A stretch of DNA of 52,194 bases from Psychroflexus curvus (lineage in GTDB: Bacteria > Bacteroidota > Bacteroidia > Flavobacteriales > Flavobacteriaceae). Both the position numbers and the translations under genes were made by a program. Within the stretch, counting starts at the first letter, position 1. Each line of letters opens with the position of its first letter. Positions 1 through 52,194 of the stretch are shown here, in pieces. Location: NCBI RefSeq assembly GCF_020164585.1, contig NZ_JAIQZF010000010.1, positions 1 through 52,194 on the forward strand, given 5' to 3'. The notes below the pieces were generated by a model. The model was not told the origin of the DNA. It made no database searches and saw nothing but the letters and a program-made list of their open reading frames with translations.

Positions 1-69
1 GGGATGAAGAGAAATTCTTGTCGTTTAAAATCTAACCAAAGATACTTAAACCCGTACGCCTGTTTCTCT

Positions 70-306
70 AAGCGGATGCAAAACTAATACTTATTTTTGA
101 TTCAACAAGTGATAATTTTGAAAAAAATAAAACTTTTTTAAGAACGAAAACTAATCTTTTTTTTTTGAGAGCGCAAACCTACAACTTAATTCCTCATCTC
201 ACAAGTAAAAACAACTTAACGTTATCCCTACTTTATCCTTGCGTTATCTTCTCAGTACCTCAATTAGCGGGGTGCAAAACTACAACTCTTTCCCTCTTCA
301 ATCCAA
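70..306 (-). promoter_or_regulatory. Three tandem leftward promoters (probable rRNA or other strong operon)
   Basis: On the minus strand there are three exact matches to the Bacteroidetes -7 element TAnnTTTGC, at 274-282, 173-181 and 78-86. Each has a TTG at the expected -33 distance: 304-306 (21-nt gap), 202-204 (20-nt gap) and 106-108 (19-nt gap). Each is followed by a C-rich start region. All point out of the left edge. That sigma-ABfA-type promoters look like this is established; that the served operon encodes rRNA is my inference from the triple arrangement. No convincing gene lies in 1-370. Confidence 0.65.
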
Positions 307-370
307 ACTTTTTAAGAGGTTTTTTGAAAAAAATTCTCAAGAACCCCTTAACTGACTGGCATTATATCTT

Positions 371-1183
371 TTAGCCAACAAAATATTTTAGCAAAAACCA
401 TAAGATGGGAACCGCTTCTACCAAAAGCGCTGTATAAAGGAAGGCATCACGACGCTTTGAAAACAAAACAAGCATAACTACCAATATATGTATGTATAGA
501 TATATATAGGTATCGGTCATAACAAAACTCAGACAAATCATTGACATCAAGATTAAACCTATAGCTAATATCTTGGTTTGAAACACCCCTAAAACCTGCG
601 GAAGTGTCTTTAAATAAATTTCATCAAGCTTTAGATCTCTAATTTCAAAAGGAATAATAAGCGCGACAACAATTAAAAATCGGCTCATTATATATAAGGT
701 CTTCTCCGCATCAAGTGAACTCCATTCAATTTCAGCAGAAAGAAAAGGGAGAATCACGGTGGTTCCTGTCCAGACGAATGCTATAATGAATATTTTAAGA
801 CCGCTTACATCTCTTAAGTTTTTAGCTTCGGGAAGGAATGGAAGCACATAAAGCAATGTGAAAACACCTAACAAAAGAATAAAAACTATGACTTCTAATT
901 CAAAATAAAATAGAGATATAAAAATTGGTAGTATTGAAACCACTGATAAGATAAAAATAAACTTGAGACGATTAGTCAATTTTAAACGATCATGTTTTAT
1001 CAAAGGGATATACTTTACAAATGTATAGGCTACTAGTGTTGAAAAAAATACAAAAACAAGAATGCTGTTATTAATCTCTAAGTCAAAATCTAAATACGTA
1101 ATGCAAGCAAATGAAACCACTGCCAGAGCAACATGCATGCTGGAGTTAATGTATAGCGTTAAAATTTTGGAAATAAAATTCAT
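371..1183 (-). CDS. UbiA-like integral membrane protein
   Basis: A 270-aa protein made almost entirely of hydrophobic segments, about eight or nine membrane spans, with short charged loops. The overall look, with a polar stretch near residues 118-128 (LPEAKNLRDVSG) and a later EIRDLKLDE loop, resembles UbiA-type prenyltransferase relatives found in flavobacteria. The canonical NDxxDxxxD motif is not obvious, so enzymatic function is uncertain. A -7 type element (TATTTTTG, minus strand, 1189-1196) lies only six bases before the start codon, so the message may be leaderless, or the start may be the Met at residue 16. The gene is divergent from gcvP. The family call is tentative. Confidence 0.6.
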   Translation of the reverse strand: MNFISKILTLYINSSMHVALAVVSFACITYLDFDLEINNSILVFVFFSTLVAYTFVKYIPLIKHDRLKLTNRLKFIFILSVVSILPIFISLFYFELEVIVFILLLGVFTLLYVLPFLPEAKNLRDVSGLKIFIIAFVWTGTTVILPFLSAEIEWSSLDAEKTLYIMSRFLIVVALIIPFEIRDLKLDEIYLKTLPQVLGVFQTKILAIGLILMSMICLSFVMTDTYIYLYIHILVVMLVLFSKRRDAFLYTALLVEAVPILWFLLKYFVG

Positions 1184-1256
1184 ACTGACAAAAATAGAGC
1201 TTTATCTAGGATTTTTTTTCTAAGAAAGTTAACGATAGTCAAAGCATCTTAAAGGC

Positions 1257-1284
1257 TTGTTTCATTATAAAATATGTATTTTTG
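1257..1284 (+). promoter_or_regulatory. gcvP promoter
   Basis: TTG at 1257-1259, a 17-nt gap, then TATTTTTG at 1277-1284, an exact TAnnTTTG -7 element. Transcription would begin near 1291. This rules out the upstream ATG at 1274 and supports the GcvP start at 1310. Confidence 0.6.
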
Positions 1285-1309
1285 TAAGCAAATTTTTAAA
1301 AATTCTTCA

Positions 1310-4153
1310 ATGAATACACAATCATTTGCATCTAGGCACATCGGTCCTCGTGGTGAGAAAATAAAAGAAATGCTTAACAAGGTTGGCGTAGAGTCCCTCG
1401 GGCAGCTGATCTATGAGACCATACCAGATGATATCAAGCTAAATGATAAATTAAATTTACCAGAACCTTTAACTGAATTTGAATTTTCAAATCACATTCA
1501 GGCTTTATCGCTTAAAAATAAAGTTTTTAAGTCATACATAGGTTTAGGTTACCACCAGGCCATACTTCCAGCAGTCATTCAAAGAAATGTATTGGAAAAC
1601 CCAGGATGGTACACAGCCTATACTCCATACCAGGCTGAAATCGCTCAAGGCAGACTGGAAGCGCTATTGAACTTCCAAACCATGGTTTCTGACTTAACTG
1701 GGATGGAATTGGCAAACGCCTCTTTACTCGATGAATCTACATCCGCTGCCGAAGCGATGACTTTGCTGTTTGCTGTTCGTTCAAAAGAACAAAAGAAAAA
1801 TAAAGTGGTTAAGTTTTATGTTGGAGAAAATGTACTCCCTCAAACTTTGGCTTTACTGGAAACCAGAGCAGAGCCACTTGATGTTGAATTAGTTGTTGGT
1901 AAGCATGAAGACTTCGATTTCGATGAAAGTTACTTTGGAACTTTAGTTCAATACTCTGGCAAATATGGTGAGATTAATGATTTTGAAGACTTTACTAAGA
2001 AAGCTAAAGAAAACGATATAAAAGTAGCAGTTGCTGCTGACTTAATGAGTCTGGTTTTGCTTGAAGCGCCTGGAGATTGGGGTGTGGATGTAGTTGTAGG
2101 AACGACGCAACGTTTTGGGATTCCATTAGGCTACGGCGGACCTCACGCTGCTTATTTTGCTACAAAAGAGGAATATAAGAGAAATATTCCCGGTAGAATA
2201 ATAGGAGTTACCAAAGATATGGATGACAATACATCCTTAAGAATGGCACTCCAGACCCGTGAACAACATATCAAAAGGGATAAAGCAACCTCAAACATCT
2301 GTACAGCTCAGGTTTTACTTGCTGTGATGGCCGGCATGTATGCTGTGTATCATGGCCCAAAAGGACTGAAGTTTATCGCAAATCAAATCCATAAAAAAAC
2401 GGTAAGTCTTGCCGAAGGTTTAGAGAAACTTGGCTTTTTTCAGGTCAATGAATTGTACTTTGACACGATTTTAGTCAAAGCTGATGCAGATAAAATCAAA
2501 ACTCTGGCAGAAGAGAAAGAAATCAACTTCTTTTACCCTGATGCTGAAAGCGTTTCTATTTCTATTAACGAAACGACTTCCATTGAGGATGTAAACGAGA
2601 TTTTAAATCTGTTTGAAGGCATTTCAGAAAAAAATACTGAAGCGATAAAAGATCTGCAAGATGGTATTATTGCAAACTCTGAATTAAAAAGAGAAAGCGA
2701 TTTTTTAACTCACGATGTCTTTAACAGTTATCATTCTGAAACAGAACTGATGCGCTACATCAAAAGACTGGAACGAAAAGATTTGGCTTTGAACCATTCC
2801 ATGATTTCATTGGGCTCTTGTACCATGAAGTTGAATGCAGCTTCAGAAATGCTGCCACTTTCTAATCCACAATGGGGAAATATTCACCCATTTGTGCCAA
2901 AAGATCAAGCACAAGGTTATCAGGAGATACTTAAAAGCCTTGAAGATTATTTAACTGAAATCACAGGTTTCTCCGCAACCTCCTTGCAGCCAAACTCTGG
3001 TGCACAGGGAGAATATGCTGGCTTGATGGTCATAAGAGCTTACCATAAGTCCAGAAATGAATCACATAGAGATATCTGTTTAGTGCCCTCTTCTGCTCAC
3101 GGCACAAACCCTGCAAGTGCAGTTATGGCTGGCATGAAGGTCGTCGTGGTAAAAGCAACTGATAAAGGAAATATTGACTTTAACGATTTAAAAGCTAAAG
3201 CTGAAAAACACAGTGATAATTTAGCTGCATTGATGGTAACTTACCCCTCTACACATGGTGTATTTGAATCTGATATCAGAAAAATAACTGCGCTTATCCA
3301 CGAACACGGTGGCCAGGTGTATATGGACGGAGCCAATATGAATGCACAGGTTGGGTTAACCAGTCCGGGCAGAATTGGAGCAGATGTATGTCACTTAAAC
3401 TTACATAAAACCTTCGCTATTCCCCATGGCGGTGGTGGACCAGGCGTTGGTCCTATATGTGTAGCTAAGCAACTGGCACCATTCTTACCCAACAATCCTT
3501 TGATTGAAACTGGAGGAACGGAAGCCATTTCTTCGATTTCAGGAGCACCATTTGGATCTGCATTTGTGTGTTTGATTTCTTATGCCTACATCAGAATGCT
3601 GGGTGAGGAAGGTTTGAGAGAATCTACAGAATATGCCATTTTGAATGCTAATTATATCCAAGCAAGTCTAAAAGGACATTATAAAACCCTCTATTCTGGA
3701 GAAAAAGGAAGAGCCGCTCACGAAATGATTATTGATTGTAGAGATTTCAAAGAATTTGGTATTGAAGTAAAAGACATCGCCAAAAGGCTAATCGATTACG
3801 GCTTCCACTCACCGACGGTTTCCTTCCCCGTTGCCGGAACCATGATGATTGAACCTACAGAAAGCGAAAGCAAAGCTGAACTCGATAGATTTTGTGAAGC
3901 GATGATTTCTATTAAGCAGGAAGTAGAGCAATGCGATAAGGACAATCCTAACAATGTGCTTAAAAACGCACCACATACGGTGGCGATGCTGACAGCTGAA
4001 AACTGGGAATTTGAGTATAGCAGACAAACAGCTGCCTTTCCTCTGCCTTTTGTAGCTGAAAACAAATTCTGGCCTTCAACCCGTAGAGTTGATGAAGCTT
4101 TTGGAGATCGAAATCTAACCTGCACCTGCGCTCCGATTGAAGCGTACATATAG
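1310..4153 (+). CDS. gcvP: Glycine dehydrogenase (decarboxylating), glycine cleavage P protein
   Basis: A 947-aa P protein of the glycine cleavage system. It decarboxylates glycine with pyridoxal phosphate (PLP) and passes the aminomethyl group to the lipoyl H protein in the cytoplasm. The length matches the single-chain form (E. coli about 957 aa), with both homologous halves fused. The PLP lysine is Lys700 in the motif HLNLHKTFAIPHGGGGPG. The N terminus MNTQSFASRHIGPR is typical of the family. I chose ATG 1310 rather than the in-frame ATG at 1274, because the promoter -7 element lies between the two and family members start here. It stands alone, with a promoter in front and a terminator behind; gcvT and gcvH are not in the window. 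Confidence 0.96.
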   Translation: MNTQSFASRHIGPRGEKIKEMLNKVGVESLGQLIYETIPDDIKLNDKLNLPEPLTEFEFSNHIQALSLKNKVFKSYIGLGYHQAILPAVIQRNVLENPGWYTAYTPYQAEIAQGRLEALLNFQTMVSDLTGMELANASLLDESTSAAEAMTLLFAVRSKEQKKNKVVKFYVGENVLPQTLALLETRAEPLDVELVVGKHEDFDFDESYFGTLVQYSGKYGEINDFEDFTKKAKENDIKVAVAADLMSLVLLEAPGDWGVDVVVGTTQRFGIPLGYGGPHAAYFATKEEYKRNIPGRIIGVTKDMDDNTSLRMALQTREQHIKRDKATSNICTAQVLLAVMAGMYAVYHGPKGLKFIANQIHKKTVSLAEGLEKLGFFQVNELYFDTILVKADADKIKTLAEEKEINFFYPDAESVSISINETTSIEDVNEILNLFEGISEKNTEAIKDLQDGIIANSELKRESDFLTHDVFNSYHSETELMRYIKRLERKDLALNHSMISLGSCTMKLNAASEMLPLSNPQWGNIHPFVPKDQAQGYQEILKSLEDYLTEITGFSATSLQPNSGAQGEYAGLMVIRAYHKSRNESHRDICLVPSSAHGTNPASAVMAGMKVVVVKATDKGNIDFNDLKAKAEKHSDNLAALMVTYPSTHGVFESDIRKITALIHEHGGQVYMDGANMNAQVGLTSPGRIGADVCHLNLHKTFAIPHGGGGPGVGPICVAKQLAPFLPNNPLIETGGTEAISSISGAPFGSAFVCLISYAYIRMLGEEGLRESTEYAILNANYIQASLKGHYKTLYSGEKGRAAHEMIIDCRDFKEFGIEVKDIAKRLIDYGFHSPTVSFPVAGTMMIEPTESESKAELDRFCEAMISIKQEVEQCDKDNPNNVLKNAPHTVAMLTAENWEFEYSRQTAAFPLPFVAENKFWPSTRRVDEAFGDRNLTCTCAPIEAYI

Positions 4154-4176
4154 ATTTATCCAAAATTAGTTATTCT

Positions 4177-4211
4177 AATAGCCTCAAGTTTATAATTTGA
4201 GGCTATTTTTA
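4177..4211 (+). terminator. Intrinsic terminator of gcvP
   Basis: An 11-bp perfect stem, AATAGCCTCAA (4177-4187) with TTGAGGCTATT (4197-4207), a 9-nt loop and a T run, 24 nt after the gcvP stop. The rest of 4212-4380 holds no gene. It contains the string CTCGACTGCGCTCGATG at 4304-4320, which resembles a dispersed intergenic repeat common in flavobacteria (from memory, not checked). Confidence 0.8.
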
Positions 4212-4380
4212 TGCAGAAAATAAATTTATATGCCTGTCCGTTTTTGTAACCTATAAATAATTTTTGTCTCCCAGAGCAAATTCGATAGGGTAAACAAAAA
4301 CGTCTCGACTGCGCTCGATGTGACACCTTTAGTCCAGTTTAGACTTTTAGATCATTAAGGACATATACAATTAAATAGTC

Positions 4381-5109
4381 ATGGCTTTATCTAAAGATAA
4401 AAAAGAACAGCTTTTAGACTTTATAAAATCGCATTATGTCGATTATCATGATGTGAGGTTGCTCATCGCTAAAGATCTTGAAGAGGACATCGCAAAACAG
4501 ATGGATAAAGATGAAGATCTTTCATTTGAAGATGCGCTTAAACAGGCTTATAAAAAATACGGTGTTATTGGTTTTTCGGATGTTTCTGAAGACTACATGA
4601 AGAAAATCAATACATACTTTTATAAAAAAGTGATTTTTAAGGTAGTAAAAAATGAGGCATCGTCACTTCGATTTTGGCTTCTAGCAATATTGAGTTTTTT
4701 AATTATTTATTCCATAATAACCTCACTTATTACTATGCCTTTTGTTCTTGCTGGTGGTTTTCTTGTGTTAATTATTCTTGGTTTTATTTTCTATTTTCGA
4801 AAGCTTCATAATGAAATTAAAGAATTAAAGAAAAATGATAACTACTATTATTTGGATCAGCTTTTAGTCTCAAATAATTCGATACTTTTTCCATTCACTT
4901 ATTTACCTTTAATGATGGCTCCTCATATTGGAAGATTGACTGAAAATGAAAATTGGTCTATGGCTATTTTAGCCTTTTTTACCACGATTTCATTTATTGC
5001 TTTCTATTTGATTTATTTCAAGCTGTATAAAAACAGATTTCAACTTCTCAAGGAGTATAAAGACAACTATTTGTCTGAAAAATTGGACCACAAACTTGAA
5101 CTTATCTAA
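4381..5109 (+). CDS. Membrane protein with N-terminal helical domain, unknown function
   Basis: A 242-aa protein. Residues 1-80 are charged and helical (DKKEQLLDFIKSHYVDYHDV, then EDALKQAYKKYG), like the short helical prefix domains seen before membrane regions in permease-associated or HAAS-like proteins. Two close membrane segments follow at about 95-135, a charged loop, and two more at about 165-215. The tail is soluble and lysine-rich. I do not recognise a catalytic motif. It is a single-gene unit between the gcvP terminator and the KAS III gene, about 105 nt from the latter. Function unknown. Confidence 0.75.
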   Translation: MALSKDKKEQLLDFIKSHYVDYHDVRLLIAKDLEEDIAKQMDKDEDLSFEDALKQAYKKYGVIGFSDVSEDYMKKINTYFYKKVIFKVVKNEASSLRFWLLAILSFLIIYSIITSLITMPFVLAGGFLVLIILGFIFYFRKLHNEIKELKKNDNYYYLDQLLVSNNSILFPFTYLPLMMAPHIGRLTENENWSMAILAFFTTISFIAFYLIYFKLYKNRFQLLKEYKDNYLSEKLDHKLELI

Positions 5110-5149
5110 ATCAGATTCAGAATAAGTTTCAAAACGATTTAAAAACTAT

Positions 5150-5157
5150 TAATTTTG
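5150..5157 (+). promoter_or_regulatory. Possible promoter of the KAS III operon (-7 element only)
   Basis: TAATTTTG is an exact match to TAnnTTTG, 59 nt upstream of the KAS III start at 5216. I do not see a TTG at a proper -33 distance, so this is a weaker call. Confidence 0.35.
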
Positions 5158-5215
5158 AATCTTATTTTACAATTTAATTACATTAACAGTACCTTGCAAA
5201 AAATTTATACGGAAC

Positions 5216-6277
5216 ATGAATGCTATAAAAATCGTTGGTGTTGGGAGTTATATCCCTGAAATGATTAAAAAAAATGAAGATTTTTTGGAAAACAAATTCT
5301 TCAATCAGGATGAAACTGCTTTTGATGCAGAACCGGAAGTGATCATCAAAAAATTTAAGGCCATTACTGGTATTGAAGAAAGACGATATGTTGATGACGA
5401 TCTTAAAACTTCTGATATCGCAACTTTGGCTGCCGAGAAAGCCATCAAAAATGCGGGGATAGATCCAGAAACTTTAGACTACATTATAGTCGCTCATAAT
5501 TTTGGAGATGTCACTCACAATGCTCAACAGGCCGATACCGTTCCAAGTCTCGCCTCCAGAGTGAAAGAAAAATTGCGAATCGACAACCCTAGTTGTGTGG
5601 GTTATGATATTTTATTTGGTTGCCCGGGCTGGATAGAAGGCTGTATACATTCATTTGCTTTTATGAAAGCGGGAATGGCGAAACGCTGTTTGATTATTGG
5701 AGCCGAAACTCTTTCGAGGGTGGTTGATCCCAATGACAGAGATAGCATGATTTATGCTGACGGTGCAGGTGCCACCATTTTTGAATTGACAGAATCTAGC
5801 GGTGGTATTTTATCTCATAAAACGGCTACTTACGCCAAAACTGAAGCTAACTATATTTATTTTGATAAATCCTTTTCTCCAGATAGAGAAGACGACAGGG
5901 CTTACATCAAAATGTATGGCAGAAAGATTTACAATTTCGCATTGTCTAAAGTGCCTGAAGCGATGAAAACCTGCCTGGAAGAAAGTGGAAAATCTATTGA
6001 TGATTTAAAGAAAATCTTTATACATCAAGCCAACGAAAAAATGGATGAGGCTATAGCCCAAAGGTTCTATAAACTTTACGACAGAGAAATGCCTAAGGAC
6101 ATTATGCCCATGAGCATAGATAAACTGGGGAATAGCAGTGTGGCTACAATCCCTACGCTTTATGACATGTTCCTGAATGGTGAATTTGAACATGAAAGCT
6201 TAAAGCCCGGAGATACCATCATGTTTGCAAGTGTCGGGGCTGGCATGAACATCAACGCCATAGTCTACGAAATATAG
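5216..6277 (+). CDS. 3-oxoacyl-ACP synthase III family protein
   Basis: A 353-aa thiolase-fold condensing enzyme of the FabH/KAS III group, which joins an acyl-CoA to malonyl-ACP or a similar extender. The Cys-His-Asn triad is visible: Cys136 in DILFGCPGWIEG, His270 in IFIHQANEKMD and Asn306 in LGNSSVATIP. The loop around the cysteine (FGCPGW) differs from the classical FabH NAACAG form, so this may use an unusual acyl donor and need not be the housekeeping FabH; I therefore give no symbol. It is followed after 7 nt by a methyltransferase-like gene and then a glycosyltransferase, probably one transcript. Confidence 0.85.
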   Translation: MNAIKIVGVGSYIPEMIKKNEDFLENKFFNQDETAFDAEPEVIIKKFKAITGIEERRYVDDDLKTSDIATLAAEKAIKNAGIDPETLDYIIVAHNFGDVTHNAQQADTVPSLASRVKEKLRIDNPSCVGYDILFGCPGWIEGCIHSFAFMKAGMAKRCLIIGAETLSRVVDPNDRDSMIYADGAGATIFELTESSGGILSHKTATYAKTEANYIYFDKSFSPDREDDRAYIKMYGRKIYNFALSKVPEAMKTCLEESGKSIDDLKKIFIHQANEKMDEAIAQRFYKLYDREMPKDIMPMSIDKLGNSSVATIPTLYDMFLNGEFEHESLKPGDTIMFASVGAGMNINAIVYEI

Positions 6278-6284
6278 ACTATCT

Positions 6285-6812
6285 ATGTACGAAAACACCT
6301 ATCCTGAAAAGCGATTTCGAATCACCTTAGAGTTTTTAAAAACCCACGCTCCTCCTCCATCTGAAATTTTGGATCTTGGCGTAGAAAACCCTTTTTCTAA
6401 ATTGCTTTCTTCGGAAGGGTATACCGTTGAAAATACGGAAGGTCAAGATTTAGATGTCGATTTGAGTCAGCTTAAGGCTTCCTCAGCAGGAATTACGACA
6501 GCGTTTGAAATTTTCGAACATTTATTGTCGCCTTTGGAAGTGTTGAAAAGTCTTCAAAGTGAGTATTTGTTTGCCAGTGTTCCGCTCAAACTTTGGTTCG
6601 CTAAAGCTTATCAAAGCAAAACCGATCCCTGGGATAGACATTACCATGAGTTTGAGCAGTGGCAATTTGACTGGCTACTTGACAAAGCAGGATGGGAAAT
6701 TGTAGATTCTAAAAGTTTTACGCATCCAGTAAAAAAAATCGGCCTGAGACCTGTTTTGAGATTATTTACGCCCAGATACTATCTTGTATTCTGTAAAAGA
6801 AAATCTACGTAG
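6285..6812 (+). CDS. SAM methyltransferase-like protein
   Basis: A 175-aa protein resembling a short class I S-adenosylmethionine methyltransferase. A degenerate motif I is seen as EILDLGVENPFS (residues about 22-33), and a later TTAFEIFEHLLSPLEVL corresponds to the FEVLEHL motif that follows the acidic loop in type 11 methyltransferases. A C-terminal WDRHYHEFEQWQFDWLLDKAGW matches the usual end of that fold. The glycine-rich loop is weak, so cofactor binding is not certain. It starts 7 nt after the KAS III stop, and its TAG stop shares its G with the GTG start of the next gene, so translation is probably coupled. Confidence 0.7.
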   Translation: MYENTYPEKRFRITLEFLKTHAPPPSEILDLGVENPFSKLLSSEGYTVENTEGQDLDVDLSQLKASSAGITTAFEIFEHLLSPLEVLKSLQSEYLFASVPLKLWFAKAYQSKTDPWDRHYHEFEQWQFDWLLDKAGWEIVDSKSFTHPVKKIGLRPVLRLFTPRYYLVFCKRKST

Positions 6813-7660
6813 TGGACATAGCTATCATCATACCGGCTTATAATGAAGAAAAATTCATAAAAAACTGCCTGGATTCACTCTTGAATCAAACACATCCTGC
6901 CAAAAAAATACTTGTCGTTGATGATGGGTCTGCTGATGATACTCCCGAAATTGTAAAGAGACTTTCTAATTCCCACGAAAACTTAAACCTGCTGTCTAGA
7001 CCTAAAAGCTTTAGTCATGAACCGGGAGGCAAAATTATTGAAACCTTCAATGCCGGACTTAAAAACTTAGATGTTGATTACGATGTGATTTGCAAATTTG
7101 ATGCTGACTTGATTTTTCCACCGAATTATTTAGAAGTGTTAACCAAAGCTTTCCAGGACAATCCTAAACTTGGAATGTATGGTGGCTTTTGTACGGTCAA
7201 GAAAAACGAGACCTGGCGCGTAGAGCAACTCACCAATCCCGATCATTTACGAGGCGCTGTAAAAGCTTATAGAAAAGCATGTTTTGAAGACATCCATGGG
7301 TTGATTCCAGCCATGGGCTGGGACACCATCGATGAAATGAAGGCCCGATTTCAGTACTGGGAAGTCAAAACCAATCCGAATTTGCTAGTCAAGCATCTTA
7401 AAGCTACCGGACAGCAATACAAAAAAAACCTGCCAAAGCTTTTCGGAATTTCTTTATTCCGAATGAGATACAGCTGGTCTTTGGCTCTACTGACTTGTTT
7501 GAAGATGGCAAAAAACAAATCAAGCTTTGCCTTTTTTTTAAAATCTATGAGATCATTTCTAACAAGTCATTCCAAAAAAAACACCTTCCTGGTTACTGAA
7601 CAGGAAGGTGCCTTTATAAGAACCTATAGATGGTCTAAAATTAAAGAACGTCTATTTTAA
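6812..7660 (+). CDS. Family 2 glycosyltransferase
   Basis: A 282-aa GT-A fold glycosyltransferase (GT2). The N terminus IIIPAYNEEKFIKNCLDSLL is typical, with nucleotide-binding VVDDGSADDTPE at about 33-44 and the metal-binding FDADLIFP near residue 94. It would transfer a sugar from a nucleotide donor to a lipid or glycan acceptor; the substrate cannot be read from the sequence. The start is GTG at 6812, overlapping the previous stop by one base. The 3' end overlaps the convergent pafA gene by 9 bp and also contains, on the opposite strand, the terminator of pafA (7574-7610). Last gene of the trio. Confidence 0.85.
   Translation: MDIAIIIPAYNEEKFIKNCLDSLLNQTHPAKKILVVDDGSADDTPEIVKRLSNSHENLNLLSRPKSFSHEPGGKIIETFNAGLKNLDVDYDVICKFDADLIFPPNYLEVLTKAFQDNPKLGMYGGFCTVKKNETWRVEQLTNPDHLRGAVKAYRKACFEDIHGLIPAMGWDTIDEMKARFQYWEVKTNPNLLVKHLKATGQQYKKNLPKLFGISLFRMRYSWSLALLTCLKMAKNKSSFAFFLKSMRSFLTSHSKKNTFLVTEQEGAFIRTYRWSKIKERLF
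7574..7610 (-). terminator. Intrinsic terminator of pafA, inside the glycosyltransferase gene
   Basis: A perfect 10-bp stem, CACCTTCCTG (7582-7591) with CAGGAAGGTG (7601-7610), and a 9-nt loop. On the minus strand it is followed by eight T residues (7574-7581). It lies about 40 nt past the pafA stop, within codons of the rightward glycosyltransferase gene. On the plus strand there is no T run, so it should act one way only. Confidence 0.8.
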
Positions 7661-9283
7661 GACTTCAGAAATAACAGTTCCTGTAGCTCCGTTGGGAAGT
7701 TCTATCCCTAAAAGGGCAGAAATTGTCGGAGCGATATCTGGAATGTGATAGCGGTTGTAGGTCTTCCCTGATTTTATTCCGTTTCCATACATCAGTAATG
7801 GAGCCTGAGTGTCGTAATTGTTTCCACTTCCGTGTGTAGAACCTTTCCTAGAGTAAGAAATATAGGCGTTATCTAATACATAAGCTATATCCCCACTTCG
7901 TTTCTGGTGGAATCCTCTTAAAATTAATTCTGCTGGAGTTCCGCTGAAATCAGTGTTCTCCAGTGTTTCTCTGGTATATACTTTATCTATATGTTTATAC
8001 TGAATCAAAAAGTGTTTGACTTCATTTTGAGCAGTAACAAATTCAGAATAAGTGTTGAACTTAGAGTAGTCCAGGAAAATCTGATGATTATAGATGCTTT
8101 CAATGACATTTTCTAAACCAAAATTAGTGCTTAAGTGCTCTTCTAAAGCATCACGCATGTCGTCTACCTCAAAATAACCTGCAGGAATTTTTTCATCTTT
8201 TAAAAACTGAGGCACATGAACAGCTCCGTGATCTGCTGTTAAAAACAAGGTGTAATTTCCTTTTCCAACCTGCTTGTCCAGGAATTTCATTAGATCAGCT
8301 ACATTTTTGTCTAAACGAATATAAGTATCCTGAATTTCTTTGGAGTTAACTCCAAAATTATGCCCTAGATAATCGGTACTGGAAAAGCTCAGGGTAAACA
8401 CATCTGTAAATTCATCCTGACCTAGGTTCTCGTTGAGGATAGCTTTTTTTGCAAAATCCAAAAGCAAATCGTTTCCATAAGGTGTTGGTCTTAAGATACT
8501 GTAGTTGTTATTTTCTTTGGCAAGTTTCTTTAGATCATAAGGAAATGTGGCTTCTTTTTTTCCTTTGAATCCATTTTCGTAAGTATTAAGGTCAGAGCCG
8601 CTTTCTTCATAAGTAGAAATATCTTTAAACGTATCCCATTCTTTAAGGTAACTTTTAGCCACATCAGAAGAATTGAATTTATTCACCCAATTTGGCAACT
8701 TTTCCATATAAAAATCTGAGCTTATAAAGTGCCCTTCATCTCCTCCAACAAACCAATACGCAGCATTTGCCGTATGTCCAGCAGGTAAAATAGCTCCCCG
8801 ATCTTTTATGGAAACCCCTATGGTTTTGCCCTTAAACTGCGTGTGAAGACGATTTTGGTCAGCAAAACTGGTAGACAACATTCTTTGTGGCGACATTTTC
8901 CCAGCTCTATCCTCTGGATCCAATCCCAAACCAGAGACGCTCGGGTCTGAAGCACAATACACACGTTCTTTAATTACTTTATCGTACCAGTTGTTGGCAA
9001 CAATACCGTGATTCATAGGGCTTGTTCCTGTAAATATAGAGGCATGACCAGGCCCTGTATAGGTCGGAACGTAATCAAAATGGAAGTTTTTCATTTCAAA
9101 ACCTTCCCTTTGCAGACGCTTAAAACCCTCGTCTGAATAATGTTTTTGGAATTTGGTTAAATAATCATAGCGCATCTGATCGACGACGACACCCACAACC
9201 AGTTTTGTGGCTTTTTCATTATCCTGCGCAAACAACTGAATTTGAACAAGTAATAGAAATAAAATAGCAATTTTGAATTTCAT
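7652..9283 (-). CDS. pafA: PafA-type alkaline phosphatase (alkaline phosphatase superfamily)
   Basis: A 543-aa exported phosphate monoesterase. Residues 1-19 form a signal peptide ending LFAQ. The nucleophile is Thr76 in PTYTGPGHASIFTGTSP, with Asn97 in VANNWYDK, and Lys160 and Arg162 in SIKDRGAILPAGH. These correspond to Thr79, Asn100, Lys162 and Arg164 of the studied Elizabethkingia PafA (numbering from memory). Metal ligands are visible in VVVDQMRYDYL and in TADHGAVHVP. Length also matches PafA (about 546 aa). In flavobacteria the family releases phosphate from many organic phosphates outside the cytoplasm. It has its own promoter, and its terminator lies in the convergent neighbour. Confidence 0.9.
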   Translation of the reverse strand: MKFKIAILFLLLVQIQLFAQDNEKATKLVVGVVVDQMRYDYLTKFQKHYSDEGFKRLQREGFEMKNFHFDYVPTYTGPGHASIFTGTSPMNHGIVANNWYDKVIKERVYCASDPSVSGLGLDPEDRAGKMSPQRMLSTSFADQNRLHTQFKGKTIGVSIKDRGAILPAGHTANAAYWFVGGDEGHFISSDFYMEKLPNWVNKFNSSDVAKSYLKEWDTFKDISTYEESGSDLNTYENGFKGKKEATFPYDLKKLAKENNNYSILRPTPYGNDLLLDFAKKAILNENLGQDEFTDVFTLSFSSTDYLGHNFGVNSKEIQDTYIRLDKNVADLMKFLDKQVGKGNYTLFLTADHGAVHVPQFLKDEKIPAGYFEVDDMRDALEEHLSTNFGLENVIESIYNHQIFLDYSKFNTYSEFVTAQNEVKHFLIQYKHIDKVYTRETLENTDFSGTPAELILRGFHQKRSGDIAYVLDNAYISYSRKGSTHGSGNNYDTQAPLLMYGNGIKSGKTYNRYHIPDIAPTISALLGIELPNGATGTVISEVLK

Positions 9284-9300
9284 GAGTTTTATATTTTATT

Positions 9301-9329
9301 GCAAATATAAAGACTTAGGTTAGTTTCAA
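9301..9329 (-). promoter_or_regulatory. pafA promoter
   Basis: Minus-strand TATATTTGC (9301-9309), an exact -7 element, with TTG at 9327-9329 and a 17-nt gap. The start codon is 18 nt away, so the leader is short. Confidence 0.6.
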
Positions 9330-9404
9330 GTTTATGCTTCGGTTAAATCATATCTTCAAGTTTTTATTCTATTTTTATAAAAATTTCAAAAAGGCTTCAA
9401 GCAA

Positions 9405-10148
9405 ATGCTATCAAATTATATAAAAAGTATTGGTCAGTATTTTATAATGATCTACGATACCTTTAAAAGAATGACCAAAACTTCTGAATTGAGAAGGCTC
9501 ATTCTTCAGGAAATAGATGACCTTATTATAAGCTCTTTGGGGATCGTTGTATTTATATCGTTTTTTATAGGAGCGGTTATTGCTATTCAGACGGCCCTCA
9601 ATTTTTCAAATCCATTTGTACCAAAGTCCCTTATTGGTTTTGCAGCGAGGCAATCGATTATTCTGGAGTTTGCTCCAACGTTTGTCGCCATCATCATGGC
9701 GGGAAAAGTGGGTTCATACATCACTTCGAGTATAGGAACCATGAGAGTTTCAGAACAGATAGATGCTTTGGAAGTGATGGGAATTAATTCTCTCAATTAC
9801 CTGGTTTTTCCAAAGATTGTTGCGATGTGCTTATTCCCGTTTGTCATCGCCATCTCTATGTTTGTAGGTATAATTGGTGCTTATATAGCCAGTGTCTATG
9901 GTGGGTTCTTGAGTTCAGAAGCGTTTCTAACGGGCTTACAGGAAGATTTTGTTCCTTTTCAGGTGTTCTATGCTTTCCTTAAAAGTTTCATTTTTGCATT
10001 GATACTCGCTACTGTTCCTTCTTTTCATGGATATTATATGAAAGGGGGGTCTTTGGAAGTAGGGCATGCCGCGACAACTTCGTTTGTATGGACGAGTGTT
10101 ATTATTATTTTTATGAACTATTTCATCACCCAATTATTACTAAGCTAG
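9405..10148 (+). CDS. mlaE: MlaE-family lipid ABC transporter permease
   Basis: A 247-aa inner-membrane permease of the MlaE family, which moves phospholipid or related lipids between inner and outer membrane. It has about five to six membrane spans and the family's conserved core around residues 85-125, ARQSIILEFAPTFVAIIMAG followed by GTMRVSEQIDALEVMGINSL. ATG 9405 gives the usual family length. The ATPase gene follows after one base. No MlaD (MCE) or MlaC gene is next to it in the window, so the substrate-binding partner must be elsewhere or unusual. Confidence 0.92.
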   Translation: MLSNYIKSIGQYFIMIYDTFKRMTKTSELRRLILQEIDDLIISSLGIVVFISFFIGAVIAIQTALNFSNPFVPKSLIGFAARQSIILEFAPTFVAIIMAGKVGSYITSSIGTMRVSEQIDALEVMGINSLNYLVFPKIVAMCLFPFVIAISMFVGIIGAYIASVYGGFLSSEAFLTGLQEDFVPFQVFYAFLKSFIFALILATVPSFHGYYMKGGSLEVGHAATTSFVWTSVIIIFMNYFITQLLLS

Positions 10149-10149
10149 T

Positions 10150-10914
10150 ATGATAAAAGTTAGAGATTTACATAAATCCTTTGACGATCTGGACGTCCTT
10201 AAAGGGGTAGATGCCGAATTTGAAAAGGGTAAAACCAATTTAATCATCGGACAATCTGGCTCTGGTAAAACCGTGTTTTTAAAATGTTTACTCGGATTAA
10301 TAATACCTGACTCGGGCAGAATAGAATATAATGGGAAGTCTTATAAAAACTTTTCTAAAGACGAAAAAAGAGAAATCAGTAAGCAGATGGGGATGGTTTT
10401 CCAGGGAGGTGCATTGTTCGATTCTATGACAGTTGAAGAAAATGTAAAGTTCCCTCTGAAAATGCTTACCAAGATGAGCAGGCAGGACATGCAGAATCGG
10501 GTTGAAGAAGTCCTTGACCGTGTAAACTTAGTCGATACAAATCATAAGCTACCTTCAGAAATAAGTGGAGGAATGCAAAAAAGAGTCTCCATTGCAAGAG
10601 CAATAGTCAATAAACCCAATTTTTTGTTTTGTGACGAACCCAACTCTGGCTTAGACCCTAGAACAGCTTCTGTCATAGATAACCTCATTCAGGAAATCAC
10701 TCATGAAAATGACATCACAACCGTAATCAATACACACGATATGAATTCGGTATTTGAAATCGGTGAAAATATCATTTATCTGGAGGACGGTGTTAAAGCC
10801 TGGGAAGGCAACAAAAACAACATCTATAAAACAGACAATCAAAAACTGACAGACTTTGTTTATGCTTCCAACTTATTTAAAAAAGTGAGAATCGCTCAAA
10901 AGGAGGGCCTTTAA
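10150..10914 (+). CDS. mlaF: MlaF-type ABC transporter ATP-binding protein
   Basis: A 254-aa ATPase pairing with the MlaE permease just upstream (1-nt gap, one operon). Walker A is GQSGSGKT at residues 34-41, the Q loop is MVFQGGALFDSMTV, the signature is SGGMQKR and Walker B is FLFCDEPNSGLDP; the H-loop histidine is in INTHDM. The FQGGALFDSMTV stretch is typical of the Mla group rather than of general importers. Its 3' end overlaps the convergent DUF389 gene by 4 bp with no terminator in between. Confidence 0.93.
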   Translation: MIKVRDLHKSFDDLDVLKGVDAEFEKGKTNLIIGQSGSGKTVFLKCLLGLIIPDSGRIEYNGKSYKNFSKDEKREISKQMGMVFQGGALFDSMTVEENVKFPLKMLTKMSRQDMQNRVEEVLDRVNLVDTNHKLPSEISGGMQKRVSIARAIVNKPNFLFCDEPNSGLDPRTASVIDNLIQEITHENDITTVINTHDMNSVFEIGENIIYLEDGVKAWEGNKNNIYKTDNQKLTDFVYASNLFKKVRIAQKEGL

Positions 10915-12353
10915 TTTACGGACAGTACGCTAATGTTATCCAGATTCAACTTATAAGCTAACCAATCTTCAAGTTGATCGAGTTTAGTTTCTTTTTCTTC
11001 TGAATCTGTTTCTGGTTTCCACTTAATGCTAAACGTCGGAATTGTGTCCATATTCTCAAAGTTCGATTTAATAACGTCTGCAAAACTCACTTCAGCTACA
11101 GTATTGTAATTCAACTGAATTTCCTTTGCCAGACGATCAAACTGGATGATTCTGTTGCTTTTTTGCATGGTTCTCAGCTCATACTGTAACTTTTCAATTT
11201 CTGCTCTGGACTCGGTCAATTCAAGAGAGTCGCGTTTTCTAAGTTCAGCCATAAATTGTAACTGATTGAAATTTTCGGAATTTTCATTTTGAAGTACTCT
11301 AAGCTCCGTGTTTTCTAAATATTCATAGGTTTTTATCTTGTCCTTCCATAACCTAATCACTTCCCTTGGAATTTCTTTACCTAAAAAAGAAACTTCTATG
11401 ACAGGTGTAACACCAGAGTGGTAAGAGATATTGGTCGCATTTTTTTGAAGAAACGATTGTTTATAGCTTTGCAATTCTTCAAGCACAAACTTATTAGCAT
11501 CAATTGTAAAGTAGGATTCCTTCAGTAAATTATAAAACAAATAAACACTTGGAATCATCACTATGATAGCGATGGATGAAGCTATTTGAGCAATACGCCT
11601 TCGTCTTAGCGAGTTCGCATATTTAACAAGGGGAAACCTCAAAAACTTGGACACCACAAAAGTGGATAAGGCTATGAATATGGTATTGATGGTAAACAAA
11701 TACATAGCACCACCGAAGATACTCATATCCCAAACGGCTAAGCCATAACCAGCTGTACAAAGGGGAGGCATCAAAGCTGTTGCAATAGCAACACCAGCAA
11801 TAACAGTAATGATGGTTCCTTTTTTAGCTTTAGCAATAATAAGTGCTAAGCCACCAAAAATAGCTACCAAAACATCAAGAATGGTGGGATAAGTTCTGGC
11901 TTCCAGCTCTGGTGTAAGCTCAGTAAGAGGTGATAATTGAAAATATAAAAACGCTGTTATCAAACTCAGGCCAACCATAACTCCAAGATTGACAAGTGAC
12001 CTCCTGAGTGTATCGATGTCGTTAATGGCTACGGAAAAACCTAAGCCAACGATAGGTCCCATAAGTGGCGAAATAAGCATAGCTCCGATAACGACGGCAG
12101 TACTACTCACATTCAAACCAATAGATGCTACGATAATAGAGAAGATCAAAATCCAGGCACTATGCCCTTTAAAAGGAATGTCGTTTAAGATAGCTTCTGC
12201 CGTAGCTTCTCTGTCGGTATCATGTGAAATGTCCAAAAGATCATATAAAAAACTTTTGATGCTTCCATAAGAATGCCTCAAGCTTGTCTTTACTTGTTTA
12301 GAAGATTCAGAATTTGAATTATGATCAGATGGATTTGAAGCGTTTTCAGTCAT
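10911..12353 (-). CDS. DUF389 integral membrane protein
   Basis: A 480-aa protein of the DUF389 family (uncharacterised hydrophobic domain). Residues about 60-275 carry six or so membrane helices with the family's glycine- and proline-rich segments ASIGLNVSSTAVVIGAMLIS and ATALMPPLCTAGYG. After residue 280 there is a soluble part with a predicted coiled coil (about 365-400, MAELRKRDSLELTESRAEIE). The function of the family is not known. It is the last gene of a leftward set sprT-like, manC, DUF389 with gaps of 4 and 3 nt, and ends overlapping mlaF. Confidence 0.88.
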   Translation of the reverse strand: MTENASNPSDHNSNSESSKQVKTSLRHSYGSIKSFLYDLLDISHDTDREATAEAILNDIPFKGHSAWILIFSIIVASIGLNVSSTAVVIGAMLISPLMGPIVGLGFSVAINDIDTLRRSLVNLGVMVGLSLITAFLYFQLSPLTELTPELEARTYPTILDVLVAIFGGLALIIAKAKKGTIITVIAGVAIATALMPPLCTAGYGLAVWDMSIFGGAMYLFTINTIFIALSTFVVSKFLRFPLVKYANSLRRRRIAQIASSIAIIVMIPSVYLFYNLLKESYFTIDANKFVLEELQSYKQSFLQKNATNISYHSGVTPVIEVSFLGKEIPREVIRLWKDKIKTYEYLENTELRVLQNENSENFNQLQFMAELRKRDSLELTESRAEIEKLQYELRTMQKSNRIIQFDRLAKEIQLNYNTVAEVSFADVIKSNFENMDTIPTFSIKWKPETDSEEKETKLDQLEDWLAYKLNLDNISVLSVN

Positions 12354-12356
12354 AAG

Positions 12357-13439
12357 TTAGCCATGATTTTTACCAAACTTTTCCATAACCAAGTTACGTA
12401 TAGTTTTGATTTCTTGTTCATCTTTTTTTGGCAAAATCACAAGACTGTCTTTGTTTTCAACAACAATATAGTCGTTAAGACCCTTGATAATCGCTATTTT
12501 ATCTTCAGAAGTTCTTAAAATAGTATTGGTCGTATCTATAAAAACAGACTGAGCATTTACACTCACATTATTATTTTCATCTTTAGGCAATTCATTGTGG
12601 AGTGAGCCCCAGGTACCTAAATCACTCCAGTCGAAACTCGCTTCAATCACACCTACCTGCTTTGCTTTTTCCAGGATTCCATAATCTATAGATATGTTTT
12701 CGAATTGTGGATAATAGTCTGCTAGAAATGACTCTTCTTTATTTGTATTCAATTTGGACCAGGACTTTTCAAAGACCGAAAACATATCTGGAAGAAATTC
12801 CTGATACTGGTCTATAATAAAAGACGTTTTCCATATAAAAATCCCCGCATTCCATAAATAGTTCCCTTCTTTTAAAAAGGATTGAGCGGTTGGATAATCG
12901 GGCTTTTCTGTAAAGGTTTCCACTATTTTTACATTACCGGAATCCTCTTTTTCATACTTGATATAACCATAACCTGTGTTTGGAAAAGTAGGTGTAATGC
13001 CTAGAGTCATCAAAAGATCTTTTTGAGTACTGGCCTCAAATGCAAGATTGACATCCCTGGCAAAAGCATCTTCATCTTCGATCCAGTGGTCGCTTGGAGC
13101 TACAATCATTCTTGCTTTTGGATTTTCTTTATTGATCTTTAAAGCAGACAGCAAAATGCAAGGTGCAGTATTTCTCATGGCCGGCTCTGCAATAATTCTG
13201 TCACTCTTGATATCTGGCAGCTGCTGATTGACAAGGTCCACATAATCGGAATTGGTAAGGATGAGAATTTGATCTTCTGGAACAATTTTAGCTAATCTAG
13301 TAAAAGTTTGTTGAAGTAATGTTTTACCTGTTCCTAACATGTCATGAAACTGTTTTGGAAAGGAAGTTTTGCTTACTGGCCAAAATCTTGAACCCACACC
13401 TCCAGCCATAATCACGGCATAATTATCCTTCTTATTCAT
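12357..13439 (-). CDS. manC: Mannose-1-phosphate guanylyltransferase
   Basis: A 360-aa cytoplasmic nucleotidyltransferase that makes GDP-mannose from mannose-1-phosphate and GTP, for glycans and surface polysaccharides. The pyrophosphorylase signature is MAGGVGSRFWPVSKTSFPKQ at residues 11-30. The later FTEKPDYPTA and NAGIFIWK motifs are standard for the family. The length matches the single-function enzyme; the isomerase half of bifunctional ManC/AlgA is missing. It lies between the SprT-like gene (4-nt gap) and DUF389 (3-nt gap), on one transcript. Confidence 0.93.
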   Translation of the reverse strand: MNKKDNYAVIMAGGVGSRFWPVSKTSFPKQFHDMLGTGKTLLQQTFTRLAKIVPEDQILILTNSDYVDLVNQQLPDIKSDRIIAEPAMRNTAPCILLSALKINKENPKARMIVAPSDHWIEDEDAFARDVNLAFEASTQKDLLMTLGITPTFPNTGYGYIKYEKEDSGNVKIVETFTEKPDYPTAQSFLKEGNYLWNAGIFIWKTSFIIDQYQEFLPDMFSVFEKSWSKLNTNKEESFLADYYPQFENISIDYGILEKAKQVGVIEASFDWSDLGTWGSLHNELPKDENNNVSVNAQSVFIDTTNTILRTSEDKIAIIKGLNDYIVVENKDSLVILPKKDEQEIKTIRNLVMEKFGKNHG

Positions 13440-13443
13440 GTTA

Positions 13444-14040
13444 TTATTTTAAAAAATCAACTTCAGCATTGGGCTGAAATGCATAAATTTTCCCTGTACT
13501 CACTTCCTGGCATTCGTATCTTTTCCGAATTCTTCTACCTTTCTTAAATCGACGCCCATTGGGAATTTGAAAAATACTTCCAAAGGGAAGCTCAAATATA
13601 AAATTTTTCTCATTAGGTGTGTCGTATTGTTTTAGAGCTACACTCAGTCTGGCATCTGTATCGCTGCTTGCCGTTGGATTTTTAAAATGCCTGGCTAGCT
13701 CAGGTAGAAGATCACTGGGGAAAATTTCCGGATTCAAAAAAGGCAACATCAACTTCTGAAAGCTATGTTTCCACTCTGCTCCATGAGGTAAAATCGAGAA
13801 TCCGTAGGTCTTGAAGGCCAGCAAATGAGCAACCTCATGAACCGTGGTGATCAAAAATCGGTATTTATTTAAATTGGAGTTAACAGTAATCTGATGAAAT
13901 CCATCTGGTTTCAACCTGTAATCCCCGTGTTTAGTTTGTCGTTGGCTAACGATCTTCAATTGAATTTGATAAGCTTTGACCATACCCATGACAGGAATGA
14001 CTGCTCGCTCAGGCAAATATTTTTGAAGCGTTTCTTTCAT
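13444..14040 (-). CDS. SprT-like zinc metallopeptidase domain protein
   Basis: A 198-aa protein with the zincin motif HEVAH (His68, Glu69, His72) and a third ligand candidate, His86, in PHGAEWKHSF. This is the SprT/Spartan-like arrangement. The C-terminal zinc ribbon of many SprT proteins is missing: only one cysteine is visible in that part (YECQEV). A basic stretch (GRRFKKGRRIRKR) near residues 160-172 could contact nucleic acid. It is the first gene of the sprT-like, manC, DUF389 operon. The substrate is unknown. Confidence 0.85.
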   Translation of the reverse strand: MKETLQKYLPERAVIPVMGMVKAYQIQLKIVSQRQTKHGDYRLKPDGFHQITVNSNLNKYRFLITTVHEVAHLLAFKTYGFSILPHGAEWKHSFQKLMLPFLNPEIFPSDLLPELARHFKNPTASSDTDARLSVALKQYDTPNEKNFIFELPFGSIFQIPNGRRFKKGRRIRKRYECQEVSTGKIYAFQPNAEVDFLK

Positions 14041-14110
14041 GTATTACCTTCTATTGTTTTTTAATAGTCACACCGGCCTGAATGACTCAATCTGGCAGGT
14101 GTAACTTTTG

Positions 14111-14159
14111 ATGATTAAAATAATCATTACACTGTTTATTTAATAGTTATTTTAATCAT
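14111..14159. repeat. AT-rich inverted repeat between the SDR gene and the sprT-like operon
   Basis: A perfect 13-bp inverted repeat, ATGATTAAAATAA (14111-14123) and TTATTTTAATCAT (14147-14159), with a 23-nt centre. It sits between the SDR stop and the sprT-like start. It could be a weak terminator of the SDR transcript, or an operator for the sprT-like operon. No clear T run follows it. Confidence 0.5.
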
Positions 14160-14176
14160 GTCGGTTTCATTCAATT

Positions 14177-14860
14177 TTAAGGTGTAGAACTTGATACTTG
14201 TAGCAATTTACCGTTGTAAAAACGATTTCCGTTTTCTGAAAAGTCTTTGATATATTCGGCCATTTCAGATGCAGAATTTGGGGCTTGTAATCCAGGAAAT
14301 GCTTCTTCAAGCATTTCAGTCTGAACCGCACCCAATGCTAATACATTAAAGGATGGTCCGTTTTCTTTATATTCTTCAGCAAGTAATTCAGTTAGCGTAA
14401 TAACCGCTGCTTTGCTTGAGCTGTAAGCAGCCAAGCCAGGAAATTTCATACTGCCCTGAACACCACCCATGCTGCTGATTGTCACCACATGACTGTTGTT
14501 GGTCATCAAGGGGAGCAGTTGGTGCGTTAAATCAAACACCGAAAAGACGTTGGTTTCATAAACGCTTTTTACATCTTCGAGTTTAGTATCCTTAAAATCC
14601 TGCTTCAGAAATTGACCGGCATTATTGATTAAAATATCAATTGATTTAACTTCAGATTGTATTTTTCGGGCAACTTCTGAAACTTTTGAACTCTCATTCA
14701 AATCACAGGAATAAGAGAATACATTTTCAAGATTAAGGTCACTTACGGGTTTGTCGTTTCTGGACAAAGCAAATACCGTATGGCCTTCAGCAGCAAAAAG
14801 CTTTACAAGTTCATAACCAATACCGCGGCTTGTTCCTGTTATAACAATTGTTTTTGACAT
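14177..14860 (-). CDS. Short-chain dehydrogenase/reductase (SDR)
   Basis: A 227-aa classical SDR oxidoreductase. The NAD(P)-binding motif is TGTSRGIG (residues 8-15), INNAG follows near residue 79, and the active site is Ser in TISSMGG plus YSSSK. The substrate cannot be predicted. Its ATG overlaps the stop of the M28 peptidase gene by one base (TAATG), so the two are translated from one message. Confidence 0.88.
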   Translation of the reverse strand: MSKTIVITGTSRGIGYELVKLFAAEGHTVFALSRNDKPVSDLNLENVFSYSCDLNESSKVSEVARKIQSEVKSIDILINNAGQFLKQDFKDTKLEDVKSVYETNVFSVFDLTHQLLPLMTNNSHVVTISSMGGVQGSMKFPGLAAYSSSKAAVITLTELLAEEYKENGPSFNVLALGAVQTEMLEEAFPGLQAPNSASEMAEYIKDFSENGNRFYNGKLLQVSSSTP

Positions 14861-15828
14861 TAATTTAAATTTACTGTGGTTTCTGTTGAATTAACTAATT
14901 TTAAAACACCAGGTTTTAAGTCATTCACCAATTTTAAGTAAGCTTCGACATCCAGTTCTTCAAATTCATCATTCACATGATGGTAATACTCATAATTGGT
15001 GAAGTCGAAAGTACAAATGGTGTGTGAGGGCACGCCAAAGGTTTCGTAAAAAGGGTAATTATCGCTTCTTTTAAACAAACCATACTGAGCCGCCTGAGGT
15101 AAAAATCCTAAAAATTCAGTTTCATCTTCATAAAACCCATTAAAAACCTCAGCAAGATTAGACATTTCATAACCTGTGATATAAGCACGATAATTTTTAT
15201 CTTTCATCTGAACGCCTAACATTTCAATATTAAACACCAGGTAAGGTTCCACCTCCATACTCTTCATTTTGGTAGCTAAATGTCTAGACCCCACAAGACC
15301 TTTCTCTTCGGCAGAGAATAAAGCAAAAATCACGTCTCTTTTTAAGTCTTGACTTGCTAAATATTTTGCCAGCTCAAGAACTGCAACCGTACCTGAGGCG
15401 TTATCATTGGCTCCATTAGCAATGCTATCCTTTTCGACAGCTTCAATAATTCCCACATGATCATAGTGTGCACCGATGACTAAGGGTGTTAAGTCATTTG
15501 ATTCTTCAGCTTTCAAAACACCTACGACATTAAAACCGTCTGCTTCTTTCAGTTTGAATGAATCTCTATAGGTTTCAAAATAAGGTTCAACTTCAAATTT
15601 TTCAAAAGCATTTTCAATATAGATCGCTGCTTTATCAATGCCTTCAGAGCCCGTATCTCTTCCATTAAGCTCATCTGATGTTAAATATTTCAGCGCTGAT
15701 TTTGCTGAATATTGAAAATCTGACTTTTGAGAGGTTTCTGATATTTCTTTTTTCTGATCTTGAACTGAATTCTTGCAAGAGAAGGTTAAAAGTGAACCTA
15801 TGCAAAGCGTTATAATAATTTTTTTCAT
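14860..15828 (-). CDS. M28-family zinc peptidase, lipoprotein
   Basis: A 322-aa exported peptidase. The signal peptide ends in the lipobox LTFSC, so Cys18 should carry lipid and anchor the protein in the envelope. Zinc aminopeptidase motifs of family M28 are present: GAHYDHVG, NGANDNASGTVAVLELA and FALFSAEEKGLVGSRH. A further metal histidine is likely in HHVNDEFEELD. It probably trims peptides in the periplasm or at the surface. It is the upstream partner of the SDR gene (1-nt overlap) and lies just downstream of the pdhC terminator. Confidence 0.88.
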   Translation of the reverse strand: MKKIIITLCIGSLLTFSCKNSVQDQKKEISETSQKSDFQYSAKSALKYLTSDELNGRDTGSEGIDKAAIYIENAFEKFEVEPYFETYRDSFKLKEADGFNVVGVLKAEESNDLTPLVIGAHYDHVGIIEAVEKDSIANGANDNASGTVAVLELAKYLASQDLKRDVIFALFSAEEKGLVGSRHLATKMKSMEVEPYLVFNIEMLGVQMKDKNYRAYITGYEMSNLAEVFNGFYEDETEFLGFLPQAAQYGLFKRSDNYPFYETFGVPSHTICTFDFTNYEYYHHVNDEFEELDVEAYLKLVNDLKPGVLKLVNSTETTVNLN

Positions 15829-15841
15829 AAAGTGAATATAT

Positions 15842-15884
15842 AAAAAACTGCCTTTAAAGACCCATTAAAGGTCTAAAAAGGCAG
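15842..15884 (-). terminator. Terminator of the pdhA-pdhC operon
   Basis: A 15-bp stem, 15848-15862 with 15870-15884 (two mismatches), and a 7-nt loop, followed on the minus strand by six T (15842-15847). It lies about 24 nt past the pdhC stop. Confidence 0.8.
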
Positions 15885-15907
15885 TAGATTATTACATTAT
15901 ATGATAA

Positions 15908-17653
15908 CTATGCTAACATAGTTACAGGGTTCTCCAGATATGTTTTTAAAGTTTGAAGGAATTTAGCTCCAGTTGCCCCATCTACTGTTCTATGGTCACA
16001 AGCCAGGGTAAGCGTCATCGTATTTCCAACAACGATTTCTCCATTCTTAACTACAGGTTTTTCAACAATTGTTCCTACAGAAAGAATAGCAGAATTCGGT
16101 TGGTTGATAATGCTTGTAAATTCTGTAATTCCAAACATGCCAAGGTTAGATACTGTGAATGTACTGCCTTCCATCTCGTTAGGCTGTAATTTTTTGTTTT
16201 TAGCTTTTCCGGCTAAATTTTTCACATTACTGCCAATTTGAGTCAAACTCTGTTGGTCTGCAAATTCCAGGACAGGAACCAGAAGTCCTTCCTCTACTGC
16301 CACGGCTACACCTACATGAATGTGTTTCGCAATCTTTGTAGCGTCACCATTCCAGGATGAATTGACTTGCGGATGTTTTCTCAACGCCATTGCAGAAGCT
16401 TTGATCACAAGGTCATTAAAAGAAACCTTCACATCTGGCATCTCGTTGATATGAGATCTGGATGCCATCGCATTCTCCATATCAACTTCAATATTTAGGT
16501 AATAATGCGGCGCAGAATTCTTAGATTCTAACAGGCGCTTAGCAATTGTTTTCCTCATTTGAGAATTCTTCACCTCCTCAAAAGACTCTTCTCCTGCAGG
16601 AGTATATAACTCTGCAACTGGTGCAGCTTCTTCTTTCTTAGAAGCTTTTGGAGCTTCAGATTTTGCTTCTGAAGTCTCTTTTTGAGCAGACTCTGCAGAG
16701 GGTTTAAAGTCTTCCACGTCTTTTTTGACGATTCGACCATTGTCTCCAGAACCACTTACTTTTTTAAGATCAATGCCTTTATCTTCAGCAATTTTCTTGG
16801 CTAATGGCGAGGCTAATATTCTGCCTTCCTCATCGGTGTTATCAGCATCTTCATCACCAGATATGTCGTTTGAACCGGCATCTGAAGATTTGTCTTCTGA
16901 TTTAGTTTCTTCAGACTTGGTGCCTTTAGATTCTTTTTTGGAATCAGATGAAGATTTACCACCCGATTTTATAGACTTCAGAATTGAGTCTACATCTGTG
17001 CCCTCTGGTCCTATAATCGCCAGAATATCATCTACAGGAGCAGATTCTCCTTCATCTATACCAATATGAAGTAACTTTCCTGAATAGAAAGACTCAAATT
17101 CCATAGTTGCCTTATCGGTTTCGATTTCAGCCAGGATTTCACCTTCCTCCACATCATCACCAACAGATTTTAACCAGGTAGCAACGGTTCCTTCCTCCAT
17201 GGTATCACTTAATCTAGGCATAGTTACTACCTCAACACCATCTGGCATTTCGCCATCTCCTCCATCGGATTCGTCATCATCGTGATCGGAACTATCATCT
17301 TCAGAAGAATTTTCTTCAGATTCTTTCTCTTCTTTGGAGTCAGATTTTTCATCTTTATCCGCTTCAGAAGAATCGTCGCTTTTAGCTTTGTTAATCAATT
17401 CCTCGATATCTTCACCTTCTTCACCAATAATGGCTAAAAGTGAATCAACAGGAGCACCTTCACCCTCTTCAACTCCAATATGCAAAAGCACACCGTCGTG
17501 AAAAGACTCAAATTCCATAGTCGCTTTATCGGTTTCGATTTCAGCTAAAATGTCTCCTTCTTCTACTTTATCTCCTTTTTGCTTTAACCATTTTGCCACA
17601 ACACCTTCTTCCATGGTGTCGCTTAATCTGGGCATGTTTACTACTTCAGCCAT
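15908..17653 (-). CDS. pdhC: Pyruvate dehydrogenase E2, dihydrolipoamide acetyltransferase
   Basis: A 581-aa E2 core of the pyruvate dehydrogenase complex, which moves the acetyl group from lipoamide to CoA. There are two lipoyl domains (about 1-80 and 138-220), each with EIETDKATMEFES; the lipoylated lysines are Lys43 and Lys181. Ser/Asp/Glu-rich linkers come between. A peripheral-subunit-binding domain follows at about 280-315 (ASPLAKKIAEDKGIDLKKVS). The catalytic domain has ACDHRTVDGATGAKFL near the C terminus. The gene starts 4 nt after pdhA. The two lipoyl domains are close copies, a common internal duplication in E2 proteins. Confidence 0.96.
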   Translation of the reverse strand: MAEVVNMPRLSDTMEEGVVAKWLKQKGDKVEEGDILAEIETDKATMEFESFHDGVLLHIGVEEGEGAPVDSLLAIIGEEGEDIEELINKAKSDDSSEADKDEKSDSKEEKESEENSSEDDSSDHDDDESDGGDGEMPDGVEVVTMPRLSDTMEEGTVATWLKSVGDDVEEGEILAEIETDKATMEFESFYSGKLLHIGIDEGESAPVDDILAIIGPEGTDVDSILKSIKSGGKSSSDSKKESKGTKSEETKSEDKSSDAGSNDISGDEDADNTDEEGRILASPLAKKIAEDKGIDLKKVSGSGDNGRIVKKDVEDFKPSAESAQKETSEAKSEAPKASKKEEAAPVAELYTPAGEESFEEVKNSQMRKTIAKRLLESKNSAPHYYLNIEVDMENAMASRSHINEMPDVKVSFNDLVIKASAMALRKHPQVNSSWNGDATKIAKHIHVGVAVAVEEGLLVPVLEFADQQSLTQIGSNVKNLAGKAKNKKLQPNEMEGSTFTVSNLGMFGITEFTSIINQPNSAILSVGTIVEKPVVKNGEIVVGNTMTLTLACDHRTVDGATGAKFLQTLKTYLENPVTMLA

Positions 17654-17657
17654 CTAC

Positions 17658-18656
17658 TTATAATTTGTGAGAAATGAAAGGATAATCTTCTTGCTCGTAC
17701 ACTACGTCATACATGACGTTTTTGTCTGGGAAATCGGACTCGTCAGCAAATTTTTCACACTCGCTAACTTTGTCTTTTACCTGTTTATCAATTTTTTTGA
17801 TATCCTCTTCAGAGGCATACTTTTTATCTAGTAATACCTTCTTGACTTGAGAAATAGGATCTATTTCCTGATATTCTTTTACTTCGTCTTTTGTTCTATA
17901 TTTTTGAGCATCACTCATGGAGTGCCCTCTATACCTGTAAGTTTTTAGGTCTAAAAACGTAGGGCCTTTTCCTGCTCTTGCTCTTGAAATAGCTTCATCC
18001 AAAGCTTCAGCAACTTTAGTAGGATCCATAGCATCTACAGGACCACAAGGCATCTCATAACCTAAACCAAGTCTCCAGATATCTTCATGGCTGGATGTTC
18101 TTTTCACAGAAGTCCCCATAGCATAACCATTGTTTTCCACACAGAATACAACTGGCAATTTCCAGTTGGTAGCCATGTTTAAAGTCTCATGAAGAGAACC
18201 TTGTCTAGCTGCTCCATCTCCAAGAAAACAAAGGGTTACTGCATTAGTATTAAAATATTTATCTGCAAAAGCTAAGCCGGCTCCAAGAGGAATCTGACCT
18301 CCAACAATTCCGTGACCTCCAAAAAATCTATGTTCTTTTGAAAATATATGCATAGACCCACCTAAACCTTGAGAAGTACCTGTTTTTTTACCATAAAGCT
18401 CTGCCATGACTCTCTTGGGATCCACACCCATTCCTATAGGCTGTACATGATTTCTGTAGGCAGTAATCATTTTATCTTTTTTCAAATCCATCACGTGCAA
18501 AGCACCAGCTAAAATTGCCTCTTGTCCATTATAAAGGTGAAGAAAACCTCTTACCTTTTGTTGAATGTAAACTTGAGCCAATTTATCTTCAAACTTTCTC
18601 CAAAACAGCATATCTTCATACCATTTCAAATAGGTTTTTTTCGTTATTTTTTTCAT
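17658..18656 (-). CDS. pdhA: Pyruvate dehydrogenase E1 component, alpha subunit
   Basis: A 332-aa thiamine diphosphate-dependent E1 alpha subunit. The ThDP motif begins GDGAARQGS and continues to CVENNGYAMGTS; the phosphorylation-loop region YRYRGHSMSDAQKYRTK is also seen. It decarboxylates pyruvate together with the beta subunit, which is not adjacent here. I chose ATG 18656, since the longer frame begins with TTG. A -7 type element TACTTTTG (minus strand, 18697-18704) lies about 40 nt upstream. It is first in the pdhA-pdhC operon. Confidence 0.95.
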   Translation of the reverse strand: MKKITKKTYLKWYEDMLFWRKFEDKLAQVYIQQKVRGFLHLYNGQEAILAGALHVMDLKKDKMITAYRNHVQPIGMGVDPKRVMAELYGKKTGTSQGLGGSMHIFSKEHRFFGGHGIVGGQIPLGAGLAFADKYFNTNAVTLCFLGDGAARQGSLHETLNMATNWKLPVVFCVENNGYAMGTSVKRTSSHEDIWRLGLGYEMPCGPVDAMDPTKVAEALDEAISRARAGKGPTFLDLKTYRYRGHSMSDAQKYRTKDEVKEYQEIDPISQVKKVLLDKKYASEEDIKKIDKQVKDKVSECEKFADESDFPDKNVMYDVVYEQEDYPFISHKL

Positions 18657-18746
18657 GTACAACTTTATTTATCGTCTAAATTATAAAACAGAATTACAAA
18701 AGTAATACTTTATGTAAGAATTGAAAATACTTTAGGCTTATTAACT

Positions 18747-19229
18747 TTAAAGAAACTTATTATCAAAGGCTAAAGGCAAAATATCCAAAAGGGATTTAAC
18801 GTGCATCACTTTTCCCCGGGAACCAGTAAAGAAAATTTCGATAGGTTCTTTTTGTTTTTGCTCATATTCTGCAATGGCCTGTCGACATGCCCCACATGGT
18901 GCAATTGGCTCTAAAACCTCCTGCTTTTCAGAAGTAGCCGTAATGGCTATAGTTTTAATCTTCTGGTTGGGATAATTGGCTCCTGCAGCATAAATTGCGG
19001 TTCGCTCTGCACAAAGACCAGAAGGATAGGAGGCGTTTTCCTGATTGCTGCCCATCACCACTTCTCCATTTTCTAAAATAAGGGCTGCGCCGACTTTGAA
19101 TTTGGAATAAGGAGCATAGGCCGTATGTCTTGCTTCCACAGCTTTATTCATCAACTTTTGAATTTGCTCTGGGAGTTCTGAAACCGAATCAAATAATTGT
19201 ATAGTAGTACTTATCTGCTTTTCTATCAT
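18747..19229 (-). CDS. cdd: Cytidine deaminase
   Basis: A 160-aa zinc enzyme that deaminates cytidine or deoxycytidine to uridine in pyrimidine salvage. Zinc ligands are Cys73 (in GLCAERTAI, with the proton-shuttling Glu75), Cys112 and Cys115 (PCGACRQ). The substrate motif YAPYSKFKVGAAL is typical of the small tetrameric type. The gene lies between porV and pdhA, an order I recall from other flavobacteria. A hairpin with T run lies 24-53 nt upstream of its start (see separate entry). Confidence 0.93.
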   Translation of the reverse strand: MIEKQISTTIQLFDSVSELPEQIQKLMNKAVEARHTAYAPYSKFKVGAALILENGEVVMGSNQENASYPSGLCAERTAIYAAGANYPNQKIKTIAITATSEKQEVLEPIAPCGACRQAIAEYEQKQKEPIEIFFTGSRGKVMHVKSLLDILPLAFDNKFL

Positions 19230-19250
19230 AATATTGAGCTTCTTAGAGAC

Positions 19251-19282
19251 AAAAAAAGCATCAATTGTGATTGATACTTTTT
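19251..19282 (-). terminator. Terminator after porV, upstream of cdd
   Basis: Stem 19253-19265 with 19270-19282 (12 of 13 positions paired, one mismatch) and a 4-nt loop, followed on the minus strand by a T run (19251-19257). It should end the porU-porV transcript. A possible cdd -7 element (TATATTTG, minus strand, 19297-19304) lies before it, so the hairpin may also sit in the cdd leader. Confidence 0.7.
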
Positions 19283-19307
19283 GAAAATATATTAAACAAA
19301 TATAGAG

Positions 19308-20474
19308 TTAATATTCAACATAGGTATTATCTCCAATATTAAAGGTCAAGCCAAATCGTAGTGTTCCTTCCAATGGATTTTGCACCGTTGAAGTTGAAAA
19401 CAGGTAGGATACATCGATGTCGATTGCTGAATATTTAAACCCAGAACCAATGGTTAGAAATTTTCTAAAGCCTTTGTCTTTGGATTCGTTGAAATATCCC
19501 AGCCTTAAAGCAAAACTATCTTCAAACCAGTACTCTGCTCCAAGAGCCCAGGTGATTTCTTTTAGCTCTTCAGAAAAGCCATCGGGGGCATCGCCCCAGG
19601 AAGAAAAAATAGCTCCTATTGCATTTTGATTTGAATAGTCTAGAAAAGCTTGCTGACCCTCTGGTGTCAGTTGTCCGTTTTCAGTTTCAAACCTGGGAGG
19701 CGTTGGTACCAGCAGTTTATTGAACTCAAGATGAACGCCTATAGTGTTGGAAGCATCTAAAATAAAATCAAATCCTGCTCCTGCTTTAAAATTGGTAGGT
19801 AAAAAATTTTCTTGTCCCACATCATCATACTTAATCTTAGGCCCTATATTACTTATAGCTAATCCACCTCTCCAGCGGCCATTGAAATCTTTATAAAATT
19901 TTTCTTCACCTCTGTAAAACATAGAGATGTCTGCCCCAAAACTGCTGGCTGCATCTGCCTCTGCAATTCCTGTAGGGATTCTTAAATTGGAATTTATATA
20001 ACGACCGGTAACAGCCATAGAAAATTCTTCGCTTAACCTTAGAGAATAACTTAAATCTATGGCAAATTCATTCGGATTTGCAATGCTTGGAACCTGGTCT
20101 GCCGTTTGTCTTAATTCTATTTCTCCAAGATCAAAATACCGAATACTAGCGGCCACAGCACTTCTTTCATTTATCCTGTTGAAATAAGAAAGGTTGGCGA
20201 TATTAACGTCATTGACCAATTCTCTAAGGTACGGTGTATATGACAAACCAATTCCTGTTTTAGTTTCAGAAAACGCATATTTTGCAGCATTCCACTGCTG
20301 AGAGAATGCATCTACAGGTGTGGCGACACCCTGATCCCCCAATCCGGAAGATCTCGCATCTGCAGCAATAAGGAGGAATGGAACTCCCGTAGTGATGACT
20401 CGCCGGTCGTCTTGTGAATATGATGTTTTTGAAACAAACAAAAAAGCCAGTATTAATAACAGAATAGATTTCAT
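19308..20474 (-). CDS. porV: Type IX secretion outer-membrane protein PorV (LptO)
   Basis: A 388-aa outer-membrane beta-barrel that binds the C-terminal sorting domain of T9SS cargo and takes it from the translocon to the PorU sortase. The signal peptide runs MKSILLLILAFLFVSKTSYSQ. Then comes the conserved start TGVPFLLIAADARSSGLGDQ and AFSQQWNAAKYAF. It ends with an outer-membrane barrel strand, FGLTFNIGDNTYVEY. I use ATG 20474, not the earlier in-frame starts, because a promoter lies between (20491-20519) and the signal peptide begins here. It is downstream of porU, as in other flavobacteria. Confidence 0.93.
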   Translation of the reverse strand: MKSILLLILAFLFVSKTSYSQDDRRVITTGVPFLLIAADARSSGLGDQGVATPVDAFSQQWNAAKYAFSETKTGIGLSYTPYLRELVNDVNIANLSYFNRINERSAVAASIRYFDLGEIELRQTADQVPSIANPNEFAIDLSYSLRLSEEFSMAVTGRYINSNLRIPTGIAEADAASSFGADISMFYRGEEKFYKDFNGRWRGGLAISNIGPKIKYDDVGQENFLPTNFKAGAGFDFILDASNTIGVHLEFNKLLVPTPPRFETENGQLTPEGQQAFLDYSNQNAIGAIFSSWGDAPDGFSEELKEITWALGAEYWFEDSFALRLGYFNESKDKGFRKFLTIGSGFKYSAIDIDVSYLFSTSTVQNPLEGTLRFGLTFNIGDNTYVEY

Positions 20475-20490
20475 AGATAAATTTGAGTTA

Positions 20491-20519
20491 GCAAATATAT
20501 ATAAATTATAAAATGACAA
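20491..20519 (-). promoter_or_regulatory. porV promoter, overlapping the 3' end of porU
   Basis: Minus-strand TATATTTGC at 20491-20499, an exact -7 element, with TTG at 20517-20519 (17-nt gap) inside the last codons of porU. It would let PorV be made apart from PorU. Confidence 0.6.
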
Positions 20520-23500
20520 GTTTTTCATATTTTTCAACCTTATGATTGGTTAACGTAGATTTTACGGTTAACTTATACACATAGACCCCTTTTCCTATTT
20601 TATCTCCAAAATCATCTCTCCCATTCCAGCTCATATCTCTAAAAAGAAAACCGCCGGTATTGGCAATTTGATTTTGAGTCCAGACCAGCTTACCTGTGAC
20701 TGTAAACACCTGCACCATAACCTCAAGGGGTTCAAATGGACGATTGTGATTAAACCAAAATTCAGTATAGTTTATAAAAGGATTCGGATAATTAAGGACA
20801 CGGGTGATTTTAAGCTCATCATTTCCAGCAACAACAAAATGGATATCTTGAGTTTGAGAATTATTATAGACATCCCAGGCTTTTAGGGTTAAGGTATGCT
20901 CTCCATCTTCCAGGTCTCGAAGCCTGTAATACACTTTACCCTTAGTGTAGTCATCACGTTCTGCTTCATAATATTCATTCAGAATTATAGGGTTGGCTTC
21001 ATCTCCATCCAAAATACCTACAATATCGTGACCTATACCTCCAGCTGTATTGATTCCATTTTCATCTTCAAGCAGTGCTAAAATATAAGGCTGATTATCG
21101 GTTATTCCTCCACTCACAAAGTTTTCATCGTTCATAAACAGATTGATAATCGGTCCTTCATTATCTTCAGGAGCATTTTCATTTAAGCCTCCTATGAGAA
21201 TATCAGTATTAAAACCACTGTATTCTTCGAGCTGGTTCTCTTTTGAAGTATAAAAACTCACCCTGCCCTTATCTACTGGAAGACGTGTGTCTTTTGGCAG
21301 AACAAATTCAAATTCAAATTCCCCATTTACCACACTAGCCTGACCTCTAAATAAATTCTCACCTAAAGTTGTAAAATCCATAATAGCCAGTTCCCCATTA
21401 ATTCTTGTTCCGTCATTCCCCAACGTCTGCCTGTCAATTCTTTTATCGAAAACCACAGCAGACAAATTTCCCTGATAGTTTTGAAGTTCCTGGCTGTTAG
21501 CATCAACTATTCGTCCTTGCAGTTTATATTTACCTAAGGCCTGTAAAGTATCATTAAATTGAGAAAAAGGGACATCGTTGATAGCTGTAAGCTGAACCCT
21601 GGACTTTGGCAGCGGCAATCTCATAGCAGGGTCCCCAACAAAAAATACAATTCGTTTTCCATTTCCAGAAATATTTCGCTTTGCCCTCGCTACCGATTGA
21701 GCAATAGTTTCATCATAATTATCAAAATCGAAAAGGTAAGGGGCAAAAACGTTATTAAACTGGACTCCTGCAAAAACACTTATTGCTCTAGTGGTCGTTA
21801 CAAGAGAAGAAGCCCCACCATTTTCGTTCCAGAAGGTAAGCTCACCGCCCGTCATTCGAAGTGGATTATCAAATTTAGTAAACTCACAGGTAATGGTAAC
21901 AAAACAGGTATAGCGATCTGGATTGCTCCAGTTCTGCGTATTGGTTTGTGTCACAATGCGTTCCTGAGCCAAACCATCCTCGCCACCATGCCCAAAATAA
22001 TTGACCACAGCCGCGCCAACTTCTATAGAATTAGTGATCGCAGTATTCACATCGGGATACCTGTCACCGCCTGCTCCTGCTATCTGTTGAAAAGCATCAG
22101 AATGGATTTTTTTTACATTTACAGTTGGTTTATTTTCTGAAATCCGATCTCCCAGATTATCCAGATCCACCTGTAAGCTAAAGTCTCTGGAATCATCGAC
22201 ATCGTCTGATATTAGTATGAAATTATTTCGCCACTCATTATAAGCTTCTTTCTGTTCAGAAGAAATGATTTTATCTATCATCGCATTTGCGCGAAGAGGA
22301 GTGTCTGCCAAAATCCTTCCTACGGCCAAATCCATTAACTCACCTTGTCGCATTCTTCCCTCGCCAGGGTCCATCATCACAAAATAATCATCGGACATAA
22401 AAGACGATACCGTAGTAGAAAAACTACCCAGGCTCTGGAAAGTTGGAACTATATTGGTGTTGCCCTGTAGCCTGTTTTTATAATCTACAGATGCATCTCC
22501 AATGATGCCTAAAAATTTTATCCTATTCTGTGGAGAAGAGGCATTGTCGTAAATATATTTAACCAAATTTCTTATGGCCCCAATATCCTGCTTACCAGAA
22601 TTGAACTCTTGATAAATATCTTCAACCGCCAGAGTCTTTACCACCAGGCCATCCTTATTTCTTCTATACTGAGCCAGCCTGTTGGCTGCAGACATAAATG
22701 AAGATTGAGTTATGATCAAATAGTCTAAATCCTGAAATTGACCTTGAGCATCGGTCAAAATAGTTCCTTTTATGTTTTGCCCTGGCACCTGTATGTTTCC
22801 GGTTTCAACTTGTGGCTGCAAATAGGCAGACGTTACCGCCTGGAATTCTCTAACAGACCCTAACGGACTTTTGAAAGAAAAAGTTGGCGACAGATCTTGA
22901 TTGGAAATAAACCTTGGGTCGATGGGGTCTGTGATGTCCCACACCTGTGTGACTTCAGCAGCATTTTGAATGACATATTCTCCAATACCACTTGTGGTTG
23001 CGGTTTCTTTATTTCTGAATTTGAATTGTTCATCACCAGCAATTAATTCTCTTTTGGCTTCAACTGAAATAAAATCCAGAAATCCTCTGGCTCCCGGATT
23101 TCCATTTTTGTTATAAGTCAATTGTAAAGTTACCTCATCAGAATTTGAGTTTACCTGCGATCTCAACTCTGCCCCTCGGGACGGAGTATTTGGTGCACTT
23201 CCTAAAATATTGACTGGATTATCCAGAGCCTGACCATTCACTGAAAGGTTGAAAGAGGAACGTATTGGTGAAATAGCCCCTAGTCTTAACTCAAGTTGAA
23301 GGGGTGTATTTTGCACCAAATTTGGAAAATTAAACTCGTAGGTTTTTTCTGTTTCTATATCAAACCTATCGCCAAACCAACGTCTTCCAACTAAGGATAA
23401 ACTTACCTCATCTACTTCATAAAATTGGTAATCGTCAAACTCAGTAAATGTTGTTGTTGCCGATCCTACAGGCTGATTTAGGACCGCCATTCGTTTTCCT

Positions 23501-24339
23501 CCACCAGAATTTACAGACACATAATAATAAGAACGATTAGCGTACAGGTTGAGGTTTGTGGCGTTTTCTTCGCTCCAACCTTGTGTAGCTGTGGCATAAA
23601 ACAACACATAATCCCCGGGATTAAATTCTCCATCACCCCCATCGAAAACTTGAATAGCGAGCTCCGGAGGGTCATAATAAAGATTGTCTTCATTTTTTAA
23701 AGGCAGCATTTCACCACCATGTCCATATATTTTCAGATTAGCAGAAGGAATACTTGATCCGTCAATGCCCAGGTTTCTTAAAAATGAAAAGTCTAAACGG
23801 TGAACACCCGTCTCTTCAACATAAAATTTTGAAAACTGACCGGAACTAAATATAGAATTCGCCAGTTGAGTGGCATTGGTTTTGGAAGTTGACACAGGTG
23901 AATTGGACGTCGATTTTAAAAGCTTTGATTCAGCTGTTTCAAAAGAAATAACTCTATGAATTGCGTTGTTTTTATAAAAATAGGGATTCAACTTTAAAAT
24001 CAGTTTTCGTTGGTTTTGATAGTTGACTTCGGTAAACTGGTAATCAACAGTTTGAGAAACTACACGAATATAATTTTTGAGTTCCCCGGAAACTTTTTCA
24101 GATTGGATATTTTTTAGAACAAGATCAGTCGCATTCGTTTCGAAAAAACGAGTGTATAAAAGATGTCCTTCATTCTCATTGAACTGAAAGTGAACAGGAT
24201 CCAATCTTGAAAAATAAGTCTCATTGAGAGATTTAATAGCAATTTTATTGTTATTAACCCAATTTAAATTAACTTTACCGCCTTGCCCGTAAGAGATGAG
24301 GCAGGTACATAAATAAAAAAAAATCGGTAAAATTTTCAT
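20506..24339 (-). CDS. porU: Type IX secretion sortase PorU
   Basis: A 1277-aa cell-surface protein of the gingipain-like (C25) cysteine peptidase family. In T9SS it cuts the sorting domain from cargo and links the cargo to a surface glycolipid. It has a signal peptide (LISYGQ end), a long N-terminal beta region, then the peptidase domain (about residues 520-930). The catalytic pair is His784 in YFGHGGEDGL and Cys818 in VTITCEFTKFDNP. The C terminus (about 1190-1277) has a FlgD-like/sorting-type fold, ITRVLNYPNPF then GVYVYKLTVKS. It is divergent from gldJ and followed by porV. Confidence 0.95.
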   Translation of the reverse strand: MKILPIFFYLCTCLISYGQGGKVNLNWVNNNKIAIKSLNETYFSRLDPVHFQFNENEGHLLYTRFFETNATDLVLKNIQSEKVSGELKNYIRVVSQTVDYQFTEVNYQNQRKLILKLNPYFYKNNAIHRVISFETAESKLLKSTSNSPVSTSKTNATQLANSIFSSGQFSKFYVEETGVHRLDFSFLRNLGIDGSSIPSANLKIYGHGGEMLPLKNEDNLYYDPPELAIQVFDGGDGEFNPGDYVLFYATATQGWSEENATNLNLYANRSYYYVSVNSGGGKRMAVLNQPVGSATTTFTEFDDYQFYEVDEVSLSLVGRRWFGDRFDIETEKTYEFNFPNLVQNTPLQLELRLGAISPIRSSFNLSVNGQALDNPVNILGSAPNTPSRGAELRSQVNSNSDEVTLQLTYNKNGNPGARGFLDFISVEAKRELIAGDEQFKFRNKETATTSGIGEYVIQNAAEVTQVWDITDPIDPRFISNQDLSPTFSFKSPLGSVREFQAVTSAYLQPQVETGNIQVPGQNIKGTILTDAQGQFQDLDYLIITQSSFMSAANRLAQYRRNKDGLVVKTLAVEDIYQEFNSGKQDIGAIRNLVKYIYDNASSPQNRIKFLGIIGDASVDYKNRLQGNTNIVPTFQSLGSFSTTVSSFMSDDYFVMMDPGEGRMRQGELMDLAVGRILADTPLRANAMIDKIISSEQKEAYNEWRNNFILISDDVDDSRDFSLQVDLDNLGDRISENKPTVNVKKIHSDAFQQIAGAGGDRYPDVNTAITNSIEVGAAVVNYFGHGGEDGLAQERIVTQTNTQNWSNPDRYTCFVTITCEFTKFDNPLRMTGGELTFWNENGGASSLVTTTRAISVFAGVQFNNVFAPYLFDFDNYDETIAQSVARAKRNISGNGKRIVFFVGDPAMRLPLPKSRVQLTAINDVPFSQFNDTLQALGKYKLQGRIVDANSQELQNYQGNLSAVVFDKRIDRQTLGNDGTRINGELAIMDFTTLGENLFRGQASVVNGEFEFEFVLPKDTRLPVDKGRVSFYTSKENQLEEYSGFNTDILIGGLNENAPEDNEGPIINLFMNDENFVSGGITDNQPYILALLEDENGINTAGGIGHDIVGILDGDEANPIILNEYYEAERDDYTKGKVYYRLRDLEDGEHTLTLKAWDVYNNSQTQDIHFVVAGNDELKITRVLNYPNPFINYTEFWFNHNRPFEPLEVMVQVFTVTGKLVWTQNQIANTGGFLFRDMSWNGRDDFGDKIGKGVYVYKLTVKSTLTNHKVEKYEKLVIL

Positions 24340-24509
24340 GGTGAAATCTTGACAATCGTTAAGATATAACGTAAAGTGTACAATGATAGTATATATTGAA
24401 TAAAATAGAAATGAGTTTAAAAAAATTTAATTCTAGCAAAGGAAAATATACTTGTTAGTACAGCGTTAATCATTATATTGCAAACAAAATTTGGATTAAA
24501 ATCGAAATT

Positions 24510-26162
24510 ATGATTATAAGAAACTTCGTTAAATCAGGCTTACTTGCTTCTTTAGCATTAGCAATGATAAGTTGTAACAACTCCAGAGATTACGATGGCA
24601 GCTCAAGAGCTACTGGCTGGGATCTGAGCGGAAAAGATGGAGGTGTAAGCTACAAAACGGATTATGAAGAACAGGAAGCTGGACCAGGACTTCTATTTGT
24701 AGAAGGAGGCACATTTACAATGGGAAGAGTACAGGATGATGTGATGCATGATTGGAACAATAGTCCAAATCAGCAACACGTTCAATCCTTTTATATAGAC
24801 GAAACTGAAGTCACCAATGTCATGTATTTAGAATACCTGGATTGGCTGAAGGAAATTTTTCCGCCCTCAGAAGAGAAATATAAAAACATTTATGTTGGCG
24901 CTTTACCTGACACTTTGGTTTGGAGAAACCCTTTAGGATTTAACGAAAGCATGGTGAATAATTACCTTAGACATCCTGCTTACCATAATTACCCTGTCGT
25001 AGGTGTCAATTGGATTCAAGCTACCGAGTTTAGCCAATGGAGAACAGACCGTGTAAACGAAAAACGGCTTGAAGAGAAAGGCTACTTTTCACGAGGTGCT
25101 TACAAAAATACCAGTGCAGAACGTGTTTTCAGTACCGAAACCTACCTCAATTCACCAAGTTTAGTTTATGGCGGTAGCGACAGTATAACCAGAGGTGGAA
25201 AACAAAGTGACAGACTTTTAAGAAACAATCCGGATAGTACCCATGTTTACGTCCAGAGAAAAGACGGGGAACTCCTTCCTTCATACAGACTGCCCACAGA
25301 AGTTGAATGGGAATACGCTGCTTTAGGTCAAAGCTCTGTAAGAGAATACAATATGTACAGAGGGAAAAAGAAATACCCATGGGATGGACAATACACAAGG
25401 TCTGGAGATAGAAACACCGTAGGTGACCAACGCGCCAATTTTAAACAAGGAAAAGGGGATTATGGCGGGATAGCCGGATGGAGTAGTGATGGAGCCGATA
25501 TTACTGCAGAGGTAAAATCTTTTGATCCTAACGATTATGGTCTATACGATATGGCAGGAAATGTATCTGAATGGGTGGCAGATGTTTACAGGCCAAAAGT
25601 GGCTAATGATTACAACGACTTCAACTATTTCAGAGGTAATGTCTACACTAAAAACGCTATCACTGAGGATGGAACAGTAAAGGTTTTAGGTCCAGATGAG
25701 GTTGTTTACGATACCTTAAGCAATGGTAAAATTTTAGCCAGAACTATTCCAGGTGAAATTGCTCAGGAAAGAATTGGTGAAGAAGAGACGTATTTAAGAA
25801 CTCAATTCTCGAAAAGCGATAATAAAAACTTTAGAGACGGAGATAAATCTTCTTCTAGATATTATAATAAAGCCGACACAGGTACAGGAGAACAGCTTAT
25901 GTACGATTCACCTGAAAACTCAGTGACCTTAAAAGACGGAGAAATAAACAGAACAATGGATAATTCTTCTTCAAGAACAACACTTATAGATGACAACGTA
26001 AGGGTGTACAAAGGCGGGTCCTGGAAAGACAGAGCCTACTGGCTGGATCCTGCTCAGAGAAGGTTTTACCCACAAGACATGGCAACAAATGACATCGGTT
26101 TTAGAAACGCCATGTCCAAAGTTGGTTCTAAATCCAATAAAGGGAGAAGAACAAGAAATTAA
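24510..26162 (+). CDS. gldJ: Gliding motility lipoprotein GldJ
   Basis: A 550-aa outer-membrane-associated lipoprotein needed for gliding and T9SS stability in Flavobacterium. The lipobox is LALAMISC with Cys22. The rest is a formylglycine-generating-enzyme (SUMF1) fold: FVEGGTFTMGRVQDDVMHDW, VVGVNWIQATEFSQWR, YRLPTEVEWEYAA, GLYDMAGNVSEWVADVY and VYKGGSWKDRAYWLDPAQRR. The catalytic cysteine of true sulfatase-modifying enzymes is not visible. It is divergent from porU and followed by a terminator. A TTG (24453-24455 region) and TATATTGC, near 24474-24481, form a near-match promoter. Confidence 0.95.
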   Translation: MIIRNFVKSGLLASLALAMISCNNSRDYDGSSRATGWDLSGKDGGVSYKTDYEEQEAGPGLLFVEGGTFTMGRVQDDVMHDWNNSPNQQHVQSFYIDETEVTNVMYLEYLDWLKEIFPPSEEKYKNIYVGALPDTLVWRNPLGFNESMVNNYLRHPAYHNYPVVGVNWIQATEFSQWRTDRVNEKRLEEKGYFSRGAYKNTSAERVFSTETYLNSPSLVYGGSDSITRGGKQSDRLLRNNPDSTHVYVQRKDGELLPSYRLPTEVEWEYAALGQSSVREYNMYRGKKKYPWDGQYTRSGDRNTVGDQRANFKQGKGDYGGIAGWSSDGADITAEVKSFDPNDYGLYDMAGNVSEWVADVYRPKVANDYNDFNYFRGNVYTKNAITEDGTVKVLGPDEVVYDTLSNGKILARTIPGEIAQERIGEEETYLRTQFSKSDNKNFRDGDKSSSRYYNKADTGTGEQLMYDSPENSVTLKDGEINRTMDNSSSRTTLIDDNVRVYKGGSWKDRAYWLDPAQRRFYPQDMATNDIGFRNAMSKVGSKSNKGRRTRN

Positions 26163-26180
26163 AAAAGTTGAATCTAACTA

Positions 26181-26213
26181 AAAAGCTCTAATTTTGTATT
26201 AGAGCTTTTTTTA
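26181..26213 (+). terminator. Intrinsic terminator of gldJ
   Basis: A 12-bp perfect stem, AAAAGCTCTAAT (26181-26192) with ATTAGAGCTTTT (26198-26209), a 5-nt loop and a T run, between gldJ and murF. Confidence 0.85.
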
Positions 26214-26222
26214 TTTCTTAGT

Positions 26223-27506
26223 ATGAAAGATATATCTAACCTGTATTCAAAATTCCTGGCAAGCAGTGGTGTCTGCACAGATACCAGGAAAATTGAACCG
26301 AATTCTATCTTCTTTGCCTTAAAAGGAGATAATTTTGATGGGAATGCCTACGCCGATAAAGCCCTTGAAAGTGGTGCTCTACTGGCTGTGATCGATGACC
26401 AAGACCAAAAAGGAGAATCAAAAATAGTTGTGGACAATGTTTTAGAAAGCCTTCAAGAGCTAGCTAACTACCACAGAAACCAAATTGAAATTCCAATTAT
26501 AGCGATTACCGGAAGCAATGGAAAAACCACTACTAAAAAATTAACTCTTGACGTCCTTTCCAAAGAATTTAAAGTTAAAGCTACTGCTGGCAACTTAAAC
26601 AATCATATCGGCGTCCCACTAACATTACTTTCCTTCACTGCTGAATTGGATTTAGGCATTGTAGAAATGGGAGCTAATCATCAGAAAGAGATTGAAGCGC
26701 TTTGTAAAATTGCACAACCCAATTACGGGTTAATTACCAATTTCGGGAAGGCACATCTGGAAGGCTTTGGAGGTATTGAAGGTGTCATCAAAGGGAAATC
26801 TGAACTTTACGATTACTTAATTGAAAAAGATGGTCTCATTTTTTTCAATCGTGATGATGAATTGCAGGTTGAAAAAGCAATTCAGCATAAAAATTATAGC
26901 ATAGGAGAAAAATCACTTTCAGACTGTCAGGTTATTTTTAAGGAAGCTAAGCCCTTTGTTTCTGTTGAATATTCAAATGAAATTATCCAAAGCAAGTTAA
27001 TTGGCAGCTACAATTTCAAAAATATTTCTGCGGCTATTGGTATTGGAAGATATTTTGGTGTATATAAAGAAAAGATTAAAGGAGCTATAGAAGACTTTGA
27101 ACCCGAGAAAATGAGATCTCAGATCATTACAAAAAATGGCAAAGAGATTTTACTGGATGCTTATAATGCAAACCCTACAAGTATGGAAGCAGCATTAAGA
27201 AGTTTTAAGCAAATGCATCCCGACAATCAAACCGTAATTTTAGGAGATATGTTTGAAGTTGGAGATGAGGCTTCAAAAGAACATGCTCATATATTGGACA
27301 TTTGTCAACAGTTGAAATTTGAAACTATTTGGGTTTGCGGCGAGCAATTTCAGGAAGCTTCTTCAGAATTTACTAATGTGGCAGGTTTTAAAACCACAAA
27401 GGATTTAAAAGATCACCTGAAGGAAAACAATTCTCAGCTCACCTCTTATATTCTAATAAAAGGATCCAGAGGAATGCAATTGGAAAGCATTTTGGATGTC
27501 CTCTAA
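26223..27506 (+). CDS. murF: UDP-MurNAc-tripeptide D-alanyl-D-alanine ligase
   Basis: A 427-aa Mur ligase that adds D-Ala-D-Ala to the UDP-MurNAc-tripeptide with ATP, the last cytoplasmic step of the peptidoglycan precursor. The N-terminal substrate domain includes GVCTDTRKIEPNSIFFALKG. ATP binding is by ITGSNGKTTTKK (about residues 97-108). NNHIGVPLTLL and LDAYNANPTSMEAAL are typical of MurF. It begins just after the gldJ terminator, and its 3' end overlaps the MATE gene by 11 bp. Confidence 0.94.
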   Translation: MKDISNLYSKFLASSGVCTDTRKIEPNSIFFALKGDNFDGNAYADKALESGALLAVIDDQDQKGESKIVVDNVLESLQELANYHRNQIEIPIIAITGSNGKTTTKKLTLDVLSKEFKVKATAGNLNNHIGVPLTLLSFTAELDLGIVEMGANHQKEIEALCKIAQPNYGLITNFGKAHLEGFGGIEGVIKGKSELYDYLIEKDGLIFFNRDDELQVEKAIQHKNYSIGEKSLSDCQVIFKEAKPFVSVEYSNEIIQSKLIGSYNFKNISAAIGIGRYFGVYKEKIKGAIEDFEPEKMRSQIITKNGKEILLDAYNANPTSMEAALRSFKQMHPDNQTVILGDMFEVGDEASKEHAHILDICQQLKFETIWVCGEQFQEASSEFTNVAGFKTTKDLKDHLKENNSQLTSYILIKGSRGMQLESILDVL

Positions 27507-28842
27507 ATCGTCCATAAAAACACCCAAAGTATCTTTTAAAGAGATCAATACCATTGCTATTCCTGCAATAATAGCTGGAATAGCAGAACCCCTTATTTCT
27601 TTAAGCGACATTGCCATCATAGGAAATGTGGAAACAAATGCTGTAGAAGCCCTGGCTGCTGCAGGTATAGTGGGTTCTTTTTTGTCTGCTATCATTTGGA
27701 TCTTAGCTCAAACCAAAACAGCTATTTCCGCTCTTGTCTCACAGCATTTGGGCTCCAACAGGCTTAATGCGGTAAAAACCCTGGTTCCACAAACGATTTT
27801 GCTCAATTTCATTTTAAGCTTAATCATCTACTTTGTCACGGCTTTTTTTGCTGAACTTATTTTTAGTGCCTACAACGCAGAGGGCCTGATTTTAGATTAC
27901 ACCCAAAGCTATTACCGCATAAGAGCTTTGGGCTATCCTTTCACACTTGTAACCTTTGCCATATTTGGGGTCTTCAGAGGTTTGCAGAATACCTTATGGG
28001 CGATGAAGTGCAGTCTTGCGGGAGGGGCTGTAAACATTGGATTGGATTTTTTACTGGTTTATGGCATTGATGGTTTTATTCCTGCCATGCACCTGGAAGG
28101 AGCAGCCATAGCCAGTGTAATTGCACAGGCAGTAATGCTTGTCATGGCCTTATACTTTTTTATTAAAAAAACCCCTTTTCACCTTAAGCTCAGTCTCAAA
28201 CTCAACCCAAGTTTAAAGCCTCTTATCTCCATGGCATCCAATTTGTTTCTGAGGACGCTGGCACTAAATATTGCCATCTATCTTGCAAATTCCTATGCTA
28301 CTGATTATGGGAAAAACTATATCGCTGCCCAAAGCATCCTGATGAATATCTGGTTGTTTTTCTCATTTTTTATCGATGGCTATGCCAATGCAGGCAATGC
28401 CATTGGCGGCAAACTTCTTGGAGCGAAAGCATATACTAAACTTTGGAATCTGAGTAAAGACATCAGTAAGTATGCGGTTATCATCGCTCTTCTATTAGCG
28501 GGGATTTGTGCTTTACTTTATGATGAAATCGGTCTTATTTTCAACAAAGATGAACAGGTCCTGTTTCTGTTTTCTTCAGTCTTTTGGCTGGTTTTGCTTA
28601 TGCAACCCATCAATGCTATTGCGTTTATGTTTGATGGCATTTTTAAGGGCCTTGGCGAAGCTAAATACCTCAGAAATGTATTACTCATCGCTACTTTCCT
28701 CGGTTTTTGGCCCACGCTGATTTTGTTTGATTATTTAGGGCTAAAACTTTATGCGATTTGGATTGCTTTTTTTGTGTGGATGCTTATCAGAAGTATAGCT
28801 CTCGTTATCAAATTCAGAAAAAAATACTTATCCACTTCTTAA
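27496..28842 (+). CDS. MATE-family efflux transporter
   Basis: A 448-aa inner-membrane transporter with about twelve hydrophobic spans and the MATE pattern: AIPAIIAGIAEPLISLSDIA at the start, GVFRGLQNTLWAMK midway, and DGYANAGNAIGGKLLG in the second half. It resembles the DinF-like branch. Members use sodium or proton gradients to export organic cations or other small molecules; the substrate here is unknown. The start at 27496 overlaps murF by 11 bp, suggesting coupled expression. Confidence 0.9.
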   Translation: MSSKSSIKTPKVSFKEINTIAIPAIIAGIAEPLISLSDIAIIGNVETNAVEALAAAGIVGSFLSAIIWILAQTKTAISALVSQHLGSNRLNAVKTLVPQTILLNFILSLIIYFVTAFFAELIFSAYNAEGLILDYTQSYYRIRALGYPFTLVTFAIFGVFRGLQNTLWAMKCSLAGGAVNIGLDFLLVYGIDGFIPAMHLEGAAIASVIAQAVMLVMALYFFIKKTPFHLKLSLKLNPSLKPLISMASNLFLRTLALNIAIYLANSYATDYGKNYIAAQSILMNIWLFFSFFIDGYANAGNAIGGKLLGAKAYTKLWNLSKDISKYAVIIALLLAGICALLYDEIGLIFNKDEQVLFLFSSVFWLVLLMQPINAIAFMFDGIFKGLGEAKYLRNVLLIATFLGFWPTLILFDYLGLKLYAIWIAFFVWMLIRSIALVIKFRKKYLSTS

Positions 28843-28920
28843 AAGTATTGGGTTTTATTTTAAAAACAGTTTAACACAAACTTATTCCTTCTCTCCTCTT
28901 ATTTCTACTACTTTTAAGCT

Positions 28921-30030
28921 ATGGCAAATTATAGAAAAGGAATCGTATTTAAAACCTATCAGGAAAACACCAGCTTGTTCGATAAGCTTTTGGATATCTT
29001 TATGGAATTGATTACGCACACCTCTGGAGACTTCGATGAAGCTATTGACTGGTTGCGGGAACTGGACAAAGCTTACGAGATTACAAATGAAGACTACACC
29101 ATAGATGATTTCATAGAAGATCTCAAAAAGAAAGGCTATATCCGAGAAGAGATAAAACCTGATGGGAATTCCGGGGTGAAAATCACCAATAAAACAGAAC
29201 AGGCGATTCGAAAGCATGCCCTGGAGCAAATTTTTGGAAAGCTTAGAAGAGGTGGTTCTGGAAAACACAAGACAAAACAGACAGGTATAGGTGAAGACAA
29301 AACTGGTGATTTGAGAGATTTTCAGTTTGGAGATGGCTTTGATCAGGTCTCTATGACTGAAAGTTTTAAGAATGCACAAATCAATCATGGAATTGATGAA
29401 TTTCAAATGTCAGAAAATGATCTGGTCGTCAACGATACGCATCACCAAACCCAAATGAGCACAGTACTCATGATAGACATCAGTCATAGTATGATTTTAT
29501 ACGGGGAAGACAGAATCACCCCCGCCAAGAAAGTGGCGATGGCTCTTGCTGAAATGATTACCACTAAATACGCTAAAGACACCCTGGACATTATTGTTTT
29601 TGGAAATGATTCCTGGCCTGTAAAAATTGGTGATCTGCCCTACTTACAAGTTGGTCCTTACCACACCAATACTGTAGCAGGCCTACAACTGGCTATGAAA
29701 ATTTTGAGCAGGAAAAGAAATGCCAATAAGCAAATCTTCATGATTACCGATGGGAAGCCGAGTTGTTTGAAACTAGCTGACGGAAGCTATTACAAAAACA
29801 GCGCTGGCCTTGATGAAACCATCACCGGGAAATGTTACAATATGGCGGCTCAGGCCAGAAAATTAAACATACCCATCACCACCTTTATGATAGCATCTGA
29901 TCCCTACTTACAACAGTTTGTAAGACAATTCACCAAATCAAATCAGGGGAGAGCATACTTTTCAGGACTGAAAGGTTTAGGAGAAATGATTTTTGAAGAT
30001 TACGAAAATAACAAAAGAAAAAAACTATAA
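28921..30030 (+). CDS. VWA-domain protein, partner of the AAA+ ATPase
   Basis: A 369-aa protein. The first 190 residues are helical and charged. A von Willebrand factor A domain follows, with a full metal-ion site: DISHS (DxSxS) in LMIDISHSMILYGEDRITPA, Thr in HTNTVAGLQLA and Asp in MITDGKPS. No signal peptide is visible, so it should be cytoplasmic. The ATPase gene starts one base after its stop. This resembles the ChlD/ChlI and MoxR/VWA pairings, in which the ATPase remodels a target through the VWA partner. The target is unknown. Confidence 0.87.
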   Translation: MANYRKGIVFKTYQENTSLFDKLLDIFMELITHTSGDFDEAIDWLRELDKAYEITNEDYTIDDFIEDLKKKGYIREEIKPDGNSGVKITNKTEQAIRKHALEQIFGKLRRGGSGKHKTKQTGIGEDKTGDLRDFQFGDGFDQVSMTESFKNAQINHGIDEFQMSENDLVVNDTHHQTQMSTVLMIDISHSMILYGEDRITPAKKVAMALAEMITTKYAKDTLDIIVFGNDSWPVKIGDLPYLQVGPYHTNTVAGLQLAMKILSRKRNANKQIFMITDGKPSCLKLADGSYYKNSAGLDETITGKCYNMAAQARKLNIPITTFMIASDPYLQQFVRQFTKSNQGRAYFSGLKGLGEMIFEDYENNKRKKL

Positions 30031-30031
30031 C

Positions 30032-31495
30032 ATGCAATTAACTGCACTGAAGACGCTTGGAGATTTAAAAGAAAATAAGTACACCACTAAACCTATAAAA
30101 GATGAATTGAGAGATAATCTCATTTTCAACTTAAAAAATGATAAAAATTCTTTCGAGGGTATTTTTGGCTACGAACACACCGTTATTCCTCAGTTAGAAC
30201 AAGCTATCCTGTCCAGACATAATATTAATCTTTTAGGATTGAGAGGACAGGCTAAAACAAGAATTGCAAGGCAGCTTCTCAATTTACTAGACGAATATAT
30301 TCCTGTGGTGGAGGGTTCTGAAATCAATGATGACCCATTTCAGCCTGTTTCAGTTTACGCCAAGGAGCTTGTCGAAAAGGAAGGCGATAAAACACCAATT
30401 ACCTGGCTACACAGAAGTGAACGTTTTGCAGAAAAACTGGCTACACCCGATGTCACCGTTGCAGATATTATAGGAGATATCGATCCTATAAAAGCAGCTA
30501 ACCTTAAACTGAGCTACGCCAACCAGAGAGTGATTCATTATGGTATGATTCCCAGAGCCAACCGGTGTATTTTTGTCATAAATGAATTACCCGATTTACA
30601 GGCGAGAATCCAAGTGGCTTTATTCAATATACTTCAGGAAGGCGATGTACAGATAAGAGGCTTCAACCTGAGATTACCACTTGATTTACAATTTGTATTT
30701 ACGGCCAATCCCGAAGATTATACCAACCGAGGCAGTATTGTTACCCCTTTAAAAGATAGAATTGGTTCTCAAATTTTGACACATTATCCAAAAGATATCG
30801 AAATCGCCAAACAAATCACTAAACAGGAAGCCAACTTGTCTAAATTCAAAAAAGATCACATCAAGGTTCCAGATTTGGCCAGAACGCTTTTGGAACAAAT
30901 TTCCATTGAAGCCAGAAAGAGCCATTATGTAGATGCCAAAAGTGGTGTAAGTGCCAGATTAAGCATCACAGCCTTCGAGAATTTAATGAGTACTGCAGAA
31001 CGCAGAGCACTGGTAAATGGTGATGAAGAGACCTGTTTACGCTTAAGTGATTTTAGTGGTATTATTCCAGCTATTACAGGGAAGGTTGAACTTGTTTATG
31101 AAGGTGAAGAAGAGGGTGCTGAATTTGTTGCCCAACAACTTATTGAGTCTGCCATCCTAAACCTTTACCCGGTTTATTTCCCTGAGATCAAAAAACTTGA
31201 AAAGCAGGATGAAATACAATCTTACGATGAGATTTTGAAATGGTTTTTGGAAAATGACGATATTCAATTTTTTGAAGATGATTCCAATGCTGAATATGAA
31301 TCTGCCTTGTCAAAAATCAAACCCCTTGAAAAAATGTTAGACAACCATGTCTCCAATTATGAGCCCGATGAAAAATTCTTTTGGATGGAATTTATTCTTT
31401 GGGGTCTTTCTGTTCATAAGAAATTAGACAGAAAGCAGGTAGACACACAACTTAATTTTGGAGACTCCCTCGGGAATTTCATCAAAGGACTTTAA
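30032..31495 (+). CDS. AAA+ ATPase, magnesium chelatase/MoxR-like
   Basis: A 487-aa AAA+ protein. The P-loop is LLGLRGQAKTRIAR (about residues 60-73), Walker B is CIFVINELPDLQARIQ, the sensor region is FVFTANPEDYTNRG and the arginine-rich part is PLKDRIGSQ. This is the helix-2-insert type seen in magnesium chelatase ChlI and MoxR. I chose ATG 30032, one base after the VWA gene stop; the longer frame would start inside that gene. No chelatase ChlH-like subunit is near, so a role in tetrapyrrole synthesis is unlikely. Confidence 0.87.
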   Translation: MQLTALKTLGDLKENKYTTKPIKDELRDNLIFNLKNDKNSFEGIFGYEHTVIPQLEQAILSRHNINLLGLRGQAKTRIARQLLNLLDEYIPVVEGSEINDDPFQPVSVYAKELVEKEGDKTPITWLHRSERFAEKLATPDVTVADIIGDIDPIKAANLKLSYANQRVIHYGMIPRANRCIFVINELPDLQARIQVALFNILQEGDVQIRGFNLRLPLDLQFVFTANPEDYTNRGSIVTPLKDRIGSQILTHYPKDIEIAKQITKQEANLSKFKKDHIKVPDLARTLLEQISIEARKSHYVDAKSGVSARLSITAFENLMSTAERRALVNGDEETCLRLSDFSGIIPAITGKVELVYEGEEEGAEFVAQQLIESAILNLYPVYFPEIKKLEKQDEIQSYDEILKWFLENDDIQFFEDDSNAEYESALSKIKPLEKMLDNHVSNYEPDEKFFWMEFILWGLSVHKKLDRKQVDTQLNFGDSLGNFIKGL

Positions 31496-31498
31496 TTT

Positions 31499-31535
31499 AA
31501 ACACCCCTGGTTGCTCTGCATCTGGGGGTTGTTTT
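31499..31535 (+). terminator. Probable terminator of the VWA/AAA+ operon
   Basis: An imperfect stem, ACACCCC (31501-31507) with GGGGGTTGT (31524-31532), followed by a T run. It lies directly after the ATPase stop. Confidence 0.55.
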
Positions 31536-31612
31536 TGAGAATTAGTCCAGGAGTTCAAAGCTTATGTGATTAAATCTATTATATTTAAAGACTTTAATCA
31601 TAAAACAAGACC

Positions 31613-31789
31613 ATGCAAAGCAATATTCCCAACCCGGAAGGCAGTCATAGTGAAACTTATAGACCTGATGAATTCACTGAATTCTTTTACGACAATTGGA
31701 TTTACCTGGTCATCGTCATCGTTATGATTTACATTGTTGTGATGTATTACAAAATCTTAAAGGAGAGAAAAAAGAATAAAGAAAAATAA
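31613..31789 (+). CDS. Small single-span membrane protein (58 aa)
   Basis: A short frame, ATG 31613 to TAA 31787-31789. The first 28 residues are polar and acidic (MQSNIPNPEGSHSETYRPDE then FTEFFYDN). Residues 29-46 form one hydrophobic helix (WIYLVIVIVMIYIVVMYY). The tail is strongly basic (KILKERKKNKEK). This fits a one-span protein with a cytoplasmic C terminus. It lies downstream of the VWA/AAA+ operon on the same strand, past a probable terminator. The family is not recognised. The remainder up to 31994 shows no gene, only a palindrome GCATTTTAAAATGC near 31929-31942. Confidence 0.6.
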   Translation: MQSNIPNPEGSHSETYRPDEFTEFFYDNWIYLVIVIVMIYIVVMYYKILKERKKNKEK

Positions 31790-31994
31790 ACCTTTAAGAG
31801 TAGTTAACATAGAAGGAAATGTTTTCTTCAAAAGGCATTCTACCTTTAAGCAACTAATTAAAAACTCCGTTAAGATAAAACCTGACTTATAGTCTAAGTC
31901 TGTAAGAGATTTTACCACTTATTAATGTGGCATTTTAAAATGCTTCACAGTATCATGTAGTATTTTTTTTGCAAAAGCATCATAAGTACAAGAA

Positions 31995-34900
31995 CTAGTT
32001 GATGATGATTTTTTTGGTGTACTCTTTATCATCCACCTCAATATTAATAAGATACACTCCGCTTTCCAGATTCTCTATTTTTCGAGTCGTCATTAAACCG
32101 TTTTCTACGTTTACAGATTCAGTAAAAATCAGTCTTCCCGCCATATCCATCAACTGTAAGCTGGCATTCTTACCGCTAAAGTCTGGCAGTTGAATGTTCA
32201 GAATCTCTGAAGCTGGATTTGGATACACACTGATGTCTTTGGTATTGATCTCCTCCACTCCAAGGGTCTCCTGTTCAAACTTCAGTTCGAATCTTGTGAT
32301 CGAGACACTCTCAGGAATTTGTTTATTGGCCGTAAAGGCGTAGGTAGTCACAGCGTTATTTTCTAGTTTTTGAAGATCTCCTGTATAGTTATCTTTGAGG
32401 TAGGCTGTTTTTTCAAAATCCTGCACATCCATTTCTAATTGATATGCAGCGTTCTTGTAGTTGAATAAGTTAAACTGGACCGTCTCTTCCGGAGCAGGAT
32501 AATTTCGCCTCTCGATGGATAAGTACTTATCCTTATGACGAATGGCAAACGACTCATCAGAATTCCAGAATTTAAGCGCATCGTTATTGAGTATGGCGTT
32601 GTCAAAACTCTCTTTGAAATATAACCTAACCCCATCGGCTACAATATAATTTGAATTGTCATTCCTCTTCAAAGTTACATCTAAGCTGGCCGTGTTGTCC
32701 ACACTAAAAGTTCCATTAGTAAATCCCTGATTCAAATTCTTTTTGTGTGTTTCCTTAAAGGTTAGACTAGGTAAAGGCCCGGTATTTTCAACAAACATGG
32801 ACTGGTTGGGCTGTAAAAATCTATTTGCTTTTGAGTATGTAGGTACAGGAGTTCCTGATGCTAAATCAACAGTTGCATAGCCACCTCTTAGGTTAATGGT
32901 GGGATCATAAATCCAAATAGTTTCAGTATTAACGCCAGTCACATTAGCACTGGCCAAAAGCTCTTTGATATCGACCTGAGCCTGGTAAGGGTTGGCTATT
33001 AGACTGAATTCTCCAACATCAGGGGCAAGATTTTGTACTACAACATCTCCAGTTTCGAGTTCACCCGTAAAACGCAGGGTTGTGGGATCTTGTGACGCTA
33101 CATTATTATTGATATTTAAGTTAAGCTCACGCCCCCCACGTATCATTAAGGCGTAGGATTCTCCAACATTTAAAGTTTTTGTATCTGTATTAGGTATGGC
33201 ATCCCATCGCTGAGGAGAAGATGCTTCATTCCAAGTATACATGGAAGGATTACCCGTTTGGGTAGCATCAAAACCATTATCACCCGTTGTAGACCCGGTG
33301 ATATGCGTCCCAAAACCAGGGGTCTGAACCGATTCTGGATAATTCGTATAATCGGTAACTTGATTGCCTTCCTGAAGATTGGCCTGAATGGTTTTTTTAT
33401 CACACGCAGAAGTTTTTACAGAAGAAGCTATGTATCTAAAGGCGCGTTTATTCGGTTGGATGTAGCGCTCTACCACCACACAACCTGAAATACCAGCACT
33501 ACTGCCAACTTGTGATAGCACCGCGGTTTGAACTTCAGTGCTTTTGAAAGTTAATAACTTACCAGGAGCTATTGTAAATGTACCCAGGTTAAGATCTAAA
33601 ATATGAATTAAATCTGCATTGTCTGTAAGTGTAACCCCAGCAGGAGCAGTAGCAGAGTTATTCACCCGAATATGTTCAAAACTTCCGGCATCTGGGTCTG
33701 TAGCTGCACCATTTCCAATAATTTGTTGGGCAGCAGTACCATCAAAAACCACAAAACCTTCACCCCTAAAATCACCTTTATTGGTCAGGTTTTCTTTTAT
33801 ATGAAGTGTTTGAAGCGTGTCAATAAACACTGTATAAGGTGCATCAACGGATAATTCACCTACTTCCTGACTAATAGTGACGTTGGCATTAGCCTTCACA
33901 ATAGCTGTATCTAAGGCAGTTGGAAGTCGGTTAAAGTTCCAGTTGGCTTGAGTTTCCCAGGTTCCGCCTAGGCCCACATCTCCGGCGCTTCCTTCAAAAA
34001 TATAAGGCTCGCATCCAGAACTTATAGATGCGTTAGTAACATTGGCTAAACCTGTACCATTATAGCCTGCTCCAACAACCAGTCCATTAATATCCACAGT
34101 TGGGACACCAGCCCCATAAATACGGTCGTCGCCTCCATCTGCAGAGGGATTGTTATAATATTCATTGGCATCGGAACAGCCATCGCCGTCGGAGTCCAGG
34201 TCTAAAAAGTCTCGTAAACCATCGCCGTCTGTATCCTGATTACTACCAAGGCCTTCCTCAGTATTTAAAATCCCGTCATTATCAATGTCGTCATCATTTT
34301 TATCTAAAACCCCGTCCTTGTCTGAATCCGGAAGTTGGGAAGAAAATGAAATTTGCCAACCATCTCCTGCAGATTCAGTACTGGAATCTGCCCAAGGACC
34401 TCCTCCGTCGCCTTTTATGAAAACTTTAAACTTAACACTTGTAATATTTTCACCGTTTAAACGGACAGACCCCTGAGCAGAATCATCGCCAGTATTACCA
34501 GGTGATGCCTGGTTATGTATAATTTCATTACCATTTACAACAACAAATGCTGAAGTTCCCGAAAGTCTCGTTAAACTTTTATCGGCATCAACTAATTCAA
34601 ATTCAGTTGAAACTAATTGTCCAGTTCCACCAGTCCCGCCTAATCCAGCTATGTGGATTATAGGGTCTGTAAGCGGCGTGTCAAATTCAATCAGCATATC
34701 AGCCATTCTTACCGTAGCGTCTGTAAGTACACCAGAACCAATTAATGCCGCTGTGTTAGTTAAAATAGATAAACCACTATTTTCTGTAACAGAAATACCT
34801 GTTCCTGTTGCTGATGATGTGGATGTAAAGTAAGAATCTAATGGATTACCAAAAACATTAAAACTTGTGTATATAGGAGTAGCAAGATTTATCTCATAAC

Positions 34901-35837
34901 CAAACACCACCGCTGCATTTTCTGTAAAACCACTGAAATCAGCTCCATCAAAATCATAGGGCTGATTATCAAAAGTGACCGTTGCTTCTAGAGATGGACT
35001 GTAGGTAACAAAATTGTTAGCTGATGGATTATTTGTATTTTCAGATAACTGTACAGCTGCGGAAAGTGCAGGTCCTTGCCCCGTGGGATTTGTTCCGAGA
35101 GTTGAAAGTTCAAGAGAAGGGAAACTAAACCTGACTCTTCCGTTTGCTCCAGCACCTCCAGCACCACCATTATTCCCTTGAAAATATCCTCCACCACCGC
35201 CGCCACCAGGAACAAGGCCTGGAAATCCGTTGTCCCCTTTAAGTGCACCATTTCCTCCATTTCCTCCACCATCTGGGGCTGCAGCTCCAATACGTCCATC
35301 AATTGCATCAGTACCATTTGCATTTATTCCTGCAGAGGAACCGCCACCCCCCGCATAAATACCATCTTCAGAATTTGATCCTGTTCCACCTGAAAACTTA
35401 ATATCTCCAATACCGTTAGTAGTAGCACCTCCAGTTGCCCCAATATTTGAATCATTTGGAACTGAATTACCACCAACAGCTCTTACAAAAACGTTGCCTT
35501 CTAATGAAGCTTCAGACGTTCCTCCAGGATTTGTATCATTTGAACCGGCACCTACTGTATAGTTAATTACCTGCCCTGGAGATACATTCACTATCTGGAG
35601 AGAATAAGCACCACCACCACCACCACCACCAGTAGTTTTATTTCCAGTTCTGCTACCACCACGTCCACCACCACCCCAGACTTCAACTGTAATTTGAGTT
35701 ACACCTGCTGGGATCTCAAAGGTCTTATTAGACCCAGGAGTATCATCTACTTGCTGAGAATAAGTACTCAGACCATAAAAGCAAAACAATGAGGTAAATA
35801 GGAAAAGGAATGGTATTCTGGGGATGTAAAATTTCAT
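31995..35837 (-). CDS. Giant secreted protein with T9SS type A sorting domain
   Basis: A 1280-aa secreted protein. The signal peptide ends STYSQQ. A glycine-rich domain covers about residues 35-235, beginning FEIPAGVTQITVEVWGGGG. A beta region follows, then thrombospondin type 3 calcium repeats at about 505-555 (DSDKDGVLDKNDDDIDNDG). Next is a long module starting GGTWETQANWNFNRLPTALD, of a kind common in Bacteroidetes surface proteins. The last 85 or so residues are a T9SS sorting domain, with ISVYPNPASEILNIQL, LMDMAGRLIF and SGVYLINIEV. It should cross the outer membrane through T9SS using PorV and PorU. From the TSP3 region on it is a paralogue of the split gene at 37386-44165. Role unknown; adhesion or matrix is a guess. 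Confidence 0.85.
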   Translation of the reverse strand: MKFYIPRIPFLFLFTSLFCFYGLSTYSQQVDDTPGSNKTFEIPAGVTQITVEVWGGGGRGGSRTGNKTTGGGGGGGAYSLQIVNVSPGQVINYTVGAGSNDTNPGGTSEASLEGNVFVRAVGGNSVPNDSNIGATGGATTNGIGDIKFSGGTGSNSEDGIYAGGGGSSAGINANGTDAIDGRIGAAAPDGGGNGGNGALKGDNGFPGLVPGGGGGGGYFQGNNGGAGGAGANGRVRFSFPSLELSTLGTNPTGQGPALSAAVQLSENTNNPSANNFVTYSPSLEATVTFDNQPYDFDGADFSGFTENAAVVFGYEINLATPIYTSFNVFGNPLDSYFTSTSSATGTGISVTENSGLSILTNTAALIGSGVLTDATVRMADMLIEFDTPLTDPIIHIAGLGGTGGTGQLVSTEFELVDADKSLTRLSGTSAFVVVNGNEIIHNQASPGNTGDDSAQGSVRLNGENITSVKFKVFIKGDGGGPWADSSTESAGDGWQISFSSQLPDSDKDGVLDKNDDDIDNDGILNTEEGLGSNQDTDGDGLRDFLDLDSDGDGCSDANEYYNNPSADGGDDRIYGAGVPTVDINGLVVGAGYNGTGLANVTNASISSGCEPYIFEGSAGDVGLGGTWETQANWNFNRLPTALDTAIVKANANVTISQEVGELSVDAPYTVFIDTLQTLHIKENLTNKGDFRGEGFVVFDGTAAQQIIGNGAATDPDAGSFEHIRVNNSATAPAGVTLTDNADLIHILDLNLGTFTIAPGKLLTFKSTEVQTAVLSQVGSSAGISGCVVVERYIQPNKRAFRYIASSVKTSACDKKTIQANLQEGNQVTDYTNYPESVQTPGFGTHITGSTTGDNGFDATQTGNPSMYTWNEASSPQRWDAIPNTDTKTLNVGESYALMIRGGRELNLNINNNVASQDPTTLRFTGELETGDVVVQNLAPDVGEFSLIANPYQAQVDIKELLASANVTGVNTETIWIYDPTINLRGGYATVDLASGTPVPTYSKANRFLQPNQSMFVENTGPLPSLTFKETHKKNLNQGFTNGTFSVDNTASLDVTLKRNDNSNYIVADGVRLYFKESFDNAILNNDALKFWNSDESFAIRHKDKYLSIERRNYPAPEETVQFNLFNYKNAAYQLEMDVQDFEKTAYLKDNYTGDLQKLENNAVTTYAFTANKQIPESVSITRFELKFEQETLGVEEINTKDISVYPNPASEILNIQLPDFSGKNASLQLMDMAGRLIFTESVNVENGLMTTRKIENLESGVYLINIEVDDKEYTKKIIIN

Positions 35838-36213
35838 TTAACTTAAAATTTAATTTTAACTTAGGATTGGTGGTGTAAAACTAAAAAACTTAGAAAACAA
35901 GTGACTTTGAATAATTGTGAAGACTTAATCGAAATTGCTTTTTGGGCAATATTTTTTTTAAAAAAGGCATTAAAAAGTTATTTTTAATTAAAAAAACGGG
36001 CTTTTTGATGATTAGGACTAAGGAATAACAGGTTGATGTTAGCTGTGTTAAACCGGGACTGATTAGATAAAATACTGCTCTTATTTAAGAATTACATAAA
36101 GCTTAATCCTGTAAACTCCCATCACTGATTAAATTGCTTAGCAAGCGTTCTGACGAAATTGAAATTACCCAGGCTTGGATATCCTGGATAGAATGACTTT
36201 AATAATTAAAATG
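35838..36213. other. Intergenic region with putative operator copy 3
   Basis: No gene seen. It holds the upstream region of the 1280-aa protein: AATTGT at 35913-35918 and AATTGC at 35933-35938, 20 nt apart. A near -7 element, TAGTTTTA (minus strand), lies closer to the gene. The same half-site pair is found upstream of 36945 and of 44165. Confidence 0.5.
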
Positions 36214-36945
36214 TTACTGGTCGTCGATAGTTAACTCTACGGGTGAGGGGAAATTGATATCCACAACACTGGTTGAGGAATTGTAAGCTTCCTGAATCAC
36301 TTCTAAACTCGGTCTGTGATTTGGGTTTTTAGCATCATCAGAATGTATGCTAAACCAGGGATTATCTTTAGTCTGAGGCACTAAAACAATCCCGTAATTT
36401 GGATAAATACCGTATAACCACTCATTGGCCAAAGTAGTAATGTCTATATTGTAAACCGTGCCCTCCGGATTGGAATAATTTGCAGTGGCTGAGGCATACA
36501 CCGTCCCTGAAAAATCTCCACCAGGGGTTTCCCAGTTTGTAATACCGGAAGAATTCCAGTTAAGTCCGGCAACTTTTTCATAATAGCTTCCGTTGCCTTC
36601 AATCCAAGGCTTCGTGACCCGATACACATCAAAAGCAATAGTTCCGTTTGTTCCGGTGCCTTCGCCCTGTACCAACCTTAAATTGGCATCTGTAATACTA
36701 TAATCGGACTCCAGATTACTAAGGTCAAACTCGATAAAGATATTTTCCTGTTCTCCAGATTTAGACTCTAAAAATACATCAGGACAAGCACCGTTATTGA
36801 ATTCGTTTCTAATTTCATAATTAGAAGTTACTTTGGAAGACGTGATTGTATTACTGATTTGAGAAAAAACTTCATCACTACTGAACACTACGAGGAGTAT
36901 CAATAGTAAAAGCTTAAACTTATTCAGGTTACAATAAAATTGCAT
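36214..36945 (-). CDS. Secreted DNRLRE-domain protein
   Basis: A 243-aa exported protein. The signal peptide runs through LLLLILLVVFSSDEVFSQ. Residues about 30-225 look like one DNRLRE domain, a beta-sandwich of the carbohydrate-binding type found in secreted Bacteroidetes proteins: VFLESKSGEQENIFIEFDLS, VYRVTKPWIEGNGSYYE, YNIDITTLANEWLYG and SDDAKNPNHRPSLEVI. No T9SS sorting domain follows; the protein stops soon after the domain (VELTIDDQ), so it may be truncated or leave by another route. It lies between two giant sorting-domain genes and shares their upstream element. Confidence 0.7.
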   Translation of the reverse strand: MQFYCNLNKFKLLLLILLVVFSSDEVFSQISNTITSSKVTSNYEIRNEFNNGACPDVFLESKSGEQENIFIEFDLSNLESDYSITDANLRLVQGEGTGTNGTIAFDVYRVTKPWIEGNGSYYEKVAGLNWNSSGITNWETPGGDFSGTVYASATANYSNPEGTVYNIDITTLANEWLYGIYPNYGIVLVPQTKDNPWFSIHSDDAKNPNHRPSLEVIQEAYNSSTSVVDINFPSPVELTIDDQ

Positions 36946-37385
36946 TTTAATAACGGATTAAATTTAAATTCAGGAACAAAAATATGTAATAGCACAGTTA
37001 ACCGATTTTAATTATTGCGGCTGCTTACGAGCAATTGCTTTTTTAGTAAAATTTTATGATTTTTTTATGAAAAATAAGGTGTGTTTTTTATATCGAAAAC
37101 GACAGACTAACCTGCCTGAGTTTGAATTTAAAGATTAACCTCCTGATAACAAAGGCCCTAAGTGAAATTTATAAAACGACTGTAAGTAATGCTTACAACC
37201 TTCAGTCATGATCAAATCCGGAATAACTACGCACCACCTGCTTTTCAAAAATCCTATTTCTTAAAAAAATACTGCGTTTTTTAGTCAAAGTCTGAAGGCA
37301 TTTGCATTAGACCATTTTAGTGCTTTTTTTGCTTCCCTATCCTGATGAAGAACCGTTAATTTTAAATACAGCATCCTTAAGAACA
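36946..37385. other. Intergenic region with operator copy 2 and promoter of the DNRLRE gene
   Basis: No gene seen. On the minus strand an exact -7 element, TATTTTTG, lies at 36977-36984 with no TTG at -33. Instead, half-sites lie at 37013-37018 (TATTGC) and 37033-37038 (AATTGC), 20 nt apart, ending just upstream of the -33 position. A small hairpin, TGTAAG/CTTACA, lies at 37181-37197. Confidence 0.5.
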
Positions 37386-40300
37386 CTATTCGATTATAAT
37401 TTTTTTGGTGTATTCCCGCGTATCAATCTTAATTTTAACCAGATACACCCCGCTTCCTACCTGCTCTATTTGTCGGGTCGATAGGATACCGTTTTCAGGA
37501 CTTAGCGTTTCTCTGAACAGCAGTCGACCAGCCATGTCTATCACTTGCAGCTCCGCCTTTTCAGCACTCAGGTAAGGCAGCTGAATGTGCAGGAGTTCTG
37601 AAGCGGGATTGGGATAGACGCTTATGCCTTCACTTTCCATATCCTCGGTACCAAGCGTCACTGCTTCAAACCCAAGCTCAAAGCGAGTACTCGACACACT
37701 TTCCGGGATTTGTTTATTCGCTGTAAACGCATAGGTAGTTACCGCATCCTGTTCCAGTTTCTGAAGCTGGCCTGTATACTTGTCTTTTAAATAGACTGTT
37801 TTATCTAAATCTTTCGCCTTTAATTCAAACTGATATTCGGCGCTGGAATAGTTAAACAGACTCAACTGAACTGACTCCTCTGCTTCAGGATAGTTTCGCC
37901 TTTCGATGGATAAATAGGTACCAGCCTGGTTGATGGCCAGTGACTCACCCGAGTTCCAGAGTTTAAGTGCATCGTTGCCTTGTACGGCCTTGCTGAAGTT
38001 ATCTTCAAAATATAACCTTACCCCATCCACAAGGGTATAATCCGACTGATGATAACGCCTTAAGGTGATATCCAGTTTACCGGTATTATCCACACTGAAG
38101 GTCCCGTTGGTGAATTCTTTATCTGAACCTTTTTTATGACTTTCTTTAAAAATTAAAGCAGGAGTATTTCCTGTATTTTGGACAAACATAGACTGATTGG
38201 GCTGCAGGAATTTAGTTGCTCTTGAACCTAAAGGCACCGGATCAAAATCAGGGCCTTGCATGTCTAAAGCCGCATAGCCCCCGTGAACCCCCAGGTTGGG
38301 ATCGTAAATCCAGACATGAGCAATATTGATGTTTGATACATCAGCATCAATTAAAAGCGTTTCAATATCCACCTGAGCCTGGTAAGGATTAGCGATTAAA
38401 CTGAATTCTAAATTATTTGCAGCCACACCAACTGCCGGGAAATTACCCGTGACCAGTTCCCCTGTGAAACGCAAGGTGGTTGCCGAGCCGAGTTGTGTGT
38501 TGTTGAGGTTTAAATCGAGTTCACGCCCCCCGCGCACCATCAGGGCATAGGCTTCTCCAACATTCAATTGTTTTGTGTTAGTATTAGGAATGGCGTTCCA
38601 CTGCTGCGTTGTAACATTCCAGGAAAACATGGACGGATTGCCCGTTTGCGTGGCATCAAACCCATTGGCAACGGCGTTAGAACCTGTGATATGCGTCCCA
38701 AAACCAGGGGTCTCACTCACTCCGGGATAGTTCGTATAATCGGTAACTTGCTGGTCTTCCTGAAGATTGTCCTGAATGGTTGGCCTGCCGCAGTTCGTCG
38801 TGCTCACTGCAGAAGCGATGTATCTGTACGATCGATTGGTGGGAGGTATAAAACGTTCCACGATGACACAACCGGAAACAGTAGTTCCTGAAGCCACCTC
38901 GGTTAAAACAGCCGTTTGATTTTCAGTGCTTTTAAAGGTTAAGAAATTATCAGCTTCAATCGTAAATGTTCCGGCATCCAGGTCTAACACATTCAGTACA
39001 TCCGCATCATCGGTGAGTGTTAGGCCGGCCGCATTGTTTAGCCGTATATTGCTAAAACTTCCAGCACTCGAATTCCCTACCAGGCCATTGCCTATAATTT
39101 GTTGAGGAGCATCTCCGTCAAAGACCAAATAACCATAACCTTGAACAATTCCATTATTGGTCAGGTTTTCTTTGATGCTGAGCGTTTGCAGCGTATCGAT
39201 AGACACAATAAAAGGAGAGTCAATGATCAATTCCCCCACTTGCTGTAAAATAGTTACATTGGTATTAGCTCTTACTTCAGCCGTATCAATGGCCGTAGGA
39301 AGCCGGTTAAAATTCCAGTTGGATGCAGTACCCCAGGCCCCACCTAAACCTGTGTCTCCGGCGCTTCCTTCAAATATATAGGGCTCACATCCCAGAAATA
39401 CAGTATTATCAATAACATTAGCCAGATTTGGTCCGTCATAGCCGGCCCCAACCACAAGACCATTAGCATCTACAGCTGGTGTACCGTTACCAAAAATACG
39501 ATCATCTCCGCCATCGGCAGAGGGATTGTTGTAATATTCATTGGCATCGGGACAGGCATCGCCGTCAGAGTTTAAATCCATAAAGTTGAGTGTTCCGTCA
39601 GCATCTGTATCCACAGGCGTAAAGCCATTTCCTGTATTGGCTGCATCCGGAACACCATTTGTGGTTGTCCCACTAATACGGCCCTCTGCAGATATGGTCC
39701 CCGTAAAGGTCGGATCAGCTTCCAGCACATCATAAATCCCGTCGTTATCGGAGTCAGTGTCCAGGTAATTTAGAAGGCCATCACCGTCCGTATCACAATT
39801 CAAAAACAGGGCTTCAATGACGATTAAACCGTTACCGCCAGGTACAGCATTGAAATTCCCTCCGGTTCCTACACCCGCCACATAATCCGGATCGGTCGTA
39901 CGCGGCGGCGTCTGTACACTTCCGCGTATCGTCTCACCATCAATCGTGCTCGTTATGGAGATATAGCCTGAACCACCGCCACCGCTACCTTCATTATTGC
40001 TTGCAATCGTACCTGAGCCACCGCCATAATAGCCACCACCCCCTGCGCCTCCATTTAAAACCGCATTTCCGCCAACTAAATAGTCGCCGGGATTACCATT
40101 AGGCGGGCTTCCCCCACCAGAGTTTTGATCTCCACCAAGTCCATTTATTGACGCACTACCACTATCGGCATCACCACCAGACAGGCCTCCACCCTCACCA
40201 GCATGAGATCCTGGATTAGTAAAGGCTGGCGATGTTCCACCGCCACCTGCTATAGCTATTAGATCTGAAATAGAGACTGAGGCTGGATTGGATAGCGAAG

Positions 40301-41291
40301 CATAAGTTAGAGCGGACATACCTCCGCCTGAACCAAAATTTCTAGAACCATCACTATCCCCAGCACCTCCATTCCCATACGTCCTGGAACCTGTCGAAGA
40401 ATCCCCTCCCTGTCCAACGGTGACCGTGAGAGACGTACTCGTTAGGGAGGACACAGATATCATCACTTCTGTAAATCCCCCGGCACCGCCGACGCCTCTT
40501 CCACCTTGTGTATCTCCACGACCTCCGGCGCCCCAGATCTTGACTTTAAGGTGGGAGGCTCCTGCAGGCACATTATAGGTCTGGTCTACGCCAGTATAGG
40601 CTAAGACTGTTTTCTGCTTAGGAATACCACACTCATCCTCGTTTAAAATTCCGTCATTATCAGCATCCAAATCACACAGGTCTGCAACCCCATCTCCATC
40701 GGTATCTGTATTTCCGGAGGCTACAGGATTACACGCGTTACAGGCTTCTGTGATCGTGTTGTCGATTGCATCGGCATAGTTTGTGCCGTTATAGTCTGCC
40801 TGTTCTACCCGTCCGTCGGCATCCACCTTTAGTGAACTGGAGGTTCCATATTCTAAATCATCATCGCCATTAAGGTTCCCATCGGCATTGCCACTAAAGT
40901 AGTATTCGTTGGCATCTGAGCAGCCGTCAGCATCGGAGTCTAAATTAATGAAGTTTGGGGTTCCATCATTGCCTGTATCCACAGGGGTAAATCCATTTCC
41001 TGTATTGGCAGCAGTTGGGACACCATTTGCCGTTATCTCATTAGTATTAATATCAATGCGACCTTCTGCAGTTATAGTTCCAGCAAAACCTGGCTCAGCT
41101 TCCAATACATCGTAAATACCATCGTTATCGGAGTCTAAATCCAAATGGTTAGGAATGCCATCACCGTCTGTATCTAGAAATAAAGTGGCTTCATACCGGA
41201 TTCTGCTTAGCGACCATGCCACTGTATTATCATACCTGGCTGCATCCATCAATCCTGAGTAATTTGAAACTGCTACTCCATCATCAACTGC
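37386..41291 (-). pseudogene. 3' part of giant secreted T9SS gene, cut off by an in-frame TAA
   Basis: This frame runs on, in the same reading frame, from the TAA at 41292-41294 that ends the upstream part. It has no signal peptide and no plausible start of its own (first candidate codons are TTG 41252 and ATG 41249, inside a LamG end). It encodes the end of the LamG domain, TSP3 repeats (DTDGDGIPNHLDLDSDNDG), a second glycine-rich domain (VPAGASHLKVKIWGAGG), more TSP3, the GGAWGTASNWNFNRLPTAID module and a T9SS type A sorting domain (ISVYPNPASELLHIQL, SGVYLVKIKI). From the later TSP3 region on it is a close paralogue of the protein at 31995-35837. If the stop is real, this part is probably not made. 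Confidence 0.75.
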
Positions 41292-44165
41292 TTATGAACC
41301 ATTACCTATGGTTCCACCAACGCCTCCAGCGTCCCCATGTGCCGGGACTGTATTATAATCTGCATCTACTGAATTTGAAGCTCCATCTAAGTAAACCGTT
41401 AATGTTCCACTATCAAATGTGGCTGCTACATGATGCCACTTGTTGTCCACCGTTAAAGCATCACCCACAGTGACATCAATCTGATTGAAACTAGAACTAG
41501 CCGCCCTTGTGGTGTATGTTAATAGGCCATCATTAAGCCATAAAGCAGATCCGTTACTATTGCCCCCTTCTTCATAAATAATTCGATTTCCACTTACATT
41601 ATCCGGTTTAATCCAGGCGGAAAAACTGATTTGTGTATAAGCACTTTCCATAAAGCCACCGTCCACGCTATATCTTATTTCCTGATCCGTTCCGTTAAAA
41701 CTAGCAGAATGAGTTCCCTCTATAACATCGGTTGTAGAATAACCAGGAGCAATAGTGCCGCCAGCGACTGCATCGTGGTTATTCACAGAACTATCATTTG
41801 TTGTATTATCAAACGTCCAGAAAGCTTCAGGTTCAGGACTAGCATCAAAAACCGCTGATCCAGATCCATTTGCTTCATCTGCATTTAAAATCCCATCATT
41901 ATCAGCATCCAGATCACACAAGTCTGCAATGCCATCCCCATCGGTATCTGTATTTCCTGACGATATTGGGTTGCACGCGTTACAGGCTTCTGTGATCGTG
42001 TTGTCGATAGCATCGGCATAGGTTGTGCCGTTATAGTCCGCCTGTTCTACCCGTCCGTCAGCATCCACCGTAAGTGTACTGGAGGTTCCATACTCTAAAT
42101 CATCATCTCCATCTATATTTCCATCGGCATTGCCACTAAAGTAGTATTCGTTAGCATCGGAACAGCCGTCATTATCAGAATCTAAATCTAAACGATTGGG
42201 AACGCCATCGTTATCTGAATCGAGGTCAGAAGATAAGATTGAGAAAGGAATTGATCTTTTAGTTATTAGGCTGCTTTCATAGCTTACTTCAAGAATTTGC
42301 CCACCATCATTTTCAAAAAATAAGATTTCTATACTATGGACTCCCGCACTTAGCGTGATATTTTCAGATCGTTCTCTAGGGGCAGTAAGACCGTCATTAT
42401 CAACCACCTCTATCCCATCAATGAATAACTTGGAGCCATCGTCTGAATTGGTATAGAAGGTATAAGCCCCCGCTGTGGCTATGTTTATCGAACCCTTGTA
42501 ACGAATTGAAAAGGTGTCAGCGTTACCAGTTAAACTGGTACTTAAGCTCGTGACATCAAAGTCTGATACATTACCTGAGTAATCAGGAGTTGTTGTAGGA
42601 ATGTTATCCACGCTATTGCCGGCAGGAACACTATCGTAAAATTCATAACTTAATTGTCCAATGGTGAGTTCATCAGAGTCCAAAATCCCATCGTTATCTG
42701 AATCTAAGTCCAGGTAATCTGGAATACCATCGCCATCTGTATCTAAGGAGGTTTCAGCACACGGAGCTACTTTAAATAAAATTTCTTCGATCCAGGGATC
42801 CCATAGAACCTGACCGCCACCTACCCATAAAATTCTATAATTGCTATAGGCTGTTGTATTGGCACTCAGGCTAAATACTTCCTGCTCACCGGAGACCACG
42901 CCATCTGAAGTGCCTGAACCTAAAAGATCCCAGGATGTTCCGTTAAAGCCCTGTATTTGATAGGCCACATTGTTCCCCAGAAATGAGTTATTTTGGGTAT
43001 TAGTTAAGTCATCTGTATTCAAAAGCACCTTTAATTCGGTGATGACCAGGGGTTCTACAAATGAGATATTAAAAATCTCTGTTTCAGTACCAGGGTAAGT
43101 TTGATTGTTGCCAAAAAAGAAGTTTTCCTGAGTAAGAATACCATCGTACAGTGTAGCAATATCATTAAAGGATGTAAGCTCTGTCGTAACTCCGGAAATA
43201 GCTTTGGTTATATAACAGGTAGACCCCTCATTAAGATCTGCAAGGCCATCATTATCATTATCGAAATCGTTTTCATCGGCAATTCCATCCCCATCGGTAT
43301 CCAGGGAATACCTCAAAATCACAACCCCGGAACCCCCGTCGCCACCTGCGAAAACAGAATTAATACCTCCTCCGGCACCGCCACCTCCGCCTCCGGAATT
43401 GGCTTCTCCATCCTGCGCATTTCCAAAAGTATTGCCTGTTCCGCCACCGCCTGAGCCGCCTGTACCATCCGTTTCAGATTCTGTAGCGCCGCCACCGCCA
43501 CCAGCGTAAAATGTAGATGTACCAGTTATAGCATTTTGAATGCCGGTTCCTCCAGTTCCGCCTTGACGATCAGAACCGTCACCTCCGGCAGCACCAGCTC
43601 CACCGCCTCCGCCCCCGCCTCTTCGGACTGTATTGTTAGCGTTAAATGAATTGCCACCCGCATTACCCTGACCTGCCGGAATGGGATCGCCTGGTCCTAG
43701 TGATCCACTATCTACTGCGCCACCTTCACCGCCACCAGAGCCGCCATTACCTCCTCTGTTGTTTGAATCTTGACCTATACCGCCGCCGCCGCCGCCAGTA
43801 GCAAGAACAGAGCCAAATTCAGAATCTAGTCCGTTTGCTCCTCGCGTGTTATCTAAACCACCTGGGGCACCCGCACCACCGGCTCCCACTGTTACTGTAA
43901 GAACAGTACCAGGCGTAACAGGCAGGATGCCCTGTCGCAACCCGCCGGCACCGCCACCACCACCAAACCAGGCACCACCGCCACCGCCACCGGCAATGAC
44001 CAGATATTCTATGCTTGTAACCCCTTCGGGCACGGTGAATGTCGTGGTTCCTGGGGTATCGAATGTTGTGACTTCCTGGGCGTAACTAGCAAAACAAAAA
44101 AAGCCAAAGAATAGAATCACTGAAAACGCAAATCTTAGCCTTTGGTAATTAAAATGACTAATCAA
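41292..44165 (-). CDS. 5' part of giant secreted protein (957 aa before an in-frame stop)
   Basis: Signal peptide (FGFFCFASYAQ), then a glycine-rich domain (about 35-290, beginning FTVPEGVTSIEYLVIAGGGG). TSP3 calcium repeats alternate with other domains: a discoidin-like part (about 320-465), a PA14 domain (about 505-640, with NIATAGAYTFYTNSDDGSKL) and a LamG domain (about 775-957, with WTFDNTTNDSSVNNHDAVAG). The frame ends at TAA 41292-41294 inside the LamG domain, just before its last strand. Without the stop the protein would have 2259 codons and end in a T9SS sorting domain. As it stands the product has a signal peptide but no sorting domain, so it could not be attached to the surface by T9SS. 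Confidence 0.75.
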   Translation of the reverse strand: MISHFNYQRLRFAFSVILFFGFFCFASYAQEVTTFDTPGTTTFTVPEGVTSIEYLVIAGGGGGGAWFGGGGGAGGLRQGILPVTPGTVLTVTVGAGGAGAPGGLDNTRGANGLDSEFGSVLATGGGGGGIGQDSNNRGGNGGSGGGEGGAVDSGSLGPGDPIPAGQGNAGGNSFNANNTVRRGGGGGGGAGAAGGDGSDRQGGTGGTGIQNAITGTSTFYAGGGGGATESETDGTGGSGGGGTGNTFGNAQDGEANSGGGGGGAGGGINSVFAGGDGGSGVVILRYSLDTDGDGIADENDFDNDNDGLADLNEGSTCYITKAISGVTTELTSFNDIATLYDGILTQENFFFGNNQTYPGTETEIFNISFVEPLVITELKVLLNTDDLTNTQNNSFLGNNVAYQIQGFNGTSWDLLGSGTSDGVVSGEQEVFSLSANTTAYSNYRILWVGGGQVLWDPWIEEILFKVAPCAETSLDTDGDGIPDYLDLDSDNDGILDSDELTIGQLSYEFYDSVPAGNSVDNIPTTTPDYSGNVSDFDVTSLSTSLTGNADTFSIRYKGSINIATAGAYTFYTNSDDGSKLFIDGIEVVDNDGLTAPRERSENITLSAGVHSIEILFFENDGGQILEVSYESSLITKRSIPFSILSSDLDSDNDGVPNRLDLDSDNDGCSDANEYYFSGNADGNIDGDDDLEYGTSSTLTVDADGRVEQADYNGTTYADAIDNTITEACNACNPISSGNTDTDGDGIADLCDLDADNDGILNADEANGSGSAVFDASPEPEAFWTFDNTTNDSSVNNHDAVAGGTIAPGYSTTDVIEGTHSASFNGTDQEIRYSVDGGFMESAYTQISFSAWIKPDNVSGNRIIYEEGGNSNGSALWLNDGLLTYTTRAASSSFNQIDVTVGDALTVDNKWHHVAATFDSGTLTVYLDGASNSVDADYNTVPAHGDAGGVGGTIGNGS

Positions 44166-44455
44166 AATGTGGAGCTCTTTACTTGTTTAGTATAATATTA
44201 ACTATAAACAAAAAAGAGAAATTTTAATAATTGCGACCGATAAGCGACAATTGCTATTTTAACATTACTTTAATAGATGTAAGGTATTAAAATGTAATTT
44301 TTAACAGGCAGAATAAGCTTTTTAGCCTCCGAATTTTGAAAGATTGAACTCAATTCATCTCTAACACCTTGATTTGAAATCACCTAGGGTGTTTTGAAAA
44401 TTTGCTGCTATAAGTGATAAAATGCTTTGTTAAAAAAACCAGGAGTAATTTAAAA
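44166..44455. other. Intergenic region with operator copy 1
   Basis: No gene seen in these 290 nt. Half-sites AATTGC lie at 44229-44234 and 44249-44254, exactly 20 nt apart, 64 bp from the start codon of the giant gene. No exact TAnnTTTG is visible; only TAATATTA lies at the expected place on the minus strand. Confidence 0.5.
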
Positions 44456-45730
44456 CTATGGTTTCACGACTTCGCCACCTTTCATGACGAAAATGACATT
44501 TCTAAGTGTAGAAATATTCTGGATTGGATTTTTTTCAACAGCAATAAGATCTGCCATTTTACCTTCCTCAATCGATCCATATAAATCCTCGACATTCAGT
44601 AGTTTTGCAGGAATCAAAGTCGCGGATTGTATAGCTTCCATTGCAGGCATCCCCACTTCTACCATATACCCAAATTCTTTAGCATTGTTTCCATGCTTGA
44701 ACACGCCGGCATCCGTACCAAACACAATATTGACTCCTTTTTTATAAGCTTTTTCAAAGGTATTTTGGAGTTTTGGACCAATAGCCTTTGCTTTAGGGAC
44801 TACCAAATCCGGATAATAACCTTCGATTTCAGCTAGCTCCGCAACACTTTTCCCTGCTGTGATGGTTGGCACAAGGTAAGTATCGTGTTTTATCATCAAC
44901 TCCATGGTTTCCTCAGACATCAGCGTTCCATGCTCAATGGTTTTGATGCCCGCTTTAATGGCGCGTTGCATGCCTTCATCGCCATGCGCATGGGCGGCGG
45001 TTAGCATACCATAATCATTGGCCGTTTCTACAATAGCTCTGATTTCATCTTCAAAAAACTGAGGATTCTGACCGCTTTTGGCCACACTCAGCACGCCTCC
45101 GGTAGCAGTGATTTTAATCACATCTGAGCCGTTTTTGTAACGTTGCCTCACGGCTTCTCTGGCTGCAGCTGTTCCATTAATCACCCCATCGGCTGGCCCG
45201 GGAGTTCCCATTAAATCTGCTTTGTACCCATTGGTTGGATCGGCGTGGCCTCCGGTAGTCGCAATAGATTTACCAGCAGAATAAATCCTTGGCCCCATCA
45301 CCAAACCCTTGTTGATTGCATCTCTTAAACTCGAATTGACACCCGTTCCCCCCAAATCTCTCACCGAGGTAAACCCCGCCATTAAGGTTGTCCTGGCGTG
45401 GCTTTGCGCTTCATAAGCCACATCGGCTTCATCTAGCGTAAAAGGTTTGATGTAATTGTCTTTAGACGTCTCTGATTCTAAGTGCACATGCATATCGAAT
45501 AAACCCGGAAGAACTGTTGAACTACTGAGGTCTATCAATTTCGAATTTTCGGGAACATCCACAAAACCATCTTTAACCTCAACAATACGGTCCTCTTCGA
45601 CAATGATGGTTTTTTCAGAAACCACTTCCCCTTTATTGACATCTACCAGATTTCCACAATAAATATAAGTTTGTTGAGCTGAAAGCGTTAGGTTCAGTAA
45701 TAATACGCTAAGGGCTAGTAGTGATTTCAT
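44456..45730 (-). CDS. Exported amidohydrolase (prolidase/imidazolonepropionase-like)
   Basis: A 424-aa metal-dependent hydrolase with a signal peptide (MKSLLALSVLLLNLTLSAQQ). Metal site I is LFDMHVHLES (HxH, about residues 79-84). Further ligands are seen in DVIKITATGGVLSV, TAAHAHGDEGMQRA, TIEHGT and FGTDAGVFKHG. This is the type annotated as amidohydrolase or Xaa-Pro dipeptidase-like in the urease superfamily. Many members split dipeptides or remove N-acyl groups; the substrate here is unknown. It is a single gene with its own short upstream region. Confidence 0.87.
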   Translation of the reverse strand: MKSLLALSVLLLNLTLSAQQTYIYCGNLVDVNKGEVVSEKTIIVEEDRIVEVKDGFVDVPENSKLIDLSSSTVLPGLFDMHVHLESETSKDNYIKPFTLDEADVAYEAQSHARTTLMAGFTSVRDLGGTGVNSSLRDAINKGLVMGPRIYSAGKSIATTGGHADPTNGYKADLMGTPGPADGVINGTAAAREAVRQRYKNGSDVIKITATGGVLSVAKSGQNPQFFEDEIRAIVETANDYGMLTAAHAHGDEGMQRAIKAGIKTIEHGTLMSEETMELMIKHDTYLVPTITAGKSVAELAEIEGYYPDLVVPKAKAIGPKLQNTFEKAYKKGVNIVFGTDAGVFKHGNNAKEFGYMVEVGMPAMEAIQSATLIPAKLLNVEDLYGSIEEGKMADLIAVEKNPIQNISTLRNVIFVMKGGEVVKP

Positions 45731-45842
45731 AGGAAGTTATATTTGGATTAAAAATAGGAAAATAAATCGATCCTGAACACAGTCGCAACAAATTAATGAC
45801 TGACTCACATAATCGACTAGCCATAAATCAGTTTTTTAAAAT

Positions 45843-45869
45843 AAAAAAGGCTATCAAATGACAGCCTTT
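45843..45869 (-). terminator. Terminator of the DUF2383 gene
   Basis: Stem AAAGGCT (45846-45852) with AGCCTTT (45863-45869). The 10-nt loop between can add TCA/TGA pairing. A T run follows on the minus strand. It lies 27 nt past the DUF2383 stop. Confidence 0.75.
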
Positions 45870-45895
45870 AACTTAAAATAGTGTGTTGGTAACAT

Positions 45896-46342
45896 TTAAG
45901 CAAAATCCTTAATGGTTTTCACATAGTCAAGAGCTGCTTGTACGCTGCTGCGGTGTTTTTCGAGTAGTGATCTGGTAGAAGCAGGAAGGTCGACTTCTTT
46001 CAAGATTTCATTGTAATCTTCCAAAGCCTTTTTTTCTCCTCTGATGGCTTCTTTCAGGACAACTTCATCACTATCGCTGGAAAATGTAGATTTAAGGTTC
46101 ATCCAAACGCGGTGGGCATCCCCCTTTAAACTTGTTCCTTTATCTGGCTTTTCGCCAAAAGATCTGATTTCTTCTTTAAGTTCATGTCCAAAATCATATC
46201 TATCGGTTGCCCGTTCCTTAAAGAAATTTTTGAGACTACTGCTTTTTACATTATCCTTGGCTGCTATGTATCCGGCTTCTGCATCGTAATTCTTTTCTAA
46301 TAGTTCGTTGAGTTTTTTAGAGACGTTTTCTGTATAATTCAT
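45896..46342 (-). CDS. DUF2383 (PA2169-type) four-helix-bundle protein
   Basis: A 148-aa all-helical protein, with two helix pairs of about 30 residues each. The first holds LNELLEKNYDAEAGYIAAKD and the third EVVLKEAIRGEKKALEDYNE. It matches the ferritin-like DUF2383 family, whose members are often induced by stress. The carboxylates (Glu, Asp) and few histidines could bind metal, but no activity is known. It is a single-gene unit ending in a terminator. Confidence 0.85.
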   Translation of the reverse strand: MNYTENVSKKLNELLEKNYDAEAGYIAAKDNVKSSSLKNFFKERATDRYDFGHELKEEIRSFGEKPDKGTSLKGDAHRVWMNLKSTFSSDSDEVVLKEAIRGEKKALEDYNEILKEVDLPASTRSLLEKHRSSVQAALDYVKTIKDFA

Positions 46343-46472
46343 AATGATTTTTTTAAAAATTATGCCTTAATATAACATATACATCGCTCAAATTCATCCT
46401 GGTTAACAGAATTTAACCCTTAGGTGAGTTATAAATAAACGGCCTGATGAACCTATAAAAACATCTCCGATA

Positions 46473-46892
46473 TCAATTCATAAATTCAATTCTAATCGTC
46501 GAATCTTCACTCAACAAAAACTTACACTTCGCAAATTTAGGTCTGCCAAAGGAAGTCATTTTTGAAGCACCAACGGGTTCCTTAGGAATTCCTAAAAAAT
46601 TGGTGTCGAGCTCAGCATTTCCATTCAAGTCCTGAAAAACAGAAACCGCGTACTCGCCTTGTGCTAAGCCTGTAAACCTAAACTCAGCTTTGGAGTCAAA
46701 ATTTTCGATTTTACCCGTTTGCAGAGCATCCTTATCTCCACTAGGGAAACTATTTTCATTGTCATGTAGAGAAAGGTATATCACCCCTTCACTTTTCTCT
46801 ATATCCTGAATACTCACCTTTAAACTGAGGTCCTGAGAAAATCCTGTAAAGCTCGCCATACTTACTAATACTGTGAATACAATTGTTTTCAT
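46473..46892 (-). CDS. DUF2141 secreted protein
   Basis: A 139-aa exported protein. The signal peptide is MKTIVFTVLVSMASFTGFSQ, which supports ATG 46892 rather than the earlier in-frame start. The rest fits the DUF2141 beta-sandwich: VSIQDIEKSEGVIYLSLHD, FTGLAQGEYAVSVFQDLNGN, LDTNFLGIPKEPVGASK and FGRPKFAKCKF. The function of the family is not known. Stands alone. Confidence 0.85.
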   Translation of the reverse strand: MKTIVFTVLVSMASFTGFSQDLSLKVSIQDIEKSEGVIYLSLHDNENSFPSGDKDALQTGKIENFDSKAEFRFTGLAQGEYAVSVFQDLNGNAELDTNFLGIPKEPVGASKMTSFGRPKFAKCKFLLSEDSTIRIEFMN

Positions 46893-47314
46893 GAGAATAT
46901 CGATTTTGGATCCAAAAAACCAAGGCATTACGGATGACTATTACCAGAGTAACCCTAACCTGCCTCGTCCTGGAATTTTATGTTGTTAACAATTTAAATC
47001 ATATGAGCTGTCTTTAAGTCCTATTTAAAAAAATATTCTGATCTGTAGAGGTGGTTTTATCGTTTTCGGAAATGATTTTAACGTAAATACTTTGAAATAG
47101 CAGTGTGGTATGCTTAAAAACCCGTAATTGTTAGGGTTTTATTTTAAAAACAAATCAACTCCAATGGTTTACAAAGCAACTTATAAGCCAAACGAATGAA
47201 AACATGATGTTTATACTCATGAATAAATGTTAATAAATTAGCAATATTTAAGAAAATAAAGCTATTATAGATAAAGAGACTTAACTTGGATATCGATTAC
47301 AAAACCAAGCCTTT
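46893..47314. other. Divergent intergenic region
   Basis: No gene seen. A hairpin AAAACCC (47117-47123) with GGGTTTT (47134-47140), then ATTTT, looks like a terminator on the plus strand, but no gene precedes it there. It may end a short untranslated RNA. Confidence 0.35.
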
Positions 47315-47821
47315 ATGAAAAAAATGAAATTACTATTCCTGTTTACATTTCTCACTTACGGAAGTATTTATGCACAATGGGAGAAAAAGCATTATGTCGA
47401 TGATTTTGGAGACAAAACTGACAAAACCTATGAGTCTTTTATGGTCACCGGTACATTTACAAACTCAGTGAGCACAGATCGGGATGCGGTTTTTGAGTTT
47501 ATCAAAAAAGAAAATGCCTTTAGAGTAAAAGTCTATGAGTTTGGGTATAATTTAGCTACATCATTAGAACATAGGACTGTAACAGTCAAAATAAAACAAC
47601 CCAACTGTAACGTTGTAACTATTAATGATGTTTCCTTTACCAAAAAAGGAAGCCTGTATTTTGATGAAGAAAATTTTACTGAGATAATGTCAGCCTTTTC
47701 GAGTTCCGGACAATACACGATGCTATTCAATAGAACCAGCGACCAGTCAACAAGTAGATATAGGCTAAATTTTAAATTGGAAGAATTGAATCCTCAAGAA
47801 AAAGCTATCAGTTCATTCTAG
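47315..47821 (+). CDS. Exported protein of unknown function
   Basis: A 168-aa protein. The signal peptide MKKMKLLFLFTFLTYGSIYAQ ends at a clear cleavage site; the second Met (residue 4) could also be the start. The mature part is beta-rich and begins WEKKHYVDDFGDKTDKTYES. I do not recognise a family. The FGDKTDKTYE start followed by VTGTFTNSVSTDRDAVFEF recalls small periplasmic proteins seen in flavobacteria. Downstream, 47822-48160 holds no gene. Confidence 0.7.
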   Translation: MKKMKLLFLFTFLTYGSIYAQWEKKHYVDDFGDKTDKTYESFMVTGTFTNSVSTDRDAVFEFIKKENAFRVKVYEFGYNLATSLEHRTVTVKIKQPNCNVVTINDVSFTKKGSLYFDEENFTEIMSAFSSSGQYTMLFNRTSDQSTSRYRLNFKLEELNPQEKAISSF

Positions 47822-48160
47822 GAGTTTTTTATCTAAAACTGCTTTAACCCTGAAAACCTTTTATATACGTTACAGTTGTGCTACTTTAGGTATGTAAAAC
47901 ATCTGTTTTTTCAAGCATTGTTTACTTTTCGAATGAATTCAGACATCAGCTTTTAATATCATGACTTGAAAATGTGTTTTGTAAGTCAACAGTTGCTTTA
48001 AGTCAAACTATTCCCTCAAATAAAACAAGAAACAGTTTCAGCAGTGATGCACACATGAAAAAGGGGCTTAAAAAATCTTAACCCGCATTGGATAGTAGCT
48101 CCTCAACTCCGATAGTTATCAGGAGAGCGAACTTTGGACTTTTCACAAATCCCACAAAAC

Positions 48161-48189
48161 AAAAAAGCCCGATACTTGCGTATCAGGCT
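48161..48189 (-). terminator. Terminator of tRNA-Asn
   Basis: Stem AGCCCGATAC (48166-48175) with GTATCAGGCT (48180-48189), one mismatch, and a 4-nt loop. A T run follows on the minus strand (48161-48166). It lies 8 nt past the tRNA 3' end. Confidence 0.8.
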
Positions 48190-48196
48190 CTTAATG

Positions 48197-48270
48197 CTCC
48201 CCCTCAAAGACTCGAACTTTGGACCCTCTGATTAACAGTCAGATGCTCTAACCAACTGAGCTAAGGGGGA
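48197..48270 (-). tRNA. tRNA-Asn (anticodon GTT)
   Basis: A 74-nt cloverleaf on the minus strand. The acceptor is TCCCCCT (48264-48270) with AGGGGGA (48198-48204), and the discriminator is G at 48197. The D arm TAGCTCAGTTGGTTAGAGC is seen. The anticodon stem-loop CTGACTGTTAATCAG gives GTT. The T arm holds GTTCGAGTC. CCA is not encoded. An exact promoter lies upstream and a terminator downstream, so it is a single-gene unit. Confidence 0.96.
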
Positions 48271-48306
48271 ATTTAGGTTATGCAAAAACTCTCGTGTTTT
48301 GCGGTT

Positions 48307-48336
48307 GCAAATATAAACCAATATTTAGTTTCACAA
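48307..48336 (-). promoter_or_regulatory. tRNA-Asn promoter
   Basis: Minus-strand TATATTTGC at 48307-48315 with TTG at 48334-48336 (18-nt gap). Confidence 0.65.
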
Positions 48337-48363
48337 AATATTTTCTGGAAAAAATATTAATTT

Positions 48364-49728
48364 TTAGCTGCCTGTCAGCCAGCGGTACACATCGTTACCA
48401 TTAGCAAACAAGACCAAAGCTATAAGTATAAAGAAACCAATCATTTGGGCGTATTCCATCACCTTTTCGTTGGGCTTCCGACCAGAAATCATTTCGTAAA
48501 GCAGAAACATCACATGTCCTCCATCCAAGGCTGGAATAGGAAGTATGTTCATAAACGCAAGAATGATAGAAATAAAAGCAGTTGTCGTCCAGAAGGCTTT
48601 CCAGTCCCAGGCCTCAGGAAACAAACTCCCTATCGCTCCAAAGCCACCAACTTGTGTGGCTCCTTTTTTGGTAAATACATATTTAAACTGGGCTGCATAA
48701 TCGTGAAGCGTCCAGTAGGCAAAATCAAAACCAGCCCCAATACTTTCTCCAAAACTGTAAGTCTTGGTCAGGATATCCTCTGCAGTAATCGACGAGGTAA
48801 AGACCCCTATATTACCGTCTTCGTTGGTAGAGATGCTCACCTTTCCAAACCCATCACCGCTCAATTCTTTATCAAGCCCAGGATTGGCTTCAGATGTGGA
48901 GTCATAAGTCAGCTCAACAGGCTGCCCCTGGCTGGCCTGGATTTTTTTTCTAAACTCATGCCAGTACTTTACTTTTTCGCCGTTAACCGAAGTAATCAAA
49001 TCTCCTTTTTTGAGACCTGCTTTTGCAGCTGGAGAATCTGCCAGCACACTGTCTATAAGAGGTTCTTTTACAGGAGAAAAAGGCTGCATGCTTCCAGACT
49101 GGAATAACTGCTGACCGATATCTTCCGGTAAAGCAATAGTTTCTGTAGTACCTGTTGGGTGTTGCACTTCTACAGTATTCACATCTCTTAGCAACAGGTA
49201 TTTATTGATGTCGATTTGGCTTTGCAGCGGTTCCCCGTCTACAGTTAAAATCTTATCACCATCCATAAAACCATAGTCTTTCATCACCTCAGCGGTTTCC
49301 AGCCCGTCATCAAATACTTTGGGAGACAGGTAGTTTTCACCATACACAAACAAAACCATCATATAGATCAAGAACCCCAGTACAATATTAACCGTCACCC
49401 CACCCAGCATGATGATGAGCCGCTGCCAGGTCGGTTTGCTACGAAACTCCCAGGGCTCGGGCGGTTTCGACATCTGTTCTTTATCCATGCTCTCGTCGAT
49501 CATACCCGAAATTTTGACATATCCCCCAAGTGGCAGCCAGCCAATTCCATAGACGGTGTCTCCTATTTTCTTTTTGAAAAGAGAAAACTTTACATCAAAA
49601 AACAAGTAAAATTTTTCAACTCTGGTATTGAAAAGTTTGGCTGGGATAAAGTGACCAAGCTCGTGTAAAACAATAAGTATAGACAAACTCAAAAGGAGCT
49701 GAATAGCTTTTATAAAAAATGGATCCAT
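48364..49728 (-). CDS. rseP: RIP metalloprotease RseP (site-2 protease)
   Basis: A 454-aa inner-membrane zinc protease that cuts within the membrane, for example anti-sigma factors and leftover signal peptides. The zinc site is HELGH (His22, Glu23, His26) in the first membrane helix, with the third ligand region LPIPALDGGHV near residue 393. There are two PDZ-like parts, about 125-190 and 220-300 (SVLADSPAAKAGLKKGDLIT). The C-terminal helix is present. Expected location and length fit. A -7 element TACTTTTGC lies on the minus strand at 49748-49756. Confidence 0.94.
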   Translation of the reverse strand: MDPFFIKAIQLLLSLSILIVLHELGHFIPAKLFNTRVEKFYLFFDVKFSLFKKKIGDTVYGIGWLPLGGYVKISGMIDESMDKEQMSKPPEPWEFRSKPTWQRLIIMLGGVTVNIVLGFLIYMMVLFVYGENYLSPKVFDDGLETAEVMKDYGFMDGDKILTVDGEPLQSQIDINKYLLLRDVNTVEVQHPTGTTETIALPEDIGQQLFQSGSMQPFSPVKEPLIDSVLADSPAAKAGLKKGDLITSVNGEKVKYWHEFRKKIQASQGQPVELTYDSTSEANPGLDKELSGDGFGKVSISTNEDGNIGVFTSSITAEDILTKTYSFGESIGAGFDFAYWTLHDYAAQFKYVFTKKGATQVGGFGAIGSLFPEAWDWKAFWTTTAFISIILAFMNILPIPALDGGHVMFLLYEMISGRKPNEKVMEYAQMIGFFILIALVLFANGNDVYRWLTGS

Positions 49729-49852
49729 TAATCAGTAATTTTCAACCGCAAAAGTAATCTTTTATCGGTGCATAAAAAATTTTTGACAAGCTACTGCTTA
49801 GACTTAACAAATAATTGTAACCCATGAGACTCTACAACATCCACATTCGGCT

Positions 49853-49860
49853 TATTTTTG
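49853..49860 (+). promoter_or_regulatory. Possible promoter of the SCO gene (-7 element only)
   Basis: TATTTTTG exactly matches TAnnTTTG, 17 nt before the start codon. No TTG lies at the expected -33 distance. The divergent rseP -7 element is 100 nt away. Confidence 0.4.
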
Positions 49861-49877
49861 CAGTATAAAAATTCAAA

Positions 49878-50558
49878 ATGCTTAAGTTTTTCGCTAAATA
49901 CAAGTTTTTTTTCGTGGTCATGCTCCTGCTTTCGGCAGTTATCATCACAGTCATTTACAATCAGTTGAAACCCACGCCTCAACTTCCCGTTTATCAGCCC
50001 AGCATGGTGACGGCCGAGCTCGTGGATACCACGGTTCAATACGTTAGAAAATACCATAAAGTGGATGATTTTAAGCTGGTGAATCAGAATGGAGATACCA
50101 TCACGCAGAAAGATTACGAGGACAAGATTTATGTGGCCGATTTCTTTTTTACGACCTGTCAAAGCATATGCATAGACATGGCCAAAAGCATGCAGACTTT
50201 GCAAAAAGAGTTTAAAACGGACGACGACATCAAGCTGCTGTCCCACTCCGTTACACCAGAAATTGACGATGTCGCCCAACTCAAATCCTATGCTTTGGAA
50301 AAAGACGTCATCGACAGCAAGTGGAATTTGGTCACAGGCGACAAAAAACAGATTTACAACCTGGCCCGAAAGGAGTATTTGGCTTCCAAAACCGAAGGCG
50401 ATGGCGGCAAATACGACCTTATCCATACCGAAAACTTCGTGCTGGTCGACAAGGAAAAACGCATCCGTGGTTTCTATGACGGCACTAATTCCAAGGAAAT
50501 CGAAAAGCTGATCAAGGATATCGATATCTTAAGGCTGGAGTACCTCCCTGAAGACTAA
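49878..50558 (+). CDS. SCO1/SenC-family copper chaperone
   Basis: A 226-aa membrane-anchored thioredoxin-fold protein that helps deliver copper to cytochrome c oxidase. One N-terminal membrane helix (about 9-28) anchors it. The copper-binding cysteines are Cys94 and Cys98 in FTTCQSICIDMA (CxxxC), and the histidine ligand is His183 in LIHTENFVLVD. It is divergent from rseP. No oxidase genes are near in the window. Confidence 0.9.
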   Translation: MLKFFAKYKFFFVVMLLLSAVIITVIYNQLKPTPQLPVYQPSMVTAELVDTTVQYVRKYHKVDDFKLVNQNGDTITQKDYEDKIYVADFFFTTCQSICIDMAKSMQTLQKEFKTDDDIKLLSHSVTPEIDDVAQLKSYALEKDVIDSKWNLVTGDKKQIYNLARKEYLASKTEGDGGKYDLIHTENFVLVDKEKRIRGFYDGTNSKEIEKLIKDIDILRLEYLPED

Positions 50559-50760
50559 ATTTTTCTTCTGACTTTGCCCCTGCCAAATTAAATGTTATAC
50601 GACAGTAAACTTTTACGGCGTAGTTAGCTTAAAAGTGAGCGTCCGTTGTCGAGAAAGATTCAAACCGTGAGTTAAAAATAAATAGCATCGTTCACCTGAA
50701 GCCGGGTGTTCTTAGGCTGGAGAAAACTTTGGGTAGTCAAAAAAATCAGATCTCACTCAG

Positions 50761-50794
50761 ACCTCACAGTCCCGAAGTTTTGGGACTGTGAGGT
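50761..50794. repeat. Perfect inverted repeat (possible terminator or dispersed palindrome)
   Basis: A 13-bp perfect stem, ACCTCACAGTCCC (50761-50773) with GGGACTGTGAGGT (50782-50794), and an 8-nt loop. It lies 200 nt past the SCO gene stop, with only a short T run. Confidence 0.6.
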
Positions 50795-50805
50795 TTGAGA
50801 CTGGT

Positions 50806-50951
50806 AGCTGGATATCGTTAAACTTAAAGCCAACACGTATAAACCTACCTCCGTTCCTTAAAAGCCAGGATCAGAATAAATCTTTAAGCACCACATTTTT
50901 ATTTGAGGTATTTACAATTATCCCTCCCCTCGGGGGAGGTTAGGAGGGGAA
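50806..50951. repeat. 146-bp direct repeat, copy 1
   Basis: It aligns without gaps to 51811-51956. The first 11 bases match, an 18-base part has diverged, and the rest, including ATAAATCTTTAAGCACCACA, is nearly identical (four or so small differences after 50840). It ends in one unit of a CCTCCCC/GGGGAGG palindrome. A degenerate second unit follows to about 50975. Confidence 0.85.
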
Positions 50952-50976
50952 TTACTCCTCCCCTTGAGGGTTCCGA

Positions 50977-50994
50977 TCCCGATAAATATCGGGA
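50977..50994. repeat. Short palindrome
   Basis: TCCCGATA (50977-50984), AA, TATCGGGA (50987-50994), a perfect hairpin next to the repeat copy. Confidence 0.6.
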
Positions 50995-51073
50995 CTATGG
51001 GAAAGGTGGGGCTTTTATAGTAGCCCTGAGATTGAAAACACTTTTCAGAATGCTCTGTCGGTTTTTTAATCAT

Positions 51074-51110
51074 AAAACCCTCCCTGTTTCCAAAACATGG
51101 AGGGTTTTTT
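51074..51110 (-). terminator. Strong bidirectional terminator
   Basis: Stem AAAACCCTCC (51074-51083) with GGAGGGTTTT (51099-51108). After one mismatch it continues as TGTTT/AAACA around a CCA loop. T runs lie on both sides. On the minus strand it lies 60 nt past the small membrane frame at 51170-51352, which supports that frame being transcribed. Confidence 0.75.
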
Positions 51111-51169
51111 CATTTGCTAAAAATGATTAAGCGTGTTTCCGGTTCAATCGTAGAGCCATTAATAAAATT

Positions 51170-51352
51170 TCACGATCTTTTCTTCCTTTGGATTAAAAGA
51201 TAAAACAAATAAAAAAAGGAGAAGACAACAATTGCTATGGCGAGATATTTAAAAAAGGGTGAATACACTTCCTGACTTTTATCCCACATATATTTTCCCC
51301 AGCTTAAGCAAGCCAATAAATATATTCCGATGAACTTTAAAAAATTTTTCAT
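51170..51352 (-). CDS. Possible small membrane protein (60 aa)
   Basis: A 60-aa frame with ATG 51352. Two hydrophobic parts are seen, residues about 4-18 (FLKFIGIYLLACLSW) and 34-54 (FKYLAIAIVVFSFFYLFYLL), with a polar turn and a basic end RKKRS. It has a plausible charge layout and a terminator after it. The family is not recognised. Confidence 0.45.
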   Translation of the reverse strand: MKNFLKFIGIYLLACLSWGKYMWDKSQEVYSPFFKYLAIAIVVFSFFYLFYLLIQRKKRS

Positions 51353-51477
51353 ATTATTTAGCGTTATCCTTTAAATTTTTTCCTGATTCGTCATATATCG
51401 CATCGCATCTGGAATCCCCTATATGATTAGAATTCCCTTATATATATTCAGACGTTATAATTCAGAAGTTATATCTC

Positions 51478-51576
51478 ATGAAAACCAATACATTTGCAAT
51501 CCACACTGAAGTATATGCGTTCATGCCTTTACGGGAGAAGCTTCTGCCTAGCAGGAGCTTTCTCTTTTTAAATTAA
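51478..51576 (+). ncRNA. Candidate small RNA or short leader with overlapping terminator
   Basis: An exact -7 element TACATTTGC (51489-51497) and a strong hairpin with T run (51535-51569) lie only about 40 nt apart, so a transcript of about 65-70 nt would start near 51503 and end near 51569. A 32-codon frame (ATG 51478 to TAA 51574-51576) covers the same bases, but its start lies before the predicted transcript. No proper -33 TTG is seen. Confidence 0.35.
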
Positions 51577-51810
51577 TTAACTATCTCATTAGCAGATGTT
51601 TAGGTTAATATAAAATTATTAAAAAAAATAAAACATATTAACCTGTTAAGTGTAAAAAATCAACAATATAGATAATCTTTGCACAATTTATTTTAAACTC
51701 TTACAATCTCAAAAGTCCTCAGGCATTATGCCGGCAAGCAGGAGAAACTGTTTAGCTGAAGTTGAATCTTAACACTCAGGACAATGGCATGAAGCTGACT
51801 TTTAGATCTA

Positions 51811-51956
51811 AGCTGGATATCATCACATGTTGAATTAATACGTATAAACCTGCATACGTTCCTTAAAAGGCAGGATCAGAATAAATCTTTAAGCACCACA
51901 TTTTTATTTGAGGTATTTACAATTATCCCTCCCCTTGGGGGAGGTTAGGTGGGGAA
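51811..51956. repeat. 146-bp direct repeat, copy 2
   Basis: Same length as copy 1 at 50806-50951, displaced by 1005 bp. Its last part is the first unit of the 34-bp tandem array. Confidence 0.85.
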
Positions 51957-52070
51957 CCATCCCTCCCCTTGGGGGAGGTTAGGTGGGGAACCATCCCTCC
52001 CCTTGGGGGAGGTTAGGTGGGGAACCATCCCTCCCCTCGGGGGAGGTTAGGTGGGGAATTATCACTCCCC
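51925..52070. repeat. 34-bp tandem repeat array
   Basis: Units begin at 51925, 51959, 51993 and 52027, with a partial one at 52061. Each has the palindrome CCTCCCC TTGG GGGAGG then TTAGGTGGGGAACC. The spacing is exactly 34 bp. The last unit has C for T in the centre, then decays. The rest of the window, to 52194, shows no gene. Confidence 0.9.
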
Positions 52071-52194
52071 TCGTATGTTTGATTTCATATAAATATAGAT
52101 TTATAAATTTAAAGAATCAATTATAAAGGGTCTCAATAAGAGTATGGTTCTTCCCTTGATAACAATTACGTATATCGCCCTTGAGATAATCACC

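Follow-up and report, generated by a model that had tools for sequence, protein, structure and literature searches.

Why are neighbouring genes for very large surface proteins in Psychroflexus curvus preceded by the same pair of short boxes, and which regulator may read them? The window, the whole stretch of 52,194 nucleotides that was analysed, contains three minus-strand copies of the element, which read AGCAATT-TCGATTAAGTCTTC-ACAATTATT, AGCAATT-GCTCGTAAGCAGCC-GCAATAATT and AGCAATT-GTCGCTTATCGGTC-GCAATTATT. Copy 1 (35913..35938, GCAATT-N14-ACAATT) precedes the gene of a 1280-aa protein, copy 2 (37013..37038, GCAATT-N14-GCAATA) that of a 243-aa protein and copy 3 (44229..44254, GCAATT-N14-GCAATT) a giant frame. 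The initial annotation had described them as pairs of GCAATT, and on re-reading of the sequence the coordinates of all three pairs held, as did the start-to-start distance of 20 nt in every copy and the distances of 76, 68 and 64 nt to the start codons of the genes beginning at 35837, 36945 and 44165. The half-sites are exact in four of six cases but not in the near ones of the 35837 gene (ACAATT) and the 36945 gene (GCAATA), and the consensus of the three copies is GCAATT-N14-(G/A)CAAT(T/A)ATT with a period of 20 nt. The ATTATT-like bases, also described as kept, are conserved in the three window copies but not across the genus.

All genes of the block lie on the minus strand. The 1280-aa protein (31995..35837) has a Gly-rich domain and a T9SS type A sorting tail. 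The 243-aa protein (36214..36945), with a DNRLRE / Disaggr-repeat region, has an N-terminus that looks secreted by eye, and a domain search for a T9SS tail in it found none. The giant surface-protein frame (37386..44165), whose start codon at 44165 is TTG, encodes Gly-rich, PA14 and LamG domains, a second Gly-rich domain and a T9SS tail. This frame was called as two ORFs because it is interrupted by an in-frame TAA at 41292-41294; the earlier statement that the element stands upstream of three genes is right if transcription units are counted, whereas ORF calling gives four ORFs. The 1280-aa protein, like the giant frame at its end, carries the C-terminal sorting domain Por_Secre_tail; the protein and this end of the frame are 64% identical over 755 aa. 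In Psychroflexus aurantiacus, copy 1 at the orthologue has both half-sites conserved and a changed spacer, copy 2 is nearly unchanged, and the slot of the 44165 gene is occupied by a relative of the 243-aa protein (52% identity), whose gene likewise carries an element copy. The 36945 gene had been regarded as having no paralogue link to the other two, but this P. aurantiacus relative in a neighbouring position means that duplication is part of the history of the block.

A predicted -7 element, TATTTTTG, lies at 36977..36984 on the minus strand, 34 nt past the near half-site of copy 2, and a -7-like element one base off TAnnTTTG, TAGTTTTA, lies at 35876..35883 on the same strand, 35 nt past that of copy 1, while copy 3 before the giant frame lacks a clear -7 at the usual spacing. 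The distance from the near half-site to the predicted TAnnTTTG is 33-35 nt at the sites of the genus and at these two of the three window copies. The position of the element suggests activation rather than repression. Absence of the -33 TTG had also been put forward as a sign of an activator. It is indeed missing in 15/16 element promoters, but also in 59/67 other TAnnTTTG sites (TTG in 1/16 and 8/67, respectively, in slightly different spacer windows); the missing TTG does not discriminate and is no evidence for an activator.

With GCAATT-N14-RCAATWATT and up to two mismatches, the window gave 4 matches, 3 of them exact, against a shuffle mean of 1.39, and a count of the same size was reached in 4 of 100 window shuffles; a looser pattern was at background in the window (35 vs 32.4). 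The 3.0-Mb genome has 3 exact matches, all in the block (reversed control 0), and 4 one-mismatch matches outside the block, all within ORFs. The count of exact matches alone is post hoc, because the pattern was derived from these same sites. Across 27 genomes, GCAATY-N14-RCAATWATT matched 13 times in 9 genomes (control 1). Five of these matches are the block or its P. aurantiacus (G004) counterpart; among the other eight, seven overlap ORFs, one lies between called ORFs, and none precedes a T9SS gene. A looser form gave 24 matches (control 4) in the P. curvus genome (G000) and G004, 6 of them in the block; the 18 outside it include 12 within ORFs and three in a repeat array. Moreover, among 397 genomes of the family, only 3 of them from the own genus, the strict pattern matched nothing but G000 and a single place inside an ORF (control 1), and a family-wide element was rejected. 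A search of a plasmid collection returned no match. The window-derived consensus was likewise rejected as the genus form; only the GCAAT core and the -7 element generalise.

The form conserved in the genus is GCAAT-N15-GCAAT, then TAnnTTTG 33-35 nt on. Searched as GCAAT-N15-GCAAT-N29-TAnnTTTG with at most one mismatch, a form chosen after viewing upstream sequences of G000, G004, G019 and G022, it gave 17 matches in 9 of the 27 Psychroflexus genomes, with one match for the reversed control. Five matches lie within ORFs and 12 are intergenic, all 7 exact ones being among the latter. All 12 intergenic matches precede genes with a secreted-looking N-terminus, mostly giant, at 54-79 nt from near GCAAT to start codon, and 9 of the 12 downstream genes match the 1280-aa protein in its T9SS-tail region. 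Several Psychroflexus species have the same half-sites at exactly 20 nt with unrelated spacers. The shared operator of a surface-protein regulon that the initial annotation had proposed, together with a scan of the genome and its relatives, is thus supported beyond the window in its GCAAT-core form.

In a period scan of the collected loci, 24 sites had period 20 (21 outside ORFs and 3 in them; 8 in loci collected on other grounds than the element), and each of the periods 14-19 and 21-29 had 0-2. A profile scan of the 27 genomes, with 150 first-look candidates scored per genome, gave 17 matches of at least 28.8 bits in 9 genomes; 15 of these were training sequences, which 7 of the 9 genomes had supplied, and the two new ones (G001, G008) precede one and the same T9SS gene family. 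A weaker 9-of-10 copy stands before a T9SS gene in G005 and G021. None of 29 further T9SS regions in G000 and G004, the two closest genomes, had the element plus -7; when these regions were viewed by longest ORF, a neighbouring AraC gene was taken for one (L207) and another (L214) showed a 9-of-10 tandem at -151. A general T9SS regulon was rejected on this result, and the predicted regulon covers a small part of the T9SS cargo.

Regulators were surveyed in the LytTR and AraC families. An AraC group near CDCD-type T9SS genes was set aside, as it had no member among the AraC genes compared (4/4 in G000, 2/3 in G004). The candidate that we favour lies outside the window at G000:C1:353521-354258 and is a response regulator of 245 aa with a receiver and an AraC/MarA-type domain. 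Its gene overlaps by 4 nt a separate gene for a 200-aa histidine-kinase-like partner. This partner is kinase-like by sequence, with putative kinase activity; its histidine H21 is invariant in 11/11 aligned partners, ATP-binding motifs are not apparent by eye, and a sequence search of solved structures with it returned nothing. The nearest solved relatives of the DNA-binding part of the regulator are RamA, SoxS and MarA. In the alignment of 12 regulators the recognition helix SGWSKFHFIR is nearly invariant and the receiver residues D10, D11, D53, T81 and K103 are invariant.

The candidate is present in 12/27 genomes (48-100% identity; next best 29%), and all 9 genomes with strong element copies in the profile scan are among these 12. 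The best profile match in a regulator-less genome, among the 150 candidates scored per genome, had 20.3 bits; no element match came from the 43 T9SS-type or related regions examined in 14 of the 15 genomes without the regulator, and 3 similar target-family genes in such genomes are without the element. G025, which has the regulator, has a T9SS target gene without the element. The regulator operons, whose loci were selected by the protein and independently of the element, have [T/A]CAAT-N15-GCAAT followed by TATATTTG or TATCTTTG 33 nt downstream in 7/12 genomes and 32 nt downstream in one more, that is, a copy at the regulator's own promoter in 8/12. In G004 the near half-site and the -7 alone remain at this operon, and the operons of G019, G022 and G020 (regulators 48-58% identical) are without the element, though T9SS genes in these genomes carry one. 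The regulator-bearing genomes are compatible with one clade in an unrooted nine-protein tree, and the co-occurrence of regulator and element may therefore be a single evolutionary event; a Fisher value for it was set aside, since the genomes are related and one table counted the regulator's own operon.

Judging from these sequence comparisons, the element is probably an autoregulated AraC-type two-component operator that activates a small subset of T9SS surface proteins. Two regulator subunits would bind head-to-tail on the two GCAAT-core half-sites, two helix turns (20 nt) apart, so placed that the near half-site, about 34 nt before the -7 TAnnTTTG, takes the position of a class-II activator. 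The reader of the boxes would most likely be the receiver-AraC/MarA protein, presumably phosphorylated upon a signal; its targets in P. curvus may be the three block units, possibly joined by a cargo gene of 955 aa on contig C35, and it would also switch on its own operon. A fuller picture is possible, though we hold it tentatively: a dedicated, positively autoregulated receiver-AraC circuit, fed by a histidine phosphotransfer protein that lacks a sensor and may work independently of ATP, may switch a small, fast-changing set of giant T9SS surface proteins together, with genes entering and leaving the block under a twin-box promoter that persists. Such a regulator would act on T9SS cargo and not on the machine.

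Several other explanations have to be weighed. The element may be a true operator of the same geometry that is read by another regulator, of the AraC, LuxR/NarL or other family, gained in the same subclade. The co-occurrence is not independent of phylogeny, the surveys covered the LytTR and AraC families, and in three genomes T9SS genes have the element whereas the candidate's operon does not; on the other hand, the copy at the candidate's own promoter in 8/12 genomes, and a period of 20 that fits AraC-type receivers, make this reading rather unlikely. A LytTR response regulator had been suggested earlier as the reader of the two direct repeats. LytTR proteins occur in all 27 genomes surveyed and LytTR sites are likewise direct repeats about two turns apart, but the one LytTR match of the P. 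curvus genome is a 108-aa ORF without receiver and without ATG near its start. A LytTR response regulator with a receiver was not found there, and a LytTR-regulated promoter, highly improbable in our judgement, was rejected for this genome.

The kinship of the 1280-aa protein with the giant-frame end and the relative of the 243-aa protein in P. aurantiacus would suit a view of the three copies as leftovers of duplicated promoters that share no regulator today. We think this very unlikely, as half-sites and spacing are conserved with unrelated spacers, and the same geometry recurs upstream of a further T9SS family and of the regulator operon. Chance, namely matching words picked from AT-rich upstream DNA, draws on the loose forms at background, the site-derived strict pattern and the shuffles that equalled the count; it is hard to hold, and has hardly any probability, against three of three exact genome matches in one 8-kb block, 12 of 17 genus matches before secreted-looking genes with one control match, the period scan and conservation across species with changing spacers. 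Finally, since the element is part of the 5' region of surface genes that can be exchanged, it could act in an RNA leader (riboregulation) or as a recombination site that shuffles these genes. It lies upstream of the predicted -7 and therefore outside the transcript, and its 14-nt spacer has no shared crossover sequence; both roles seem exceedingly improbable.

How T9SS bacteria choose their surface proteins is little explored in the literature we found, which concerns the machinery (PorX/PorY-SigP). The reading as an AraC-type operator names a concrete operator along with a few targets and a single candidate operon for the regulator, and the twin boxes before giant surface-protein genes and regulator genes point to a small dedicated circuit for surface-protein control.

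Among known systems, MarA, SoxS, RamA and Rob have in common with the candidate the SGxSK(W/F) helix of the DNA-binding part, and their sites contain GCAC. MarA, SoxS and RamA are receiver-free and bind single sites, whereas the Psychroflexus candidate has a receiver and would use a fixed tandem pair of sites. For the Bacteroides AraC-type HTCS, a published study predicts direct repeats of 16+5, 12+9 and 14+6 bp, equal to periods of 21, 21 and 20 (PMC3878776). The combination of receiver and AraC-type DNA-binding domain and the direct repeats with a period of 20-21 nt are alike in both. However, the Psychroflexus candidate stands alone as a protein of 245 aa, without fusion to a sensor or kinase, and the block encodes T9SS tails and Gly-rich, PA14, LamG and DNRLRE domains, while HTCS target SusC/SusD polysaccharide-utilisation genes. 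XylS is described as a dimer that binds a pair of 15-bp direct repeats, both of which contain a box A (TGCA) and a box B (PMC5481539). In contrast to XylS/Pm and the AraC/XylS class-II arrangement, the Psychroflexus element has a period of 20, a Bacteroidota-type -7 and at most a weak A-rich block at the place of box B, and its candidate regulator has a receiver instead of an effector-binding domain. PorX/PorY-SigP is presented as a two-component system linked to T9SS in Bacteroidota (PMC4800418); in Porphyromonas it is described for the expression of T9SS components. There the components are concerned, while in Psychroflexus it would be the cargo genes, under a receiver-AraC regulator.

The surface-protein block comprises three minus-strand units. 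The gene starting at 35837 encodes a 1280-aa protein with a Gly-rich domain and a T9SS tail, the gene starting at 36945 a 243-aa DNRLRE/Disaggr-repeat protein, and the giant surface-protein frame (37386-44165) carries Gly-rich, PA14, LamG and T9SS-tail domains. Within the LamG part, a single in-frame TAA at 41292-41294 (minus strand) divides this giant frame into two called ORFs; the TAA may be a nonsense mutation, an assembly error or something else. The core T9SS/gliding genes PorV, PorU and GldJ lie at 19308-26162 on the same contig, about 6-12 kb from the cargo block. Upstream of the three units, the initial annotation had described paired half-sites at 35913-35938, 37013-37038 and 44229-44254, 20 nt apart from start to start and 76, 68 and 64 nt from the start codons. 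The positions, the period (3/3 copies) and the distances all agree with the sequence, which reads AGCAATT-N14-(A/G)CAAT(T/A)ATT on the minus strand; the half-site itself, given as GCAATT, is exact in four of six cases and not in the remaining two. In the whole genome (3.0 Mb, 35 contigs, the window being contig C2), GCAATT-N14-RCAATWATT has exactly three matches, every one within the block (reversed control, 0). Allowing one mismatch adds four places outside the block, which lie inside ORFs, and a looser pattern is no more frequent within the window than background.

Comparison with P. aurantiacus revealed that half-sites and spacing are constant, while spacers and even genes vary. The element is nearly identical at the orthologue of the 243-aa gene; at that of the 1280-aa gene, both half-sites are present at 20 nt with the spacer and the bases 3' of the near half-site changed. 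The slot equivalent to the 44165 gene, beside an amidohydrolase, holds a different gene, whose N-terminal part is 52% identical to the 243-aa protein and which has its own element copy with an unrelated spacer. The block is probably broken in this assembly, because contigs C1 and C49 (L017:3-1946, L016:1-409) both terminate within surface-protein genes of seemingly one block. The end of another P. aurantiacus contig, C12 (L037:430-640), is an intergenic, minisatellite-like array of many ACAATT/ACAA units spaced by about 20-27 nt, with three matches to the loose tandem pattern.

The initial annotation had proposed a scan of relatives for sites about 55-90 nt before T9SS cargo genes. As a genus motif, the window-derived GCAATY-N14-RCAATWATT failed: it gave 13 matches in 27 Psychroflexus genomes (control, 1), five of them in the block or its P. 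aurantiacus counterpart and none of the other eight before a T9SS gene. The related giants of P. salarius and of genome G019 have the same upstream geometry with a smaller core, AGCAAT, and the predicted -7 element TAnnTTTG begins 34 nt past the near GCAAT. In this form (GCAAT-N15-GCAAT-N29-TAnnTTTG, at most one mismatch) the scan succeeded, with 17 matches in 9/27 genomes against 1 in the reversed control; 12 were intergenic, including all seven exact matches, and five inside ORFs. At all 12 intergenic matches the near GCAAT lies 54-79 nt from the start codon (the 62 nt on contig C43 of G020 being measured to the second ATG), and the downstream genes look secreted at the N-terminus by eye. 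Nine of the 12 genes match the T9SS-tail region, which was not found in the two 243-aa orthologues and the contig-truncated P. aurantiacus gene. An additional target family has about 1030 aa and a CDCD-like N-terminus. In the 16 copies an A-rich block 11-12 nt past the G of the near core lies where contact by a second helix-turn-helix might be made, which is no more than suggestive. Across 397 family genomes, only three of them from Psychroflexus, the strict pattern matched only P. curvus and one ORF-internal place (control, 1), which makes the element rare, at the least, beyond the genus.

A sequence-only profile built on 16 element copies gave 17 matches of at least 28.8 bits in nine of the 27 genomes, 15 of them training sequences; the two new ones (G001, G008) both precede a CDCD-type T9SS gene. 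The next scores were those of a training copy on P. curvus contig C35 (22.8 bits) and of background from 20.3 bits downward. Since 150 first-look candidates were scored per genome, weak copies can escape, as in G005 and G021, where direct inspection of the CDCD-type genes revealed 9-of-10 copies and, 35 nt downstream of them, TAGTTTTG. With regard to the period, 24 sites were counted at 20 nt versus 0-2 at 14-19 or 21-29 nt, most loci having been retrieved by the period-20 pattern or the model itself; eight of the 24 came from loci fetched for other reasons, and three are ORF-internal. Other T9SS regions of P. curvus and P. aurantiacus were without the element (0/29, whole-region scan).

Our regulator survey covered the LytTR and AraC families. 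LytTR had been suggested for the shared activator, but a LytTR response regulator is not supported as the protein that reads the element in P. curvus, where the sole match is a 108-aa ORF lacking a receiver. This ORF (L282:2474-2797, contig C23) has no ATG near its start and may be a relic or a small regulator. The missing -33 TTG, once taken as a sign of an activator, counts as no evidence. One of four AraC-domain genes in P. curvus (G000:C1:353521-354258) encodes a 245-aa receiver + HTH_18 protein, a candidate regulator with full-length relatives in 12/27 genomes (48-100% identity; next best, 29%). These include all nine genomes with strong element copies, and likewise G005 and G021. Residues D10, D11, D53, T81 and K103 of the receiver are invariant in the 12 aligned regulators, and the first recognition helix, SGWSKFHFIR, is nearly so. 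Among solved structures, those of RamA, SoxS and MarA are most closely related to the DNA-binding part, and Foldseek also matched AraT, a response regulator, at its AraC-type domain. The regulator-bearing genomes are compatible with one clade in a small unrooted tree; therefore, the co-occurrence with the element may be one event.

A whole-region scan of T9SS-type or related loci in 14 of the 15 regulator-less genomes gave no element (0/43 regions; 38 with a usable start, some perhaps a neighbour gene's, a few cut by contig ends, and G016 unrepresented). The element was also absent from three genes resembling the CDCD-type family at the N-terminus by eye in the regulator-less P. planctonicus, G002 and G014. 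The CDCD-type T9SS gene of G025 (L314:4004-7053) is the only such copy without the element seen in a regulator-bearing genome; this gene appears as two separate ORFs. A different AraC-family gene, of about 300 aa (L308, L313, L314), lies within some kb of the CDCD-type T9SS gene in P. sediminis and G015, near T9SS genes in G025 and, judged by coordinates, in G001, G005 and G008 too.

No other observation ties regulator and element together as strongly as the copy at the regulator's own operon, whose loci were chosen by the protein and not by the element. Upstream of this two-gene operon, [T/A]CAAT-N15-GCAAT is followed by TATATTTG or TATCTTTG 33 nt past the near core in 7/12 genomes, and G005 has the same arrangement at 32 nt (total, 8/12), although these eight operons are close orthologues and therefore not eight independent cases. 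The near core lies 61-71 nt from the operon start codon. P. aurantiacus has the near half-site and -7 element only, and the element was not found upstream of the operon in G020, P. salarius and G019. The other gene, for a 200-aa partner protein, overlaps the regulator gene by 4 nt. Its match to HisKA_2 is weak (22.8 bits in P. curvus with a cut-off of 22.3, below cut-off in G020, none in G019), histidine 21 is invariant (11/11 aligned), and ATP-binding motifs were not apparent by eye. Light-regulated histidine kinases, for example EL346, come closest to its predicted model (mean pLDDT 76). This kinase-like partner (L315:902-1504) shows no sensor domain and is possibly a phosphotransfer protein.

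Among the titles listed by literature searches, none dealt with the element, with regulation of T9SS cargo by an AraC-type protein or with how transcription is controlled in Psychroflexus. Judging from sequence, the element is real, conserved and predicted to be regulatory, of a known general kind and with one candidate regulator named; the predicted surface-protein regulon is small. Most likely, two receiver-AraC subunits would be bound head-to-tail, one per half-site, and would touch RNA polymerase at the -33 region. XylS recognizes 15-bp direct repeats with TGCA as box A (PMC5481539). For AraC-type HTCS of Bacteroides, operators have been predicted as direct repeats (16+5, 12+9 and 14+6 bp), and their periods of 21, 21 and 20 compare with the period of 20 in our element (PMC3878776).
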